The translations under genes and the position numbers were made by a program. Below are positions 1 through 57,973 of a DNA stretch of 57,973 nucleotides, in pieces. The stretch lies in the IMG/VR virus record IMGVR_UViG_3300008266_000068, positions 1 through 57,973 of that record. The stretch is one strand, 5' to 3'. Below the pieces are notes generated by a model. The model was not told the origin of the DNA. It saw only the letters and a list, made by a program, of their open reading frames with translations, and made no database searches. Origin of the DNA: a virus. Position 1 is the first letter of the stretch, and every line of letters begins with the position of its first letter.

Positions 1-26
1 AATTATATAATAATCATTTTTAAATT

Positions 27-1043
27 CTATTGAGAATTTATAACTTTTAAATTATCATTAACGTGTAAATTTTCGTATGATTCAATAGCAGGTTTAATAC
101 TATTAAGAGTTTTATTGTTAACTACTACAACTTTTTTATTTACATTTCCGTAATCACCTCTATCATGTAAAGCATAATTTTCAAACAATATCGGCATATC
201 AATAAAATCTGCTAAACGATTTATATTTTCAATATCGTCATCTAAAAATAATTTTACTGAACATTTATTAAAATTTTCGAGTGTAAATTTTGTTTTTTCT
301 CTTTCAAAGAAAATCAAATCGTAATAAATATTGTTTTTATCCAACCATTTTATTGTATCAAAAAACAAACGATTGTATTTTTTATATGGACGAGCTGTAA
401 GTAATACTATTTTATATTTAAGTGAACGTAAAAATTCAATGAATTCAACAACAACTTTTTGTGACGTTGAGTTAGTCGCTTCTTTTCCTGATAAACGATA
501 TTCGTGTTTAAGTTTTTTATAAAGTAAATAATTTTGTTTTTTAATTTGCGCAATTGTTTTAAAAGTTTGTCCACTTTCCATATATACATAATCCAAAAAT
601 TCAATAGGATAATGATTTATCACACCATCTATATCTATTATAGCTACCTTCGTTTCTGAATTTATCAATTTTATTTTCTTTTGTTGTTCATATTTAAAGT
701 TAACAATAAAAGATTTTTCATCGTATTTTTCAATAAAATCGTTAGAACTATATCCAGCAATTACAAAACAATTGATTAAAAATTTAAAAGTATCAACACC
801 TTCTTCTAAAAAATTATTACCATCGGCGTTCATATCAGTATGTTGTTTCCAAGGTAATTCATCTAACATTTCCATAAATTCCTTAGCACCTGAAAGAATA
901 AATTCTTTCAACCATTTTATTTTCTCTTCACCTGATAATAAATCAATATCAAGATTGAATTTTTCTTTTAATACTTTTCCTGTGAAAGTTTTTTGTACAT
1001 CAAATATGTGATGTATAAATTCATGCTGCGTTTGTTTTGTCAT
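27..1043 (-). CDS. MazG/dUTPase-like domain fused to HAD phosphatase
   Basis: Two enzyme-like halves are visible. Residues 1-120 are helical, with MLDELPWKQH followed about 20 residues later by EEGVDTFKFLIN. This is the acidic spacing of all-alpha NTP pyrophosphatases (MazG/dimeric dUTPase type), which cleave (d)NTPs to monophosphate and pyrophosphate. Residues about 130-310 look like a HAD phosphatase: IIDIDGVI supplies the nucleophile and acid/base Asp, LLTARP the motif II Thr, a Lys follows in REKTKF, and LFLDDD gives the motif IV acids. I infer nucleotide-pool clean-up in the host cytoplasm, perhaps NTP to NMP to nucleoside in one chain; the substrate cannot be read from sequence. It is the last gene of the replication run, 2 bases after the oxidoreductase-like gene, and ends with TAG. 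The HAD assignment is firmer than the MazG one. Confidence 0.75.
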   Translation of the reverse strand: MTKQTQHEFIHHIFDVQKTFTGKVLKEKFNLDIDLLSGEEKIKWLKEFILSGAKEFMEMLDELPWKQHTDMNADGNNFLEEGVDTFKFLINCFVIAGYSSNDFIEKYDEKSFIVNFKYEQQKKIKLINSETKVAIIDIDGVINHYPIEFLDYVYMESGQTFKTIAQIKKQNYLLYKKLKHEYRLSGKEATNSTSQKVVVEFIEFLRSLKYKIVLLTARPYKKYNRLFFDTIKWLDKNNIYYDLIFFEREKTKFTLENFNKCSVKLFLDDDIENINRLADFIDMPILFENYALHDRGDYGNVNKKVVVVNNKTLNSIKPAIESYENLHVNDNLKVINSQ

Positions 1044-1045
1044 CG

Positions 1046-2008
1046 TTATTTTTTTTCTGATTGTTTTAAAATTTTACAGGATTTAATTAATTCATTTGAT
1101 TTTATTGAATGATTCCATTGTGCAAATCTACCTATTAATTTTATCCCCTTAAAACTCGTTAGATTTAAACTATTCTTAATTTGCAATGGGACATTTTCGT
1201 ATTTATCTATTATTCTATGACCTTTTATAAAATTTTGTTTTTCATTAATAGTTTCAATAGTTTCAAAAACTATATAACCCGGGAAAAAAGATTTTCTTGT
1301 ATAAACATTACTTAACGCATATGAATAAGCGTATTTATTATAATACTCTTCATTATTATCAATGTATTTACATTTATAAAAATGTTTTTTAAGTATCTCA
1401 TAATTATGTTCGTATTTACCAGAAAAATCATGCATCATTTGTTCAAGAAAATCAATTCTTATAGTTGAAATTAAATCATCGTAGTCAATATAACTACCTT
1501 CACCATCGTTATGTAAAAACAATGATTTTAATTCTGTATTTACACTTACAACTTTATCGTAAATAATCATATCATTATCATCCAACCATTGCTTTAATGC
1601 AGTAAATAAATTTATATAAAATAAATTCGGATCTGCCTGATCTGCAGTAAAAACTGAAAATGAAGATTCACCGCTTGATAAAAAAGATTTTTCGTATTCT
1701 TCTTTACCACGAGTATTTAATGAATATCGTTTTTTAAAATCTTCTGATAATGAAGTAATCTGATCAAAAACGTCTACATATCCAACTTCAATTTCTTTTT
1801 CCTGAAGAACATCATACAATTTTATTTTTGTATTTAATTCTTCAAGAAAATCTTTTACATCGTCATCTACCTTTAATAATCTTACACCGGGAATAAAACG
1901 TAAATTCAACTGCCCTAAAGGATTTTTATCAATTATTTTATAACCAGAATAATACGACGCAATCATTCCCGCAATACCTCCCCCAATTATATAATTTTTT
2001 GTGCTCAT
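1046..2008 (-). CDS. FAD/NAD(P)-binding oxidoreductase-like protein
   Basis: The N-terminus YIIGGGIAGMIASYY is a Rossmann dinucleotide-binding loop (GxGxxG type), followed after a short strand by the acidic-end segment KIIDKNP. The C-terminus contains IGRFAQWNHSIKSNEL, resembling the last flavin-contacting motif of UDP-galactopyranose mutase and protoporphyrinogen-oxidase relatives. At 320 residues it is shorter than those enzymes (about 370-450), and the middle is not recognisable. It is probably a soluble flavoprotein; the reaction is unknown. The start overlaps the DNA polymerase stop by four bases (ATGA), so the two are probably translationally coupled. The setting suggests nucleotide or DNA metabolism, but a surface-sugar enzyme is also possible. 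Confidence 0.6.
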   Translation of the reverse strand: MSTKNYIIGGGIAGMIASYYSGYKIIDKNPLGQLNLRFIPGVRLLKVDDDVKDFLEELNTKIKLYDVLQEKEIEVGYVDVFDQITSLSEDFKKRYSLNTRGKEEYEKSFLSSGESSFSVFTADQADPNLFYINLFTALKQWLDDNDMIIYDKVVSVNTELKSLFLHNDGEGSYIDYDDLISTIRIDFLEQMMHDFSGKYEHNYEILKKHFYKCKYIDNNEEYYNKYAYSYALSNVYTRKSFFPGYIVFETIETINEKQNFIKGHRIIDKYENVPLQIKNSLNLTSFKGIKLIGRFAQWNHSIKSNELIKSCKILKQSEKK

Positions 2009-5000
2009 AAAATTTGAATTTTTGTTTTATCGATTGAATAAATAGAATTCGATTTTCTGTATGTATCTTCAGCACATCTTCCGCTCATAAACATAATTCT
2101 TCCAATTACAGAATCATCAAATAGTTTATGATATTGTTTTTCATCTTCCCAAATTATACAATAGAAATAATTATTGTTTTGATCTATTTTTACAGTTACA
2201 ATATTTTTAGAAACACCTTTTTTTGTTTTTCTTTTAGTAATTTCCATAATTATTCCAGCAGTAAGTACATGATTATTTTTACTACTACCTTCATATGTTT
2301 TAATTCTTTCGTAATCAAAGAAATTAAGAGGTGAATTTACAAAAACAGTGTTAACTATTATTTTTCTGTAATCAATATCATCAAAGCTACAAATATTTTT
2401 TGTTTCTAACTGCCAAACAAAATTATTGTTATATTTTTCAGTATGATATAATTCGTATTTTTCTTTTGCAAAAATTTCAAATTTAGATATTATTTTTAAT
2501 CTATCAATTGGAAATTTAATATTTTCAATAACATCAAAACAACCACATAAAATTAAATTTCTAATTACAGCTTTATTAACAACTTTTGTTTTTCCGCATC
2601 TTTCCCAAAAATCGTTAAATGATCTAAATTTACCATTTACCTGTCTTTCATTAAAAAGTTTTTCAACTGATTTTTCACCCGCTTGTTTTATAGACGTTAT
2701 TGACCAATATATATTGTTCTTATCATCGTAAGAAAAATTTTCTACAGAAAAATTAATATCAGGAGGTAATACATTAACTACTTTTAATTTATTAATTTCG
2801 TTCATCCTTTTGGATAAATCTTCTGTTTCATGTACTCTATTTAATGACGCTACCCAAAATTCTAATGGATAATAAACTTTAAACCATTGAGCAATATATC
2901 CAGTTATAGCGTAAGCTGCTGCGTGACTTCTATTAAAACCATAAGTAGCAAATCCAACTAATTTATCCCACACTTCTTGTGCAACTTCTTTTTCTACTCC
3001 GAAGTTTCTTTCATATCCTTTTATAAATATTTCCTCATGCATTTTATATTTTTGATCAGATTGATTATCACCTTTTAATTTAGTAATAAACTTTCTAAAA
3101 TCATCTGCTTCTTTCAATAAACAATTAGACATCTTTTGATATGCTAACATTGACTGTTCTTGATAAATAAATAAATACCCAGTATAACCTATTATTTCTT
3201 CAAGGTTAGGTAATACATCTGGCTTTTCTTCACCAAATTTCATTTTCACAAATTTAATATGTGCTCCTGTGTCCATAGGACCTGGGCGATATAAAGCGTT
3301 TGCAGCAATTAATTCTTCAATATTATCTGGTTTTAAATATTGAGTATATTGTTTTTGTGAATCACTTGTAAATTGAAATATGTCTTCGTTTAATCCTTCA
3401 TGAAAAAATTCATATACTAATTTGTCATCAAGTGGAATATCATCTATAACAATATCAGTGTTATAATTTTTCTTTATTAATTTTTTTATATCTGCAAATT
3501 TATCTAACTGACCAAGTCCTAATAAATCTTCTTTTAAATATCCTATCTCTTCAAGTCTTACGCTATCCCATTGAGTTACTAAATTATCATCAAGTAATTC
3601 TGTAGGTGCCCAATCAAAAAATGTTTTTTGATTTTCATTAATAGGTACAATTATAGTCGCTGATGCGTGAACGCCTCTTGATCTTGGATGAAATAATATT
3701 GCTTCAAGATATTCTACTACATCTGGGTAATTTTGAATAGTTTCAAGAATTATTTTTTCTTTTAATGCTACTTTAAATAAATCGGTTATATTTCCACTTT
3801 CATATTCTTTAGTAATTAAAGAAGTCATAAACTTCAATTTACTATGTTCAACGCCAAAATGTTTTAACGTATCTGTTAAACAAGATTTTAATTTAAAGTT
3901 TTGATAAGTACCTACTTCAGCTACACGAAATTTTCCATATTTATCACGAATAAATTGTTTTACATCTTCTCTATAATCACCTTGAATATCTATATCAATA
4001 TCAGGTAATGATGATGCTAATCTTGATTCATTTAAAAATCTTTCAAATAGTAAATTATACTTTATAGGATCGAGTATTTTCGTAATATCTAATAAATATG
4101 AAGTTAATGCACCAGCAGCAGAACCTCTTCCTACACCGTATTGTATATTTTGCGACTTCATCCATCTACAAACATCATGTAATATTAAAAAATAATCGAC
4201 TACGCCACCTTTTGATAAAACAGTATATTCCATTTGAATACGTTCTAAATAAGGATCGAAATTTTCTACGTCTTTTAATTTTACATCAAAACTTTTATAA
4301 ATTAAATCCCAAAATAAATCATCGTTTGTTTTAAATATTTTTCTTTCATCTTCATTCATTTCGTATTTAGGTAAATATTTCTTACCTGTAGCTATTTCAA
4401 AACTACATTTTTCGTTTATTTCACAAGTATGTTGAAATGCTTTATCAAATTCATTCTTTCCTTTTTCTTTATCTTTAAACAATTTTATAAATTCAGATTG
4501 TATTACGTCTAACGATTTGAAATATTGATTATCAGAATCGAAAAGGTTTAATTTTAATACTGAATTTAAAAATTTCTTTATCTGACTTTGATTTTTTTCA
4601 ATATAAAATGATTCACAAATTATACAAGGATTTATTTTATTACTATATTTTTCGTAATACGTTTGTATATTAATAAGATGTTTTTTATCTCTTTCATTAT
4701 TTTTCCATTCAACTAAATCTATTTTATAATAAAGATCGTCGTTAAATGTTTTAATATACTTATCAATATTTGAAAAATCATAACCATTACTTAATATACA
4801 AATAACGCCTTCGCTTTTTTCAATTAATAAATAATCAATATCTATTGTTTGTTTTTTAAGTACTGAAAATTGCGAATGAATATTCATTATGTTTTGCCAA
4901 CCAATTTCATTTTTAGCATATAATAATATTTCATACTGTTCAACAAAAATTTGTATACCTAATATTGATTTTATTTTATTTTTTTTACAATGCTGTTGAA

Positions 5001-5451
5001 AATCTATAATACCATTTAAAGTTGTTTTTTGACAAATACCAATTGTTTCGTAACCTAAAAATTTAGCTTTTTTAATATACTGTTCAGGCATACCAATCGC
5101 AGCACCTATTTCATATCCTGTATGAATACCTAAGTATGGAAAATTAGTTTCAAAATGGAAAATTGATTTACCTAAATACTGTAATTTATTTAGTGTTAAT
5201 TCTTCGCCAATTTCAGAGTAATATAACTTACCACCAAAAACAAAAGCAAAATATTTGATATCTAAATCAACATCAGATATAAACTCAAATTCTTCGTCGT
5301 CAAGAATAATTTGAAATTCTTCGTCAATTACTTTACCATTCTTACTTTTAATGAAAATAAATTTACCTGTATCGTAAATTTCAAATACAATATCAGAAAT
5401 AAAATTATAACTAATATTTAAACTATCTAATAACGATTTTATTTGCTCCAT
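2005..5451 (-). CDS. dnaE: DNA polymerase III alpha subunit (C-family)
   Basis: This is the phage replicative polymerase, of the bacterial DnaE type. Residues about 95-180 are a PHP domain. The palm carries YGVGRGSAAGALTSYLLD and the catalytic PDIDID at about 481-486, and the third acid is in LKEDLLGLGQLDKF near 640. RPGPMDTGAH (about 721-730) and the fingers region SHAAAYAITGYIAQW follow. An OB-fold closes the protein, with VLTAGIIMEITKRKTKKG near 1060. All three catalytic Asp are present, so polymerisation should be intact. The PHP domain is altered: canonical HxH and TDHG motifs read HTG and CQKT, so metal-dependent proofreading there is unlikely. At 1148 residues it matches bacterial DnaE, with about 90 extra N-terminal residues. 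It is preceded by an AT-only hairpin and overlaps the next gene by four bases. Confidence 0.95.
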   Translation of the reverse strand: MEQIKSLLDSLNISYNFISDIVFEIYDTGKFIFIKSKNGKVIDEEFQIILDDEEFEFISDVDLDIKYFAFVFGGKLYYSEIGEELTLNKLQYLGKSIFHFETNFPYLGIHTGYEIGAAIGMPEQYIKKAKFLGYETIGICQKTTLNGIIDFQQHCKKNKIKSILGIQIFVEQYEILLYAKNEIGWQNIMNIHSQFSVLKKQTIDIDYLLIEKSEGVICILSNGYDFSNIDKYIKTFNDDLYYKIDLVEWKNNERDKKHLINIQTYYEKYSNKINPCIICESFYIEKNQSQIKKFLNSVLKLNLFDSDNQYFKSLDVIQSEFIKLFKDKEKGKNEFDKAFQHTCEINEKCSFEIATGKKYLPKYEMNEDERKIFKTNDDLFWDLIYKSFDVKLKDVENFDPYLERIQMEYTVLSKGGVVDYFLILHDVCRWMKSQNIQYGVGRGSAAGALTSYLLDITKILDPIKYNLLFERFLNESRLASSLPDIDIDIQGDYREDVKQFIRDKYGKFRVAEVGTYQNFKLKSCLTDTLKHFGVEHSKLKFMTSLITKEYESGNITDLFKVALKEKIILETIQNYPDVVEYLEAILFHPRSRGVHASATIIVPINENQKTFFDWAPTELLDDNLVTQWDSVRLEEIGYLKEDLLGLGQLDKFADIKKLIKKNYNTDIVIDDIPLDDKLVYEFFHEGLNEDIFQFTSDSQKQYTQYLKPDNIEELIAANALYRPGPMDTGAHIKFVKMKFGEEKPDVLPNLEEIIGYTGYLFIYQEQSMLAYQKMSNCLLKEADDFRKFITKLKGDNQSDQKYKMHEEIFIKGYERNFGVEKEVAQEVWDKLVGFATYGFNRSHAAAYAITGYIAQWFKVYYPLEFWVASLNRVHETEDLSKRMNEINKLKVVNVLPPDINFSVENFSYDDKNNIYWSITSIKQAGEKSVEKLFNERQVNGKFRSFNDFWERCGKTKVVNKAVIRNLILCGCFDVIENIKFPIDRLKIISKFEIFAKEKYELYHTEKYNNNFVWQLETKNICSFDDIDYRKIIVNTVFVNSPLNFFDYERIKTYEGSSKNNHVLTAGIIMEITKRKTKKGVSKNIVTVKIDQNNNYFYCIIWEDEKQYHKLFDDSVIGRIMFMSGRCAEDTYRKSNSIYSIDKTKIQIL

Positions 5452-5462
5452 AAGATTTTAAA

Positions 5463-5482
5463 AATAATACAATAGTATTATT
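5463..5482. repeat. AT-rich hairpin before the polymerase gene
   Basis: AATAATAC and GTATTATT form a perfect 8-bp inverted repeat around a four-base AATA loop, in the 43-base gap between the preceding gene's stop and the polymerase ATG. Seven of the eight pairs are A-T. The minus-strand transcript continues with TTTTTAAAATC. It could be a weak attenuator or RNA-processing structure, or chance in an AT-rich genome. Confidence 0.35.
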
Positions 5483-5494
5483 TTTTTATCTTTA

Positions 5495-5983
5495 TTAAAT
5501 TATACGAGAACATTCCTTTACTTTTAAAACAACAGGTTCGTTATTATCTAATCTTTTAGCATGTAGTTCTATTTGATAAGGTTCGTATTGTCTTATTTTA
5601 CAAACAACTATTTCACCGTCAATTTCACATCTAATATCTACGTTTTTTCTAAAATAATTAGACATATCGAAAAATTCCTGCTGTGCACGTTGCGCATCGT
5701 TTTTATAAATAAATTTGGGAAAACCTTTATCAGTAACTATTTTTCTATAAAATTCCTCGCGCATTGCAGAATCATCAAAAATAGTAGGTAAAAGATTTTT
5801 AGTAGAAATATTTTCTATTTTAGCTTTTTTACCGTTTTTTACAAACTCCCAATATTGAATATCTTTAGGACGCTCATAAATACGAGTTCTAATATCAGCG
5901 CATATCCATTCAAGTTGAAGTGTATTAAAATAATCAAATATTGAAAGCTGTCTTGCTCTTATTAAATGTTCGTTTTTATCCAT
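5495..5983 (-). CDS. Hypothetical protein in the replication cluster
   Basis: I do not recognise this 162-residue protein. It is charged and soluble, with no membrane segment or signal peptide. The N-terminal half is helical (IRARQLSIFDYFNTLQLEW). The C-terminal 50 residues look like a small beta domain, with alternating charged and hydrophobic residues and two strand-like stretches ending VVLKVKECSRII. It starts two bases after the primase stop and precedes DNA polymerase, so it was probably co-transcribed with them. An accessory replication role, such as a polymerase or primase partner, is inference from position only. Confidence 0.7.
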   Translation of the reverse strand: MDKNEHLIRARQLSIFDYFNTLQLEWICADIRTRIYERPKDIQYWEFVKNGKKAKIENISTKNLLPTIFDDSAMREEFYRKIVTDKGFPKFIYKNDAQRAQQEFFDMSNYFRKNVDIRCEIDGEIVVCKIRQYEPYQIELHAKRLDNNEPVVLKVKECSRII

Positions 5984-5985
5984 TT

Positions 5986-6984
5986 TTAAAATCTTTTTAT
6001 TTTCACTTTTGTTTCGAAAAAAGTTGAATATGATTTCAAATTTAATAAAATAAGTTCTAATTCTTCACTATTCATATCACCTGGGTCATTTTCATCTACA
6101 AAACCAAGTGAAATGGATTCAAAAAATATTGATATTTCGCTAATATTTTCTTGTATTTTATCTAACACATCTGCTTCATATAAAACAATTAACTTACGTA
6201 TTCCTTTTTGTTGAAGTAGTTGTATTTGTTCATAATGAATTTTTGATCCATTTGTAGCACAACATTTAACTGCGTTTTGTTCATCTAAAGAAAGTAATAA
6301 ATCTACCCTGTCTTTATCAAATAACCCTTCTACTATTATTACTGTTTCTGTTTCTTCGTTGCATTCATCTATACCTAAAAGAATTTTTGAAAAATCAGTT
6401 AAGGAATTTCTATATCGTGGAATTGGTTTTAAACCCTGTTCTTGCCTTGTCTCGTTCATTTTATCCAACTCATTCTTAGGTTTTATGTGTCTACCTATAT
6501 ATGCAACAGTTTCATCATTCTGTTTAATTAAAAAAATCACATAATCGTTTTTTAATTTAGGGTCTAATTTAGTTATTCCTATTTCATATTTATGATAAGA
6601 ATAAAAACATCTATTGTCTAAATATTCGTGTGAATTTATTTTTTTGAATCCGAGTGGAATTTTTAATTTTTCAAAACTCAAATCAATATTTATATCAAGA
6701 TTATTATCTTTAATGTGTTCAAGTAATTTAGTTGGCTCATATTCACCGATATCATTATTACTTGGTAAAAATTCAAATTTTTTTTGATCAAAAATTAATG
6801 TAAAAATATTACCCTTATATCCGCACTTGTTTTTTCGATAACATTGGAACGGATGATTTTCCTCTGTATATGAAATGTAAAACTCCTTCTTTCCACAATT
6901 CGGACATTGCCCTTTCAGATTGCCCTTTCGATACTCCGTCAAATTGTTTATAAAATATTCGAGTTGTTTTATGGATAATTTCAT
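5986..6984 (-). CDS. DNA primase (zinc finger plus TOPRIM)
   Basis: This primase is expected to make RNA primers at the fork with the DnaB-like helicase encoded upstream. A zinc-binding domain opens the protein: C27-x2-C30, then C48 and C54 (QCPNCGKKEF, FQCYRKNKCGYKG). A TOPRIM-like region follows near residue 215, with TVIIVEGLFDKDRVD giving the catalytic Glu; the acidic segments VLYEADVLD and DENDPGDM replace the usual DxD. At 332 residues it is much shorter than bacterial DnaG (about 600) and lacks an obvious helicase-binding tail. The frame has a TAA 18 bases upstream of the ATG, fixing the start at or after 6984. Its first 170 bases overlap another ORF in a different frame. Confidence 0.85.
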   Translation of the reverse strand: MKLSIKQLEYFINNLTEYRKGNLKGQCPNCGKKEFYISYTEENHPFQCYRKNKCGYKGNIFTLIFDQKKFEFLPSNNDIGEYEPTKLLEHIKDNNLDINIDLSFEKLKIPLGFKKINSHEYLDNRCFYSYHKYEIGITKLDPKLKNDYVIFLIKQNDETVAYIGRHIKPKNELDKMNETRQEQGLKPIPRYRNSLTDFSKILLGIDECNEETETVIIVEGLFDKDRVDLLLSLDEQNAVKCCATNGSKIHYEQIQLLQQKGIRKLIVLYEADVLDKIQENISEISIFFESISLGFVDENDPGDMNSEELELILLNLKSYSTFFETKVKIKRF

Positions 6985-7138
6985 CTGTTGATGATATAAA
7001 AATTAAAAAATCTCTTTTTTGCTGTGTTAATCTTGTTATTATATATTCAATCTTAAAATCAATAAACTTATTATTAAGTTTTAATTTCGTAGTTACGCCA
7101 TCAACAATTAACGTTATTTCGTTTTTTTGTTTTTTCAT
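6815..7138 (-). CDS. Small protein overlapping the primase start
   Basis: This 107-residue ORF starts exactly at the helicase stop (TAA followed directly by ATG) and shares its last 170 bases with the primase gene in another frame. The first 51 residues have no competing frame, and without it a 154-base gap would stand in a genome that has almost none. The overlapping part (SKGQSERAMSELWKEGVL) reads like a winged-helix segment, but the family is not recognised. It could be a real overlapping gene, or its 5' part could join the primase by frameshift; no classic slippery heptamer was seen. Function unknown. Confidence 0.55.
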   Translation of the reverse strand: MKKQKNEITLIVDGVTTKLKLNNKFIDFKIEYIITRLTQQKRDFLIFISSTDEIIHKTTRIFYKQFDGVSKGQSERAMSELWKEGVLHFIYRGKSSVPMLSKKQVRI

Positions 7139-8497
7139 TTACAATCGTGCTAATTCAAATTGTGTCCTCATACTGTCATAATATCTACAGTTATCCATAC
7201 TCGACCATATTTTATAAGTTTTTTTAGATTTATGTCTTCTATATTTATCAGCATATAATCTACTTCTACCTTCATCGTATTCTTCATCAGTTTGATTGAT
7301 TGTAAAAAAATATGAAAAAGGTTTTACGCAACCTTTGTATTCACTTATATGCGATCTTGTTAAAACAAATTCTGGATCGTTATATACTTCAGGTCTAATA
7401 TCATTAGCTTGAGTAGCTGTACAAACATGACATTTAAATTCAATTGCTATATTAGTCATTTTTTGCGCAATATCATTTCTTCTTTTTCTTTCAGACGCAT
7501 CTCCTGTACCATATTGTCCTTTTACAGTAAACAATTCAAGATAATCAAATATCACTAAATCTATTGATCCCCATTTTTTCTTTATTTCAAGTAAAAATTC
7601 CCTACATTGATCTATAGACATTGAATCAAAACTTTCAGAAGATTTTATAATAACTTCACCACCGTGAGTTAAAATGTTTTTTCTTGTTCTTTGAATTTTT
7701 TCATTTAATGAATCTGATATTATTCCTTCACACATTTCATCTATTGGAACTGAAGTCCAACACGAATCATATAAATCTAAAGTTTCTTCTTCAGTACCTT
7801 CTGCTTGAAAATGTACAACCTTATTTCCTAATCTTGCCGCTGAACTACCAATCCATTTTAATAATGTTGATTTACCTGTTCCCGATCTACCTAATATTAA
7901 AGACGACGTTCCTTTTCTACCACCACCTTTAGTATCGTTATCTACTTGAGAAATTGAAAAAGGAACTTTTTGTAATAATACATCTAAATCTGCTTTATGT
8001 TTTCTTAAATCATTTCTTTCATTAAACGATTCAAATAATGTTGTATGAGTTTTATCTGTTATTGAAAAATCTGTAATTCTTTTTGATTCGTTATTTAAAA
8101 GTGAAATAGCTTTATTAGCTTCACCTTTATTAAATAAATCACCTGAATCATTATACATATTTACAAAAGCAGCATTTTTTACAAACTCTTCAAATCTTAT
8201 TATTATTTGATCATGATTATCTCTTATAGTTGCGCTTTTAATTTTCGATAAAAAATTAATTACATTTCTTTCTTTATTAAATTGTTGCGCTAATGTTCCT
8301 ACTGTAGGTGGTTTATTAAAAATCTCATAATTATCACACATTGTTTTCCAAACAATTTTTTGAGTATCATTTTGTAAATACGAAAACTTTAAATGTTGTT
8401 TAAAAATATCAAACATATTATTTGACGATAAAGCAACGTTAAATAATTCTACTACAAAATCTTCGTTTAGATTTTTAAATTCCGGCGATTGTCCCAT
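7139..8497 (-). CDS. dnaB: DnaB-like replicative helicase
   Basis: This is a RecA-fold hexameric helicase that would unwind DNA at the phage fork. The C-terminal half carries Walker A GRSGTGKST (about residues 203-211), the helicase segment VVHFQAEGTEEE, Walker B LVIFDYLEL (about 313-321), and a sensor-like stretch HVCTATQAND. The C-terminal ADKYRRHKSKKTYKIW is rich in basic residues, as expected for the DNA-contact and arginine-finger region. The N-terminal 170 residues are helical and only loosely like the DnaB N-terminal domain (SNNMFDIFKQHL, NKPPTVGTLAQQF). The length of 452 is normal for DnaB. It is followed with no gap by a small ORF and then by primase and polymerase. Confidence 0.92.
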   Translation of the reverse strand: MGQSPEFKNLNEDFVVELFNVALSSNNMFDIFKQHLKFSYLQNDTQKIVWKTMCDNYEIFNKPPTVGTLAQQFNKERNVINFLSKIKSATIRDNHDQIIIRFEEFVKNAAFVNMYNDSGDLFNKGEANKAISLLNNESKRITDFSITDKTHTTLFESFNERNDLRKHKADLDVLLQKVPFSISQVDNDTKGGGRKGTSSLILGRSGTGKSTLLKWIGSSAARLGNKVVHFQAEGTEEETLDLYDSCWTSVPIDEMCEGIISDSLNEKIQRTRKNILTHGGEVIIKSSESFDSMSIDQCREFLLEIKKKWGSIDLVIFDYLELFTVKGQYGTGDASERKRRNDIAQKMTNIAIEFKCHVCTATQANDIRPEVYNDPEFVLTRSHISEYKGCVKPFSYFFTINQTDEEYDEGRSRLYADKYRRHKSKKTYKIWSSMDNCRYYDSMRTQFELARL

Positions 8498-8500
8498 TTG

Positions 8501-9094
8501 TTATTTTATATTTCTTGCTTTATATAATTCAATAAAATTGTCTTTAAGTATTGTTATACATTCTTCTTTTAAATTGCAATCAATACAAATTTTTGAATCA
8601 GGTTTATATAACGTTGTAAATTCAATACAACTTACTAAAACAGTATCGTCGTTTTTGAATTTTAATTTTAATATTTCTTCGTAATCATATACTTCATTTA
8701 CTTTTACAGTTTTTCTTTCTGGTACATCATTAAAATTAAATTTGTATAATTTTAAATAATCACTTCCTTTAAATTTCCAATCAAAATTTATATCTCTTGC
8801 ACAAAAATTATAAAAAGGTTTTTCATCAAAAATCATGTTTAATAATATCCTACCTTCTGGATTAATTGGATTCGGTGCTATATTTTGCGTTTCTCTATAT
8901 TCAAATTGAAAAACGCAATAACACCATAACATCCATCTATCTGGATGTTGAAATTCAAGTTCAAAGTTTTTTATGAATTTTTTAACTATAGAAAGCGACC
9001 AATCTGTATATTCTAATTTATACTTTTTGTTTTTATATTTTTTTGAATAAAAATATGTATAAAAATCTGCAACATCATCTACATTAATATTCAT
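8501..9094 (-). CDS. Hypothetical protein with C-terminal cysteine cluster
   Basis: The 197-residue product is not recognised. It is soluble, aromatic-rich and lysine-rich, with an N-terminus of FYTYFYSKKYKNKKYKLEY. A cysteine cluster near the C-terminus (CIDCNLKEEC) could bind metal, alone or with an earlier Cys. The gene lies three bases before the helicase ATG and overlaps the preceding gene by 11 bases. A helicase-loading or other replication-accessory role is possible from position alone. Confidence 0.65.
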   Translation of the reverse strand: MNINVDDVADFYTYFYSKKYKNKKYKLEYTDWSLSIVKKFIKNFELEFQHPDRWMLWCYCVFQFEYRETQNIAPNPINPEGRILLNMIFDEKPFYNFCARDINFDWKFKGSDYLKLYKFNFNDVPERKTVKVNEVYDYEEILKLKFKNDDTVLVSCIEFTTLYKPDSKICIDCNLKEECITILKDNFIELYKARNIK

Positions 9095-9422
9095 TATTGT
9101 TTAAAACGGTTTTATTATATAAAAAATCAAAAATCTTTATCATGCAGTTTTGATTTTTATAATTACTAAAAAAGTAAATTATATCGAAATCAATTGTAAA
9201 ATCATCAATATTAAAAACTGAATTATTAATAAGAGTTTTAAAAAAATTATCAAATAATAAATGTTCCAATTCATCTTGAGTAAGATAAAAATTTTGAACT
9301 TCATTAGAATCATAAGTTTCAAAAATAAAATAAACTCCCATACAACAATCGCATAATCTTATAGATAAATATCTTATAGTATGATGAATTAAAGGTTCGT
9401 TATTATTGCTGTTATCAAACAT
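9084..9422 (-). CDS. Hypothetical small acidic protein
   Basis: This 112-residue protein is the first gene of the replication run after the tail genes. It is acidic and rich in Asn, Phe and Tyr, with no recognisable domain and no membrane segment. A CDCCMGVYF segment near residue 25 is its only cysteine-rich feature. It overlaps the next gene by 11 bases and is separated by 44 bases of featureless AT-rich DNA from the structural gene before it. Function unknown. Confidence 0.6.
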   Translation of the reverse strand: MFDNSNNNEPLIHHTIRYLSIRLCDCCMGVYFIFETYDSNEVQNFYLTQDELEHLLFDNFFKTLINNSVFNIDDFTIDFDIIYFFSNYKNQNCMIKIFDFLYNKTVLNNNEY

Positions 9423-9466
9423 AATACAATTATAATAACAATTTTTAAAAGAAAAATCTCTTTATA

Positions 9467-10045
9467 TTAATAAGCGATCTTTATAGAAAAACTATCACTC
9501 TTTTCGTTGTAAAAATTATCTTCATTTGAATGAGCTTCAAGTAAAGTTGTGCAGGAATTAAAAATAAATTTACCAGTATTGTCGAAATAATTTGTATTAG
9601 TATCATCGATTGTTTTTTTCAACCAAATTCCTATTACTTCATTAATAGCAAAAGATGCAATAGTTAAAGCATTTCCAATTTGATCTATATCCGTAAACGA
9701 TGCGGCAATAGGAATATCCGTTTCGTTTTCAATTGTTTCAAATACGTTTTGATTATTAACGTCTACAGCTGGTGAAACTAACGCACCTTCAAATTTACAT
9801 ATACACCCTACTGCTTTTTCAGTATAAATTTTAACATCAGTTTGAATACTACCTGACGTATTCATTAATGATATTAATCTATAAACTGTTTTCTTTTCTT
9901 TTATATCTTGTATTGTAACGTCATTAAATATTGAATTTTTAACACCATTTTTAATCTGTGAAATAGACGGGTACGCACCTAAAGATAACCAACTGTAAGG
10001 TTGTGTTCCACCTGCTGATTTTGAACCCGAATAAAATAGTAACAT
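9467..10045 (-). CDS. Tail-fibre-associated virion protein (probable)
   Basis: The 192-residue product begins MLLFYSGSKSAGGTQP and continues with Gly/Ser/Thr-rich beta-type sequence. The segment IASFAINEVIGIWLKKTID looks like a strand-turn-strand motif seen in phage baseplate and fibre components. No catalytic motif, membrane segment or signal peptide is present. It directly follows the collar-domain fibre gene with a 10-base gap and is the last structural gene before the replication genes. A fibre cap or accessory role is inference from position and composition. Confidence 0.6.
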   Translation of the reverse strand: MLLFYSGSKSAGGTQPYSWLSLGAYPSISQIKNGVKNSIFNDVTIQDIKEKKTVYRLISLMNTSGSIQTDVKIYTEKAVGCICKFEGALVSPAVDVNNQNVFETIENETDIPIAASFTDIDQIGNALTIASFAINEVIGIWLKKTIDDTNTNYFDNTGKFIFNSCTTLLEAHSNEDNFYNEKSDSFSIKIAY

Positions 10046-10055
10046 ATTTATTGTT

Positions 10056-12242
10056 TTAAGCTGTTCTCATTATATACCAAAGCGGTTTAAAAGGTGGTCT
10101 GTTTTCATGTGGATCAGAAGCAGTTAAATTAATATCTTGTTCAGTTCCATAAGAAGTCTGATTACTTCCACCATTTAATGGGATTTCTATACCATTCATT
10201 TTTATAGCAGCTATTCCTGTTGCTATACCGCCATCAATATCATCAACTTTTACACTTACAGTAAGTTTACCTTTTTCAGCGTTTGTAAGTGTATGTGTTT
10301 CTGAACCACCGCTATCACCTATATCGTAATCGCCTGCGACATCGCTAGCACCAACTGCAAAAATACCTCTTCTATCTACAGTTCCATTTTGTCCATTACA
10401 TCTTGCAAAACCTTTCCAGTTCCATTTTCCTAATCCAGTACCATCCCATTTTGTTTCATCAACTTGTTCAATTGAAATTACTTCATATTGTTTAGTTGTA
10501 TGTCTTTTAACGACATCATCAAAATATTGCGACGTAAAAGGATTAAATAATATTGATTCGTTTGCAGGTAATGGCAATACATATTGTCCACTTGAATTTA
10601 AATATACATTATCAACACCGGAATATGCATTTACAGATATTACAACACCGTTAATAAACGCTGTACCTGCTGTTACATCTATTGTACCACCGTTATCAGT
10701 AACAATACATCCTTTTAATATTATAGGTTCGTTAAATCCTAAAAGCAAAGCGATAAATCCTGAAGAAAAACTTCCACTTACTGAAGTAAGTAAATAAACA
10801 AGAGAATTTGAATAAGTAGTTCTTACTGGACTTACTATTAAATCACCTAACGAATCAAATTGATTTTCATTGTAATATCCATTAGTAACATCATCTGCAA
10901 TATTTATATACTGCGTATAATCATTTACTGTTTTGTATCTTGTTTTTATTAAATACTGTGTTTGAGTAGTTGAATTAATAGGCACGTTACAAAAACCATA
11001 TTTATCGTTGATGTTGAATTTAAAAAAGAATTCATTTTTTGTACCTACTTCAAGAAAAGAAAAATTTACTTCTTCTGCATTTGGCGTTAATAAAATATTA
11101 TCGGTATACAATGTTACGCCACCATCTGAAGAAAAATCTTCTATAATTAATCTATCCAATCTACATTTAACACCACCACCTGATAATGTAACAGATAAAA
11201 TATTACTATAAATTCCTTTTGGTGAATATAAACGCCATCCAACAAATTGATCAGCAACAATAGTTGAAATATCTTTTATTAAACCACCTTCTGCATTAGA
11301 TAAAAAAACTTCATTTAATGTAGTATCTACTGACCATGTTGAGCTTCTTACTCCCCACGACATTCTAACGTTATTAGATTGTTTATTTGAAAAAGAATTT
11401 TCCCACCTTATTTGATCAATAGCTGTTATTGAATTTGATAAAATCTGAATTTGTTTATAAACATCGTTGTCTAATAAAATTTCAGTTCTTTTATCTTGTA
11501 TGTCAATAATATATGTACTACCTCCTTCAATTCTTGCGCGAACACGAGCTAAATAAAATTCTACACCAGCAACTTTTGTAGGAGCAACGTTTGGCGTCGA
11601 TTCTTCAACTAATTCTATAGTACTTGAATCATAAACAAAAGGAAATTTATTTAATGTAGGAACTACTATTCCCGGTGTAAAAGTTCCAACTATCTGTAAC
11701 TGTAAATCAGTTTCAGATTGAAAAACATCACCTTGTAATATTGCAGCCGTATCTGAAGATACTTCAATTATATCGTATTCACCAGTATTTAAAGTAGCGT
11801 TTGCAAATTTTACTCTTACTTGAAAATTAGGATAACCTCTTAATACTTTAGTTAATTCACTTGATACACCTGTTAAATTACCTGATGTATCAATTGAAAA
11901 CGTACCTTGCTCAACGTTTGTAGATATATAACTGCATTTCACCCAATACCAAATATCTTGAAAAGGTATGGATATTTTTTTAATATCGTTAAGTAAAATT
12001 AATTCACAGTTTTTATCAATAGCTTTAAGCTGCTGTATTCTTATTTTAAAATTAACAAGGTCTTCAACTTCAACTTTTCCATTTTGAAAACTAGAATCTG
12101 TATATGGATTTTTAATTATCCCGGGAGATAACATTTTTTGTGTAAAGTGTTGACGCCATCCTTTTTTATCAAGAAAAAGTTTAAATCTTTCTAATTCGTT
12201 TTTTCCTATAAACAAATCATTTGAAAATTTTACTTCACTCAT
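10056..12242 (-). CDS. Tail fibre / baseplate protein with tail-collar domain
   Basis: The 728-residue protein ends in a phage tail-collar-like domain. About residues 610-728 include GKWNWKGFARCNGQN, VDRRGIFAVGASD, and a C-terminus HENRPPFKPLWYIMRTA that matches the closing motif of collar-domain fibres. The N-terminal 200 residues (RQHFTQKMLSPGI) look like a baseplate attachment region, and the middle is beta-rich. The protein probably sits at the baseplate periphery and takes part in adsorption. It follows a 168-residue unknown and precedes a fibre-associated gene, closing the tail module. There is no chaperone domain or signal peptide. The exact receptor is not deducible. Confidence 0.8.
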   Translation of the reverse strand: MSEVKFSNDLFIGKNELERFKLFLDKKGWRQHFTQKMLSPGIIKNPYTDSSFQNGKVEVEDLVNFKIRIQQLKAIDKNCELILLNDIKKISIPFQDIWYWVKCSYISTNVEQGTFSIDTSGNLTGVSSELTKVLRGYPNFQVRVKFANATLNTGEYDIIEVSSDTAAILQGDVFQSETDLQLQIVGTFTPGIVVPTLNKFPFVYDSSTIELVEESTPNVAPTKVAGVEFYLARVRARIEGGSTYIIDIQDKRTEILLDNDVYKQIQILSNSITAIDQIRWENSFSNKQSNNVRMSWGVRSSTWSVDTTLNEVFLSNAEGGLIKDISTIVADQFVGWRLYSPKGIYSNILSVTLSGGGVKCRLDRLIIEDFSSDGGVTLYTDNILLTPNAEEVNFSFLEVGTKNEFFFKFNINDKYGFCNVPINSTTQTQYLIKTRYKTVNDYTQYINIADDVTNGYYNENQFDSLGDLIVSPVRTTYSNSLVYLLTSVSGSFSSGFIALLLGFNEPIILKGCIVTDNGGTIDVTAGTAFINGVVISVNAYSGVDNVYLNSSGQYVLPLPANESILFNPFTSQYFDDVVKRHTTKQYEVISIEQVDETKWDGTGLGKWNWKGFARCNGQNGTVDRRGIFAVGASDVAGDYDIGDSGGSETHTLTNAEKGKLTVSVKVDDIDGGIATGIAAIKMNGIEIPLNGGSNQTSYGTEQDINLTASDPHENRPPFKPLWYIMRTA

Positions 12243-12259
12243 TTTAATTTTTTTTAAAT

Positions 12260-12766
12260 TTAACTTAAAACTTTTATTTCGTAATTTTTATTAATTAACG
12301 AATTAAAAGGATCGAATTTATAAACTTTACTTGCAACTTCTTCAACACCATTTGTAAACAATACTATATTATCTGTTACATTTTTAAAAATTATATCTCC
12401 GTGCGATACTAATCCAACACCAACAGCATTATCTAAAGTAACGCGAACAAAATATTCATTTTGTTGAATATCATATTCTATTTCTTGTCCATAAGTCAAA
12501 TAAGGATTAAAATCATAAATAAGTAATCCACTATTTTTATTATAGATTGATACTTTTGTAATAACGCAATCTTGTAAACTTTCAGTAAAATTAACTATTT
12601 TTATTTTATTAATAGTTGAATTTAAATCTATACACGTAGGATGATTTATTACATTTGGAATATAATTACTATCACCTACGTTATTATCTTCAAGAAATTC
12701 AGTTTGTGCATATTGCATTGTTCCTGAATATGCTAAAATTCTTTTTTTGTATGCTCTTTGCGACAT
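12260..12766 (-). CDS. Hypothetical baseplate/fibre component
   Basis: This 168-residue protein has the alternating hydrophobic/polar pattern of a beta-sandwich, with several strand-like segments (KIKIVNFTESLQDCVITKV, YFVRVTLDNAVGVGLVSHG). No family is recognised. It lies two bases after the 1002-residue wedge-like protein and 17 bases before the collar fibre, so it is probably a connector between the baseplate wedge and the fibres. There is no membrane segment or catalytic motif. Confidence 0.6.
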   Translation of the reverse strand: MSQRAYKKRILAYSGTMQYAQTEFLEDNNVGDSNYIPNVINHPTCIDLNSTINKIKIVNFTESLQDCVITKVSIYNKNSGLLIYDFNPYLTYGQEIEYDIQQNEYFVRVTLDNAVGVGLVSHGDIIFKNVTDNIVLFTNGVEEVASKVYKFDPFNSLINKNYEIKVLS

Positions 12767-12768
12767 AA

Positions 12769-15700
12769 TTAAATTATTTCTTCTATTGTAACATAAATAT
12801 TTGGAGTCATTCCTAAAAATTCCAAATCAACAACAGGTGATGTATAATCTTGTTGAAAAAATATAACACCACTTGTACCCCAAACAGTAATTCGCATTTT
12901 TACACCTAAATTAGATGCTGAAATTAATATTTTAAATGAACCTCCTAAATCGCTAATTTTAGACTGATAATCGGCACTTCCTATATCGCTATGTTGTTTT
13001 ACAAGAACATAGCTAAGTCCGTCAAAAACGTAATATCTAACGTCGTGTGTTATATTTGAACCAACAATCTTAACAGTTTCATATTGATAAATACATAAAT
13101 CTGTACAATCACACAATGCTGTTTGTTCATATCCTATCCACGTAAGTTTTCTAAATAAAACAAGAATTTTATTTGCTATATGCGTTTTTAATAAATCAAA
13201 AGTTACATTATTAATTCCTATTAAATATTTTGTTTCGCCATTACATGAAACTTCATATCCAGCTATTGCCGGAAGTACTGGTGCGAATGAAGGAGTTTCT
13301 TCAGCAAATACTTTTAAACTATAAGTTTTATTTTGAATAATTTTTTGCGCAGTTGATTCTACAGGATTATCATTTTCCAATGAATAAAAAGTTAAATCAC
13401 CTGCTGTAATTTCAGCTCTTGCAAATCCTACCCAAGATTCTTTTTTAACTTCCAATACAAATTCACCTCCATCAATTTCATCATTAATTGTACATATAGA
13501 TTCATCGTCAACTATAGTACAACCATTTGTAGCTGCTGTTATTTTTAATTTAAAATTTAATGGACCTGTACCTACATGTATATTTGTTACAACAGGTATT
13601 ATTTTTTGTGTTTCACCAGATAAAAAAGTAACGTTTGAAGATATAGCTGAATAATTTACACCTGCAGTCGCCGTACCATCTTCAGTTTCATAACTTACAA
13701 CAGTAGTAGCACCTATATCTGCTATTCTATCTATCGCAAAATAAGCAACGTTTCCTTCTGTTACTACTATATCGTTACTAAAAGTTACTCGTTGATTATA
13801 TTCTGTATCTAATTTTACTCTTAAATAAATTTTTATATCAGCACTACAAATTGTATTTAAAACTGAATAAAATAAATCGGCTGTCAACGTGAACCAATTT
13901 ACGTTATCAAATGAATATTGTAAATCTTTTTTATAATTATGACTAAATAAAATACTATAATTATAATTTTCACTTATTACTATCTCTTGATCTGGTAACG
14001 GAACACCGTTATCAACATTTAAAAAATATTCAGAAATTGGTTTTAAAGTTCCGTTTTCATATATTTTTAAAAGCAATGAATAATCAGCATCATAATCTAC
14101 ATTCGTCCAATCAAAATATAGAAGTAATTTAAATGAATTATTTGAAATAATAGATTCAGGTTGTAAATCATTTAAATACGATATTTTATGAACTATATTA
14201 TACGGTAATAAATAATGAGATAAAACATCTTCTATTTTATCTTTATCGTTTTCACTATTATTTAATAACCAAATTGATAAAAAGTTTTTAACGCCCATTA
14301 AAAACCTTTCATAAGTTGTATATGCAGGTGTAATTCTAAAATCAGATATTGTAACTTCTTCTTCAGTTGGTACTGTAATTTTTAAATAAGGTACTATGTA
14401 TTTATTAGATTCTTTAAATCTGTAATTAAGAGTACCATAAATTTTATCTGTAGTTTCAAATCCCGTTTCTAAAAATCCGTAAATAAACAACCTTACCATT
14501 TTATAATCACCGTAAGTATTTATTACTTTACCACTTAATGCCAATACCTGATCTGATATTCCAGCTGCATCAGAAATTGTATCTGCAGAATAATCTACTT
14601 TAAAAGTTTTTACGCCAAAATCAATATTTATAGCACCTGGGTTACCCGTGTTTTTTATTAAAAATGTACATTCGTAAGAAAGATACGGATTTATTTTTAT
14701 AAGTTTACCTGTTCCAGAATAATCAAATCCATTAAACGCTCCACCACCGGGTGTGATAATAAACTGTAAAACTTTTTTATCGCCTTCTAAAACTATCGAT
14801 GCGTTACTACTATCAATAATTGGATAAAGTGATAAATCTTTAAACTGTGTTTTTTCATAAGCTTTATTAGCGTTTATGTTAAAAAACATTCCTTTATATA
14901 AAGGTGAACAATTATTAACATTCCAAGAAAAATGTTCTGGCTTAAATAAAGCAAATATAAATTCATCGGTTTTATTATAACAGATTAATCTTAAAAATTC
15001 TCCTGTTATACCTACAGTACCATCGATATTATCTTCATCTTTAATTACGTTATATGTACCTCGTTTTGCAAATTCATTATATAATGATTTTCGAATATTG
15101 TTTAATTCCTCATTTGTTTCATCGCCACATAAATACATTCCCCACTGCGTTAAATATTCTAATAATAAATTAGAGCAACTTGAATTATTATCTTTTATTT
15201 TTGTTATCTTTCTTGCGAAATAAACGTAATAAGAAAAGAATTTAGATACACTTAACCAAAAATCTATAAAATCTTTATCTTCAAAATTATCTGAAAAAGC
15301 TCTTTCAATATAAACAGGTAATAAATTTTGTCTGTAAATTTTTTCAGTTACATTTAAATACCAGTTTAATAAATTTAAATCAGTATTTTCAAACAAACAT
15401 TTAAAATCAGACATATTAAAATAAAAATCCAAAGCATCATTTGTATTATCTTGAAGCGTTGCTTGAATTTCTGTATCTTCCCATGTAGCAGGATCAACAT
15501 TATTACTTCCTTCTCTTGTATATTTATATTGTAAAAATAATGGTTTGTTAGGTTGTACCTGTACATTAGTTAAATTGTCAATATTTAATAACTGCCAAGG
15601 CGCCCATAAGATATTATCAAAAGAATAAGAAAATTCTCTTTTAAATTGAATATCAACTGTTTCACCAATAACAGATTCTGAATATGATAGTAATGCTATC

Positions 15701-15777
15701 AATCCTATTGCTGGTATATCAGTTTTTAAAAAAAGAATATCACCACTTGCTGTTGTTATGTTTTCTACTACTGCCAT
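12769..15777 (-). CDS. Large baseplate/fibre protein with Calx-beta domain
   Basis: The 1002-residue protein has an N-terminal half consistent with a baseplate wedge protein: after a beta-rich start, residues about 120-270 are helical (LLNWYLNVTEKIYRQNLLP, TQWGMYLCGDETNEEL) and resemble tail protein I-type modules. Residues about 670-768 are a Calx-beta-like domain, shown by VTEGNVAYFAIDRI, GTATAGVNYSAI and VTFLSGETQKIIPV. Such domains often bind calcium and serve as adhesion spacers. The C-terminal 220 residues are beta-rich and unassigned. The gene sits between the baseplate J region and the collar fibre, so the protein may link wedge to fibre and reach toward the host surface. Confidence 0.75.
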   Translation of the reverse strand: MAVVENITTASGDILFLKTDIPAIGLIALLSYSESVIGETVDIQFKREFSYSFDNILWAPWQLLNIDNLTNVQVQPNKPLFLQYKYTREGSNNVDPATWEDTEIQATLQDNTNDALDFYFNMSDFKCLFENTDLNLLNWYLNVTEKIYRQNLLPVYIERAFSDNFEDKDFIDFWLSVSKFFSYYVYFARKITKIKDNNSSCSNLLLEYLTQWGMYLCGDETNEELNNIRKSLYNEFAKRGTYNVIKDEDNIDGTVGITGEFLRLICYNKTDEFIFALFKPEHFSWNVNNCSPLYKGMFFNINANKAYEKTQFKDLSLYPIIDSSNASIVLEGDKKVLQFIITPGGGAFNGFDYSGTGKLIKINPYLSYECTFLIKNTGNPGAINIDFGVKTFKVDYSADTISDAAGISDQVLALSGKVINTYGDYKMVRLFIYGFLETGFETTDKIYGTLNYRFKESNKYIVPYLKITVPTEEEVTISDFRITPAYTTYERFLMGVKNFLSIWLLNNSENDKDKIEDVLSHYLLPYNIVHKISYLNDLQPESIISNNSFKLLLYFDWTNVDYDADYSLLLKIYENGTLKPISEYFLNVDNGVPLPDQEIVISENYNYSILFSHNYKKDLQYSFDNVNWFTLTADLFYSVLNTICSADIKIYLRVKLDTEYNQRVTFSNDIVVTEGNVAYFAIDRIADIGATTVVSYETEDGTATAGVNYSAISSNVTFLSGETQKIIPVVTNIHVGTGPLNFKLKITAATNGCTIVDDESICTINDEIDGGEFVLEVKKESWVGFARAEITAGDLTFYSLENDNPVESTAQKIIQNKTYSLKVFAEETPSFAPVLPAIAGYEVSCNGETKYLIGINNVTFDLLKTHIANKILVLFRKLTWIGYEQTALCDCTDLCIYQYETVKIVGSNITHDVRYYVFDGLSYVLVKQHSDIGSADYQSKISDLGGSFKILISASNLGVKMRITVWGTSGVIFFQQDYTSPVVDLEFLGMTPNIYVTIEEII

Positions 15778-15780
15778 TTT

Positions 15781-16086
15781 TTAATTTTCGTCGTATATTA
15801 AATCTCCAGTTGTTTGATCTACATAATAATCTAACGATTCATTGTTTTGAGTAGGTTCTATATCAAAAGAAGAAATAGTTGCTTCACCATTTGTTTGATC
15901 AAATAAAACATCTACTTTTTCATTTCTTAAAATGATATTTAATTCACCTGTTGCGTTATTACTTTGATTATTTAATGAACATAATAAAATGTTAGGTTTT
16001 TTTGCTTTAAAAAAACATAACAAATAAGCTAATAACGTTTGAATGTTATAAGTATGTTCTGTTGTAGATGTTACGTATATACTCAT
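15781..16086 (-). CDS. Small baseplate-region protein
   Basis: This is an unrecognised 101-residue protein. It starts with helix-forming sequence (TYNIQTLLAYLLCFFKAK) and continues with acidic beta-type sequence containing a repeated VDQTTG/FDQTNG pattern. It overlaps the baseplate J gene stop by four bases (ATGA) and ends three bases before the 1002-residue protein, so it is probably translated with both. A small wedge-assembly partner is inferred from position. Confidence 0.65.
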   Translation of the reverse strand: MSIYVTSTTEHTYNIQTLLAYLLCFFKAKKPNILLCSLNNQSNNATGELNIILRNEKVDVLFDQTNGEATISSFDIEPTQNNESLDYYVDQTTGDLIYDEN

Positions 16087-17291
16087 ATGTTTCCTACTAC
16101 AGTTGTTTGAAAATTAATATCTGGATCATTTGGATAATAAGTAGGTGTTAAAACTGAAAACCCTTGAATTAACTGCCCTTGTTGATTTCTCATTATAAAA
16201 CCTCTTAATCTTGGTAATTGATATTTATTTACTTTTATATCAACTCTTGGGAAAAAATATTGATCGTATACATATTTAACTCCCTGCGTTGATTTTACTA
16301 TCTGTAAAATATCATCCCACTCTATTTTTTGTTTTACAGGATTAAAAAATCTATGATCGTAAAGTCTGTTTAATCTTAACTGAATTTCAATACGGACATT
16401 ATCTGGATTTGCGTTATTATATAATTCACAGCGAAAATCAATATCGTACGGATAGTATTGCATATTTTGTAATTCACATCCATAATTTTCAGATCCAAAA
16501 ACTGGATTGTCTGATATACATAAAAAATTACCAGCACGTGATAATAAATCAGATAATTCAGAATTACTTAACGCAGCTGCATTTTGAGTTGCAATTGAAA
16601 GTATATTTTTTCCACTATCTGATATACCATTAAAAAAAACTTTTAAAACGTTAGTATTTACTTTCATAAACGCTTGTTCAATTGCTGAAGGTGTATTTCT
16701 TGCTAAAATATTTGGACCTTCTTTTATTCTTAATCTTAACGATCTATCGTCTTCATTATCTCTACCACCAGAAGCACTTACTTCGTTTATTACTGCAATA
16801 TTACCTACAGGAGGTGATACCATATTAATAAGTGATAAAGGTTTAACGTTTGTTTTTTTACCTGTATTAATAGAACGTACTTTTACATATTCAAAACCTA
16901 ATGAACCTATTGAAAAATCATCTTCAAATTCAAATACAATTCCATCTTGTCCTGATATTTTATTTACTAATTTAGAATAATTAGTTCCAACGGCTCCCAC
17001 TACTCTTAAATAAACTGAAGAACCGATTGCGCTATAACGAGGAGCTATTCCATGATTTTCAGCAACTTCATCTAAAAAAGTTCCGTATGCAGTATCAGGA
17101 AACATTTTTGAAAATGCTAACGCAATATCTTTTTCTGCCTTACCAGAAATTTTAGCAACACCAGATGCAACTCCTGATAATACAGATTCATCAGATACTT
17201 TAGATACTTTACTTGTTGTATTTATTAAAGCTTCAAGAAATAATAATTTCCTGAATTGAGTAGTTGAAGGAGTAATTGGTGAGTTTGACAT
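16083..17291 (-). CDS. Baseplate J-like wedge protein
   Basis: The 402-residue protein matches the baseplate J / T4 gp6 wedge family. The signature ASGGRDNEDDRSLRLRI, followed by ILARNTPSAIEQAFM, is the conserved core of that family, preceded by the usual GTFLDEVAENHGI helix near residue 75. These proteins form the ring that triggers sheath contraction. It is preceded by a LysM-like baseplate protein with a 14-base gap and followed by a four-base overlap. The length is typical. No unusual residues were seen. Confidence 0.88.
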   Translation of the reverse strand: MSNSPITPSTTQFRKLLFLEALINTTSKVSKVSDESVLSGVASGVAKISGKAEKDIALAFSKMFPDTAYGTFLDEVAENHGIAPRYSAIGSSVYLRVVGAVGTNYSKLVNKISGQDGIVFEFEDDFSIGSLGFEYVKVRSINTGKKTNVKPLSLINMVSPPVGNIAVINEVSASGGRDNEDDRSLRLRIKEGPNILARNTPSAIEQAFMKVNTNVLKVFFNGISDSGKNILSIATQNAAALSNSELSDLLSRAGNFLCISDNPVFGSENYGCELQNMQYYPYDIDFRCELYNNANPDNVRIEIQLRLNRLYDHRFFNPVKQKIEWDDILQIVKSTQGVKYVYDQYFFPRVDIKVNKYQLPRLRGFIMRNQQGQLIQGFSVLTPTYYPNDPDINFQTTVVGNI

Positions 17292-17305
17292 ATCATCAAA
17301 ATTAA

Positions 17306-18232
17306 TTAAAATTGTAACTGTTGATTAATAATTTCATTAGTTCTTGTTTTTACCTCATAATCTATTAACACTGAATCGTCTATTTGTTTAAATGAAATTA
17401 TATTAAATTCTGAAAAAGAATCGTCGTTATCAAAATTACTATTCAATTGTCTAACAATAACAGGATAATTTAAAAAACCTGAACTTACACCTACAACAAA
17501 GTTTTTTGATATTCCATGTTCTGGAAAATCTGGATTATCGCCTTGTTTTAATCCAGCCAATATTTCACATGATTGTAATGCGCAATCTAAACCTGTTACA
17601 GTATTTAAATCGTTATCTATAAAAGATAATTTTTTAGCAATATCTTTTCCTTTTATTGTTTCTTCGTCAATTAAATCAATAATTGAATCTATTTGTAATT
17701 TTTTTAATCCAGATATACGTAACGGTAATTTTATAAAAACATTTCCTTCTGAAGTATATTTTTCTTCTTCTAAATCATTATCATACGCTATATCAAACCA
17801 CGAATCTAAAAAATTATCTGAATTTAAAATTTCATATGCTATTTGCTCCAAAGTTTCGTTTTGTCTGATAATGTAATTCATTTCAGGACTTTGACTTTCA
17901 AGTAATGAATTTTTAAAAAACTTACCCCATTTATTAGCGTTTAATAAAGTATCAATAGAACTTTCAATTATATCAATGTTTTCAATTAATTCAAAAAAAC
18001 GAATATCTGAACCTAACGCATGTCTATTAATATCAAAATTTCTATTAATATCGATTATTGTTATTTTGAGCTGATTTAATGCTGATTTAACCCTGGGCAT
18101 TAAAAAAACGTTTAAATCATCGGAACTTCTTGAAAATCTTGAAAGAATAGCGCTAGACACAGTAAAAAACGGTATTAAGTCGTATCCTGTTATTTCTTTG
18201 AATTTTTGTATTATGTTATCTGAAAATGTCAT
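17306..18232 (-). CDS. Baseplate protein with LysM-like segment
   Basis: The 308-residue product has a LysM-like segment near residues 118-155 (YIIRQNETLEQIAYEIL), a fold often used in phage tail proteins to clamp other subunits. The later part (LDCALQSCEILAGLKQGD, then FPEHG) resembles the core of gp25-like wedge proteins, but less clearly. It begins at the stop of the preceding tail gene with a one-base overlap (TAATG) and precedes baseplate J. I read it as an inner-wedge component joining hub and J-ring. Family assignment is tentative; the structural role is well supported by position. Confidence 0.7.
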   Translation of the reverse strand: MTFSDNIIQKFKEITGYDLIPFFTVSSAILSRFSRSSDDLNVFLMPRVKSALNQLKITIIDINRNFDINRHALGSDIRFFELIENIDIIESSIDTLLNANKWGKFFKNSLLESQSPEMNYIIRQNETLEQIAYEILNSDNFLDSWFDIAYDNDLEEEKYTSEGNVFIKLPLRISGLKKLQIDSIIDLIDEETIKGKDIAKKLSFIDNDLNTVTGLDCALQSCEILAGLKQGDNPDFPEHGISKNFVVGVSSGFLNYPVIVRQLNSNFDNDDSFSEFNIISFKQIDDSVLIDYEVKTRTNEIINQQLQF

Positions 18233-19098
18233 TATCCAAAAATTAAATTACTTATTGATGAAATTCCTCTTCCCGGTCCGTCTACATTATAAATACCTGA
18301 TAAAGAATTTGCAGTTTTTCCAACTTTAAATAAAGCAGAATTTCTAAATAAATCTTCACTATTTACGAATTTATTTACGAATTTAAAAACATCTTGCGCA
18401 CGTTGTTGAGTAAACTGATTTATAGATAAACTTTTTCTAAAATCATTTACAAATGATTCAGCTGGTGCGATAGCAGTCATTTGTAAAATATATTGCCAAA
18501 TCATATTTGTATCTTGGGACATATCACTTGAAATATCGTTTACTCTTACAACATACGATTCATTTAAAGCTAAATTATAAAATAATAATGTTCTTGGTTT
18601 ACCATCATCAACAACTCTTGATTCATTTACTATTCGCATTAGTATTTTAAAACACCCGTAACCTGTTTTAACATTAGCATCAAAATCTTTTAATGTTACT
18701 TTACCTGTATTAAATTTCTTAGTTTTCTTAAAAGTATTTATTTGATTGTTAACATATTTAGATGCATTACCGATTGTATTTTTTCCAATTAAAAATTTTA
18801 ACCTTCTACCAAAATTACCATTAATCGTAATTTGCTTTGGAGTAAAAGTTTGGTTTGAAATTACAGCAACACCGCTCATTGTTTTTTGTATATTTTCAAC
18901 AGGTCTGTCACTTTGCTTAAATGACGATGGGTTTACTGGAAAAATAAAATACTCCATAGTTTTACCAGCTCCATCTAATAATTCAAATGCAAAAAGGTAT
19001 AATTCAAACTCATCTGGGTAGTTTGCGTTTAATGATATCTTACCCGCCGTTCTTAAAGAATCATTTACTCTATCAGTAACGTTTGATATACTACTCAT
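18232..19098 (-). CDS. Tail/baseplate adaptor protein
   Basis: I place the start at the second Met (19098), not the first (19140): this leaves a four-base ATGA overlap with the preceding stop, the usual arrangement here, and removes an unlikely Ser/Asn/Arg-rich 14-residue tail. The 288-residue product contains MEYFIFPVNPSSFKQSD and TPKQITINGNFGRRLKFLIG. This resembles phage tail proteins that link the tube end to the baseplate, in which an FPVNPSSF-like segment is common. The remainder is beta-rich, with no catalytic motif. It sits between the spike-region genes and the LysM-like wedge protein. Confidence 0.65.
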   Translation of the reverse strand: MSSISNVTDRVNDSLRTAGKISLNANYPDEFELYLFAFELLDGAGKTMEYFIFPVNPSSFKQSDRPVENIQKTMSGVAVISNQTFTPKQITINGNFGRRLKFLIGKNTIGNASKYVNNQINTFKKTKKFNTGKVTLKDFDANVKTGYGCFKILMRIVNESRVVDDGKPRTLLFYNLALNESYVVRVNDISSDMSQDTNMIWQYILQMTAIAPAESFVNDFRKSLSINQFTQQRAQDVFKFVNKFVNSEDLFRNSALFKVGKTANSLSGIYNVDGPGRGISSISNLIFG

Positions 19099-19346
19099 GT
19101 TATTGCGTTTTGAATTACTATTGGTGCTGCGTTTGTACAAGTAACAGGTCCACCACCATTACCACCTAATACAATAATTGTACCCGGTGGAATAGTAATT
19201 TGTAATTTTTTAATTGCTTTATAAATATTATCTTCCATATTATCACTAAATTTTTTAATGACAATGTTTAAATCCTTCTGTTCTTTTTTATTAAGTTCAG
19301 TAACAAATTTTTGTATGTCTGCAGATAATGCGCCTTTTACTAACAT
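19095..19346 (-). CDS. Small spike-region protein
   Basis: This 83-residue protein has a helical, lysine-rich first half (IQKFVTELNKKEQKDLNIV) and a Gly/Pro-rich end (TIPPGTIIVLGGNGGG) with a single Cys near the C-terminus. It starts directly after the previous gene's stop and overlaps the next start by four bases. The location between the spike candidate and the adaptor suggests a spike tip or assembly factor. No PAAR signature is clear, so I do not assign one. Confidence 0.6.
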   Translation of the reverse strand: MLVKGALSADIQKFVTELNKKEQKDLNIVIKKFSDNMEDNIYKAIKKLQITIPPGTIIVLGGNGGGPVTCTNAAPIVIQNAIT

Positions 19347-20141
19347 TTATTTATCTTCATTTTTTTTCATGAAAAAATATTTCGATAATATATTTTTAGT
19401 TTCTTCTTTTAACTTTAATATATCAACTTTGTTAACTAAAGGTTGTTCACCTATTGATGTAAAAACTGTAGAATTGCCGACAGTTTCTATAAACTTATCA
19501 AGAAAATCTTTTAATATATTTCCTTGCGCAAATGCTTCTTCTTCTTTAGTTAATACAAATTTATCAATTTCAACAAGAATTTCAGTGTCTGATTGTACAA
19601 TTCTTGAATATTTATTTAAATTACCTACTAACGTTTGCTTTGAAAGTTCACATCTTTCATATGAAGTATTATAAGTTTCTTTTTTTACTGATGATTCTAT
19701 TTCAATTATTCCTTTTGAATTTTTAATAAAAATTACAGGACTATCACCAGAAATTAAAATAGAAATAGCTTCATCGTTTGGATTTAATCGTATTTCACAA
19801 ATACTATTTTTAAATCGTCTTTTTATAACATATTCATTTTCTTCGTTGTTACTATTTTCTTCTTCACTTTGTAAAACACCAACTACTATTTGTTTATTAT
19901 TAAATTCATCTAACACATATACGACAGATGAACCAAATGCTTCATTTTCAGGAAATTCAATTTGTTGCAAACAACTTTTTGAAATAGCAATATTATTAAT
20001 AACACCTCCAGCTTCACTTGTTATACTTACAGTACCAGTCATAAAACAATCAAGAATGTATTGATCTCTATCTACATTTTCTGGTACTGTTATATAAGCA
20101 ACACCAGCTATCCACTTATTATTTGTTGATAAACTAATCAT
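19347..20141 (-). CDS. Baseplate spike / gpV-like protein (probable)
   Basis: The first 100 residues of this 264-residue protein look like an OB-type beta domain (AFGSSVVYVLDEFNNKQIVVG, shortened here by pattern only). They are followed by short regular strands (ICEIRLNPNDEAISILISG, SPVIFIKNSKGIIEIES) that suit a trimeric beta-prism or beta-helix, as in gp5C/gpV spikes. The C-terminus is helical and lysine-rich. It overlaps the hub-lysozyme gene by eight bases and is followed directly by a small spike-region gene. It would form the membrane-piercing needle under the hub. The assignment rests on strand pattern and position. Confidence 0.55.
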   Translation of the reverse strand: MISLSTNNKWIAGVAYITVPENVDRDQYILDCFMTGTVSITSEAGGVINNIAISKSCLQQIEFPENEAFGSSVVYVLDEFNNKQIVVGVLQSEEENSNNEENEYVIKRRFKNSICEIRLNPNDEAISILISGDSPVIFIKNSKGIIEIESSVKKETYNTSYERCELSKQTLVGNLNKYSRIVQSDTEILVEIDKFVLTKEEEAFAQGNILKDFLDKFIETVGNSTVFTSIGEQPLVNKVDILKLKEETKNILSKYFFMKKNEDK

Positions 20142-23100
20142 TTTTTAAAAACTGTTTTCTCGATATAAAAAATTTAAAAACTTCTGGATTAACTACGAAA
20201 TTTTTTCTAAATTCAGATTGATTAACTCGTGTTATTTCTCTAAATCCAATATTAACTTCTTGCGTTTCATATATTGGTTCTGGAATACTACTTTCGGAAA
20301 ATTTTAAATTAGTATCATCAACTGTTTGTCCTAAAAACATTGATACTTCTTCTTTTCTTCTTTTTACTAACCCCGGTAAAATAGTGGGATCGCCTTTTCT
20401 TGTTACTGCAGTTGTTGACCAAGTATAAATTAATTCATCTTTTGAAATTTCATTTTTAAGAAATTGCTTAACTTTTAACATGAAAAATTTAAAACTTTTT
20501 AAATTACCAGTAGTATATGTAAAATCAAATAACGCATCAAATTGATTTTGAGTAAGTTTTAAACCAAACGTGTTTGTATATTGAAAAACTGTATTACTTA
20601 TATCTATAAAATCTCTTTCACGTAATTTATCACCTTCTTCTTCAGTAATAGTTTTTGTTAATAAATATTCTTCACCAGGTTGAATTTGATGTCCCCATCC
20701 TATAGTATATAATTGTTTACCATTTTTTAATTTACCGTCAGTATACGCATTTGTAATAAATTTACCACCTTTACCAGCTTCCCATTTTTTTACTAATTTA
20801 TAAGCAGATTCAGATGCTTTAAAAACACCTATAAAACTATCAGGGGATAATATTTTACTTATACCTTGTAAATCTGAAATTAATAATTCACTATTAAATA
20901 AATCATAAGGTAATTTAGTTACTAATTCAACCAATGTTGTTGTAGATTGAATAGCTGGTGAAAACGATTGTTTTTCTTTTTTATAAAAATCATCTATTTC
21001 TTTTTGATTAGTTATAACAGTTCTTAATTCTGTAATTGGTTCAGTTACTTTTTCATACTTTAAATCATTATCTAAATTTAAAATATTGAAATAAGAATAC
21101 TTACTGTCAATTATATGTTTTTCAACCATACCTCTACTTACAGTTATTGAAGTAACTCTCGTCTGTTTATCATTATTAATACCCATTGATTGAGTAACAG
21201 CGTCGACATAAAATATTTCTCCTGTTGGAATATATCTTACAAAATTTCCTACCTTAATTCTTCTATCGCCTAAAATTTGTATTCTACCTTTTCGTGTAAA
21301 AGGTAAATAACAATGAGTTTCAACTAAAAATTTTAAATCAAGTAATGATTGTGTTTCTAATGCATTTAATACTAATCCAGAATCAGCAGTTATTTTAGTA
21401 CTAAATGGTATGTAATTATGTTGTACTTCATAAGATTTCGATCCATAAATTTCTGCAAATTCAGATAAATATACAGGAGGTACGTATAGTCTACTATATG
21501 ATGCACCTAATTGATTTGCTTTAGGTGTAAGGTGATACCATGAATAAGCTTCTGTTTCATCAGTTAACATATCACTAATTACAACTGATGAATCAATATC
21601 AATAATCAAATTAGTTTTTAATTGATAATCTTCTTTTAATTCATTATTAATTGAAGTATCTTTTATTTCAGATTTTGTTTTTACAACTCCATTTAAAAGC
21701 GCTTCATATGCTTTTTTATCGAACGGTGGTTTTCTTATTATAAAATAAAATGAATCACCATATGTATCTGAATAAAATTCAATAAATTCTTTTTGACAAA
21801 CTCCTTGTAAAAAATTTAATAAACTACCTGTAGCAGTAGAAAGCGTTGTATCAACTACTATTCTCTTATCTACATTTTCATCTGTTACTAAATTAAAAAT
21901 TTTCCAAATCCCTTTACTTAATTCTTTATCATTAAATTTTTCATTTCTTTTTAATTCAGAATCTATTATTTCACGATCAGGAGTAGAAAATGAAAGCTTC
22001 TTTATTTTCGATTCTTTATAAAAAGAAAATAATTCATCTGGACAAATTAGAATATTTGAAAGTTGTGAAATTACAAACTGAAAAACATCGACTATTGAGA
22101 GTTCTTGTTTATAAAGTGGCAATAACCCACCAAACATTCTACTTGTTAATACATTATCTTTTCCGCCTGACGCAATATATTCACTACCTTTAGATACTTC
22201 ATAAGGGAAAAAATATACTCCGTCTTCAATAAAAACTTTCATTAAATCTTCACCTTCTACTGAAATATTTACAGAACCATCTTCAGCAGAAGAAGATTCA
22301 GAAGTCGATCCAATTAATCCAATTAAGTCAAAAACTTCTCCCGCTAGTTCTGAGTTATCAATAAACATATTTTCAAAACCATCTTTTCTATTTTTTTCTA
22401 ATTGTAATTTTTCAAATTTTATATAAACAAGATCGTTTTGTTGCAATAAATCTTTAAACAAAAATTTTGTTTTTACAAACTGTTCTTTATCGTTTAATTT
22501 TACAACGGGTGTTCTTACTAACGTACTATCGTAAAATGTAGTTAATGAATCTCTATTTATTTCAATTTCATCATTACTATTTATAGTATAAGTTAATGGC
22601 GCTAATTTTAATTGAAAATTTCCACCATTTACAGCGTTTGAAATTGAGCATGAATAAATATAAGGCGAAACATCTAATAATTTATTAGGCATGTTTAATG
22701 CTCTACACCATATCCAAACCGATATCTGTGACATCTGCTGAATTAACCTACCATTTGGTGTATTATTTTGAAATATATTGGCTGATCTAACATATTCCTT
22801 ATTGTTTTCAAGTTCTACAAGTTTATCAGCTTTAAACCATGCTTCTGGTTGCGTAACAATATTTATTCCTTGAAACGCATAATTTAATATTTCAACTTTA
22901 TCTTTTGACGCTACTAATTCAACACCATATGGTAAATAAATTTCTTCAAATTTTCTTTTATTAAATAACTCAATATTTTTATTTTTTATATCAGAATTAA
23001 TTATAGCGTTCTGTATTCTTGAAAAATTATTACCTGAATCAGTTTCGTCTTTTTGATTTAAAAATTCTTCAGCGTTTTTAAATCTATTAAAAACAGGAGA

Positions 23101-23181
23101 ACGTTGAAATTTTAAAAACGCGTCTACAGTTTCAATTAATCTATTGTTATTTACAAAATAATATAATTTACTTATCGGCAT
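20134..23181 (-). CDS. Baseplate hub protein with GH24 lysozyme domain
   Basis: The 1015-residue protein joins a long hub-like region to a tail lysozyme. Residues about 1-740 are mixed alpha/beta and consistent with a gp27/gp44-type hub. Residues about 790-945 carry a GH24 (T4/P22 lysozyme) domain: KKWEAGKGG holds the catalytic Glu, AYTDGK the second acid, LYTIGWGHQ the Thr and Gly-His motif, then LTQNQFDALFDFTY and PGLVKRRKEE. This domain would cut peptidoglycan locally during injection. About 70 further residues follow it. It follows the tape measure gene by 10 bases and overlaps the spike candidate by eight. All expected catalytic residues are present, so activity is likely. Confidence 0.88.
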   Translation of the reverse strand: MPISKLYYFVNNNRLIETVDAFLKFQRSPVFNRFKNAEEFLNQKDETDSGNNFSRIQNAIINSDIKNKNIELFNKRKFEEIYLPYGVELVASKDKVEILNYAFQGINIVTQPEAWFKADKLVELENNKEYVRSANIFQNNTPNGRLIQQMSQISVWIWCRALNMPNKLLDVSPYIYSCSISNAVNGGNFQLKLAPLTYTINSNDEIEINRDSLTTFYDSTLVRTPVVKLNDKEQFVKTKFLFKDLLQQNDLVYIKFEKLQLEKNRKDGFENMFIDNSELAGEVFDLIGLIGSTSESSSAEDGSVNISVEGEDLMKVFIEDGVYFFPYEVSKGSEYIASGGKDNVLTSRMFGGLLPLYKQELSIVDVFQFVISQLSNILICPDELFSFYKESKIKKLSFSTPDREIIDSELKRNEKFNDKELSKGIWKIFNLVTDENVDKRIVVDTTLSTATGSLLNFLQGVCQKEFIEFYSDTYGDSFYFIIRKPPFDKKAYEALLNGVVKTKSEIKDTSINNELKEDYQLKTNLIIDIDSSVVISDMLTDETEAYSWYHLTPKANQLGASYSRLYVPPVYLSEFAEIYGSKSYEVQHNYIPFSTKITADSGLVLNALETQSLLDLKFLVETHCYLPFTRKGRIQILGDRRIKVGNFVRYIPTGEIFYVDAVTQSMGINNDKQTRVTSITVSRGMVEKHIIDSKYSYFNILNLDNDLKYEKVTEPITELRTVITNQKEIDDFYKKEKQSFSPAIQSTTTLVELVTKLPYDLFNSELLISDLQGISKILSPDSFIGVFKASESAYKLVKKWEAGKGGKFITNAYTDGKLKNGKQLYTIGWGHQIQPGEEYLLTKTITEEEGDKLRERDFIDISNTVFQYTNTFGLKLTQNQFDALFDFTYTTGNLKSFKFFMLKVKQFLKNEISKDELIYTWSTTAVTRKGDPTILPGLVKRRKEEVSMFLGQTVDDTNLKFSESSIPEPIYETQEVNIGFREITRVNQSEFRKNFVVNPEVFKFFISRKQFLKND

Positions 23182-23191
23182 AATTAATTTA

Positions 23192-25174
23192 TTATTCGTG
23201 CGCTCCCCACTTTCTTACATCTCTCTGTATTTTTTGATAATCACCGTGGGGAGAAGCAAATATTCCTTTACGCGAAGGATTAATTATAGTATTATCGATA
23301 GACGAAACTGTTACATTTCCTTTACTATCAACAACTACTTTTATCGTACTTCTATTAAACACATCTTCTATCGCTGCTGACAAAGATTCAATTACAGCAG
23401 CAACACCTTCTTTAGCACCTATTGCAAAAGAATCTGTTATTTTTGCTAACGCTTTTTCAGGATTTGTTGTAAAATCACTCGCCTGTTGCATTACTTGATC
23501 TCGTGTTAAACCACCACCTGTTTTTAAAATATCTGCTATATCTCCGTTTTCATAAAGAATTTTATTTTTATTTTTATAAAGCTCCTTAATTGAATCAAAA
23601 GACATTTGACCGCCAAATCTGTTTCTTAAAGCAGTTAACATTGTACCTTCAGGTGCGTTTGAATATTCTTGCAATATACCTTTTAATAAATGTTTACTAA
23701 ATACACCTTTTGATTCTTCTTCATTTAACTGATCTAAACTTGCACCGGGCATAGCTTTTCTTAAAATTCTAAAGTTAATTACTTTAGCAATATCATCACC
23801 TGGGTTTGCAATTGAATCGTTTAATGTTTGAATATTTCCCATCGATCGTTGATCACGTAATCCCCATTGCCCACCAATTCTATTAAAATTTAAAAGTAAT
23901 CCAGCTACTAAAGGATCATTTCTTTCTGTTTGAATATTTCCTAATGTTTTTGTAAGCGACATAAATTGATTAAGAAAAGTAGTATAAAATGAAGTATCAC
24001 CACCTTTAAATAATCCTTTCACTTCACCTGCTTTCGCCAATCCAGTCATAGTTTTCATTACATCAGAATCTTTAGAATTTCCCATACGAGAAAGTTCTAC
24101 TAACTGAAGTATTTCTTCGCTACCAACTTGCATTGTTTTTACAAGTGCAGTGAGATCAGATGCGTTTAAAGAAGAATTAGCAAATCCTGAATGATGTGCT
24201 ATTGTAGTTTGTCCAGCTGTAAAATCTTGAAACGATAATCCCATCGCTTCGTTTTGTGCTCTATTTCCACCTGCTACGCCTGTAACGCCTAATCCAGTAA
24301 AAGCAGCATTTTTAAATATTTCACTTTGCCATCCAACTTGTGCGTCGTATGCTCTTTTTTGTTGTTCAGTTATTCCACCAAATAATTCACCACCTATCCA
24401 CGAACCTAAATTTGAACCAACACCTGCACCTATTACTGTTTGTCCACCAGCAAATGAACCTATTACTCCTCCAAGAATACCGCCTATGATTGCACCACTC
24501 ATTTTACCAGTTGCTTCTGCAGCAGGTACAAGTGCATCATAACCATCTCTTGAATTTAATGCACTTCTTGCACTACCTGCAAACGATTTTAAGTTTTCAA
24601 CACCTAAAACGGCATTAAACATATTTCTAAATGTGGCAGTATTTTTTGCTTGTTCAGGTGTTTCAGAAGATATTTGTTTTTGTGCTTCTCGTTTTTTTCT
24701 TTCTTCTTCAAGTACTTCACCCATTAATTCGTCAGTACTTGCTAGTGTTTGTTCCTTACCTTCTTTTAATGAACCTAATATTTCATGCAATATTGAAAAT
24801 AATGCCTTATCGTCTGACTCTAATCCCGCTTTAGTAGCGTTATAGGAAGTTTCACGACCAAGCAAATCTCTTTCCATTTGCATTCTTCGTCCACTACTTA
24901 ATCCACCGCCATTTAATTGCAGTTGTTTTTTAATACTATCTATTTCTAATTTATCTTGCGCAAGTGTTTGTTCGCGAATTTTATTTCTATCTCGCTGTTC
25001 TTGTTCAAACCTTTGTTTAATTAGATTTATTTGTTCACGAACTGATTGAGTTTGTTGCTGCGATGATTGGACACTTTCACGCGATATTTTTTTCGCCTCT
25101 TCTCTAACAAACCGCATGTAATCAAGTAAATTACCGCCAGCTTGAAAGTCAACTCTTTTTTGTTGATCAGACAT
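23192..25174 (-). CDS. Tail tape measure protein (probable)
   Basis: The first 190 residues of this 660-residue protein are a Gln/Glu/Lys/Arg-rich coiled coil (SRESVQSSQQQTQSVREQI). A Gly/Ala membrane-like stretch follows near residues 225-270 (GAIIGGILGGVIGSFAGGQ), a glycine-zipper typical of tape measures, and then helical sequence to the end. It is short for a tape measure, implying a short tail if the usual length rule holds. Position supports the call: it comes after two chaperone-position genes and before the hub. The start overlaps the previous stop by one base. An internal tail protein ejected into the envelope is the likely role. Confidence 0.75.
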   Translation of the reverse strand: MSDQQKRVDFQAGGNLLDYMRFVREEAKKISRESVQSSQQQTQSVREQINLIKQRFEQEQRDRNKIREQTLAQDKLEIDSIKKQLQLNGGGLSSGRRMQMERDLLGRETSYNATKAGLESDDKALFSILHEILGSLKEGKEQTLASTDELMGEVLEEERKKREAQKQISSETPEQAKNTATFRNMFNAVLGVENLKSFAGSARSALNSRDGYDALVPAAEATGKMSGAIIGGILGGVIGSFAGGQTVIGAGVGSNLGSWIGGELFGGITEQQKRAYDAQVGWQSEIFKNAAFTGLGVTGVAGGNRAQNEAMGLSFQDFTAGQTTIAHHSGFANSSLNASDLTALVKTMQVGSEEILQLVELSRMGNSKDSDVMKTMTGLAKAGEVKGLFKGGDTSFYTTFLNQFMSLTKTLGNIQTERNDPLVAGLLLNFNRIGGQWGLRDQRSMGNIQTLNDSIANPGDDIAKVINFRILRKAMPGASLDQLNEEESKGVFSKHLLKGILQEYSNAPEGTMLTALRNRFGGQMSFDSIKELYKNKNKILYENGDIADILKTGGGLTRDQVMQQASDFTTNPEKALAKITDSFAIGAKEGVAAVIESLSAAIEDVFNRSTIKVVVDSKGNVTVSSIDNTIINPSRKGIFASPHGDYQKIQRDVRKWGAHE

Positions 25175-25473
25175 TATGTTTTTATTTTAAAGTTATCTAC
25201 TAACTTATCAAACAATTTTGATTCTTCTTCCGACGAAATTTCTTGATTTTTTAACCACTGTCCTTTTTCAAATTCTTTTATTCTTGAATTATTCATCAAC
25301 TCAAATTCAACTGTTTTATTGTATAACTTATCTTCCAAATATTCAAATAACATATCAACGCGATTTGTACGTCGATGAATTTCTGAATTAAATGCTATTT
25401 TATGTTTTTGTCGCCACCATCGATCTAAAGGTTGTTTTAAATTCCAATTAACTACAAAATCCTTTATGTTCAT
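25174..25473 (-). CDS. Tail assembly chaperone-position protein
   Basis: This is a 99-residue, highly charged helical protein (LDRWWRQKHKIAFNSEIHRR), located between the tube/chaperone genes and the tape measure. Its frame has a TAA just upstream of the ATG, so it is not a simple frameshift extension of the preceding 131-residue gene. A tape-measure chaperone role comes from position only; sequence alone gives no family. Confidence 0.6.
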   Translation of the reverse strand: MNIKDFVVNWNLKQPLDRWWRQKHKIAFNSEIHRRTNRVDMLFEYLEDKLYNKTVEFELMNNSRIKEFEKGQWLKNQEISSEEESKLFDKLVDNFKIKT

Positions 25474-25493
25474 AAATACAGATTATTTTAAGA

Positions 25494-25889
25494 TCAATTT
25501 TCTTCTTCTGCTTTGTTAATTTCATTGATTGAATCGTTAATAACTTTCTGCCATTCCTTTAACCAAGGATGAACTTTTTTAAGATAAACCTGTAATATTT
25601 GTGCAGATTGTAATTGCGTCAATCTGTAAATAGAAGTAGTATTGATATCTTTTTCAAGTTGTGGAATAAGTATTGAAAAAGTGGCAATAGCATCAATTAA
25701 AAAAGAAGCTTTAATACTTTCTTCAGTTCCTCGCGCCATTAACCCGTCATTTCTTTCATTTGCAATTATTACCTTTTTTACTTCAATGTCGATAAACTGT
25801 CCTGTATCAGGATTTTTTAATGTATACTCGTTTTTAAGTATACTAATAACTAATTCTAACGATGGTAATTCTTTTTGTACTGTTTCCAT
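25494..25889 (-). CDS. Tail assembly chaperone (probable)
   Basis: The 131-residue product begins with a short beta segment (LVISILKNEYTLKNPDTG) and is then helical to the end (LQSAQILQVYLKKVHPWL). This pattern is seen in gpG-like tape-measure chaperones. It is encoded between the tube terminator and the 99-residue gene before the tape measure. No slippery sequence near its 3' end was found, so the usual G/GT frameshift seems absent or split into two genes. Confidence 0.6.
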   Translation of the reverse strand: METVQKELPSLELVISILKNEYTLKNPDTGQFIDIEVKKVIIANERNDGLMARGTEESIKASFLIDAIATFSILIPQLEKDINTTSIYRLTQLQSAQILQVYLKKVHPWLKEWQKVINDSINEINKAEEEN

Positions 25890-25934
25890 TTTATTTTTTG
25901 TTTTTATTTATATAAAAATAATTAAAATTTCACT

Positions 25935-25966
25935 AAAACTGCCTCTCATTTTTAAATAAGAGGCAG
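25935..25966 (-). terminator. Terminator downstream of the tail tube gene
   Basis: CTGCCTCT and AGAGGCAG form a perfect 8-bp GC-containing stem around a 12-base AT loop. On the minus strand it is followed by TTTT. It lies about 20 bases after the tube stop, in an unusually long 97-base gap. I read it as a rho-independent terminator or attenuator lowering expression of the chaperones relative to the tube. There is no T-run on the plus-strand side. Confidence 0.75.
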
Positions 25967-25986
25967 AACAAAAAATTTAAAATTTA

Positions 25987-26490
25987 TTAATCAATAAATA
26001 ATACAGCGTCGAGGTATTTAAACGACTGTCTGCGTGTTGAAACGTTGCCTTCATTTACGTCCATAGAATCATTATCAATTAACGCACGTTTAACAGTTGC
26101 TATCGGTTTTAATTTTGGTTTTATTTTGCCATCTGAACCAATTACATCTTTTACTTTTTTAAATAAATCAACCTGAACACCATCAACATCCAATATTAGT
26201 TGATCTTCAAATGATACACCGCCGGTTGCAACTTGCGACGCAACTGAAGTAAAATCTCTTCGTATAGCACCGGGAATACCAGAACGCTTTAAATCAATCA
26301 TCATAAAATCACACGTTAATGTACCATCCCATTCAGTTACTGCTTGTTCTGAAGGTAATACTGTTCCAATTCCACGAACAGGTATACGACGGAATGTTTC
26401 ATTGAGAGAAACTGTTCTCATTAAACCAACAACATCTCCTTTTACTTTTATAAGAGCTATTGCGCCAGTTAATACTTTGTCTTCTGCCAT
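25987..26490 (-). CDS. Tail tube protein
   Basis: The 167-residue protein follows the sheath gene, as in most myoviruses. Its sequence fits the gp19/XkdM tube family: GDVVGLMRTVSLNETFRRI, then GIGTVLPSEQAVTEWDGT and a later aliphatic strand pair ending DAVLFID. It would stack as hexameric rings to form the DNA channel inside the sheath. The gene has a 30-base leader after the sheath stop and is followed by a strong hairpin terminator, consistent with very high expression. Length is normal for the family. Confidence 0.85.
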   Translation of the reverse strand: MAEDKVLTGAIALIKVKGDVVGLMRTVSLNETFRRIPVRGIGTVLPSEQAVTEWDGTLTCDFMMIDLKRSGIPGAIRRDFTSVASQVATGGVSFEDQLILDVDGVQVDLFKKVKDVIGSDGKIKPKLKPIATVKRALIDNDSMDVNEGNVSTRRQSFKYLDAVLFID

Positions 26491-26520
26491 GATTATTAAA
26501 AATTAAAAAAGTTTTTACGA

Positions 26521-28164
26521 TTATTTATCAAGTAAAATACCTGTGATAATTATTTTATTTACAGGATAATTAGGAACAACAGAATACTGTACTTTGTAAG
26601 TATCTGATTCAACTGTTACTGTTATATCTCTATAATCAACAATTAAATTATCTTGCGTTGATCTTGCCATTTTTGAACTTAAAAATCCATCAACAAAATT
26701 TACTACGTCTTCAACTGATACTGTATTTCTGTTTGCACCGTAATCTTTTGAAAAGAAATCCAATTTAGCATTTATTGCCATTTCTTTATTTAACTGTGCT
26801 ATAATTCGCATTACCGCAACATCGTGTGATTGTGCATCTGAATTTACAAGGTATAAATTACTTTGCAATGTATTAACACCTTGACAAACAACAAAATTAT
26901 TTAATTCAGTATCTTTGTAAGTCATACAAATACCGTAATCCAACCCTTGTTCCAATTCTAACGGCGTTAGAGCATGAGATTCAGCGTCGATATCGATATC
27001 CTTAAATGTTACAGGTGTTTGCGGTTCCAACCCTGCTAATCGTCCTGTAATAGCCGCAGCTTTAAATAAAGTAGGATATGTTATTAATGATGCGTAACCA
27101 CGTTTTGCTTTTTTATGTTCACCATGTACAACAATAACTTTCGATGTATCAAAATCTGCAGCAAGTTTTCTGCTTGACGCAGCTGCTTGTACAAATTCTG
27201 TTTTATCTTTACCTCCACCAACAACCATAAATTTTTGGTATTTAGCATCAAACATAGATGCGAGGATTTTTAAATTATTTGTACCAGCACCATCTGTAAC
27301 GCCATATACGTCGCATAAAAAGAAAGTATGATCAACTTCTGTAATTGCAGCTAATATAGTATCAAGGTGAGTAGATGAATACGTTTCAGTCGCACCAGAA
27401 AATAATTTAATATTTGGATTTGCAACTACGTCGGCAGCTGTGATAGCTCCTGTTCCGACAACTGTTTTTGCAGTTAATTTAAAGAACTGTAAAAAATTGT
27501 AATCAGTTTCCATCCACAAATGCAATGCTGCAATATTGTTTAACGGTGGTGATTGACATAAAAGTGTTGCAACAGTTTTCGCTTGTGCTATTCCATCATA
27601 ATCAATTGAATTAGCGTCTGCACCACGATATGTACCTACAGAGAATTGGAATATAAATTTAGTATTATCATTTGGATCAGTTATAATTTTACTACCATAT
27701 CCTTTTGTTAATACTGATCCCGATAAAACACCATTAGCACCAAGTCCTTCATCTACAGTTGCAAGAACTGCAGTACCACCATCAGGACCTGCACCTGCTA
27801 AAGTCCACGTTGATGCTGCTCTTGTAGTAGCAGCTGCTTTTATCAGCATAACTTTCGATGCACCGGGTATATTAAATCTTTTTGAAGGCCTGAATAAAGG
27901 TTCAGCGATAGCCCATAAAATACCACCGCGGATAAAATTTTGCATTTCACTTACATCGTTAAAAACATATAACGAATCAAGTCCCGATTTATTTTGTCCT
28001 GATACTCCACTACCACCACCAAAAGTTGCACCACTTCCAGTATCTATAATAAGTACATTTCCGTATGAAAACTTTACAGGCGGGTTTTTAATTCCAGATT
28101 GTATATCTGTATAAACACCGGGCCTGCCGATTAACTTACCTTTTACATTAATTTTAGTAGACAT
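26521..28164 (-). CDS. Tail sheath protein
   Basis: This is the contractile sheath subunit. The N-terminus LIGRPGVYTDIQSGI is the typical sheath start. The middle contains FRPSKRFNIPGASKVMLIKAA, described here by its core PSKRFNIPG, and a Gly-rich surface domain. The C-terminal domain (IVDYRDITVTVESDTYKV, then VVPNYPVNKIIITGILLD) matches the conserved sheath handshake strands. At 547 residues it is within the normal range. It precedes the tube gene by 30 bases. Codon choice looks slightly less AT-biased than in the replication genes, as expected for an abundant protein. Confidence 0.93.
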   Translation of the reverse strand: MSTKINVKGKLIGRPGVYTDIQSGIKNPPVKFSYGNVLIIDTGSGATFGGGSGVSGQNKSGLDSLYVFNDVSEMQNFIRGGILWAIAEPLFRPSKRFNIPGASKVMLIKAAATTRAASTWTLAGAGPDGGTAVLATVDEGLGANGVLSGSVLTKGYGSKIITDPNDNTKFIFQFSVGTYRGADANSIDYDGIAQAKTVATLLCQSPPLNNIAALHLWMETDYNFLQFFKLTAKTVVGTGAITAADVVANPNIKLFSGATETYSSTHLDTILAAITEVDHTFFLCDVYGVTDGAGTNNLKILASMFDAKYQKFMVVGGGKDKTEFVQAAASSRKLAADFDTSKVIVVHGEHKKAKRGYASLITYPTLFKAAAITGRLAGLEPQTPVTFKDIDIDAESHALTPLELEQGLDYGICMTYKDTELNNFVVCQGVNTLQSNLYLVNSDAQSHDVAVMRIIAQLNKEMAINAKLDFFSKDYGANRNTVSVEDVVNFVDGFLSSKMARSTQDNLIVDYRDITVTVESDTYKVQYSVVPNYPVNKIIITGILLDK

Positions 28165-28190
28165 TTAGTAATTGTTTTAATAACTTACAA

Positions 28191-28358
28191 TTAAAGATTT
28201 ATTTTTTGTGCTATTTCATCCCATTCAATTACTGTATGTAATTCTTCGGGAAACTGTTTAATTAAAGCAAAACGTTGGAAATTATTTAATCCCTTTAAAT
28301 CAGCATAAGACGATGAATTTAAAGTAGATTCTTCTTCTTTATTATTTTTTGCTGCCAT
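28191..28358 (-). CDS. Small protein between tail completion gene and sheath
   Basis: A 55-residue ORF fills most of an otherwise empty 234-base gap. It begins MAAKNNKEEES and ends DEIAQKINL, with TAA at 28191-28193. It is hydrophilic and helical, with an aromatic patch (LNNFQRFALIKQFPEELH). The reading frame is open over 168 bases and starts with a good A-rich leader (AAAAAAGCAAATG). Its place just before the sheath gene suggests a small tail-assembly factor. No family is recognised. Confidence 0.65.
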   Translation of the reverse strand: MAAKNNKEEESTLNSSSYADLKGLNNFQRFALIKQFPEELHTVIEWDEIAQKINL

Positions 28359-28398
28359 TTGCTTTTTTAATTTATGATAAAAATAAACAATTTTATAA

Positions 28399-29073
28399 TT
28401 ATTTATCTAAAATCTTATCTAATTCAATAATAAATTTTGTAATTACTGGATTTTGTGACAAATCTACAGAACTAAACATATATTCAAATGATAACTGTAT
28501 TACTCTTTTATATGTATTTGCAGGTAATTCACCTTGTTGTATTTGTAAATCTTGTCCACTTATTCTAAGGTTTTCAAAACCTATTAACGATAGATGAGGA
28601 AGAAGTGAAATAAAACCTGCGCGCATAATTTCATACATTAACGCAACTTCATTTGAATTATCGCTTATAATAACTAAATTTATTGCTGATGAAAATCTTC
28701 TCGTGTAAGTACTTTGAAAATCGTATGTATCTCCTGTTGCAATAAATTTCATTGGTTCATAACCTTCTCCTGAAGACATTGACATAGGTGAAGGTGAATC
28801 TGCAGCTAATGAAATATAAATAGAAGGACGTTTTTCTGACTTCATATTATACATATAATCTACAAATATTTTTCTTGGATCATCTTTTTTCTTATTAAAT
28901 ACAGATAACGCTTGAGTAAGAAAATTATAATTACCAATTATTTTTTGTTCACCTATTATTGTAGCGAGATATGTTTTTTCAGGCGTCGCTATATTTGCTA
29001 TAATATCTTCTTCAAGAAATTGTAAAAAAATATCTACAGCTTGTTTTAAAATTATTTCTTTTACAAAAATCAT
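28399..29073 (-). CDS. Tail completion / terminator protein (probable)
   Basis: The 224-residue protein is alpha/beta with no catalytic motif. The segment STYTRRFSSAINLVIISDN, followed by an helix-strand pattern, is compatible with a tail terminator or gp3-like completion protein. It lies between a gp10-like neck candidate and the sheath, where such genes normally occur. It starts 12 bases after the preceding stop. The Met/Ser-rich run SPSPMSMSSGEGY near the centre may be a flexible loop. Confidence comes mostly from gene order. Confidence 0.6.
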   Translation of the reverse strand: MIFVKEIILKQAVDIFLQFLEEDIIANIATPEKTYLATIIGEQKIIGNYNFLTQALSVFNKKKDDPRKIFVDYMYNMKSEKRPSIYISLAADSPSPMSMSSGEGYEPMKFIATGDTYDFQSTYTRRFSSAINLVIISDNSNEVALMYEIMRAGFISLLPHLSLIGFENLRISGQDLQIQQGELPANTYKRVIQLSFEYMFSSVDLSQNPVITKFIIELDKILDK

Positions 29074-29085
29074 AACAAAAGTTTT

Positions 29086-29889
29086 TTAACTAAATCCCAT
29101 TTGCGATAAAACAGTATCTACAGTTCTTTCTAAATTATTTTCCATATTTATATCCATACCATTTAAAGCATTTTGAAATAAATTATATGCTTTTATTCCA
29201 GGGTGAATAAAAGCACTTTGATCACTGTTTTCACTTACTCGTCTAAACGATTTATAAACGTTTTGATCTGTTGTTTCGTCTTTGTATTTTGATATTCCTT
29301 CATAAATATTTCCTTTATGGAAATATGCATCAAACCCGGGAATATTTTGACGCTTTGTTTGAACTTGATATTGCTTAGGAATTTCATCAACAGTTAATGA
29401 TGCAGTTTTAATACCACCACCAACAACAGGAATTGTAAAAGTTTTCTTTTTAACTATAGTATGAATTTCTTCTGGCATTTTAAAAGAAAAAACTTCGCTT
29501 TCACCAACAGAACCTGACGCTGCCCATCTAAAAGGTATTGTTAAATACTTATTTCCTTTTTTATCAGTTTTCACTTTTGGTGATGCTAAAAATCCAGTCT
29601 TCATATCAAATGAAGATGCACCTTCTTCTATCATAGCAACTAATGGATCTTTTAAACTTAACACAACAGATGCGTGTCCGGGTGCTTCAGAAAAAGTTTG
29701 AATAGCTCTTAAATATCTATTACGAGTTGATTTTAAATTTTGTTGCGCTTCATTTTGTAATTGATTAGCAAACTCTGCAGCAACACTTGATACAACTGAC
29801 TGTAAAAATTGATTAGACTGTTCTTCAGAAAAAGAAAATTCTTTTTCTAATTCACTTAAATCTATTTGAATAGGAATTGAAACTGTCAT
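29086..29889 (-). CDS. Neck / minor virion protein (probable)
   Basis: The N-terminal 80 residues of this 267-residue protein are a helix with the pattern of phage gp10-like neck proteins (FANQLQNEAQQNLKSTRNR). The centre has LVAMIEEGASSFDMKTGF, resembling the ME.G...FDMK core of such proteins. The C-terminal half is beta and then helical. It follows the 14-residue-repeat gene by nine bases and precedes the tail completion candidate. A head-to-tail joining role is likely; no enzyme motif is present. Confidence 0.6.
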   Translation of the reverse strand: MTVSIPIQIDLSELEKEFSFSEEQSNQFLQSVVSSVAAEFANQLQNEAQQNLKSTRNRYLRAIQTFSEAPGHASVVLSLKDPLVAMIEEGASSFDMKTGFLASPKVKTDKKGNKYLTIPFRWAASGSVGESEVFSFKMPEEIHTIVKKKTFTIPVVGGGIKTASLTVDEIPKQYQVQTKRQNIPGFDAYFHKGNIYEGISKYKDETTDQNVYKSFRRVSENSDQSAFIHPGIKAYNLFQNALNGMDINMENNLERTVDTVLSQMGFS

Positions 29890-29898
29890 ATAGCAAAA

Positions 29899-31557
29899 TT
29901 AATCAATAATATAAAATATTGTTCTTTTTAAATTAATAACTCTTACTTTACCAGATATCGATACGTAATTAGTACCAGATAAAGTTATGTTTATTATACC
30001 AGTTATTTGCTGTTCAGTAGTGTTTTGAATATCGATTTTACCACTCTGTGTTTGATTAGTAGTATTGCGAATTAATATTGCACCAATAATATTTTCATTT
30101 ATTACTTTTTGTATTCTTGTAATACCAGCAATATCTTGATTAATGATTTTATTTATTCTTACAACACCTGATTGATTTTGATCGACTGCTTTTTGAATGC
30201 GAACAATACCAGCGATATTATTATCAACTACTTTTTGTATTCTTACAATAGCAGGTTGAGTAACTTCAACTGTTTTTCGAATATCGATTTTACCAGTTTG
30301 TATTACATTAATTACTTTACGTATCCTTACAGTACCAGTTTGATTAACATCTATTGTTTTATTTATTCTTACAACGCCAGTTATCTGCTGTTGTGTAGTA
30401 TTTCTTATACAAATTTTACCAGATATAAATACTTGTCCTGCTGTTGAAATATATATTTTACCAGTAATTATTTGATCAGTAGTATTTCTAATATTAATGA
30501 TACCTACTTGCGTAGAATTAATTATTTTTTGAACACGTATTTTACCTGTTTGAGTAACATCAACTTGTTTTTGTACTCTTATTAAACCAGTTTGATTATT
30601 ATTGGTTGTATTACGAATATTTATTTTACCTGTTTGATTTACAGATATTATTTTTTGAATGCTTACAGTACCAATTTGATTTACAGATATTATTTTTTGA
30701 ATTCTTGTTTTACCTGTAATCGATACATCAATTATTTTTTGAATCCTTATTACACCTACTTGCGATGTATCGACAGATTTTTGAATACGTATAACACCTA
30801 TTTGATAGCGATCAGTAGCTTTTCGAATATCTACCTTACCTACAATTGTTTGCTGTGTAGTATTACGAACATTAATTATACCCGCTTGTGTAGTATTAAT
30901 TATTTTTTCAATACGAACAATACCAGTTATTATAACATCTACAGTTTTTTGAATACGAACTTTACCGGTTTGAGTTTGAGCAGTAGTATTTCTTACATTT
31001 ACCTTACCAGTAATAATTTGATTAGTAGTATTACGAACATTAATTTTACCGGTAATTGTTTGATCAACTGAGTTTATGATATTAACTTTACCAGTTTGAT
31101 TTTGATCAATTACTTTTCTTATTCGTATAATACCTAAAATAGTTTGTTCTACTACTTTCTGTATTCTTATAATACCGGGCTGAGTAACTTCTACAGATTT
31201 GCGAATACGTATAACTCCTGTTATTGTACTTTCTATTGTTTTTCTAATTCGTATAATACCAAGCTGAGTTCTCTCAGTTGTGTTACGAATACTAACTATA
31301 CCAACTTGAGTTGCATTAATAATTTTTTGAATTCTCGTTATACCTGTTATTGTAGTATTAACAGTCTTATTAATTCGTATAACACCGGTTTGATTAACAT
31401 CAACAGATTTTTGAATGCGAACTTTACCAATCTGTGTAGTATCGATTATTTTTTGAATACGAACAATACCACTTTGTGTAACATCTACAGTGGTATTTGC
31501 AGTCTTATATTTTAATATAAGTGGTTTAAACGGTTGCGATCTTCCTAACCTTGCCAT
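29899..31557 (-). CDS. 36-repeat beta-solenoid-like virion protein
   Basis: After a 23-residue leader (MARLGRSQPFKPLILKY), residues 24-527 are 36 consecutive 14-residue repeats with no break in register, then a 25-residue end. The consensus is [V/I/T]-[D/N]-x-[T/N]-[Q/I]-[T/V]-G-[K/I/V]-[V/I]-[R/N/D]-[I/V]-[R/Q]-[K/N]-[T/I/V/S]. Gly at position 7 is present in all repeats but one (Ala in repeat 30). Alternating hydrophobic positions indicate a solenoid or stacked beta structure about 500 residues long. The gene lies among neck and fibre genes, so a rod-like virion appendage is the best inference. No repeat family is recognised. Confidence 0.8.
   Translation of the reverse strand: MARLGRSQPFKPLILKYKTANTTVDVTQSGIVRIQKIIDTTQIGKVRIQKSVDVNQTGVIRINKTVNTTITGITRIQKIINATQVGIVSIRNTTERTQLGIIRIRKTIESTITGVIRIRKSVEVTQPGIIRIQKVVEQTILGIIRIRKVIDQNQTGKVNIINSVDQTITGKINVRNTTNQIITGKVNVRNTTAQTQTGKVRIQKTVDVIITGIVRIEKIINTTQAGIINVRNTTQQTIVGKVDIRKATDRYQIGVIRIQKSVDTSQVGVIRIQKIIDVSITGKTRIQKIISVNQIGTVSIQKIISVNQTGKINIRNTTNNNQTGLIRVQKQVDVTQTGKIRVQKIINSTQVGIINIRNTTDQIITGKIYISTAGQVFISGKICIRNTTQQQITGVVRINKTIDVNQTGTVRIRKVINVIQTGKIDIRKTVEVTQPAIVRIQKVVDNNIAGIVRIQKAVDQNQSGVVRINKIINQDIAGITRIQKVINENIIGAILIRNTTNQTQSGKIDIQNTTEQQITGIINITLSGTNYVSISGKVRVINLKRTIFYIID
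29977..31488 (-). repeat. 42-bp tandem coding repeat array (36 units)
   Basis: This is the DNA behind the 14-residue repeats: 1512 bases, exactly 36 x 42. Units are diverged at the nucleotide level, and codons for the same residues vary, so the array is old or selected for protein pattern rather than freshly duplicated. Several units share a recurring Arg-Asn-Thr-Thr or Gln-Lys-x-[Ile/Val] junction, suggesting two interspersed repeat subtypes. Confidence 0.9.
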
Positions 31558-31616
31558 TTTATTGTATTAATATAATAATCATTGTATTGATTATTTAAAA
31601 ATTATTCACTATTTTA

Positions 31617-32840
31617 TTACCTTAAAGATGCTCTACGTATTGCTTGTATAGTTTGAAAAATTTTATTTGGAATTGAATTTACAACTTCTGCAAATTCCGC
31701 TTCAATCATAATACCTCTCCAATATTGATCTGGAGTGGCATCACTTGAATATCCAAATCTCGCCCGTATATTATTAAAATTACCTGCACCACTTACTACA
31801 GTCCATGCCCCACCTGTAGGTGCTAAAGCATAATGTTTTCTAACATACCTATCTGTTATAACTCCAGCTACCGAACCTCGGTTTGCAACAGCACTTTCTG
31901 TTCCGTTATCGTTTAACTTAGTTTGAAAAAGACCTGTAGCTGTTGATGCTTGTCTATCTGCCGTTATTACTTCAACAGCTCTTGGTGCTACTGTAGGTGT
32001 ACTTATTCCTGATGCTGGACCAAATATAACTTCAGCATAAAGAGTTGAAGCTGCGGTTTGATGGTTAACAAGTCTGGTATTATCTGTTAATCCTCCTAAT
32101 AATGGAACACCGTTTACCCAATTCCATACATCTGTTGCTCCCGCTACGTTTCCACCACCAGTAGGTGCGGCAATTGTACCTTTTACTATTGTTGTTGTTG
32201 TGGCTGTATGCGTTCCATCAGATGTTGGTACAAAATGCTCCACTTTACCTGCGCCTAATGGATAATCAGCTACAGTATTTGAAGCGAGTATATCATCTAT
32301 AAAAACATCTCCTGTCCAATTACTAACGTCTTGTTCGAGAATCCTAATTGTAGTATTAACTTGTAAACCTGTTGCAAATGATACTTGACTACAAGCAACC
32401 CCATTTACTTGAACATCTATTAAATGAGGATTAGCTGAGCTGTCTATTTTTACATCAATACGATACCACTGACCAGTAACAACACTTACTCCCGTTGTTC
32501 CTAGTGTATTTCCAAAAGCAGCACATATTTCTTGTGTAGATGTTTTATAAACTGCACCGCCCGATTGCACTGTTCCTAGCATAAGAACCCAACCTTGTAT
32601 AGTTGTAGGCAATGTAGCAAAATAAACATAACATCTCATTGCTACAGTAGTGCTGGCAAGAACAGAAGCACTACGAATATTAGTCATTTGTGCACTAGGA
32701 TTGGCTCTTAAGCTTCTTGCACCAGACCTTACAGTTGATGTGCTAATTGTTGCTGAATGAGTGCCAGCATTAGCCCAATGTTGCCCAGCAGAACCTAATT
32801 GCCCGCATTCAAAACCACAACAAAATACCGGAGTTGCCAT
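31617..32840 (-). CDS. Lectin-like virion protein (jelly-roll, probable)
   Basis: The 407-residue protein begins MATPVFCCGFECGQLG and has strand-rich sequence typical of concanavalin-type jelly rolls: VAMRCYVYFATLP, TGQWYRIDVKIDSS, then VQVNGVACSQVSF and VFIDDILASN. The C-terminal half is a second beta domain (YAEVIFGPASG, RYVRKHYALAPTGG). It is rich in Ala, Thr and Gly, and its codons are less AT-biased than those of neighbouring replication or wedge genes. It is probably an exposed head or tail decoration that binds sugars; the ligand is unknown. It follows a 112-residue structural gene by three bases. Confidence 0.65.
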   Translation of the reverse strand: MATPVFCCGFECGQLGSAGQHWANAGTHSATISTSTVRSGARSLRANPSAQMTNIRSASVLASTTVAMRCYVYFATLPTTIQGWVLMLGTVQSGGAVYKTSTQEICAAFGNTLGTTGVSVVTGQWYRIDVKIDSSANPHLIDVQVNGVACSQVSFATGLQVNTTIRILEQDVSNWTGDVFIDDILASNTVADYPLGAGKVEHFVPTSDGTHTATTTTIVKGTIAAPTGGGNVAGATDVWNWVNGVPLLGGLTDNTRLVNHQTAASTLYAEVIFGPASGISTPTVAPRAVEVITADRQASTATGLFQTKLNDNGTESAVANRGSVAGVITDRYVRKHYALAPTGGAWTVVSGAGNFNNIRARFGYSSDATPDQYWRGIMIEAEFAEVVNSIPNKIFQTIQAIRRASLR

Positions 32841-32843
32841 AGT

Positions 32844-33182
32844 TTACATATTTATAGTTATTCTTGGTGCTTGAGCTTCTATAGCATCCTGCCCTGTCTG
32901 ATTTTCAGAAGTTGCTACATATCCTATATAAGTTACAAAAGTAGAACTACCCCATGCTTTAGGATCAAATGTCTTTGAACCTGTCAATGGTGGTGCAATA
33001 GTAGGATTTTGTGTTGCACTCCATGATTCGATAGCAACCACAGAACTTGATGCCATAAGTTTCTTACCATAAACGATAGAGATTGTTAACGACCAAGGCT
33101 TCCCATCAAATACTGCATTCCAAGATACTGTATGAGTACCATTAGGATTCTTTATTGCTGTTAATGTTAATGAATTTGCCAT
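32844..33182 (-). CDS. Small beta-rich virion protein
   Basis: The 112-residue product is Ser/Thr/Ala-rich with alternating hydrophobic residues (LTLTAIKNPNGTHTVSWNAV), suggesting a single Ig-like or similar sandwich. It sits between two other decoration-type genes with short gaps and shares their higher-GC codon use. No motif identifies a family. A decoration or fibre-subunit role is inferred. Confidence 0.6.
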   Translation of the reverse strand: MANSLTLTAIKNPNGTHTVSWNAVFDGKPWSLTISIVYGKKLMASSSVVAIESWSATQNPTIAPPLTGSKTFDPKAWGSSTFVTYIGYVATSENQTGQDAIEAQAPRITINM

Positions 33183-33226
33183 TTTTATTTGATTTAAATG
33201 TTAAAAGAAGTGACTGAATAGGCTAA

Positions 33227-33727
33227 TTACTCCTCCCAAATAATATAACAAATTGCATTAACAGCAGCGGCAGCTTTTACTCTTACCCTTAAAATTGTTG
33301 ATACAGGAACTTCAGGTTCTCTACCTAATGGAAATTGTTTTATGTATTGGTTTGTTGGTGCAACTAATTGACAGTCTAACATTCTTGTTGCAGCTACAGT
33401 TCCTTCGGCAGAAGCTGTATAACCTGTTCCAGCCACGCCTAACGTCATATTACTTGCTGGAGCAGTTGCATCTTCAAATGGAGGAACACCTGCTGCCACA
33501 TGTGCCGTAACAGTTGCTGCTACCGCTGCTGTAGTTAAAAGTTCACAAAGAATTGGTGTTGCTGCTGCACTACCGTCAAATGATATTCCCCATTCAACGA
33601 TTTTTATTTTCATTGTTGCCGGAACCTGAATTTGCAGCATCGTTTTTATGTTAGTACCAGTCGTAACAGCAACTTGTGAAGCAGTCGTTGGTGCTGGACC
33701 ATTGAAGGCTATATATAACTTACCCAT
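33227..33727 (-). CDS. Ala/Thr-rich structural protein
   Basis: The 166-residue protein is strongly enriched in Ala, Thr and Val (TAAVAATVTAHVAAGVPP), with a pattern of short strands (MKIKIVEWGISFDG, TILRVRVKAAAAVN). Such sequences are frequent among phage head decoration and tail structural proteins; the exact family is not recognised. It follows a 137-residue unknown by 24 bases. Its codons are GC-richer than average here, suggesting high expression or a separate origin. Confidence 0.65.
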   Translation of the reverse strand: MGKLYIAFNGPAPTTASQVAVTTGTNIKTMLQIQVPATMKIKIVEWGISFDGSAAATPILCELLTTAAVAATVTAHVAAGVPPFEDATAPASNMTLGVAGTGYTASAEGTVAATRMLDCQLVAPTNQYIKQFPLGREPEVPVSTILRVRVKAAAAVNAICYIIWEE

Positions 33728-33751
33728 AGTTATTGTTTTTAAAAAATTAAT

Positions 33752-34165
33752 TTATGATATTTCAAATATACGTTTATGATTTTTTCCAGTTTCATCATTA
33801 GCTTGCCACCCAAAACGATACCAAATTTGATGCGATAATTCTTCAAAATCAACGTTAAAATTTCTTTTATGTTTTCTAAAAAATATCACTCTGTAATTAG
33901 ATAAAACAACATCGTTTTCTTCATTACCAATTACAGGACAGGCAATTTCAAAACCGTTGATAAAAAAAGTACCAGTCAATAAATTAACTTCAAAAATATT
34001 TACTGTATCAGTTAATTGAAAAGCAATAAGTTTTTTACCTTTTTCAATCATCTGTAATACATCATAAAACGCAGATTTTTTATCATTAATACTTGAAACG
34101 TCATTATGATCTTGATATAACGACGTTTCATCATCAAATTTTGCGATAAATAAATATTTTAACAT
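33752..34165 (-). CDS. Hypothetical protein in decoration cluster
   Basis: The 137-residue product is unlike its neighbours: AT-rich codons, charged, with alpha/beta composition (MLKYLFIAKFDDETS, FRKHKRNFNVDFEELSHQI). No family or motif was recognised. It is bracketed by Ala/Thr-rich structural genes, so it might be an assembly factor rather than a coat component. There is no membrane segment or signal peptide. Confidence 0.6.
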   Translation of the reverse strand: MLKYLFIAKFDDETSLYQDHNDVSSINDKKSAFYDVLQMIEKGKKLIAFQLTDTVNIFEVNLLTGTFFINGFEIACPVIGNEENDVVLSNYRVIFFRKHKRNFNVDFEELSHQIWYRFGWQANDETGKNHKRIFEIS

Positions 34166-34188
34166 TGTATTGTTTTTTTAAATAAAAA

Positions 34189-34740
34189 TTAATTTTCCTG
34201 ATATTGAAGTGTTAACGTAACTGTCGCTGAATCACCTGCGGCGGCACTACCTGCAGTTTGCATTTGTGTTGTTAAGTAATTTGTAAAACATGGATTAGTT
34301 GCCATTGACGTAGCTTTACCTGTTGCTTCAGGACCTGTTGCACCAAAACATACACCTACTCCAGAACCAATTGCAATTACTGTTGTCATATCTGTTGTTA
34401 GAAGTGCATTTGCAGTTGTAGAAGGTGTTGTATATAACAATCTACTTGCATCGTTAGTACAAGCAGGTGTACCTTTTAACGTTAACCCAGTACCTAATAC
34501 ACCGGCTGTATGCGCAAATAATCCACCAAGAATTAAATTAAAAGTACCGGTAAATCTACCAAACTGCCATTTTTCAAAACTGTTACTACCTGCAGTAACA
34601 GGATTTGACGTATACGCAGTAGTGCTATCGTCGATATTTTTCCAGTTAACTTCTGCACGTGTACCAGTACGTGTTGTACCTTTTGTAGGTGAACCAGTTT
34701 GTGTTCCGTTATCTTCCTGCCATTCAAATGTTGCTGCCAT
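34189..34740 (-). CDS. Gly/Thr-rich virion protein
   Basis: The 183-residue protein is Ala/Thr/Gly-rich with beta propensity (FTGTFNLILGGLFAHTAG, DSATVTLTLQYQEN at the C-terminus). A single W-rich N-terminus (MAATFEWQEDNGTQTG) and several isolated Cys are present. It resembles phage structural proteins generally, without a recognised family. It lies between a fibre-like gene and the 137-residue unknown. Head decoration or tail-tube-like use is possible. Confidence 0.6.
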   Translation of the reverse strand: MAATFEWQEDNGTQTGSPTKGTTRTGTRAEVNWKNIDDSTTAYTSNPVTAGSNSFEKWQFGRFTGTFNLILGGLFAHTAGVLGTGLTLKGTPACTNDASRLLYTTPSTTANALLTTDMTTVIAIGSGVGVCFGATGPEATGKATSMATNPCFTNYLTTQMQTAGSAAAGDSATVTLTLQYQEN

Positions 34741-34745
34741 AATAT

Positions 34746-35285
34746 TTATGTTTTTATTATTTTTAACGATATTAAAACTCTTGTAATTAAAGAACTCGAT
34801 AACACGTTAAATCTTAGTATATCATCTTTTAATAAATCATCATCCCAACCAATTATTGTATTATCTGTCGATTTCAAAGCGTTTGTAATTGTTGGAGTAG
34901 CTGATGCAGTAATTGAATTAAATCCACCGGGATAATTTACAAAATTACTTTTTTCAATATCTACTACTATACTACCTTGTTGATCGGCAATCAAATTTAC
35001 TTCTTTTATTTGACAATTAAAAGGAACAATTATATCTCCTTGTAAACCAGTTTGAACTATTCCACCACCACCATATATTATAAATCCTAAAGCAGAATCA
35101 AATCCTAAAAATGGAATTGTTCTTATAAATCCGTTATCTTTATATTTTAATCTACCAGAAGTTTGATTATACCAAAACTGCCCTTCAAGTGGCGATATAG
35201 GATCTGACGCTACTAAATCAATAACAACGTTTTTAAGTTGATTGTTTTTTAAATTAATATCTACTTCAAATTCTTCTTCTGCCAT
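34746..35285 (-). CDS. Fibre-like structural protein
   Basis: The N-terminus of this 179-residue protein (INLKNNQLKNVVIDLV, then ISPLEGQFWYNQTSGRLKY) is the L-x-N-x-Q-x-x-N...EGQFWYN...G-x-L-K-Y motif that recurs in phage tail-fibre and appendage proteins, where it attaches or trimerises the fibre. The C-terminal 100 residues are beta-rich (GSIVVDIEKSNFVNYPGG, LITRVLISLKIIKT). It starts one base after the preceding neck-type gene stop. A short head or neck fibre is the most likely role. Confidence 0.7.
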   Translation of the reverse strand: MAEEEFEVDINLKNNQLKNVVIDLVASDPISPLEGQFWYNQTSGRLKYKDNGFIRTIPFLGFDSALGFIIYGGGGIVQTGLQGDIIVPFNCQIKEVNLIADQQGSIVVDIEKSNFVNYPGGFNSITASATPTITNALKSTDNTIIGWDDDLLKDDILRFNVLSSSLITRVLISLKIIKT

Positions 35286-35286
35286 T

Positions 35287-36354
35287 TTATTGCAATATTA
35301 CTTTTCCTGAAATTGAATTATTTGCCGTTATCCTAACAACTGTTGTACTAATATTTTCAACCTTTGCTTGAATTTGTTTCCCATTAATATCAAAAATCGA
35401 TACATCTGGATATCTACCAAAATTATGAGTAATATTAATTACAGTTTGATTTGTAAAACTATATACTACAGTAGGTAACGTTATTAAATTAACTGTATTT
35501 ATTATTAATACACTTTGTCCACCACCGTCGTTAGAATTATCGCCAATTAAAATAGTTTCTTTAGTAACTGATCCATCAGGTACAAAAGAATTATCAATAA
35601 TTCTATCAGCAGTTAAATTTTGCATATCTGCTATATAATGCGCACGTTGTGCAGTAGCAGAAACAGGTAAGCTTTCTAATTCTTTACCCGGGTGTTTTCT
35701 CCAACTCTGCATTGTTTCCCTCCCCATTTCAAGTATATGATATTGAGGCGCGTGATAATATTTTATAGTAAGTCCTAATTCAGGATTGTCAGTAAAAATA
35801 GTTTTAATACCGTTATCGATAATTCTTACTACATTATTTTCAATTGAATAATGTATACCTAATTCTAATCTTGTAAATGCATTGTTGTTATCAACATACA
35901 TAGCGCAATAAAGAATTGATTTAATATTATATACAGTATAAGAAAACATTACTCCATCTTGTATTTGAAAATGAAGAACTTCATTAAATATAGAATTTCC
36001 ATCTAACAATGTAATTCTATCCATGTAACTTATTTTTTCATCTTCTATCGCAGAAATATTTATCATTCCACGAACCTTTTCACTCCAGTCTCTAAATTCA
36101 GTTACGGCGTTTACTTTCGTAATCACCATTCGTGTTTCTTTTTTATTTATAAATACCCATCCAGTTCCAGCGCAGTTTCTACAAGTTGATTGCTGATTTG
36201 AAGTTGTACTTTTACAAGGACATTGAATAGCGCTTTCATGAATTACTGTTCTTCCATGTTGCCATATTAACGTATCAAACAAATTATCATCTAAGTATGT
36301 ACCTGATGCTGTGTTTGCGTTTTGTGGTGGCGTTTTTGCTATTACAGTTGCCAT
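35287..36354 (-). CDS. Neck/head-closure protein with zinc-knuckle motif
   Basis: The 355-residue protein has a four-cysteine motif near residues 45-65 (IQCPCKSTTSNQQ, then TCRNCAGTGWVFI), a pattern found in phage neck proteins and suited to metal binding. A helical/beta central part follows (YYHAPQYHILEMGRETMQSW), and a C-terminal beta domain (QTVINITHNFGRYPDVSIF, VVRITANNSISGKVIL) has the form of phage fibre-attachment domains. It follows the coiled-coil 344-residue gene by 17 bases. A head-closure or collar role is inferred; the metal site is a visible feature. Confidence 0.65.
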   Translation of the reverse strand: MATVIAKTPPQNANTASGTYLDDNLFDTLIWQHGRTVIHESAIQCPCKSTTSNQQSTCRNCAGTGWVFINKKETRMVITKVNAVTEFRDWSEKVRGMINISAIEDEKISYMDRITLLDGNSIFNEVLHFQIQDGVMFSYTVYNIKSILYCAMYVDNNNAFTRLELGIHYSIENNVVRIIDNGIKTIFTDNPELGLTIKYYHAPQYHILEMGRETMQSWRKHPGKELESLPVSATAQRAHYIADMQNLTADRIIDNSFVPDGSVTKETILIGDNSNDGGGQSVLIINTVNLITLPTVVYSFTNQTVINITHNFGRYPDVSIFDINGKQIQAKVENISTTVVRITANNSISGKVILQ

Positions 36355-36371
36355 TTATTAATAATGTATTT

Positions 36372-37406
36372 TTATTTTTTAGTATCTACTTTTTTATCGT
36401 GAATATCTGCGTACTTTTTATAATAAGAAGAAACTTTTTCTTTATTAACTTTAAAACCACCATCAACGAATTCATCTGAAAAATTATTATTTATCCAATT
36501 ACCAGCTTTTAATTTTTCAACTTCATCTAACGATTCAACTCCTCCTAATCGTTTAACTGTATCACAGTGAGTAACAAAATTTTTCGCAGATTTTTTTAAA
36601 TTGATATGATGATCATTAATTAATTTATTATAATCATCGTGTGATATTTTTCCTGAAGCTAATTTTTCTGCGTATTCAGATATCTTTTTTGCACTTTCTT
36701 TTCTTTCATTATCGTGATGTTGAAGTGCATAATAATGATGCGCAATTTTTTCACCATTTGACATTGATTCGTAATCGTCAACCGATCCCGCTTTTAATTC
36801 ATCGTCGCGAATTATTTTTTTATCTGTTTTTGCTTTTTCCAATTCATCATCTTCAGATTTTCTTAACGAATTACTTGGACGTGGACTATCCCAATGTATT
36901 ACACCTTTTATTTCACCTCGTTGTTTCGCCTGTATTAAAGCTGCAGGTACTGGTTCATCACTTTGTTTATGAATTTCTGGACCTATATCGTTTTTACCGA
37001 TTTGATCGTTTATTTTTCTTAATTCTTCTTTCTTTTTTTCAATATCTTCATCTATTTTATTTAATTCATTTCCGTATTCATTGTGTTTACCATCAGCTTC
37101 CCATTTAGCATTCCACTTATCACCATGTTGTTGTTGATATTCACCAGCTTCAGAATTCATATCCCAATCAACTCTTTCACGATCTGCTTCAAGATCTTTA
37201 AGATCTTCAACTTTTTCACGTGCAATATCTGCTAACTCTGATATTCTTTTTTCTTGATTATTGTAATTTGTATTTCTATATACATAAACCCAATAACCTT
37301 TTTCGCCAATATATTTTCTAATATATTTTGTTTGTTTACTTTTTTCAAAATAACCACTTTCAATGGCTAATTTTTGCATCTGTAAAAATTGTGTACCGTA
37401 CAACAT
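36372..37406 (-). CDS. Charged coiled-coil protein with shared K-rich/W-V module
   Basis: Residues about 17-47 of this 344-residue protein (ESGYFEKSKQTKYIRKYIGE, then KGYWVYVYRN) resemble a module also seen in the 182-, 507- and 2061-residue proteins to the right. The rest is strongly charged and helical (IAREKVEDLKDLEADRERV, IDEDIEKKKEELRKINDQI), predicting coiled coils. Several [L/F]-x-K-[S/A] motifs occur (FEKS, LRKS, LEKA, LKKS). It lies between the adaptor-like gene and the zinc-knuckle neck gene. It is probably an internal or scaffold-associated head protein; no enzyme motif was seen. Confidence 0.65.
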   Translation of the reverse strand: MLYGTQFLQMQKLAIESGYFEKSKQTKYIRKYIGEKGYWVYVYRNTNYNNQEKRISELADIAREKVEDLKDLEADRERVDWDMNSEAGEYQQQHGDKWNAKWEADGKHNEYGNELNKIDEDIEKKKEELRKINDQIGKNDIGPEIHKQSDEPVPAALIQAKQRGEIKGVIHWDSPRPSNSLRKSEDDELEKAKTDKKIIRDDELKAGSVDDYESMSNGEKIAHHYYALQHHDNERKESAKKISEYAEKLASGKISHDDYNKLINDHHINLKKSAKNFVTHCDTVKRLGGVESLDEVEKLKAGNWINNNFSDEFVDGGFKVNKEKVSSYYKKYADIHDKKVDTKK

Positions 37407-37416
37407 AATTTTTTAT

Positions 37417-38232
37417 TTAAGCTACTGTAAACGAAAAATCTCCGTAAATACTTCTAAGATTTTCTAACATTCCCGGTTTACCTCCAGAACCATTCAACAT
37501 CTCTGCGCTTTGTTTTATTAACGGAGAAAACAATAAAGAATTTGAATTTTGAATTGATGATAATGATTGACTTAATCCATCAATAGAAATCGATTGAGAA
37601 GCAGTTGCAAAAAACGGGTTCATACCTGTACTGAGAAAAGTTAATAAACCAATTGTCGATAACAACGCTGCACAAAATAAAATATCGTTTGGTATTTGCC
37701 ACGAATCCCAACCAGTTACGTAAGTACATTTCCAGTAATTTGGAATTTGTTGAGAATTTAAATAACCTAAATGAGGATATAAACCTTGAAACGCTACACC
37801 CATATTTTGTACATACGCAGATTGATTAGGTATAACGTTAATGTGTTTATGAAAACCTATTTGATCATTTGTTTTTTTAACAGTCAACCAATCTTTTGGA
37901 TATTGTACTTGTCTTATCGCGCCTATATAACCATCCATTGAACTTACACATGCAACAAAATAAGTAGTTTTTACAAAACCCCATTTTGACCAATCAGTTC
38001 TATTAAATTCACGATCTTCTTCTATTACTTGCTTTAATATTTTTATAGCTAAGTAATTTTCAAGATATGAAATAGAATTTTTTAAATGTGTTTCAAATGT
38101 TGAATAAGGTATTGGCTGATTATTTCTATCAACAAAATTAATACCTTGTAAATATTCTGAAACAAATTGACTTACGGGAAGAACCGTTTGCAGATTTTTC
38201 CCGTAAGATGATTGATAATTTAGAGTAGGCAT
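37417..38232 (-). CDS. Head-tail adaptor protein (probable)
   Basis: The 271-residue product has long helical segments (LKNSISYLENYLAIKILKQV) and a mid-protein beta insertion with aromatic residues (DWSKWGFVKTTYFVACVSS, YWKCTYVTGWDSW). This layout is similar to gp6/gp15-like connector or adaptor proteins. The C-terminus is Ser/Gly-rich (SISIDGLSQSLSSIQNSNS). It lies 30 bases after the HeH-like small gene, close to the capsid genes, a normal place for a connector. No catalytic motif or membrane segment is convincing. Confidence 0.65.
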   Translation of the reverse strand: MPTLNYQSSYGKNLQTVLPVSQFVSEYLQGINFVDRNNQPIPYSTFETHLKNSISYLENYLAIKILKQVIEEDREFNRTDWSKWGFVKTTYFVACVSSMDGYIGAIRQVQYPKDWLTVKKTNDQIGFHKHINVIPNQSAYVQNMGVAFQGLYPHLGYLNSQQIPNYWKCTYVTGWDSWQIPNDILFCAALLSTIGLLTFLSTGMNPFFATASQSISIDGLSQSLSSIQNSNSLLFSPLIKQSAEMLNGSGGKPGMLENLRSIYGDFSFTVA

Positions 38233-38262
38233 AAAATATTTTTAATACAAATTTAAAAACAA

Positions 38263-38631
38263 TTATTCCTGATCTTTCTTTTCTTCAGCAGCTGCATTTA
38301 ATTTATCTGCAATATAAATTACTAAATCATCTTTTTTAAGTGCTTTCCATTCTTCTTCAGGAAATTCCTTTGCAATTTCTTTTAAATCACTCATCCGCAT
38401 TTTTTGCAATTCAGCAAGACGACCAGCAGGTGTAGATGTTTCAGGAGATGCTGATTTTTCAGCTTCGTCACTACTTAACGATAATCTACCTGAACAAGCT
38501 TCTAATAGCTCATAACAAGCATCTTCGTCATCATGTTCAAATGATCCGTTTTCATCAAACGTAACTTCACCTACAAAAGGAAATGTTACTTTATTTAATC
38601 TGTCGTGTGGATTTTTTGAAAAGATTTTCAT
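38263..38631 (-). CDS. Small head protein with C-terminal HeH/LEM-like domain
   Basis: The first half of this 122-residue protein is a small beta unit (TFPFVGEVTFDENGSFEHD). An acidic Ser-rich linker leads to a C-terminal 40-residue helix-extended loop-helix-like segment (LQKMRMSDLKEIAKEFP, ALKKDDLVIYIADKL). This architecture occurs in small phage proteins encoded next to the capsid gene. A head-completion or capsid-associated role is likely. The gene follows the major capsid terminator and starts a new short run. Confidence 0.65.
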   Translation of the reverse strand: MKIFSKNPHDRLNKVTFPFVGEVTFDENGSFEHDDEDACYELLEACSGRLSLSSDEAEKSASPETSTPAGRLAELQKMRMSDLKEIAKEFPEEEWKALKKDDLVIYIADKLNAAAEEKKDQE

Positions 38632-38671
38632 ATACTTTTATTTTTTAGTTTTATAATAATATAAAAATAAT

Positions 38672-38704
38672 AAAAAAGGGCGATTCCAAATAGGAACCGC
38701 CTCT
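38672..38704 (-). terminator. Terminator downstream of the major capsid gene
   Basis: On the minus strand, GGCGGTTCC and GGAATCGCC form a nine-pair stem (one G-U) around a five-base TATTT loop, followed immediately by a C and six T residues. It lies about 35 bases after the capsid stop, in the longest gap of this region. This is the clearest intrinsic terminator in the window and probably sets the capsid-to-downstream expression ratio. Confidence 0.85.
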
Positions 38705-38736
38705 TTTTATTAAATGAAGAAACCAGGGAATTTAAA

Positions 38737-40224
38737 TTAAGCTACCAATGTCTTGGCGCAGTTAATAAACCTTACCATTTTTTTCGGAGCATAAAGATTC
38801 GGGGTTCCAAATAAGAAACAGATAAACTGCCTGCTCATTGAAATAACCGCTAAATCCAATTTTGATATCGGCGCCAATTGTTTAAATGAAACAACTTCAT
38901 CATTCCATTGTGTTAAGAATGCTTGTTCCATATCCGGTAAGAAATATCCAAGATCACGAACTACGTTAGCTGCTGCACCATCAAAACCTGTAATTGCATC
39001 ACCTTTTGAAACTGCAAATAAAGGATAAAATTCTAATCCAGTTGGAGTTGCGGCGGCAGTAGGTTTAGTCCTGTAAATTCTGTAACCTAAAGTAGGATAA
39101 GTGCCAGCACCATCTGTAACTGCTACGTCTACTGCTTTACCAGTAATAACAACCATTGCTGTTGCATCGATAGTTAAAGCAGATTCACCAAATTTACCAA
39201 TAGCTGAAACAGCGTAAAAATAATTAAGTGATCCAGGGTTATCAACAGCAGTTACATATTTACTGTTAGCGTCAGTTTGTAAAATTGATACACCACCTGT
39301 AGGAGCAGCAGGAGCTTTAGTATCAGGAAGTGATGCAGAATTTTTAGAACCCGGTGCTTTGATAAATTTATCACCAGTTAAATTAACATCGCCTACTGAT
39401 GTAGAAATAGCTTTTAATACAGTTCCCATTGTACCACTTACACCACCGCGGCCATCCTGCAAAATCCTTTGCTGATTGTAATAATCCTGAGATAAAGCGG
39501 AATTTACTTTTGGTGGAGCGAATAAATCGGTAGCAGTACCATAATGATCATCAACTATAATAGCACCTTTTTCAACGTCAGTTTGTTTTAATGATTTACC
39601 ACGTAAATCAACAACAACATCGGATTCAAAGTATGCTTTCCTGTTTGGCCAGAAATACTGTAAATTACCACCGGAACCGATCGACATATGCTGTTTATAC
39701 AAACCATTAAATTGATCTGGTACAATACCTGAATCGGCAAATGCAAGGTTGCGGTTAGCTAACCTTAAAATCCATTTCATTTTATTTTCAACTTCCTGGG
39801 TCATGGCTTGTACAAATGATTTAACCATTTGCGCCTGCATTGTTACAGAACCTGTAACCTGCATGTACTTCACCAATTCCGCCCTACGGATATATGAAGA
39901 ATCTTCAACTTCAGAAAGTTCACCTTCTGAATAAAATCCTCCTCTTTCAGAACCGTAACTGTACAACTGAACAAATTCTTCAACGGTGTTGTAAGCAACC
40001 ATTTTCGGAATTGAATTGAACATTTTAATATCCTGGGTACGGTATTCCAGATTTTTTAATGTTCTTTCTAACGATTCGGGTTTTAAAGGCTCCATTGTCA
40101 GGGAAAGGTTGGTCGTTTCACGGCCAGTTGTACTTCCTGCCTGCATGGCTTTCAACAGTTCTTCACCAGAAACATCTCCGGCGAACCCCTGTGAAAAATC
40201 ATCAAGTGATAAGTGGTTAAACAT
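38737..40224 (-). CDS. Major capsid protein (HK97 fold, Ig/FN3-like insertion)
   Basis: This is the main head subunit. The N-terminal arm is followed by LERTLKNLEYRTQDIKMFN and EEFVQLYSYGSERGGFYSE, an E-loop-like and spine-helix pattern of large HK97-fold capsids. YMQVTGSVTMQAQMVKSFV and MKWILRLANRNLAFA continue the P domain. Residues about 300-420 form an inserted domain starting KAPAAPTGG and containing YFYAVSAIGKFGESAL and YRIYRT, the pattern of FN3/Ig-like modules on capsid surfaces. The C-terminus returns to the capsid core (QFICFLFGTPNLYAPKKM). Codons are clearly less AT-biased, fitting very high expression. A protease/scaffold gene comes before it and a strong terminator after. Confidence 0.92.
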   Translation of the reverse strand: MFNHLSLDDFSQGFAGDVSGEELLKAMQAGSTTGRETTNLSLTMEPLKPESLERTLKNLEYRTQDIKMFNSIPKMVAYNTVEEFVQLYSYGSERGGFYSEGELSEVEDSSYIRRAELVKYMQVTGSVTMQAQMVKSFVQAMTQEVENKMKWILRLANRNLAFADSGIVPDQFNGLYKQHMSIGSGGNLQYFWPNRKAYFESDVVVDLRGKSLKQTDVEKGAIIVDDHYGTATDLFAPPKVNSALSQDYYNQQRILQDGRGGVSGTMGTVLKAISTSVGDVNLTGDKFIKAPGSKNSASLPDTKAPAAPTGGVSILQTDANSKYVTAVDNPGSLNYFYAVSAIGKFGESALTIDATAMVVITGKAVDVAVTDGAGTYPTLGYRIYRTKPTAAATPTGLEFYPLFAVSKGDAITGFDGAAANVVRDLGYFLPDMEQAFLTQWNDEVVSFKQLAPISKLDLAVISMSRQFICFLFGTPNLYAPKKMVRFINCAKTLVA

Positions 40225-40240
40225 GATTTTTGTAAATTTA

Positions 40241-40279
40241 TACGATTATACGATTTGGAAAAGATACGATTGAACGATT
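40241..40279. repeat. ACGATT repeats in the capsid gene leader
   Basis: TACGATT occurs three times (40241, 40249, 40265) and AACGATT once (40273), within 39 bases immediately upstream of the capsid start. Spacing is 8, 16 and 8 bases, so the units lie on a common 8-base period. On the minus strand they read AATCGT. This could be a protein or RNA control element for capsid expression, or a local slippage product. No standard promoter was seen there. Confidence 0.5.
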
Positions 40280-40294
40280 AATTATTTTGAGATA

Positions 40295-42007
40295 CTATGA
40301 TACTATATTTAATCCCTTACCTGTAAGATATTTATATGTAGTTCTTTCATCCAGCGTTTTAGCTATTTCAATTTCCTGAACTGATTTTTGCAACATTTGA
40401 TCAGTACCATAATTTGGCATTTCTTCGATACGTTGCATTAATGCTTCTCTATCTTCAGATTTTGATAAGCTATATACTTCACCTTCTGCTTTATTATTGT
40501 TTCCTTCATCTTTTGATTTTTCAAAACGTGGTACTTCCCTTACATTTTGAAACGCTTTTCTACCACCTTGAAATGTAGCAATTTTTTGCAGTAAATTTGA
40601 ATTACTTTCAACTGAAGCATCAAATGATTTTTGAATTGAACTAACTTTTTCAGTTTGCTGTTCTGCAATATCTGCGATAGCGGTAAATCGTGAACTTAAA
40701 AAATCAGATTGCTTAATAAAAATTTGTTCCATTCTATCAATAACGCTTGATAAAGATTTTTCCAACACTTCTTCAATAAGCAAAATATTCATTTCTTTTG
40801 ACTTCCCTAATTCTGAAGTATCACCACCCATATTTTTTGAATTCATTTCAGCCAATACGCTTTGCCATGCGCCTTGACATTCACTTAAAGAAAAACCTTT
40901 ACGAATTGAATCTTCGTAAAATGAATTTTCAACTTCAGGTGTTACACCGGCTTCAATAAAAGTTTCACATGATTTTTTTAATTCATCTTTTCTTTCACCT
41001 TCCTTAATTTGTTTCTCAACTTCTTCTTCAGTAAGTGAAGCGTTATCACCTGTTGTATTTATTTTTTCTTTAACACCACCTTCGTCTTTACCTTTTTCAA
41101 AAATCTTATTTACGTTTTCATCATCTTTTAAAAGATCTTCTGCAGATTGTGATTTACGTAAAATATCAAAAGACTTCTGTAACGCTGTTTCAGAAACTGT
41201 AGTTTTGTTATTAGTATTTGACATATCAGGATGAATTTTATTATTAACGGCTAAAATGAAATTATAAATATCTTTTGCTTTTGACAAATTTATATCAAAA
41301 TTCTTAATTATTTCACAATATACTTGTGATTTTGTTAAAGTTTTTAATCTACCATCTGTTTCAACCGATTCTAATGTAGTAGGAGCAAGAGATGAAGTAG
41401 TCATATCTTTCTCTAAATATCCACATTTTATACATTTACCATTTTGTAATTGTTCATCTGTACAATTTGGACAATATGTTTCGGGAGCAATATATAGTTC
41501 ATTATATTGACCTTTTACTATATTAACAAATGTATTTGAATTTTTAGGACAGTGTGTAATTGCAACACCAGTTATTAATGCTTTACGAACACGCTTTGGA
41601 TTTAATGGGTCTCTGTCAGTTGCTATACCTTCAATTGACCAACCTAACTGTCGCGTTGATTTATTTTTCTTTAACGTAATTGCTTTATTATAAGTATCAA
41701 TAGCTTTTTTATCGCCTTTAAATAATTTACCTCTTATAAAAAACTCATTGTTTTCAGTTACTCTTGCAGTCATAGGTTCACCTATAATAGCATCGGGATC
41801 GTCTTTTGCACGGTGATTCCAATTAATAACGCCTGATTCCATAAGCGGAGAAAAATCAAAACCTGAGGGATCAAGATATTCACCATCAAAATCTCTTCCA
41901 TTATCAGAAGCTATTCCTTCGATAATCATTTCACCATTTGATTCTTCTGTTCCTTTTACTATTTCAATTGGAACGAAAAAATTAAATTTATTTTTTTGAT
42001 CTATCAT
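40295..42007 (-). CDS. Fused prohead protease, zinc ribbon and scaffold
   Basis: Residues 1-165 match the HK97-type prohead serine protease: H64 in INWNHRAKDD and S124 in LGWSIEGIA are the likely catalytic pair, and the strand ALITGVAITHCP follows. Residues 179-195 are a zinc ribbon (CPNC, then CIKC). Residues about 220-570 are charged and helical, as expected for a scaffold domain, so protease and scaffold are one polypeptide that probably releases itself during head maturation. This half contains 13 [L/I/F]-x-K-[S/A/G] motifs, possible cleavage sites. The gene ends 70 bases before the capsid gene, in the standard protease-scaffold-capsid order. Confidence 0.88.
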   Translation of the reverse strand: MIDQKNKFNFFVPIEIVKGTEESNGEMIIEGIASDNGRDFDGEYLDPSGFDFSPLMESGVINWNHRAKDDPDAIIGEPMTARVTENNEFFIRGKLFKGDKKAIDTYNKAITLKKNKSTRQLGWSIEGIATDRDPLNPKRVRKALITGVAITHCPKNSNTFVNIVKGQYNELYIAPETYCPNCTDEQLQNGKCIKCGYLEKDMTTSSLAPTTLESVETDGRLKTLTKSQVYCEIIKNFDINLSKAKDIYNFILAVNNKIHPDMSNTNNKTTVSETALQKSFDILRKSQSAEDLLKDDENVNKIFEKGKDEGGVKEKINTTGDNASLTEEEVEKQIKEGERKDELKKSCETFIEAGVTPEVENSFYEDSIRKGFSLSECQGAWQSVLAEMNSKNMGGDTSELGKSKEMNILLIEEVLEKSLSSVIDRMEQIFIKQSDFLSSRFTAIADIAEQQTEKVSSIQKSFDASVESNSNLLQKIATFQGGRKAFQNVREVPRFEKSKDEGNNNKAEGEVYSLSKSEDREALMQRIEEMPNYGTDQMLQKSVQEIEIAKTLDERTTYKYLTGKGLNIVS

Positions 42008-42021
42008 TTTTTAAAATTAAA

Positions 42022-42414
42022 CTATATTTTTATTAAATGAATTATTATACATAAAATAAAAACAATCACTGTTATTAGTAGTTCTAACAATCTACCTTTT
42101 TTAGTAAATATTTTTTGAAATAAATCATTTTCACTGTAAATATTTTTCGGTTGACGAGTAAGTAAAATAGTAAAATAATTATAAAAAATTCTACGTGAAA
42201 CAATTGCAGCTGGAATTAAAAAATACGCGTGAGTATCAATTAACATTAAAGAAAATGAGAAAATGAGAACTAATGTAAAAATAGTTGTTCTGTAAAATTC
42301 CTGTTTACAAAATAATTTATAATTAATAAGTTTTTCAGTTCTTAATTTTATTGTAGCTTGTTTTAATAAAGCTTCAACAATAAATAAAATTGAAATTAAA
42401 AATAAATACTTCAT
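42022..42414 (-). CDS. Small membrane protein, lysis region
   Basis: The 130-residue product has three to four hydrophobic helices: residues 1-16 (YLFLISILFIVEALL), about 45-75 (IFTLVLIFSFSLMLI and then FLIPAAIVS), and 108-130 (LLELLITVIVFILCIIIHL). Basic residues lie between them. It overlaps the preceding membrane gene by four bases and ends 14 bases before the protease gene. Next to a holin it may be a second holin, an antiholin or part of the lysis apparatus, but no family is recognised. Confidence 0.6.
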   Translation of the reverse strand: MKYLFLISILFIVEALLKQATIKLRTEKLINYKLFCKQEFYRTTIFTLVLIFSFSLMLIDTHAYFLIPAAIVSRRIFYNYFTILLTRQPKNIYSENDLFQKIFTKKGRLLELLITVIVFILCIIIHLIKI

Positions 42415-42812
42415 ATTTCTTTTTCTTTATTCGTTAAAATATCGATATTTACTTGACCTTTCTTTTGTATTGTACCCAGGATATAATAAAACAACCATTG
42501 ATTTGCTACACCTACAAGATATAATATCAAAACAGATAATGGGATCCATTTTGAAAATTGCATAATGTGTTCATTAGCAGACGCAGATATTGTTTTCATA
42601 AAATGAAATGAATATGCTATAATACAAGTAAAAATTATACTCATACAATAACTCGGCCATTCACGAGAAAAAAACTTCTTCAACACTATATTCCAATTTA
42701 TATCTTCAGGTGTTTTATCTACAATACTTTTCATTTTAGCAAATATGTGAGTTACAACACCAGATAATAAAATTATCCACATCGCGAAAAAAGAAAGAGG
42801 TATGATTATCAT
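42411..42812 (-). CDS. Small membrane protein, lysis region
   Basis: The 133-residue protein shows three hydrophobic segments: residues 1-22 (IIPLSFFAMWIILLSGVV), about 55-72 (CMSIIFTCIIAYSFHFM), and about 88-110 (WIPLSVLILYLVGVANQW). Lys-rich hydrophilic parts lie between them. It follows the holin gene with a 53-base gap and overlaps the next membrane gene by four bases. Its role is not recognised; involvement in lysis or membrane modification is inferred from this context. Confidence 0.6.
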   Translation of the reverse strand: MIIIPLSFFAMWIILLSGVVTHIFAKMKSIVDKTPEDINWNIVLKKFFSREWPSYCMSIIFTCIIAYSFHFMKTISASANEHIMQFSKWIPLSVLILYLVGVANQWLFYYILGTIQKKGQVNIDILTNKEKEI

Positions 42813-42865
42813 GATATTTACTTTTTAAAAATTAAAATTATTAATAAAATCTCAATTTATTATTT

Positions 42866-43354
42866 TTATTTTATCCCTACTTTTCCTTTTATTAATTTCA
42901 TAAAAGGTGTAACAACATATTTTACTATTTTTGCTTCAGGATTAATAGCTATAAGATTTTCACAAATTGAAATTAATTCTATTAATAAAATAAAAATAAA
43001 TGCGCCATCAATTATAACTCTATATTTACTGAAATTGTTTTTTCCTACTGATATATTCAGTAAAATAGTTCCAACCAATATAAATCCAGCATATTGCGTT
43101 AATTTACTGATAGTCTGTCTTAAACCCTGGCTTGTTGTATTATTTTTTTGCACCCAAGCTTTACATAAACCTGTTATTAAATCAATTATAACTGCTATCG
43201 ATAATAATAATATAAAATCAACAGAAGGTAAATACAATACTTCTAAAAATGTAAAACCTAATAACATAGCCAAAAATGGATATGATTTTAATAATAAAAA
43301 TTTTTGTATCATTAGGTTTGTTTTTAATTGACTTATTTTTAATAATTGATTCAT
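42866..43354 (-). CDS. Phage holin (holin-4 type)
   Basis: The 162-residue protein has three to four membrane helices and the holin-4/toxin-secretion pattern: VIIDLITGLCKAWVQKNNT, then GLRQTISKLTQYAGFILVG and FILLIELISICENL. These holins form the inner-membrane lesion that starts lysis. It is the first of three consecutive membrane genes and lies after the signal-peptide fibre gene. No endolysin gene is adjacent; the only lysozyme in the window is in the baseplate hub. Length and helix order fit the family. Confidence 0.82.
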   Translation of the reverse strand: MNQLLKISQLKTNLMIQKFLLLKSYPFLAMLLGFTFLEVLYLPSVDFILLLSIAVIIDLITGLCKAWVQKNNTTSQGLRQTISKLTQYAGFILVGTILLNISVGKNNFSKYRVIIDGAFIFILLIELISICENLIAINPEAKIVKYVVTPFMKLIKGKVGIK

Positions 43355-43422
43355 ATAAGTTAGTTTAAAATTAACTATAAAACTATTATGAATTAAAATA
43401 TAATTAAAGTTATTTTATATTT

Positions 43423-46400
43423 TTAAATAATTTCTGTTACGACAAATGTTGAACCGACAAGCACACTTGATGCTGTACCGAAACTTGCGTTTTGTGCAAA
43501 CTGTACTGTAAGTGTTCCTGCTGCGTTGACTGTTATAGTTCCTTTGATTGTAAGTGATGCTGCTGTTACTGCTGTTACTGCTGAAACGGCAGTACCAAGA
43601 GCTGTACCTCTGCCTCCAATTCCTAAACTTGGATAAGCAGGGAAAGATTCGTAAATAATATTAGTTGCTGTTGCAGTCCCTGCGATAGCAAACTGTACGC
43701 CGCCAGCTACATTTGAGGTGGTATATAATATAGCCTCAAACCGATAGGTCTTACCAGCAACCAATGTCGCAGTAAGCCCTGTAATATCATCAAGAGTTGT
43801 GTTTGATGTTTTATCAAATTGTGACGTTACTCTGCTTGATTGAGTTTGTAATCCAGATGTACCCCATGAATATCCGTTGTAAAACACAGGTGCTTTGATT
43901 GTACTATCATATACTTGAAGTCCTGTTGCTGGTGTTACAATCGCATCCCTCTGTGCTGTTGTCTGGCGTGGCATCAACACCCCTTTATCAGTAGATGTCA
44001 AATCAAGTATTGCAGAAGCATTGGCTGTTGCAACACCTATACTCACCCTGCCTGCCGCTGTTGGCGCACCTGATGATGCTGTTTGACCTCCATAAATATT
44101 TGTACCATAAATAAGGTTTCCTATATTCAACAAAGCTGAATCATTTGCAGTCTGTCCATCAACAAAATTGCCTATGATGATATTTTTATGGGCTGCTCTG
44201 TGAATATTGCCAGTACTTGTACCTATCATAACATTATAGTTTCCAATCGTGTCCCAATATTGGGCGTTTCGCCCCATAGCTATATTGTAAGCACCATATA
44301 AAGATTTTGTCTTTGCAAATGTGCCTACTGCAACATTGTAATTTCCTGTTAAATGTTCATACATAGCCTCTTTACCCATAACTGTATTACCTCCTGATGA
44401 AGTAGCTTTTCTAAAAGCAACAAAACCAACAATGGTATTGTCTGAATTTGCATTTCTTCCATTAGCATAACCACCTATGGCGACATTGCCACTATGTATA
44501 ACATTAGAAGCCAATGCTGAATCCCCTATGGCTGTGTTTCCCGTGCCTGTTGTTGTTGAACCTAATGCATCTGCGCCTAATGCTGTATTCCAAACACCTG
44601 TTGCTACATCTGCTGCTCTATATCCTAATGAAGTAATCCTGTTGTTGCTGTTAATAGTTCCACTCTTTTCATTATTTACTCTGAATACAAATGCTCTGTT
44701 ATCTGTTGTGCCTATAAAATTAATTGAAGAATCAGTGCTTACATTTCCAAGTGTGCTCCATCCACTACTTGAACTGATTGCACCCCAACCGCTTGACCTG
44801 TAGAAATTAAAAGTGCTATCAGTTGTGTTGTAAACCATCAAACCAATTGCAGGTGAAACAATAGCATCTCTTTCAGGAGTTGTTAATCGTGGTATCAACA
44901 AACCTCTGCTTGTTGTTTTCATTTCAAGCAATGCAGAACTGTTTGGTATTGAAGTGCCAATACCAACATTTGTGTTTTGTGATGAATCACCAAGTATTAC
45001 AGTATTTGATTGTGCAACTTTTGTGAGTGCTCCAATAGCAGTTGCGTTTTTTAGGTTTGTTGTTGTAGGTACGGTTGCCAATACGCCTGTATAATAACCA
45101 AGAAAATTCATTAAAGAATCTTTGTACCGTGTGTTATTAGCACCTGACCACGAACCTATAAAATTGCTGCCAAACGAAGCTCTATCTCTCCACCCTGCCG
45201 CTTGACCTATCCATGTGTTATGATTGGAATTTGCAACAACTGCAGTAGCAGTAGCACCAACTCCATCACCTGTTATTGTAACTGTAGGCACAGTCCATGA
45301 ACCATGTGTATAATTAGTTGCTGCTCTATCAACGTAACCTATACCTGGGAATGTAATAGTTGCACCTGTAATCACACCCAAACTAATAATAGGTGTTGCA
45401 GTAGCAACCGCTTCATAAAGTGCCGGCATATTTGGTTGTCCGTATGTTTTTGGTGGGTCAACTGTTATTGTAGCAGTAGTATATCCACTACCTCCATTTG
45501 TGATAATTATAGTGTCAATAATGCCTGCTGCAAATCCACCAGCAGATGTACCTAACGCCGTATTATAACTACCATTTCCAATAGTCCTCATCGCATCTTT
45601 TCCAATAGCCGTATTGTTAGTTACCTTTATCCCTCTTTCCATCGCACCTGCACCAACCGAAGTTACGCCCTGACCTGCTACTGTCATAAAGTTTGCCAAC
45701 GAGCCTACGGTAGTTACACGACCATAATCTGATGCACTACCATACTGCAGATTAATAGCAGCTAAATTACCTATAACAGTAGTTTGCCCAGGAGTAAGCC
45801 ATGCAGAATCGGGGTCTAACTTATTTCCTATATTGGTTCCAGCGTATCCGCCTATAGCTGTAAGGCTATATCCGCTTGCCGATAATGTAGGATTATCTAA
45901 ATCTTTCTTAACCATTGCCTGCCCAGCTTTATAGCCGATAGTAACAAGCGATTGCCCAGGAAAACCAAACTCTGTAGGAGCTAAAGGCGCTTGAGTTAGC
46001 CAGCTATGCGGCTGTCCAATATACCATGCACTATTATCCCATATTCTACCCTGTAAAGCGTGTACAGAATCTACAGTACCGATGAAATTTGTATTATTTG
46101 TTCCTGTGTTTCCTGTATTATACCAAAAATTTGTACCAGTAAATACTTTACGCCATGCAGTTCCATTATACGAACAAATCATTAACGAATCTGTATTCCA
46201 AATTAATAAACCTGATAAAGGTGAAACTATAGCATTCATTTGCGCTGTAGTCAATCGCGGTATTAATATTCCTTTTGTAGTTGACGTTACATCTAAAATA
46301 GAAGATGAATTTGGCGCTAAAAAACTACTACCTGTATTTCCTATTCTTAATTTTCCATTAATAAGAAATACACCATCTCTATCACCACCTGATTTAACAC

Positions 46401-46503
46401 CACCTACTTTAGTAGTATCATATGCTAAATTACCTACTGATTTCTGCGCAATAATTTTATTGCAAAAACTAAACAACAGTAATAATAAAAGAATTTTTTT
46501 CAT
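43423..46503 (-). CDS. Signal-peptide fibre/adhesin-like protein
   Basis: Residues 1-20 (MKKILLLLLLFSFCNKIIAQ) form a Sec signal peptide with the AQ junction typical of Bacteroidota. Three copies of a [L/I]-[L/M]-P-R-x-T-T-x-x-[M/R]-[N/D]-A-I-V-[S/T]-P module follow, near residues 70, 525 and 830 (ILIPRLTTAQMNAIVSP, LLIPRLTTPERDAIVSP, VLMPRQTTAQRDAIVTP). Between them lie YadA-head-like repeats (NTAIGKDAM, NTALGADAL, NVAIGGYAN, NVAVGTFAK, NVMIGTSTG). The last 140 residues resemble a jelly-roll trimerisation domain. It reads as a trimeric fibre or adhesin. A cleavable export signal is unusual for a virion protein, so export or host-gene capture is possible. Confidence 0.75.
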   Translation of the reverse strand: MKKILLLLLLFSFCNKIIAQKSVGNLAYDTTKVGGVKSGGDRDGVFLINGKLRIGNTGSSFLAPNSSSILDVTSTTKGILIPRLTTAQMNAIVSPLSGLLIWNTDSLMICSYNGTAWRKVFTGTNFWYNTGNTGTNNTNFIGTVDSVHALQGRIWDNSAWYIGQPHSWLTQAPLAPTEFGFPGQSLVTIGYKAGQAMVKKDLDNPTLSASGYSLTAIGGYAGTNIGNKLDPDSAWLTPGQTTVIGNLAAINLQYGSASDYGRVTTVGSLANFMTVAGQGVTSVGAGAMERGIKVTNNTAIGKDAMRTIGNGSYNTALGTSAGGFAAGIIDTIIITNGGSGYTTATITVDPPKTYGQPNMPALYEAVATATPIISLGVITGATITFPGIGYVDRAATNYTHGSWTVPTVTITGDGVGATATAVVANSNHNTWIGQAAGWRDRASFGSNFIGSWSGANNTRYKDSLMNFLGYYTGVLATVPTTTNLKNATAIGALTKVAQSNTVILGDSSQNTNVGIGTSIPNSSALLEMKTTSRGLLIPRLTTPERDAIVSPAIGLMVYNTTDSTFNFYRSSGWGAISSSSGWSTLGNVSTDSSINFIGTTDNRAFVFRVNNEKSGTINSNNRITSLGYRAADVATGVWNTALGADALGSTTTGTGNTAIGDSALASNVIHSGNVAIGGYANGRNANSDNTIVGFVAFRKATSSGGNTVMGKEAMYEHLTGNYNVAVGTFAKTKSLYGAYNIAMGRNAQYWDTIGNYNVMIGTSTGNIHRAAHKNIIIGNFVDGQTANDSALLNIGNLIYGTNIYGGQTASSGAPTAAGRVSIGVATANASAILDLTSTDKGVLMPRQTTAQRDAIVTPATGLQVYDSTIKAPVFYNGYSWGTSGLQTQSSRVTSQFDKTSNTTLDDITGLTATLVAGKTYRFEAILYTTSNVAGGVQFAIAGTATATNIIYESFPAYPSLGIGGRGTALGTAVSAVTAVTAASLTIKGTITVNAAGTLTVQFAQNASFGTASSVLVGSTFVVTEII

Positions 46504-46514
46504 ATTTTTTTTAT

Positions 46515-47099
46515 TTAAACATCCAATCCAAAAGCGTTAATAAAAATTAAATCTGTATTTGTGAGAGTTTGAACGCAAGGTTTTACAATGTTGCCGGGTA
46601 ATAAAGATAATGTGCCGGGAGTAATATCACTTAAATAATAAGTACTTGCTGCTACCAATCCTAATCCACCACTAAGTCCTGATAAATAACCGTTAACTAT
46701 TAATCTGAAACTATTTGCGTTTATTACTTCTGATACCATTCCAATCATTCTTGCATTTTGTGAAGTATCTGCTAAAGCTTTTTCAAATCCTGTTCCTGAA
46801 TCATATCTTAAAATATCACCTTTTACAAAACCATGAGCAGCTTTTGTAAATTGTATCAAACCTATAGTTTGTAATGCAGTAAAAATTGTACCCGATGTTA
46901 CTAAATTACTACTACCATTAGTAACTACAGAATCAAAATCACGATTTAATACTTCCCAAAGTGATGATACTGTATTCCAGAATTTTATCTTCTTAATTCC
47001 GATATTATCATCATACCATAATATCTTCTTATTTACAGGCGCAGTTGTTGAAATTATTATTGCAGCAATAGGACCTAAATTTTTAATGATTGGTGGCAT
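46515..47099 (-). CDS. Fibre-like structural protein
   Basis: The 194-residue product begins with a hydrophobic stretch (IIKNLGPIAAIIISTTA) and KILWYDDNIGIKKIKFWN. This resembles the attachment part of phage fibres in which a short W-Y-[D/N] segment precedes the shaft. The remainder is Gly/Thr/Ser-rich beta sequence (ARMIGMVSEVINANSFRLI, GGLGLVAASTYYLSD). It lies between the 2061-residue protein and the signal-peptide fibre, so it is probably part of the same appendage. No enzymatic motif. Confidence 0.65.
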   Translation of the reverse strand: MPPIIKNLGPIAAIIISTTAPVNKKILWYDDNIGIKKIKFWNTVSSLWEVLNRDFDSVVTNGSSNLVTSGTIFTALQTIGLIQFTKAAHGFVKGDILRYDSGTGFEKALADTSQNARMIGMVSEVINANSFRLIVNGYLSGLSGGLGLVAASTYYLSDITPGTLSLLPGNIVKPCVQTLTNTDLIFINAFGLDV

Positions 47100-47144
47100 G
47101 TTAATATTATTAATTCAAAATTAATACTTTTTTGTTTTATAATT

Positions 47145-50100
47145 TTATTTTTCACCGGCTTCATATACCTTACCACTTTCAGGAACTTTAAACTTCGGAA
47201 TTATTATTCCAGTTTTAACATTATCGTAATCAGAAATTTGTAAATCTTTTATTTGTGGAACATTAACTGCAGTTACGCTTTTGTTTCTTTCTATTAAATC
47301 CAACAAAGGTAAAGTGTATTGTTTGTCGTTATATTTAAACGATATTTTAATATCTTTACTATTAGTAAACATATTTGAAACTGTAGTTAACGTATCTGAT
47401 ATAAATTTCTTTGTAGAAGATTCGTTTATAGAAGAAATAAACTGATTTACATTTCTTTCTCTATTTTCAAATGTATGTAATTTTTCGTGTTTTGTTTTTA
47501 ATTTTTCTAATCCTTTATTATAAACTTTATCTTTTGATTCTATTTTACTTAAAAAATCAATATCTGTTGGTAAAGTTTTCGTACCATATAATTCAGAAAA
47601 ACCATTTAAAGTATTTGCATGAAAAACTGATTCAATTACATCTGCATATTTTTCAGGTATATCAATTCTCTTTGCTGTACGTTTATCATAATATACTCCA
47701 TCTTTTTTAACAGAATAAATTAATTTATCTTTTAAACCAGCATATATTGTTGAATTTTTTAATTCATTTTTTCTATACTCAAAATCATCGTCTTCTTCAA
47801 TTTTTTTATGATACCTTTGAGTATATGGAACACCTTTGCTTGATACTTTTTTCACTGCTTCAACTGTTAACGCTTTTTCAAATTCGTTTAAAACATCGTA
47901 TTCATTATATTCAATACCGAAGAAGTCGTTTGCTTTATTCAATTCATCAGGTATATAATTAAAATACGTTGTTTCATTTCCTGCAGATTTTTTTAATTTG
48001 TTGTAAAAATACCAATCAGTAACTAAATTTAAAGATTTTTTAGCGCGTGTATAAGCCACATACCTGAGATTAGCTTCCTGTGTTGCCTGAAATTCATTTT
48101 TAGCACGTGTTCCATGTAACATATCATCTTCAACAATATAGACTCTATCAGCTTCTAATCCCTTCGCTTTATGAACTGACGATAACTGAATTCCACCTTT
48201 CTGTGATTCTGAAAATATTTTACTAATATTTGCAACCATTTCATTAGGTGTTTTTGAATCATCTCGTAATGCTTCATAACATTCTCTACGTTCTGTCAAA
48301 TTAATAACCGGATTTGATTCCAATGCTTGTTCATGCGTTAATCCACGTAATACCTGTTTGTTAATTATTTTACCAATTTCTAAATTAATTTTAAGATACA
48401 TATTTTTAAACCCTTCAGGTGAATCCATTAATTTTTTACCTACATATCTTTGAATTTCATTTATCATTGTTTCACCTATATCACGACCTTTTATTGTTGC
48501 TGCCTTTTTTTCACCAATAAATTTCATACATAAAGAAATCAAAGGCGCGTTATTTCTACACAACACCATATCGCCTGCTTTAATATCGTTTATAGATGAT
48601 TCTAAATTTACTTCACCATCTTCTGCTTTTTCCCAATAATCAATATCAACGCCTGTTGTTTGCCTAACGTAATTTATTATTGATTTACCACAACGATATG
48701 AAACTGAAAGTGGAAGACGTTTTGTATTTTCAGTATTAGCTATATTTTCAAATGATTCATGATCACTTCCCATAAAACCAAATATAGCCTGTCGTGGATC
48801 ACCTACAGCAACCATTCTACCACCAATCTTTGGATCGAACATTTTTCTAACTAATTTTAATTGCGCTTTATTTAAATCCTGACATTCGTCAACAAATACA
48901 AAATCATATTTTTGTACTCCAAATTTATCATACGCTGCAGGTAAATAAATCATGTCTTCATAATCTATCATTTCAGTTCTTGCATCCAACATTTTCATAC
49001 AAGTTCTTACATACTGTGCTTCATTTGAAATTAATTCAACACCTTGTCTACGTACTAATTCAGTTAATAAAGCTGGATCAGCGGTTAAATTTTGCTGCCC
49101 TGTTGAAACTAATTTATAAACATTAGCCATAAATTCGATCTTATCGCCATCTTCTAATTTCTGTTCAGTAGCAATTCGATTAACAAATTCATTAAGTACT
49201 AATTTTTTCTTATCTTTTTCAACCTTTATATATTTACCATAAACTTTCTTTATACAATTAAATCCAAATGCATGCAATGTTGAGCAATCAACTTCCTTAG
49301 GTAATCTTTCACTTAATTCAGTTTGAATAAGTTTTGAAAACGCTACAAAAGCTATTTTTTTATTTTTAGGAATAAACTCCATACTATTAACTATAGTAGT
49401 AGTTTTTCCAGTACCAGCTTTTGCATCTACCGCGCAATTACCTTCACCGCTTTGAATAAAATCAAAAATACCTTGTTGCTGTGGAGAAGGTGTTTGTTTA
49501 GGTTTTATTGAAATTTCACCTTCAATATTTAATGAACCATCTGAAGCAGTTGAAGGTGTATTAACATCAGCAGTTTCTTTTTCCAATTCTTTAACTTCTT
49601 CAATTTGTTTTTCTTCTTTACTTATAAGATGTTTGTAATCACTATGAACATGATGTTCATTGCCAACTATAGGTACCCACCCTGCTGCAGTTTTTACATT
49701 TTTCTTAGCCTTATCTAATGAACCAATTGGAAATGCTTTTTTACCTTTTTCAAATTCATCATCGATATTACCTTTTTCCATTACTTCACATATCGTATCT
49801 TTATTATCAATTAATGTTTGTATAAATAAATCGTCATTGTCATCGTTTCTATCCATATTATACATCACAAAACTTATAGCTTGTAGTGAACCGTTAAGTG
49901 ATATTTCTGGAGTAACTGTTATTAATTGTTTTGGTGAAATTATTTCATCAAATTTTTCTTCTATAATTCCAGTTAATCTTTCTTTTAAATCTAAAATAAA
50001 AAATTCGCTTGGTATTTCATTTAAATTATTAATACTTACTAACTGATAATCATGTTGTTCTTCATGATCTAATACAATATGATCTTCAATTACAAAATTT

Positions 50101-53100
50101 TCATTTAATAAAATGTAGAAGTAAAATGATTTTGTTTTATCTGTATTTTCTATTACTTTAGCAAATCTTACATCTTCTTCATTAAAGACAATATTTATTT
50201 CTTCCAACGTTTCACGAATTGCTGCACAAATAGGTGTTTCATTTAATTCTATTTTACCACCCGGTAATGCTAATTTACCGGGCATAAAATCATCGTCTTT
50301 ACTTCTCTTTACAAGTAATACTCTTAAATCATTTGTTACAACTATTAAATCTGCGTATTGTGGTTTTTCTTTTTTAAATTTATTTAGTTTTATAATATTA
50401 CCTATAGCATCTGTAAAAGGCTTAAAAAACTTTGATATTGCTGCGAATCCTGACGATTCTCCGACTTTTTCGTCTTCGCCAAATAGTTCATCGATAGCTT
50501 TTTTTAATTCATCAGATTCATAAAGTTTGCGCATCTGACTTAAAATATCTTTATTCGACGAAATGATATTATGACTTATAATATTTCTGTCGTAAAATAA
50601 ACCTGAAACTTCAGTTTCTACCTTTTCAATTTTTTGCGCCTTAGGCATTTTTGAATCCTTGAAGTTATGTGCCATCATTGTACATATAACATCACCAGGG
50701 TAATTTTCAATTAATTTATCGTATGATCTTTTACTAATTACAACAGCGGGTTGATTCCTTTGTGCAAATCTGTTAGCTTCAAGAATATTGTCTTGATTAT
50801 ATGCTGGCTTATTTTCAATGCTTTGATATGTACCATTTCCATTGTCAACTAAAAACGCAGGTGAACCTACATCACTTGATCTATATGAACGTAATAAATT
50901 TCTTGTTTCATCAGGTGCATAAGGTTTTTCAAATTTTACAGCCCAGGGACTTACTGATAATACTTTTAAATCCAATTCATCTTTAAAATTGTTTCTTATA
51001 AAATCCTTATGAACAAGATCGTATATTTTCTGACTGTCTTTTAATAATGAATGTGTACCATTCATTTCATCAAGTTTTGTATTTTGATACTCTAACGCAC
51101 TTTGTTTTGTAACAAATTTTTGTGAATGTGTTTTTATAATATCGCTATCACCAGTATCAAGATAACTATCTATACTTTTTTTATTTAAATGATAAAAAGA
51201 ATAATACTCTGCAAAAGCTTCTTCAGGTGAAACATGAGCATAATCAGTAATTAATTTTATACCACTGTTGCTACCATTTCTTGGTATTCTTATATCATCG
51301 CCTGTTGCGTTATCTTTTGTTCTTTCTTCTTTATAACTCCATCCACATTGATTTGCAAATTTTCTATATTCTTGACTTCCATATCTATCAAGTTTTTTAG
51401 AAACAGCATGTCCCATTTCATGAACAACTACAGAAGCGAAATGATCTGTCGCGTCTATGTTTGATACTTTAGAAGTTGCTCGTAAACAATCTGGTGAAAA
51501 CTGTATTTTTTTATTATTAGGATCGTAAAACGCGTAAGTCTTCGTATATTCATTATCATATTGTATTGTAGTTAAATTTGAATTATTTACAATATGACCT
51601 TTTGGCAAAGTATCTATTAACTTTTCAATTGTTTCTAATGCGTTAATATTTGATTTATTCCAATCACCTGTTAATTGTTTTTTATATTTTGAATTAAAAC
51701 GCATTTGAAGTACTGGTTTAAAATCCAATTTCGCTTTTTCAAAATAGTCTTTATTTATCAAATCAGTAAATATAATATCTAAATCGTATTTATTTACTGG
51801 AAATTTATTTGCATTTACATAACTTTGAAAATGATTCTTCGCTTCCTCTTCTGAAAAACCAACTTGTTTGAATTTCTTTAAAAAGTTACCTTTTATTTTT
51901 TCAGCATCTTTTATATTTGCCAAACTTATAGTTGGAACATTATAACGAGGTACAGATACAGAACCATTATCGCCAAAACCTAAAGTAACTTCAATATTTT
52001 GTCCTTGAAAAAACGTTAATAATTTTTTACCTGTTAATGAAAATCTTTTAAAAGCTGAATTAGTAGCAGCAGTAGGTTTTGGGTGTTTACCTATTATCGA
52101 TAATAAAGAAGCAAATCTTTGTACATGTAAATCATTATCTACAGTATTTTTAACAAAAAATCTACTCAATGAATTTGTAGCAACTGCTGTAAGAGCTAAT
52201 GACGATATACCTGACGTTTCGTTTGCATCTACAATTAAACTATCACGAGTACCTAAATATTTCATTAGTTCTTTCATTATCTGATTTGATCCTGTTACAG
52301 TTAATGCAACACCATCGTAATCATAATTACTTTTTTGTGTATCTGCAACAACTGATAATACACCTTTGACGTTATTTATTTCAACATCGTAATCGTTTGT
52401 TAATTCTTCATTAGTTGGTACGTTATCTTCAACGACTGTTTTTTCTAACTTCTTTACAAGATCGCCGTAAAATATATGCGCATCTGAAAATATATCTACA
52501 TCAAAACGTTTTATTGATTCTTTTTCTAAATACGTTTTTATAGCATCGTTATTATGATTTAAATAAAATTCAAAATCTTTATCAATGCTATCAGTTTGTG
52601 TTTGATATAATATCCAATTACTACTGAAATTTTCAACACAAAATTGTTTTAATTCATTTACCTTATCAACAACTTCAAAATATTTATCGGCTTTTGAATT
52701 TCTTAAATCTGCAAGTTCACCTCTAAACTGCTTGTATTTTTCTTCTAATTCTGGTGAAAGGTTTTTAGCTTCAAGTAAATGTTCATAATTTGCTTGTATA
52801 ACATCTCCTAAATTAGTAAATAATGAAATATCTACTTCTTTAGAAAGTTTGTCTTTATATTTTTCCCTTACTTCTTTTTTAATTGCTTTTACAATATCAT
52901 CTTTACCATCAACTGCACCTACTGCTGCTAAACGATCTTGTATTTCAATATACATTTGTTGCCATATAGACATCGCACGTTTTGTAAATTCATTTGTAAA
53001 TGAATATTTTAACGCACCATAAAATCCTTCGTATTGTTTGAAATCAGTAGGTTTGAAAGGACCATTTTGTTCACCTTCAACTTTTTTAAAGTTTGTTATT

Positions 53101-53330
53101 ATTTCATCAAGAAAAACTTCACCATTTACAGGTTCTTTTATTCTACAAAATTCTTGTGATAATTTATTTAAGTGATTACCTAATTTTTCTAAAATTGGAA
53201 AACTTGGAAGATCATACCAACCATTATGATAATTTGTAGCCTCATGTAATTTTATTACCATTCCACGCTGCCAACTTCTAATTGTACCGACTGGGCAAAC
53301 TCTTGGCCGTTCTTCTTTTGAAATCGACAT
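47145..53330 (-). CDS. Giant virion-type protein: zincin, NUDIX and SF1 helicase
   Basis: This 2061-residue protein has three enzyme-like regions. HEMGHAVSKKLDRYG near 637 has the HExxH metalloprotease motif. A NUDIX box lies near 1018-1041 (ALPGGKIELNETP, then AAIRETLEEINIVF), with a DHEEQHDYQLV tail. A UvrD/PcrA-type SF1 helicase spans about 1290-1775: Walker A AKAGTGKTTT, FVDECQDLN, VGDPRQAIFGF, SYRCGKSIINYV, SVHKAKGLEADRVYIVEDD and YVAYTRAKKSLNLV. Between NUDIX and helicase sits the module AFPIGSLDKAKKNV, then AAGWVPIVGN. The first 560 and last 290 residues are helical and charged. It starts a few bases after a 59-residue gene. A packaged, cleaved cargo protein is inferred. Confidence 0.9.
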   Translation of the reverse strand: MSISKEERPRVCPVGTIRSWQRGMVIKLHEATNYHNGWYDLPSFPILEKLGNHLNKLSQEFCRIKEPVNGEVFLDEIITNFKKVEGEQNGPFKPTDFKQYEGFYGALKYSFTNEFTKRAMSIWQQMYIEIQDRLAAVGAVDGKDDIVKAIKKEVREKYKDKLSKEVDISLFTNLGDVIQANYEHLLEAKNLSPELEEKYKQFRGELADLRNSKADKYFEVVDKVNELKQFCVENFSSNWILYQTQTDSIDKDFEFYLNHNNDAIKTYLEKESIKRFDVDIFSDAHIFYGDLVKKLEKTVVEDNVPTNEELTNDYDVEINNVKGVLSVVADTQKSNYDYDGVALTVTGSNQIMKELMKYLGTRDSLIVDANETSGISSLALTAVATNSLSRFFVKNTVDNDLHVQRFASLLSIIGKHPKPTAATNSAFKRFSLTGKKLLTFFQGQNIEVTLGFGDNGSVSVPRYNVPTISLANIKDAEKIKGNFLKKFKQVGFSEEEAKNHFQSYVNANKFPVNKYDLDIIFTDLINKDYFEKAKLDFKPVLQMRFNSKYKKQLTGDWNKSNINALETIEKLIDTLPKGHIVNNSNLTTIQYDNEYTKTYAFYDPNNKKIQFSPDCLRATSKVSNIDATDHFASVVVHEMGHAVSKKLDRYGSQEYRKFANQCGWSYKEERTKDNATGDDIRIPRNGSNSGIKLITDYAHVSPEEAFAEYYSFYHLNKKSIDSYLDTGDSDIIKTHSQKFVTKQSALEYQNTKLDEMNGTHSLLKDSQKIYDLVHKDFIRNNFKDELDLKVLSVSPWAVKFEKPYAPDETRNLLRSYRSSDVGSPAFLVDNGNGTYQSIENKPAYNQDNILEANRFAQRNQPAVVISKRSYDKLIENYPGDVICTMMAHNFKDSKMPKAQKIEKVETEVSGLFYDRNIISHNIISSNKDILSQMRKLYESDELKKAIDELFGEDEKVGESSGFAAISKFFKPFTDAIGNIIKLNKFKKEKPQYADLIVVTNDLRVLLVKRSKDDDFMPGKLALPGGKIELNETPICAAIRETLEEINIVFNEEDVRFAKVIENTDKTKSFYFYILLNENFVIEDHIVLDHEEQHDYQLVSINNLNEIPSEFFILDLKERLTGIIEEKFDEIISPKQLITVTPEISLNGSLQAISFVMYNMDRNDDNDDLFIQTLIDNKDTICEVMEKGNIDDEFEKGKKAFPIGSLDKAKKNVKTAAGWVPIVGNEHHVHSDYKHLISKEEKQIEEVKELEKETADVNTPSTASDGSLNIEGEISIKPKQTPSPQQQGIFDFIQSGEGNCAVDAKAGTGKTTTIVNSMEFIPKNKKIAFVAFSKLIQTELSERLPKEVDCSTLHAFGFNCIKKVYGKYIKVEKDKKKLVLNEFVNRIATEQKLEDGDKIEFMANVYKLVSTGQQNLTADPALLTELVRRQGVELISNEAQYVRTCMKMLDARTEMIDYEDMIYLPAAYDKFGVQKYDFVFVDECQDLNKAQLKLVRKMFDPKIGGRMVAVGDPRQAIFGFMGSDHESFENIANTENTKRLPLSVSYRCGKSIINYVRQTTGVDIDYWEKAEDGEVNLESSINDIKAGDMVLCRNNAPLISLCMKFIGEKKAATIKGRDIGETMINEIQRYVGKKLMDSPEGFKNMYLKINLEIGKIINKQVLRGLTHEQALESNPVINLTERRECYEALRDDSKTPNEMVANISKIFSESQKGGIQLSSVHKAKGLEADRVYIVEDDMLHGTRAKNEFQATQEANLRYVAYTRAKKSLNLVTDWYFYNKLKKSAGNETTYFNYIPDELNKANDFFGIEYNEYDVLNEFEKALTVEAVKKVSSKGVPYTQRYHKKIEEDDDFEYRKNELKNSTIYAGLKDKLIYSVKKDGVYYDKRTAKRIDIPEKYADVIESVFHANTLNGFSELYGTKTLPTDIDFLSKIESKDKVYNKGLEKLKTKHEKLHTFENRERNVNQFISSINESSTKKFISDTLTTVSNMFTNSKDIKISFKYNDKQYTLPLLDLIERNKSVTAVNVPQIKDLQISDYDNVKTGIIIPKFKVPESGKVYEAGEK

Positions 53331-53338
53331 GTGATAAT

Positions 53339-53518
53339 TTATTTATGTTCTACCAATACTGATAATTTACGTTTGTTACATTCATCTATCGCCGCGTCTA
53401 TTAATTCATCTTTGCCGCATTCAATATCCTCAGTTACAGTAACAGAAATAATTTTTTGTAGTTCTTCATCAGACATTTTTTCTACAAATTCTTTAATATT
53501 TATTTTATTATGTGACAT
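53339..53518 (-). CDS. Small acidic protein before the giant gene
   Basis: A 59-residue ORF fills the gap between the AAA+ gene and the 2061-residue gene. It starts MSHNKINIKEFVEKMSD and ends LSVLVEHK, with TAA at 53339-53341. It is acidic and helical, with a single repeated D-E-L pattern and two Cys. The start is eight codons from a poor leader but the frame is open over 180 bases, and the stop is only eight bases before the next ATG. A plus-strand ORF over the same DNA is its shadow. Function unknown. Confidence 0.65.
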   Translation of the reverse strand: MSHNKINIKEFVEKMSDEELQKIISVTVTEDIECGKDELIDAAIDECNKRKLSVLVEHK

Positions 53519-53548
53519 AATTAAAAAATTTATTAATTAAAATAACGA

Positions 53549-55072
53549 TTAAGCGATATCTACAAGAACTGCAGCTTGTTTTTCGAATTTTTGTTTATCC
53601 AAAACACCACCATTCATTCTTTCATTAACTTTTGCAAACATTGCAAGGTTTGAAAGTGTTCTACCGTTTACTTTATCGATATCAAGGTTTTTTCTGTATT
53701 TAGTAAGAAAATCAATAACCGCTTGTGTATGTTCAGGTTTAACTCCCATATCATTTCCTTCCTTATCTCTGAACTTCATTATGTTTTTAATTTTATTCAA
53801 CTTATGAATTGTTTCATCCATAGTCATTGATAAATCAATTGCACGTGCTCTTGAATTAACAATAGGTTGAGGTAAATCTTTACGCCTTAAATTTGTAATG
53901 AATATTACTTCACCTGAAAACTTAAATGATTTAGGTGGATATACTTTTTTACCGTCTTCAGTTATTGATATTGGTTTTGGATTTGGGTACCTTATTGTAT
54001 TAGTACCTGAAGTATCTAAAGCACCTTTTAACATATTACCTGCATCTTCATCATCCCACATATTATCGCAGTCATCAAATATAACAAGCTTATCTTTATT
54101 TGTGTACATTAAATTATACATATCAGAAGGTGAAGTTGAACCTGTAATTGTTACAGCGTCGTATTCATCTGCATCTAAATGTAATTCTTCATCGTAAACA
54201 CGTTTGTTATTTCTATCCAACGATTTTAATAACTCCCATGTTTTACCAACACCGCCTGTACCATAAGCAATTAAAGCTTTAGGACGACCTGTAATCATAA
54301 TTGCATCCAAACATAAATCGTATGCATCCCAACGATCTTCGTAACCAACACCTAATGTTTCTGCAATTTTCTTTTTCTGAAAACGATTTATTTTATCGTA
54401 ATCTTTTTGCGAAACTTCTTCCTTAATATCGTTGATATCGAAGTCTTCAGACATTACGTCAACTTTACCATCTTTATCAGTAGGTACATCAGAAGGTAAA
54501 GATGAACCAGTAGGTTTTACAGATTTAAATCCTGAAAAATCATGTTCACGTAATTCCTGTTTTTGAAGATGCGTTGCGTATTTATAATCGCCCAATAAAT
54601 CACCGTGCACATTTGGATCATATATTCCCATAGACATTAAATCACGATGTTGTTGTGCGCGATTTACGTTTTTCTTATTTTCAATTATTGATTGTATTTT
54701 TTCTTCATCGCTATTACCATCAATATCTTTTTCACCTTTATATTTACCACCAAAATTATGAGCAGCATCAATTGTATTATCAACCCAACGAAATGTTTGA
54801 TATGTACTACCATCTTTTTTCTTTGCAATAATTTGTTTCTTTACAAGTTTTGAAGTGTCCAACATACCTTTCACTAAATAGCTTTTAAAACCTAAATCGA
54901 TATTGTTTAAAACAGATTTTTTAACTTCCTGTTTAACCTCTTCAACTTGTTTTTCTTCTTCAACACTTTTTTCAAGTTTAGATGCTTTATCACCTTTTTG
55001 TATTACTTTATCAATATTTTTATTTTTTGCATATTGATTCAGTAAATTAATTTTGCGTTGATTAGCTGACAT
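53549..55072 (-). CDS. AAA+ ATPase in head-morphogenesis block
   Basis: Residues about 258-430 form an AAA+/STAND-like ATPase core: Walker A AYGTGGVGKTWELL, Walker B LVIFDDCDNMWDDEDAG, and a sensor stretch EVIFITNLRRKDLPQPIV with RARAIDLSM. The first 100 residues are charged and include the module LVKGMLDTSKLVKKQIIA and, 10 residues later, QTFRWVDNT, shared in pattern with three other proteins here. Several [L/I]-x-K-[S/G] motifs occur (IQKG, LEKS, LVKG). Residues 100-250 are hydrophilic. It has a good upstream promoter. A packaging, injection or cargo-remodelling ATPase is possible; the substrate is unknown. Confidence 0.85.
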   Translation of the reverse strand: MSANQRKINLLNQYAKNKNIDKVIQKGDKASKLEKSVEEEKQVEEVKQEVKKSVLNNIDLGFKSYLVKGMLDTSKLVKKQIIAKKKDGSTYQTFRWVDNTIDAAHNFGGKYKGEKDIDGNSDEEKIQSIIENKKNVNRAQQHRDLMSMGIYDPNVHGDLLGDYKYATHLQKQELREHDFSGFKSVKPTGSSLPSDVPTDKDGKVDVMSEDFDINDIKEEVSQKDYDKINRFQKKKIAETLGVGYEDRWDAYDLCLDAIMITGRPKALIAYGTGGVGKTWELLKSLDRNNKRVYDEELHLDADEYDAVTITGSTSPSDMYNLMYTNKDKLVIFDDCDNMWDDEDAGNMLKGALDTSGTNTIRYPNPKPISITEDGKKVYPPKSFKFSGEVIFITNLRRKDLPQPIVNSRARAIDLSMTMDETIHKLNKIKNIMKFRDKEGNDMGVKPEHTQAVIDFLTKYRKNLDIDKVNGRTLSNLAMFAKVNERMNGGVLDKQKFEKQAAVLVDIA

Positions 55073-55129
55073 ACTTTTATTTTTTATATAAAGTAACTAT
55101 TTTAATTTTTAAATTCATGATCTTAAATA

Positions 55130-55158
55130 CAAAAATACGTTGTTTATTTGAAAGCAAA
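55130..55158 (-). promoter_or_regulatory. Bacteroidota-type promoter before the AAA+ gene
   Basis: The minus strand carries TTTG (55158-55155), a 17-base spacer, and TATTTTTG (55137-55130), matching the Bacteroidota -33 TTTG / -7 TAnnTTTG pattern, with a spacer slightly shorter than the usual 19-22. It begins exactly after the MuF-like gene stop and leaves a leader of about 55 bases. It is the only intergenic site seen with both boxes. Confidence 0.55.
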
Positions 55159-56091
55159 TTATACTTCATAATTTTTTTCTCCAATAGAAATTCTTACTTT
55201 ACTTCTACGTTTTACTTTAGGAATATATTCAACGTTTTTAGCAATATCAAAATTTTGAGTTTTATAATTCCAACTATAATTTTGATCGCAATAATTTAAA
55301 CTACATCTGCAATGTGGATGAGTACTTCCAATAACTGGCTTCCATTTATTAACCTGTCTACCTATATTAGTACCATTACCACGTAATTCTGATAATTTAA
55401 AAATACGCGGTTCACTTTCAAATCCCTTTGTAGTATAAAGCGCTATACAATGTTTACATGCTGATTCATATACTCTTTTCCAAACAAGAACGTCATCTCC
55501 ATATACGTTCTGTAAATATTCAGCTTTTCCTTCCTGATATGCAGTGTTAGAGACGTATTCTACAATGCGATCAAAATTTCTTGACCAATCACCTGATTTG
55601 CTTGATAATTCATTAGCAATGTCTCTTACAGTGTCGCCATCCAATACACCTTGCATTATTTCTTCACGTATAAATTTTTCTTGATTTTTTCTTGTATTTT
55701 TATTTAAGACATTATTAATGTCATGAAATATTTTACCGCCTAATCCTTTTATGTCACCTAATGATTGATTTTTTACACTCTTTAAAACATATGATTGTCG
55801 CTGTGAAAGTTGTAATGGATTTGTTTTCATATAATTAATCATATCATCATATGACCAATTCATTGCTTCTTTTAATCCAAGTGCTTGTGAAAGTATACCT
55901 AAATGAAACGACGATTTTAATCCATCGCTAATTGGTTGATAAATTTTTAAAGCATCGATTCCATATTTACTCAATAATTGAATATCTTTAGGTTGAAGAA
56001 ATTCAGTACCTACGTAATTACTTAAAAATGTAAGATTATGCTTTTGAATAATCTCTTCGATTTGCTGTAGTTGATGTGGAAATAGTTGCAT
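55159..56091 (-). CDS. MuF-like minor head protein
   Basis: The C-terminal part of this 310-residue protein has the Mu F / SPP1 gp7 head-morphogenesis pattern: VWKRVYESACKHCIALY, then RQVNKWKPVIGSTHPHCRC. The CxxC and HPxCRC residues are the family signature. The N-terminal 130 residues are helical, with FIREEIMQGVLDGDTVRDI leading into the domain. Such proteins associate with the portal and enter the capsid early in assembly. It is the first clear head gene of the window; the portal probably lies upstream, past the right edge. A -7-like TATATTTG lies just before its ATG, without a -33 match. Confidence 0.82.
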   Translation of the reverse strand: MQLFPHQLQQIEEIIQKHNLTFLSNYVGTEFLQPKDIQLLSKYGIDALKIYQPISDGLKSSFHLGILSQALGLKEAMNWSYDDMINYMKTNPLQLSQRQSYVLKSVKNQSLGDIKGLGGKIFHDINNVLNKNTRKNQEKFIREEIMQGVLDGDTVRDIANELSSKSGDWSRNFDRIVEYVSNTAYQEGKAEYLQNVYGDDVLVWKRVYESACKHCIALYTTKGFESEPRIFKLSELRGNGTNIGRQVNKWKPVIGSTHPHCRCSLNYCDQNYSWNYKTQNFDIAKNVEYIPKVKRRSKVRISIGEKNYEV

Positions 56092-56123
56092 TTTTTAAAT
56101 AAACAAATATAATTAAATAAATG

Positions 56124-56230
56124 TTAACGTAATATATCACAACGTAGTTTATTCCAATGAGCAGTTCCAGTTATATTATCATCTGGTATTTTTCTAAATT
56201 ATCCAAACCTATAAATTTAAGTTTGTTCAT
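56124..56230 (-). pseudogene. Possible frameshifted small ORF
   Basis: A 19-residue frame begins MNKLKFIGLDNLEK. At a run of five A (GAAAAATACC) a -1 shift would continue as IPDDNITGTAHWNKLRC to TAA at 56124. Both halves look protein-like and the gap is otherwise 170 bases with no gene. It could be a decayed small gene, a -1 frameshift product, or a homopolymer sequencing error. The evidence is limited to this pattern. Confidence 0.35.
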
Positions 56231-56261
56231 TGCTTGTATTGTTTTATTTTTGGTTGAAGGT

Positions 56262-56576
56262 TTACGCTGGCTCGTCTGTAAATGCAGCAAAGCCATCGTG
56301 GTTAAAGGTTTGGCTGAAGTAATCTTCACCATCATTAAATTTTTTACTCCCTGATAACCCACCGTATAAATCCTGATTGTACCCATCTATTATATCCTGC
56401 CTTTCTTTGGGGCGTAGTTCGGTTGCTTTACGAAGTGCATCTTTGCCAGCGATAATTGCACCATTATAGTGTGCCCTTTCTTTTTCCGACAACCCCGATT
56501 CATTAAGGTTACAGGCACATCCTGCTATATTAGCTTTAATATCCTCAATTAAAATTTGTAATGCTGTTTGTGCCAT
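56262..56576 (-). CDS. Small hypothetical protein, higher-GC patch
   Basis: The 104-residue product starts MAQTALQILIEDIKANIAG and is helical, with a Gly/Asp/Phe-rich end (YFSQTFNHDGFAAF). The region around it is GC-richer than most of the window. I do not recognise a family. It is followed by the possible frameshifted ORF and preceded, after seven bases, by another short gene. The internal frame offering a longer C-terminus on the same strand is a shadow. Confidence 0.65.
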   Translation of the reverse strand: MAQTALQILIEDIKANIAGCACNLNESGLSEKERAHYNGAIIAGKDALRKATELRPKERQDIIDGYNQDLYGGLSGSKKFNDGEDYFSQTFNHDGFAAFTDEPA

Positions 56577-56583
56577 AGTAGGT

Positions 56584-56808
56584 TTATTTTTTACGGTTTA
56601 TTACTTTTCTTTCAATAATATCAGGTTTTATAATTCCTAACATTTGATTTCTAACCTCTAATTTAATAAAATCAGATAACCCCATTAATTCAAGAGGTGT
56701 AAACCCATCGTTAGTTCTTTCCATTTTACTTGTACCATCTGTAAATTCAGTTAATGATACTGTCCATTTTTTAACTTTTAATGCTTTTTTCTTTTCTGTT
56801 TGTGCCAT
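56584..56808 (-). CDS. Small basic protein, higher-GC patch
   Basis: The 74-residue protein begins MAQTEKKKALKVKKWTVSL and is basic, with a short beta N-terminus and a helical end (LELMGLSDFIKLEVRN). It shares the MAQT start with the following gene, but the rest differs. It is packed two bases after the 46-residue membrane gene stop. No motif gives a function. Confidence 0.65.
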   Translation of the reverse strand: MAQTEKKKALKVKKWTVSLTEFTDGTSKMERTNDGFTPLELMGLSDFIKLEVRNQMLGIIKPDIIERKVINRKK

Positions 56809-56810
56809 GA

Positions 56811-56951
56811 TTAATTATTTTTTAGTTCAGTGTAATAATATATCTCTGCCTGTTTTTTTGTAAACGGTGGCAATTTTTCAGCCTTTTTATGTTCAGGTTT
56901 TTCAAAAAAACAAGCTAAGATAAAAACACCTGTTAATATTAATAGTGCCAT
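56811..56951 (-). CDS. Small single-pass membrane or lipoprotein-like protein
   Basis: The start is set at Met 56951; an earlier in-frame Met (57008) would force translation through the 3' half of the tRNA. The 46-residue product begins MALLILTGVFILACFFEKPE: a single membrane helix with a Cys preceded by ILA, loosely resembling a lipobox, and a charged outside part (KKAEKLPPFTKKQAEIYYY). No basic residues precede the helix. It may be a small membrane protein made early. Family unknown. Confidence 0.55.
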   Translation of the reverse strand: MALLILTGVFILACFFEKPEHKKAEKLPPFTKKQAEIYYYTELKNN

Positions 56952-56968
56952 AGTGGTTATTATTTTAG

Positions 56969-57067
56969 TAGTCAGGACAGGATTCGAACCTGTAACGCAT
57001 TTCGGCATAATTCTTATGCTATATCGTGGTTAGCTACTCCAGCGTCTACCAATTCCGCCACCTGACT
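56969..57067 (-). tRNA. tRNA-like gene, anticodon unassigned
   Basis: A 7-bp acceptor stem (AGTCAGG with CCTGACT), a D-arm GCGGAATTGGTAGACGC of the leucine/class-II form, and a T-arm ACAGG-TTCGAAT-CCTGT are perfect. The variable arm can form GCATAA-GAA-TTATGC. The central part (GGAGTAGCTAACCACG) does not form a normal 5-bp/7-nt anticodon arm; only TGG/CCA pairs around a nine-base loop. At 99 nt it is longer than usual class-II tRNAs (about 85-90). The body looks leucine-like, but the decoding identity cannot be assigned. No encoded CCA is present. Confidence 0.75.
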
Positions 57068-57110
57068 ATTGTTTCCCCGCCCTCACCCATAACATTCTTT
57101 GGAGGGTTGG

Positions 57111-57341
57111 TTATTGGTTGTTTTTGTTAAGTTCTGAAATAAGGGCATCGGCTTGTTTTACAGCTTGTTCTGCTCTTTCAAAACCAGTACCATAATAAGA
57201 AACTAACCCCTGCATAGCCATAGCAGCAAAGTATTCACGTTTGGTTAAGCCGCCAAACAACCCTGTTACCATTTCTGTATCATTTTGGTTTACCCAATTT
57301 CTTTCAGTTGTTGGGTACATTGGTTCATTTCCATTTGTCAT
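57111..57341 (-). CDS. Small conserved phage protein (unknown function)
   Basis: The 76-residue protein contains GLTKREYFAAMAMQGLVSYY, a motif I recognise from small unannotated phage and prophage proteins, with an N-terminal MTNGNEPMYPTTERNW and a C-terminal helix (AEQAVKQADALISELNK). It is soluble. Function is unknown in the family as far as I know. It lies between the tRNA and the 182-residue gene in the higher-GC patch. Confidence 0.75.
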   Translation of the reverse strand: MTNGNEPMYPTTERNWVNQNDTEMVTGLFGGLTKREYFAAMAMQGLVSYYGTGFERAEQAVKQADALISELNKNNQ

Positions 57342-57379
57342 ATTTCTACTTTATCTTTAATTATTTCAATCATTAGTGG

Positions 57380-57928
57380 TTATTTATCAATTAAATTAAT
57401 TGTTGTTTGTCCAACACCTTTTTCAGTTTTATACATAAACCCTTCTCCGTCTTCATCTATATTTAATACTTTAAATTGTTCACCGTTTATAAAAAACATA
57501 TCACCAATTTCAACTTTTTCACCTCTGTATTTTGTTTTTAATTCAGTTTCACTTGGTACATAATTATGATCTTTTTTTAACTCCTGTAAATCATTATCAA
57601 TATTTAATTGAATATAATGTCGATCGTTTTTAGAAGCATGATGTAAATCATAACGTAATTTTTTTATATGTGATATCAACCAGTTTTTAGATGTTTCTTC
57701 ATTTCTTTCCTTTCTACTACTAATTTCTTCGTGATCTTTTTTAACCTTTGGTATTTTTTCTTTTTTTTCTTTTACAACTTTTTCTTTCGGTTCAGCAACA
57801 ACTTTGTTTTTATTTAATTCTTTGTCTACTAAATTTTCGTTACCTATTACAGGTACCCATCCATTTTCTGTTTTTACATTTTTGCCAGATTTATCTAGCA
57901 TACCGATTGGAAAAGATTTTTTAGACAT
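57380..57928 (-). CDS. Basic protein with shared K-rich/W-V module
   Basis: The 182-residue product starts with MSKKSFPIGMLDKSGKNV, then ENGWVPVIGN. This is almost the same module as residues about 1198-1222 of the 2061-residue protein and is similar to segments in two other head-block proteins. The middle is strongly basic and helical (VKEKKEKIPKVKKDHEEIS). The C-terminal 60 residues look like a small beta domain (VEIGDMFFINGEQFKVLNI). It is the first gene of the window; its promoter or upstream gene lies beyond the edge. An internal head or packaged protein is inferred. Confidence 0.65.
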   Translation of the reverse strand: MSKKSFPIGMLDKSGKNVKTENGWVPVIGNENLVDKELNKNKVVAEPKEKVVKEKKEKIPKVKKDHEEISSRKERNEETSKNWLISHIKKLRYDLHHASKNDRHYIQLNIDNDLQELKKDHNYVPSETELKTKYRGEKVEIGDMFFINGEQFKVLNIDEDGEGFMYKTEKGVGQTTINLIDK

Positions 57929-57973
57929 TGTTGAATTTTTTTGGGTTATTTAATTTAATAAGATAAAAATAAT

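Follow-up and report, generated by a model that had tools for sequence, protein, structure and literature searches.

The window analysed here is the whole of a linear virus record of 57,973 bp, from a genome that is itself incomplete. On its minus strand a single intact reading frame, P0001, lies among virion and late genes, with a MuF-like head morphogenesis protein, a P-loop ATPase, a head maturation protease and the major capsid protein (MCP) as neighbors. The first-pass annotation had described this setting from the letters of the DNA, and Pfam and PHROG matches to the neighboring proteins bear it out. The same location is found in relatives of the gene, as expected of phage polyvalent genes, which adjoin virion genes (PMC5512222). 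The DnaB, primase, and PolIII genes of the window form a separate replication block.

47145..53330, minus strand: P0001, polyvalent-type protein, whole ORF (ATG start, 2,061 aa); a homolog of the same architecture lies at L005:2449-7905
53549..55072, minus strand: P-loop ATPase of 507 aa (phrog_1250; Walker A GTGGVGKT), syntenic in L005
55159..56091, minus strand: MuF-like head morphogenesis protein (phrog_4728, 1e-5; Pfam only 0.006)
57380..57928, minus strand: 182-aa protein that starts with the head-block tag described below (SFPIGMLDKSGKNVKTENGWVPVIGNE; tag match)
40295..42007, minus strand: head maturation protease (phrog_1028, 3e-38)
38737..40224, minus strand: SPO1/Twort-like MCP (phrog_752, 6e-66; 57% to Chryseobacterium phage MA9V-3)

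Of 22 genomes or contigs surveyed, the window among them, 20 encode a homolog of the MuF-like protein. P0001 itself can be divided into the following parts, all within the one frame.

53211..53297, minus strand: tag-like N-terminal motif, residues 12-40 (CPVGTIRSWQRGMVIKLHEATNYHNGW), kept in 11/11 proteins with the N-domain and zincin
52425..53198, minus strand: N-terminal helical domain, residues ~45-302 (AF2 pLDDT 81.5)
51111..51722, minus strand: zincin-like metallopeptidase, residues ~537-740 (HEMGH 637-641, EE 703-704, Foldseek)
50487..50993, minus strand: ParB/sulfiredoxin (Srx)-like domain, residues ~780-948 (Foldseek on the AF2 model)
49959..50378, minus strand: NUDIX hydrolase domain, residues ~985-1124 (PF00293, 1.3e-12; phrog_1198, 3e-15)
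49656..49754, minus strand: head-block tag, residues 1193-1225 (FEKGKKAFPIGSLDKAKKNVKTAAGWVPIVG; tag match), between NUDIX and helicase
48021..49487, minus strand: SF1 UvrD/Rep-type helicase, residues ~1282-1770 (PF00580, phrog_1967, PDB matches)
47148..47963, minus strand: C-terminal extension, residues 1790-2061, missing from L005 (weak phrog_8730 match, 0.001)

SF1 helicase motifs, a NUDIX box and HEMGH had been reported in one frame, and every motif named could be located in P0001. Domain matches in Pfam and PHROG are far above chance; Pfam recovered the UvrD and NUDIX domains, and the zincin was found by a Foldseek search with an AlphaFold2 (AF2) model. The first pass had overlooked the ParB/Srx-like domain, the tag and the C-terminal extension of ~270 aa. 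P0001 thus joins domains of unlike predicted activity (zincin, ParB/Srx-like fold, NUDIX, and SF1 helicase) in one polypeptide, as polyvalent proteins do. ArdC-N, MTase, and DarA domains were not found in it.

AF2 models the N-terminal motif as three short strands (17-20, 23-27, and 38-40); against the tag HMM it scores up to 17.4 bits in relatives but only 6.2 bits in P0001. The helical domain that follows matched no known fold, a BFVD search returning nothing below E 0.19. In the zincin region, sequence profiles (Pfam/PDB) gave only weak matches (M35 at 0.003, below the cut-off), and it is the conserved motifs and the modeled fold that carry the assignment. HEMGH is followed by SPEEAFAE at 701-708, and HE.GH and EEAFAE are invariant in all 11 members with the N-domain and zincin. 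The leading Foldseek matches of the AF2 model are LF (probability 0.82-1.00) and PPEP-1 (0.96), with E values of 0.007-0.05. With HExxH and a downstream Glu placed in a gluzincin-like fold, the modeled region resembles zincins of the lethal-factor/PPEP type. The next domain, for which Pfam gives no match, is assigned to the ParB/Srx fold by leading Foldseek matches with probability 0.97-1.00, E 0.01-0.1, and a TM score (target) of about 0.3-0.6. It has the fold of the DdrB domain and lacks the active-site Arg (DGxxR), as does L005; DG.[NT]R is present in L016, L018, L019, and L022 and absent from the window protein, L005, L015, and L017.

The NUDIX domain is closest to MutT among PDB entries (8e-7). 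Its box (GGKIELNETPICAAIRETLEEIN, from 1024/1025) keeps the pattern Gx5Ex7REUxEExGU except for the final Gly, which is Asn, and all metal-binding acids are retained, predicting a hydrolase by sequence. The helicase matches PF00580 (1.4e-20), PF13361 (6.8e-10), and, over residues 1266-1782, the DNA helicases of phrog_1967 (7e-92); its PDB matches are FBH1/GajB/Rep/PcrA. Walker A (AGTGKT, 1305), DECQ (1481), GDPRQ (1510), SYR (1544), HKAKGLE (1720), and YTRAKK (1760) are in place, and with Walker A, DExQ, GDxxQ, and helicase motifs IV-VI intact the domain is a predicted member of the SF1 UvrD/Rep family.

The domains are found apart in relatives and P0001 comes from one metagenomic contig, which would fit an assembly chimera or frame artefact, and fusion by assembly error had been named in advance as one of two findings that would overturn the annotation. 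A search for homologs with the same domain order recovered L005, an independent contig that is 62% identical over residues 1-1806 and carries the zincin/NUDIX/helicase fusion in identical gene order with three syntenic neighbors. The same fusion in an independent contig refutes the chimera reading, to which we give almost no weight. Substitutions between the two proteins amount to 0.42 at third, 0.28 at first, and 0.19 at second codon positions, and this third-position excess indicates that the long ORF is under selection.

The complete fusion was seen in these two contigs only. Scans with whole P0001 and with the helicase found no further fusion contig besides L005, using few short peptide patterns that relatives may escape, and a zincin-alignment scan of genome contigs found no cellular or prophage homolog. 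In nine further contigs the N-domain and zincin form a gene of their own within the ATPase/MuF/protease/MCP block. A separate NUDIX gene lies directly downstream of it in G006, G007, and G008 and upstream in G004 and G005, and elsewhere in the head block NUDIX is fused to an ART (L008), a GNAT-like domain (L010), or the P-loop ATPase (L009). Such variation of partners and positions is typical of the mix-and-match of polyvalent proteins. MA9V-3 and DAC16 lack both a zincin homolog and the fusion. In the helicase tree, P0001 and L005 group together (100/100) outside the MA9V-3/G007/G009 group, and deeper branches are weak. This tree gives no support to the idea that the lone helicase of the lineage moved into P0001, and the history of the fusion is uncertain because the P0001/L005 helicases cannot be traced with clarity to those encoded alone in the closest relatives. 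We propose that the gene originated by the joining of two neighboring head-block genes, one encoding the N-domain, zincin, and ParB-like domain and the other NUDIX and tag, with an SF1 helicase added behind the tag.

The tag is a stretch of ~33 residues (consensus hEKGxKxAxIGEVRxWGGkkYxKTxdGWVxV) found in 41 proteins of unlike content. It typically lies ~28 residues from the N-terminus, and in 33 of the 41 the first copy starts at or before residue 75; it also occurs internally and, in the MA9V-3 NUDIX protein XQU63093, at the C-terminus. Other tagged proteins of MA9V-3 are XQU63098 and XQU63102. In nine large genomes and contigs, no tagged protein is encoded more than 17 kb from the MCP/protease genes (permutation p 5e-5). 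Homologs of the 507-aa ATPase bear it in MA9V-3, G009/G010, G015, and G016. In Leptospira phage LE1 the tag is carried by gp25, a polyvalent InPase protein encoded next to that phage's MCP. The tag may mark head-block proteins for capsid loading, which would make the tagged proteins cargo. A possibly comparable arrangement is known from T4, where internal proteins and Alt, which are unlike cargo proteins, share a short, mostly N-terminal-near capsid targeting sequence (PMC3012670, PMC7411985). A targeting sequence of that kind directs packaging and is cut off by the head protease. The tag differs in its length, in its appearance as a small beta element and in its internal and C-terminal occurrences.

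Polyvalent proteins unite unlike enzymes in one head-block protein, are presumed to be injected, and have the zincin as their commonest hub (Iyer 2017, PMC5512222). The class, with P1 DdrB and DarB as examples, shares with P0001 several unlike enzymatic domains in one late-region protein, the zincin hub, the ParB/Srx-like fold, a helicase, and MuF/capsid neighbors. In DdrB the zincin is paired with the ParB/Srx-like fold and a processed form occurs in the head; proteolytic release of domains has already been proposed, with DdrB and DarB as examples (PMC5512222). P0001 differs from the described proteins in combining an SF1 UvrD helicase with NUDIX in one phage chain, in the missing ParB-like Arg, and in the extra tag; UvrD in polyvalent proteins was described only for actinobacterial plasmids (PMC5512222), and our plasmid search returned UvrD solely as lone proteins. 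NUDIX domains of other phages are fused to MuF, portal, or protease proteins (PMC9503650; PHROG 15528, portal-NUDIX) and are, like that of P0001, encoded in head genes and thought to be packaged, but here the partners are a zincin and a helicase. Helicases of phrog_1967 (DAC16, MA9V-3, and the PaMx25 group) have the same ~490-aa domain at 31-38% identity as lone genes, whereas in P0001 it makes up the C-terminal portion of a polyprotein encoded in the head block. The Schitovirus N4 virion RNA polymerase is likewise a giant enzyme with a zincin-like domain in its chain, delivered by the virion (PMC5512222), but it carries a polymerase instead of helicase and NUDIX. The first pass knew of no standard phage protein with this combination; the general class is in fact established (PMC5512222, PMC9503650), and what is new is that a phage protein shows this particular domain order, an SF1 helicase included. 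Neither the combination nor the tag was reported in the open-access literature searched.

The earlier suggestion of injected cargo fits the evidence and the published polyvalent model, as do the domain content and the location in the head block. We consider P0001 to be a polyvalent cargo protein, loaded into the head and ejected with the DNA (probability roughly 0.7). It would be synthesized late alongside the head proteins, enter the procapsid, probably with the aid of its tag-like N-terminal motif and its internal tag, and leave with the DNA for the next host, which would be one of the Bacteroidota. Packaging is the step we hold to be most probable, although a search for virion proteomics of this phage and its close relatives returned none. 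Several observations weigh against the cargo reading: the complete fusion in two contigs only, the low tag score of the N-terminal motif, the missing Arg of the ParB-like domain, the uncertain fusion history, and the absence of zincin homolog and fusion from MA9V-3 and DAC16. The zincin would most likely cleave the chain, by processing of itself or of neighbors as proposed for P1 DdrB, although we put proteolytic processing of P0001 at even odds. In the new host, the helicase might act on incoming or host DNA, either jump-starting replication, an early role that we suggest only tentatively, or clearing bound proteins or defenses. NUDIX could break a nucleotide-diphosphate-X compound, and the substrate class that we favor, again tentatively, is of the ADP-ribose/NAD type or a defense signal.

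An unlikely alternative is a phage helicase of replication or recombination that became joined to head-block genes by chance and works, unpackaged, in the producing cell. Lone homologs in DAC16, MA9V-3, G007, and G009 are indeed encoded away from the head block, UvrD/Dda-type helicases of jumbo phages serve recombination (PMC7824862), and a regular copy may be missing from the incomplete window or may have been replaced by P0001. Against this, the partner family of N-domain and zincin is in the head block in 11/11 records, in the large contigs the tag that separates NUDIX from helicase occurs in head-block genes only, and the window's replication genes sit in a block of their own. Less probable still is a factor of head assembly, with zincin and N-domain in procapsid maturation or scaffolding, helicase and NUDIX serving packaging or DNA ends, and nothing injected. 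The protease and MCP always adjoin and the P-loop ATPase and MuF-like neighbors are conserved, as such a role would predict, but the accessory domains are swapped among relatives (NUDIX with ART, GNAT-like, or ATPase; helicase only twice), the pattern one would expect for effectors, not for a protein at the core of assembly.

If P0001 is indeed polyvalent cargo, the infected cell receives a peptidase, a NUDIX enzyme, and a ready-made SF1 helicase ahead of all phage gene expression. A bolder proposal, to which we give slightly less than even odds, is that the tag is a portable head-loading (perhaps head-protease) signal for swappable effectors in SPO1-like Bacteroidota phages and LE1, with the P0001 helicase placed behind it and so entering the host with the genome. 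The tag would then provide a sequence rule for spotting otherwise unrecognizable injected proteins in a large group of Bacteroidota phages. Outside T4, the way in which dissimilar effectors are selected for packaging is a question of long standing. The tag opens it to direct testing by means of a short peptide, and among the relatives that bear the tag Chryseobacterium phage MA9V-3 and Leptospira phage LE1 are in culture.

The gene at window positions 47145-53330 on the minus strand is an unbroken open reading frame of 2061 residues (P0001), and every motif listed for it in the first-pass annotation was found at its expected position. The helicase and NUDIX parts score far above chance against Pfam and PHROG profiles. 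The peptidase part gives a weak sequence match (Aspzincin_M35, 0.003, below the Pfam cut-off). We scanned IMG/VR with this region as query, which returned eight contigs, and again with the aligned N-domain plus peptidase, which returned two more; HE[MIVL]GH and a downstream EEAFAEYYS stretch are kept across 11 proteins with both parts. An AF2 model of residues 529-948 (pLDDT 80) was compared with known folds by Foldseek: its first half resembles anthrax lethal factor and zincins of the PPEP type, its second ParB/sulfiredoxin folds, with modest E-values (0.007-0.1) and mostly high probabilities. Because query ranges are absent from the Foldseek output, the halves were placed by motif position and predicted strand and helix order. 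The ParB-like motif DG[AV][NT]R occurs in four relatives and is lost in P0001 and in its homologue on contig L005; in P0001, the domain may therefore have given up catalysis. The N-domain (1-302) is predicted by AF2 to form three short strands and helices, and our search for fold relatives gave no known match.

The search for homologues with the same domain order found one, on L005, an independent 11-kb contig whose 1818-residue protein is 62% identical to P0001 residues 1-1806; the final 270 residues belong to P0001 only. The L005 gene is flanked by a MuF-like homologue, a P-loop ATPase (74% identity) and a 194-residue downstream gene (67%), and this shared fusion with shared flanking genes rules out an assembly artefact as the origin of P0001. 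Differences at codon positions 1, 2 and 3 (0.28/0.19/0.42, P0001 versus L005) show purifying selection along the chain.

The window major capsid protein (MCP), of a SPO1/Twort-like family, matches those of Chryseobacterium phage MA9V-3 (57%) and Bacteroides phage DAC16 (38%), which puts the phage in a group that infects Bacteroidota. On nine other contigs, the N-domain and zincin form a separate protein of 530-1060 residues (some truncated at the contig edge). NUDIX there belongs to a different gene of the head block, which lies immediately downstream in G006, G007 and G008 and upstream in G004 and G005. In some contigs that gene additionally encodes a GNAT-like domain (weak match, 0.004), an ADP-ribosyltransferase (1.5e-8) or the P-loop ATPase. 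Neither MA9V-3 nor DAC16 has a zincin homologue; in both, NUDIX is a stand-alone gene of the head block. UvrD helicases encoded as lone genes are found away from the head block in DAC16, MA9V-3, G007 and G009. The simplest reading of these arrangements is that two adjacent head-block genes fused and a helicase was gained behind the unit of NUDIX and a short adjoining tag. Our tree does not support derivation of the fused helicase from the lone helicases of these kin. Since the window genome is incomplete, it may hold a second, lone helicase gene.

The tag came from self-comparison of the record, in which P0001 residues 1196-1248 recur at the start of gene 57380-57928. Its profile finds 45 copies in 41 proteins (22 genomes and contigs), counts that are partly self-fulfilling, since proteins of the searched set went into building the profile; reversed proteins score at best 11.5 bits. 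Nine of the genomes or contigs exceed 50 kb and include the MCP/protease genes; none of their 20 tagged genes is farther than 16.5 kb from those genes (permutation p 5e-5). G006 and DAC16, which belong to the nine, have no tagged gene. The first copy starts by residue 75 in 33 of the 41 proteins (median 28). Ahead of the tag there is, as a rule, an acidic stretch and hEK[GA]. The NUDIX protein of MA9V-3 carries the tag at its C-terminus. A motif near the N-terminus of the zincin proteins, PVGTIRxWxxGxVIKAHD...GW, is plausibly a divergent version of the tag, scoring at most 17.4 bits in relatives and only 6.2 in P0001. A DNA pattern made only from the tag fetched thirteen contigs, several of them short fragments; seven encode the phrog_1028 protease and six the phrog_752 capsid protein. 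This content, together with a match in Leptospira phage LE1, is a more independent test of the tag than the profile counts. The LE1 protein is:

L077 7393-10050 (NC_048892.1 25878-28535), LE1 gp25, annotated 'tail protein'

Its gene directly follows the MCP gene, and the protein contains InPase (PF18823, 7e-58), a polyvalent-protein domain, and two tag copies (32.4 and 20.8 bits), for which reasons gp25 is probably a polyvalent cargo protein.

Polyvalent proteins, as defined by Iyer et al. 2017, join unlike enzymatic domains in a single chain; zincin is their commonest hub, chain processing has been proposed, and those of phages are encoded among virion genes, as with P1 DdrB, which has ParB/Srx domains and a processed form in the head (PMC5512222). 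The combination in P0001, first thought to be without a standard counterpart, is thus of a known kind, but the order N-domain, zincin, ParB-like, NUDIX, tag and SF1 helicase has no description in the literature searched, nor has the tag itself. In that survey UvrD is confined to actinobacterial plasmid proteins, whereas P0001 is a phage protein, and NUDIX occurs only alongside or fused to InPase (PMC5512222). NUDIX fusions to MuF, portal or head protease have been described (PMC9503650). Within the NUDIX domain (window 49959-50378), P0001 residues 988-1056 match PHROG 15528, a portal family with a NUDIX stretch in its profile, another sign of NUDIX domains travelling with head proteins. By analogy, a functional model for the tag may be the T4 internal proteins, diverse cargo sharing only a conserved targeting sequence (PMC3012670, PMC7411985). 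We infer that P0001 would be made late, loaded into the head, injected into the host as cargo and cut by its own zincin or a neighbour's, so that helicase and NUDIX activity would be available immediately on entry; the packaging and cleavage steps, like the targets, form part of this proposal.

Other fusions occur in the head blocks of zincin-bearing phages: NUDIX with an ADP-ribosyltransferase domain (L008 5772-7571) and NUDIX with a P-loop ATPase (L009 6693-8939). The phrog_1250 P-loop ATPase gene at L043 29-2530 (G009 80029-82530) has a LAGLIDADG segment and matches profiles of intein-bearing terminase/primase, which together suggest that this head-block ATPase contains an intein. Within the window head block, three small hydrophobic proteins of 130, 133 and 162 residues (42022-43354), probably membrane proteins, lie between the protease and spike genes, the last being holin-like by eye. 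The 1026-residue tail-spike/structural-like protein (43423-46503), between the head protease and P0001, opens with a secretion signal typical of Bacteroidota, MKKILLLLLLFSFCNKIIAQK. A 1015-residue tail-region protein (20134-23181) has a phage lysozyme domain at its C-terminus (PF00959, 2e-13).
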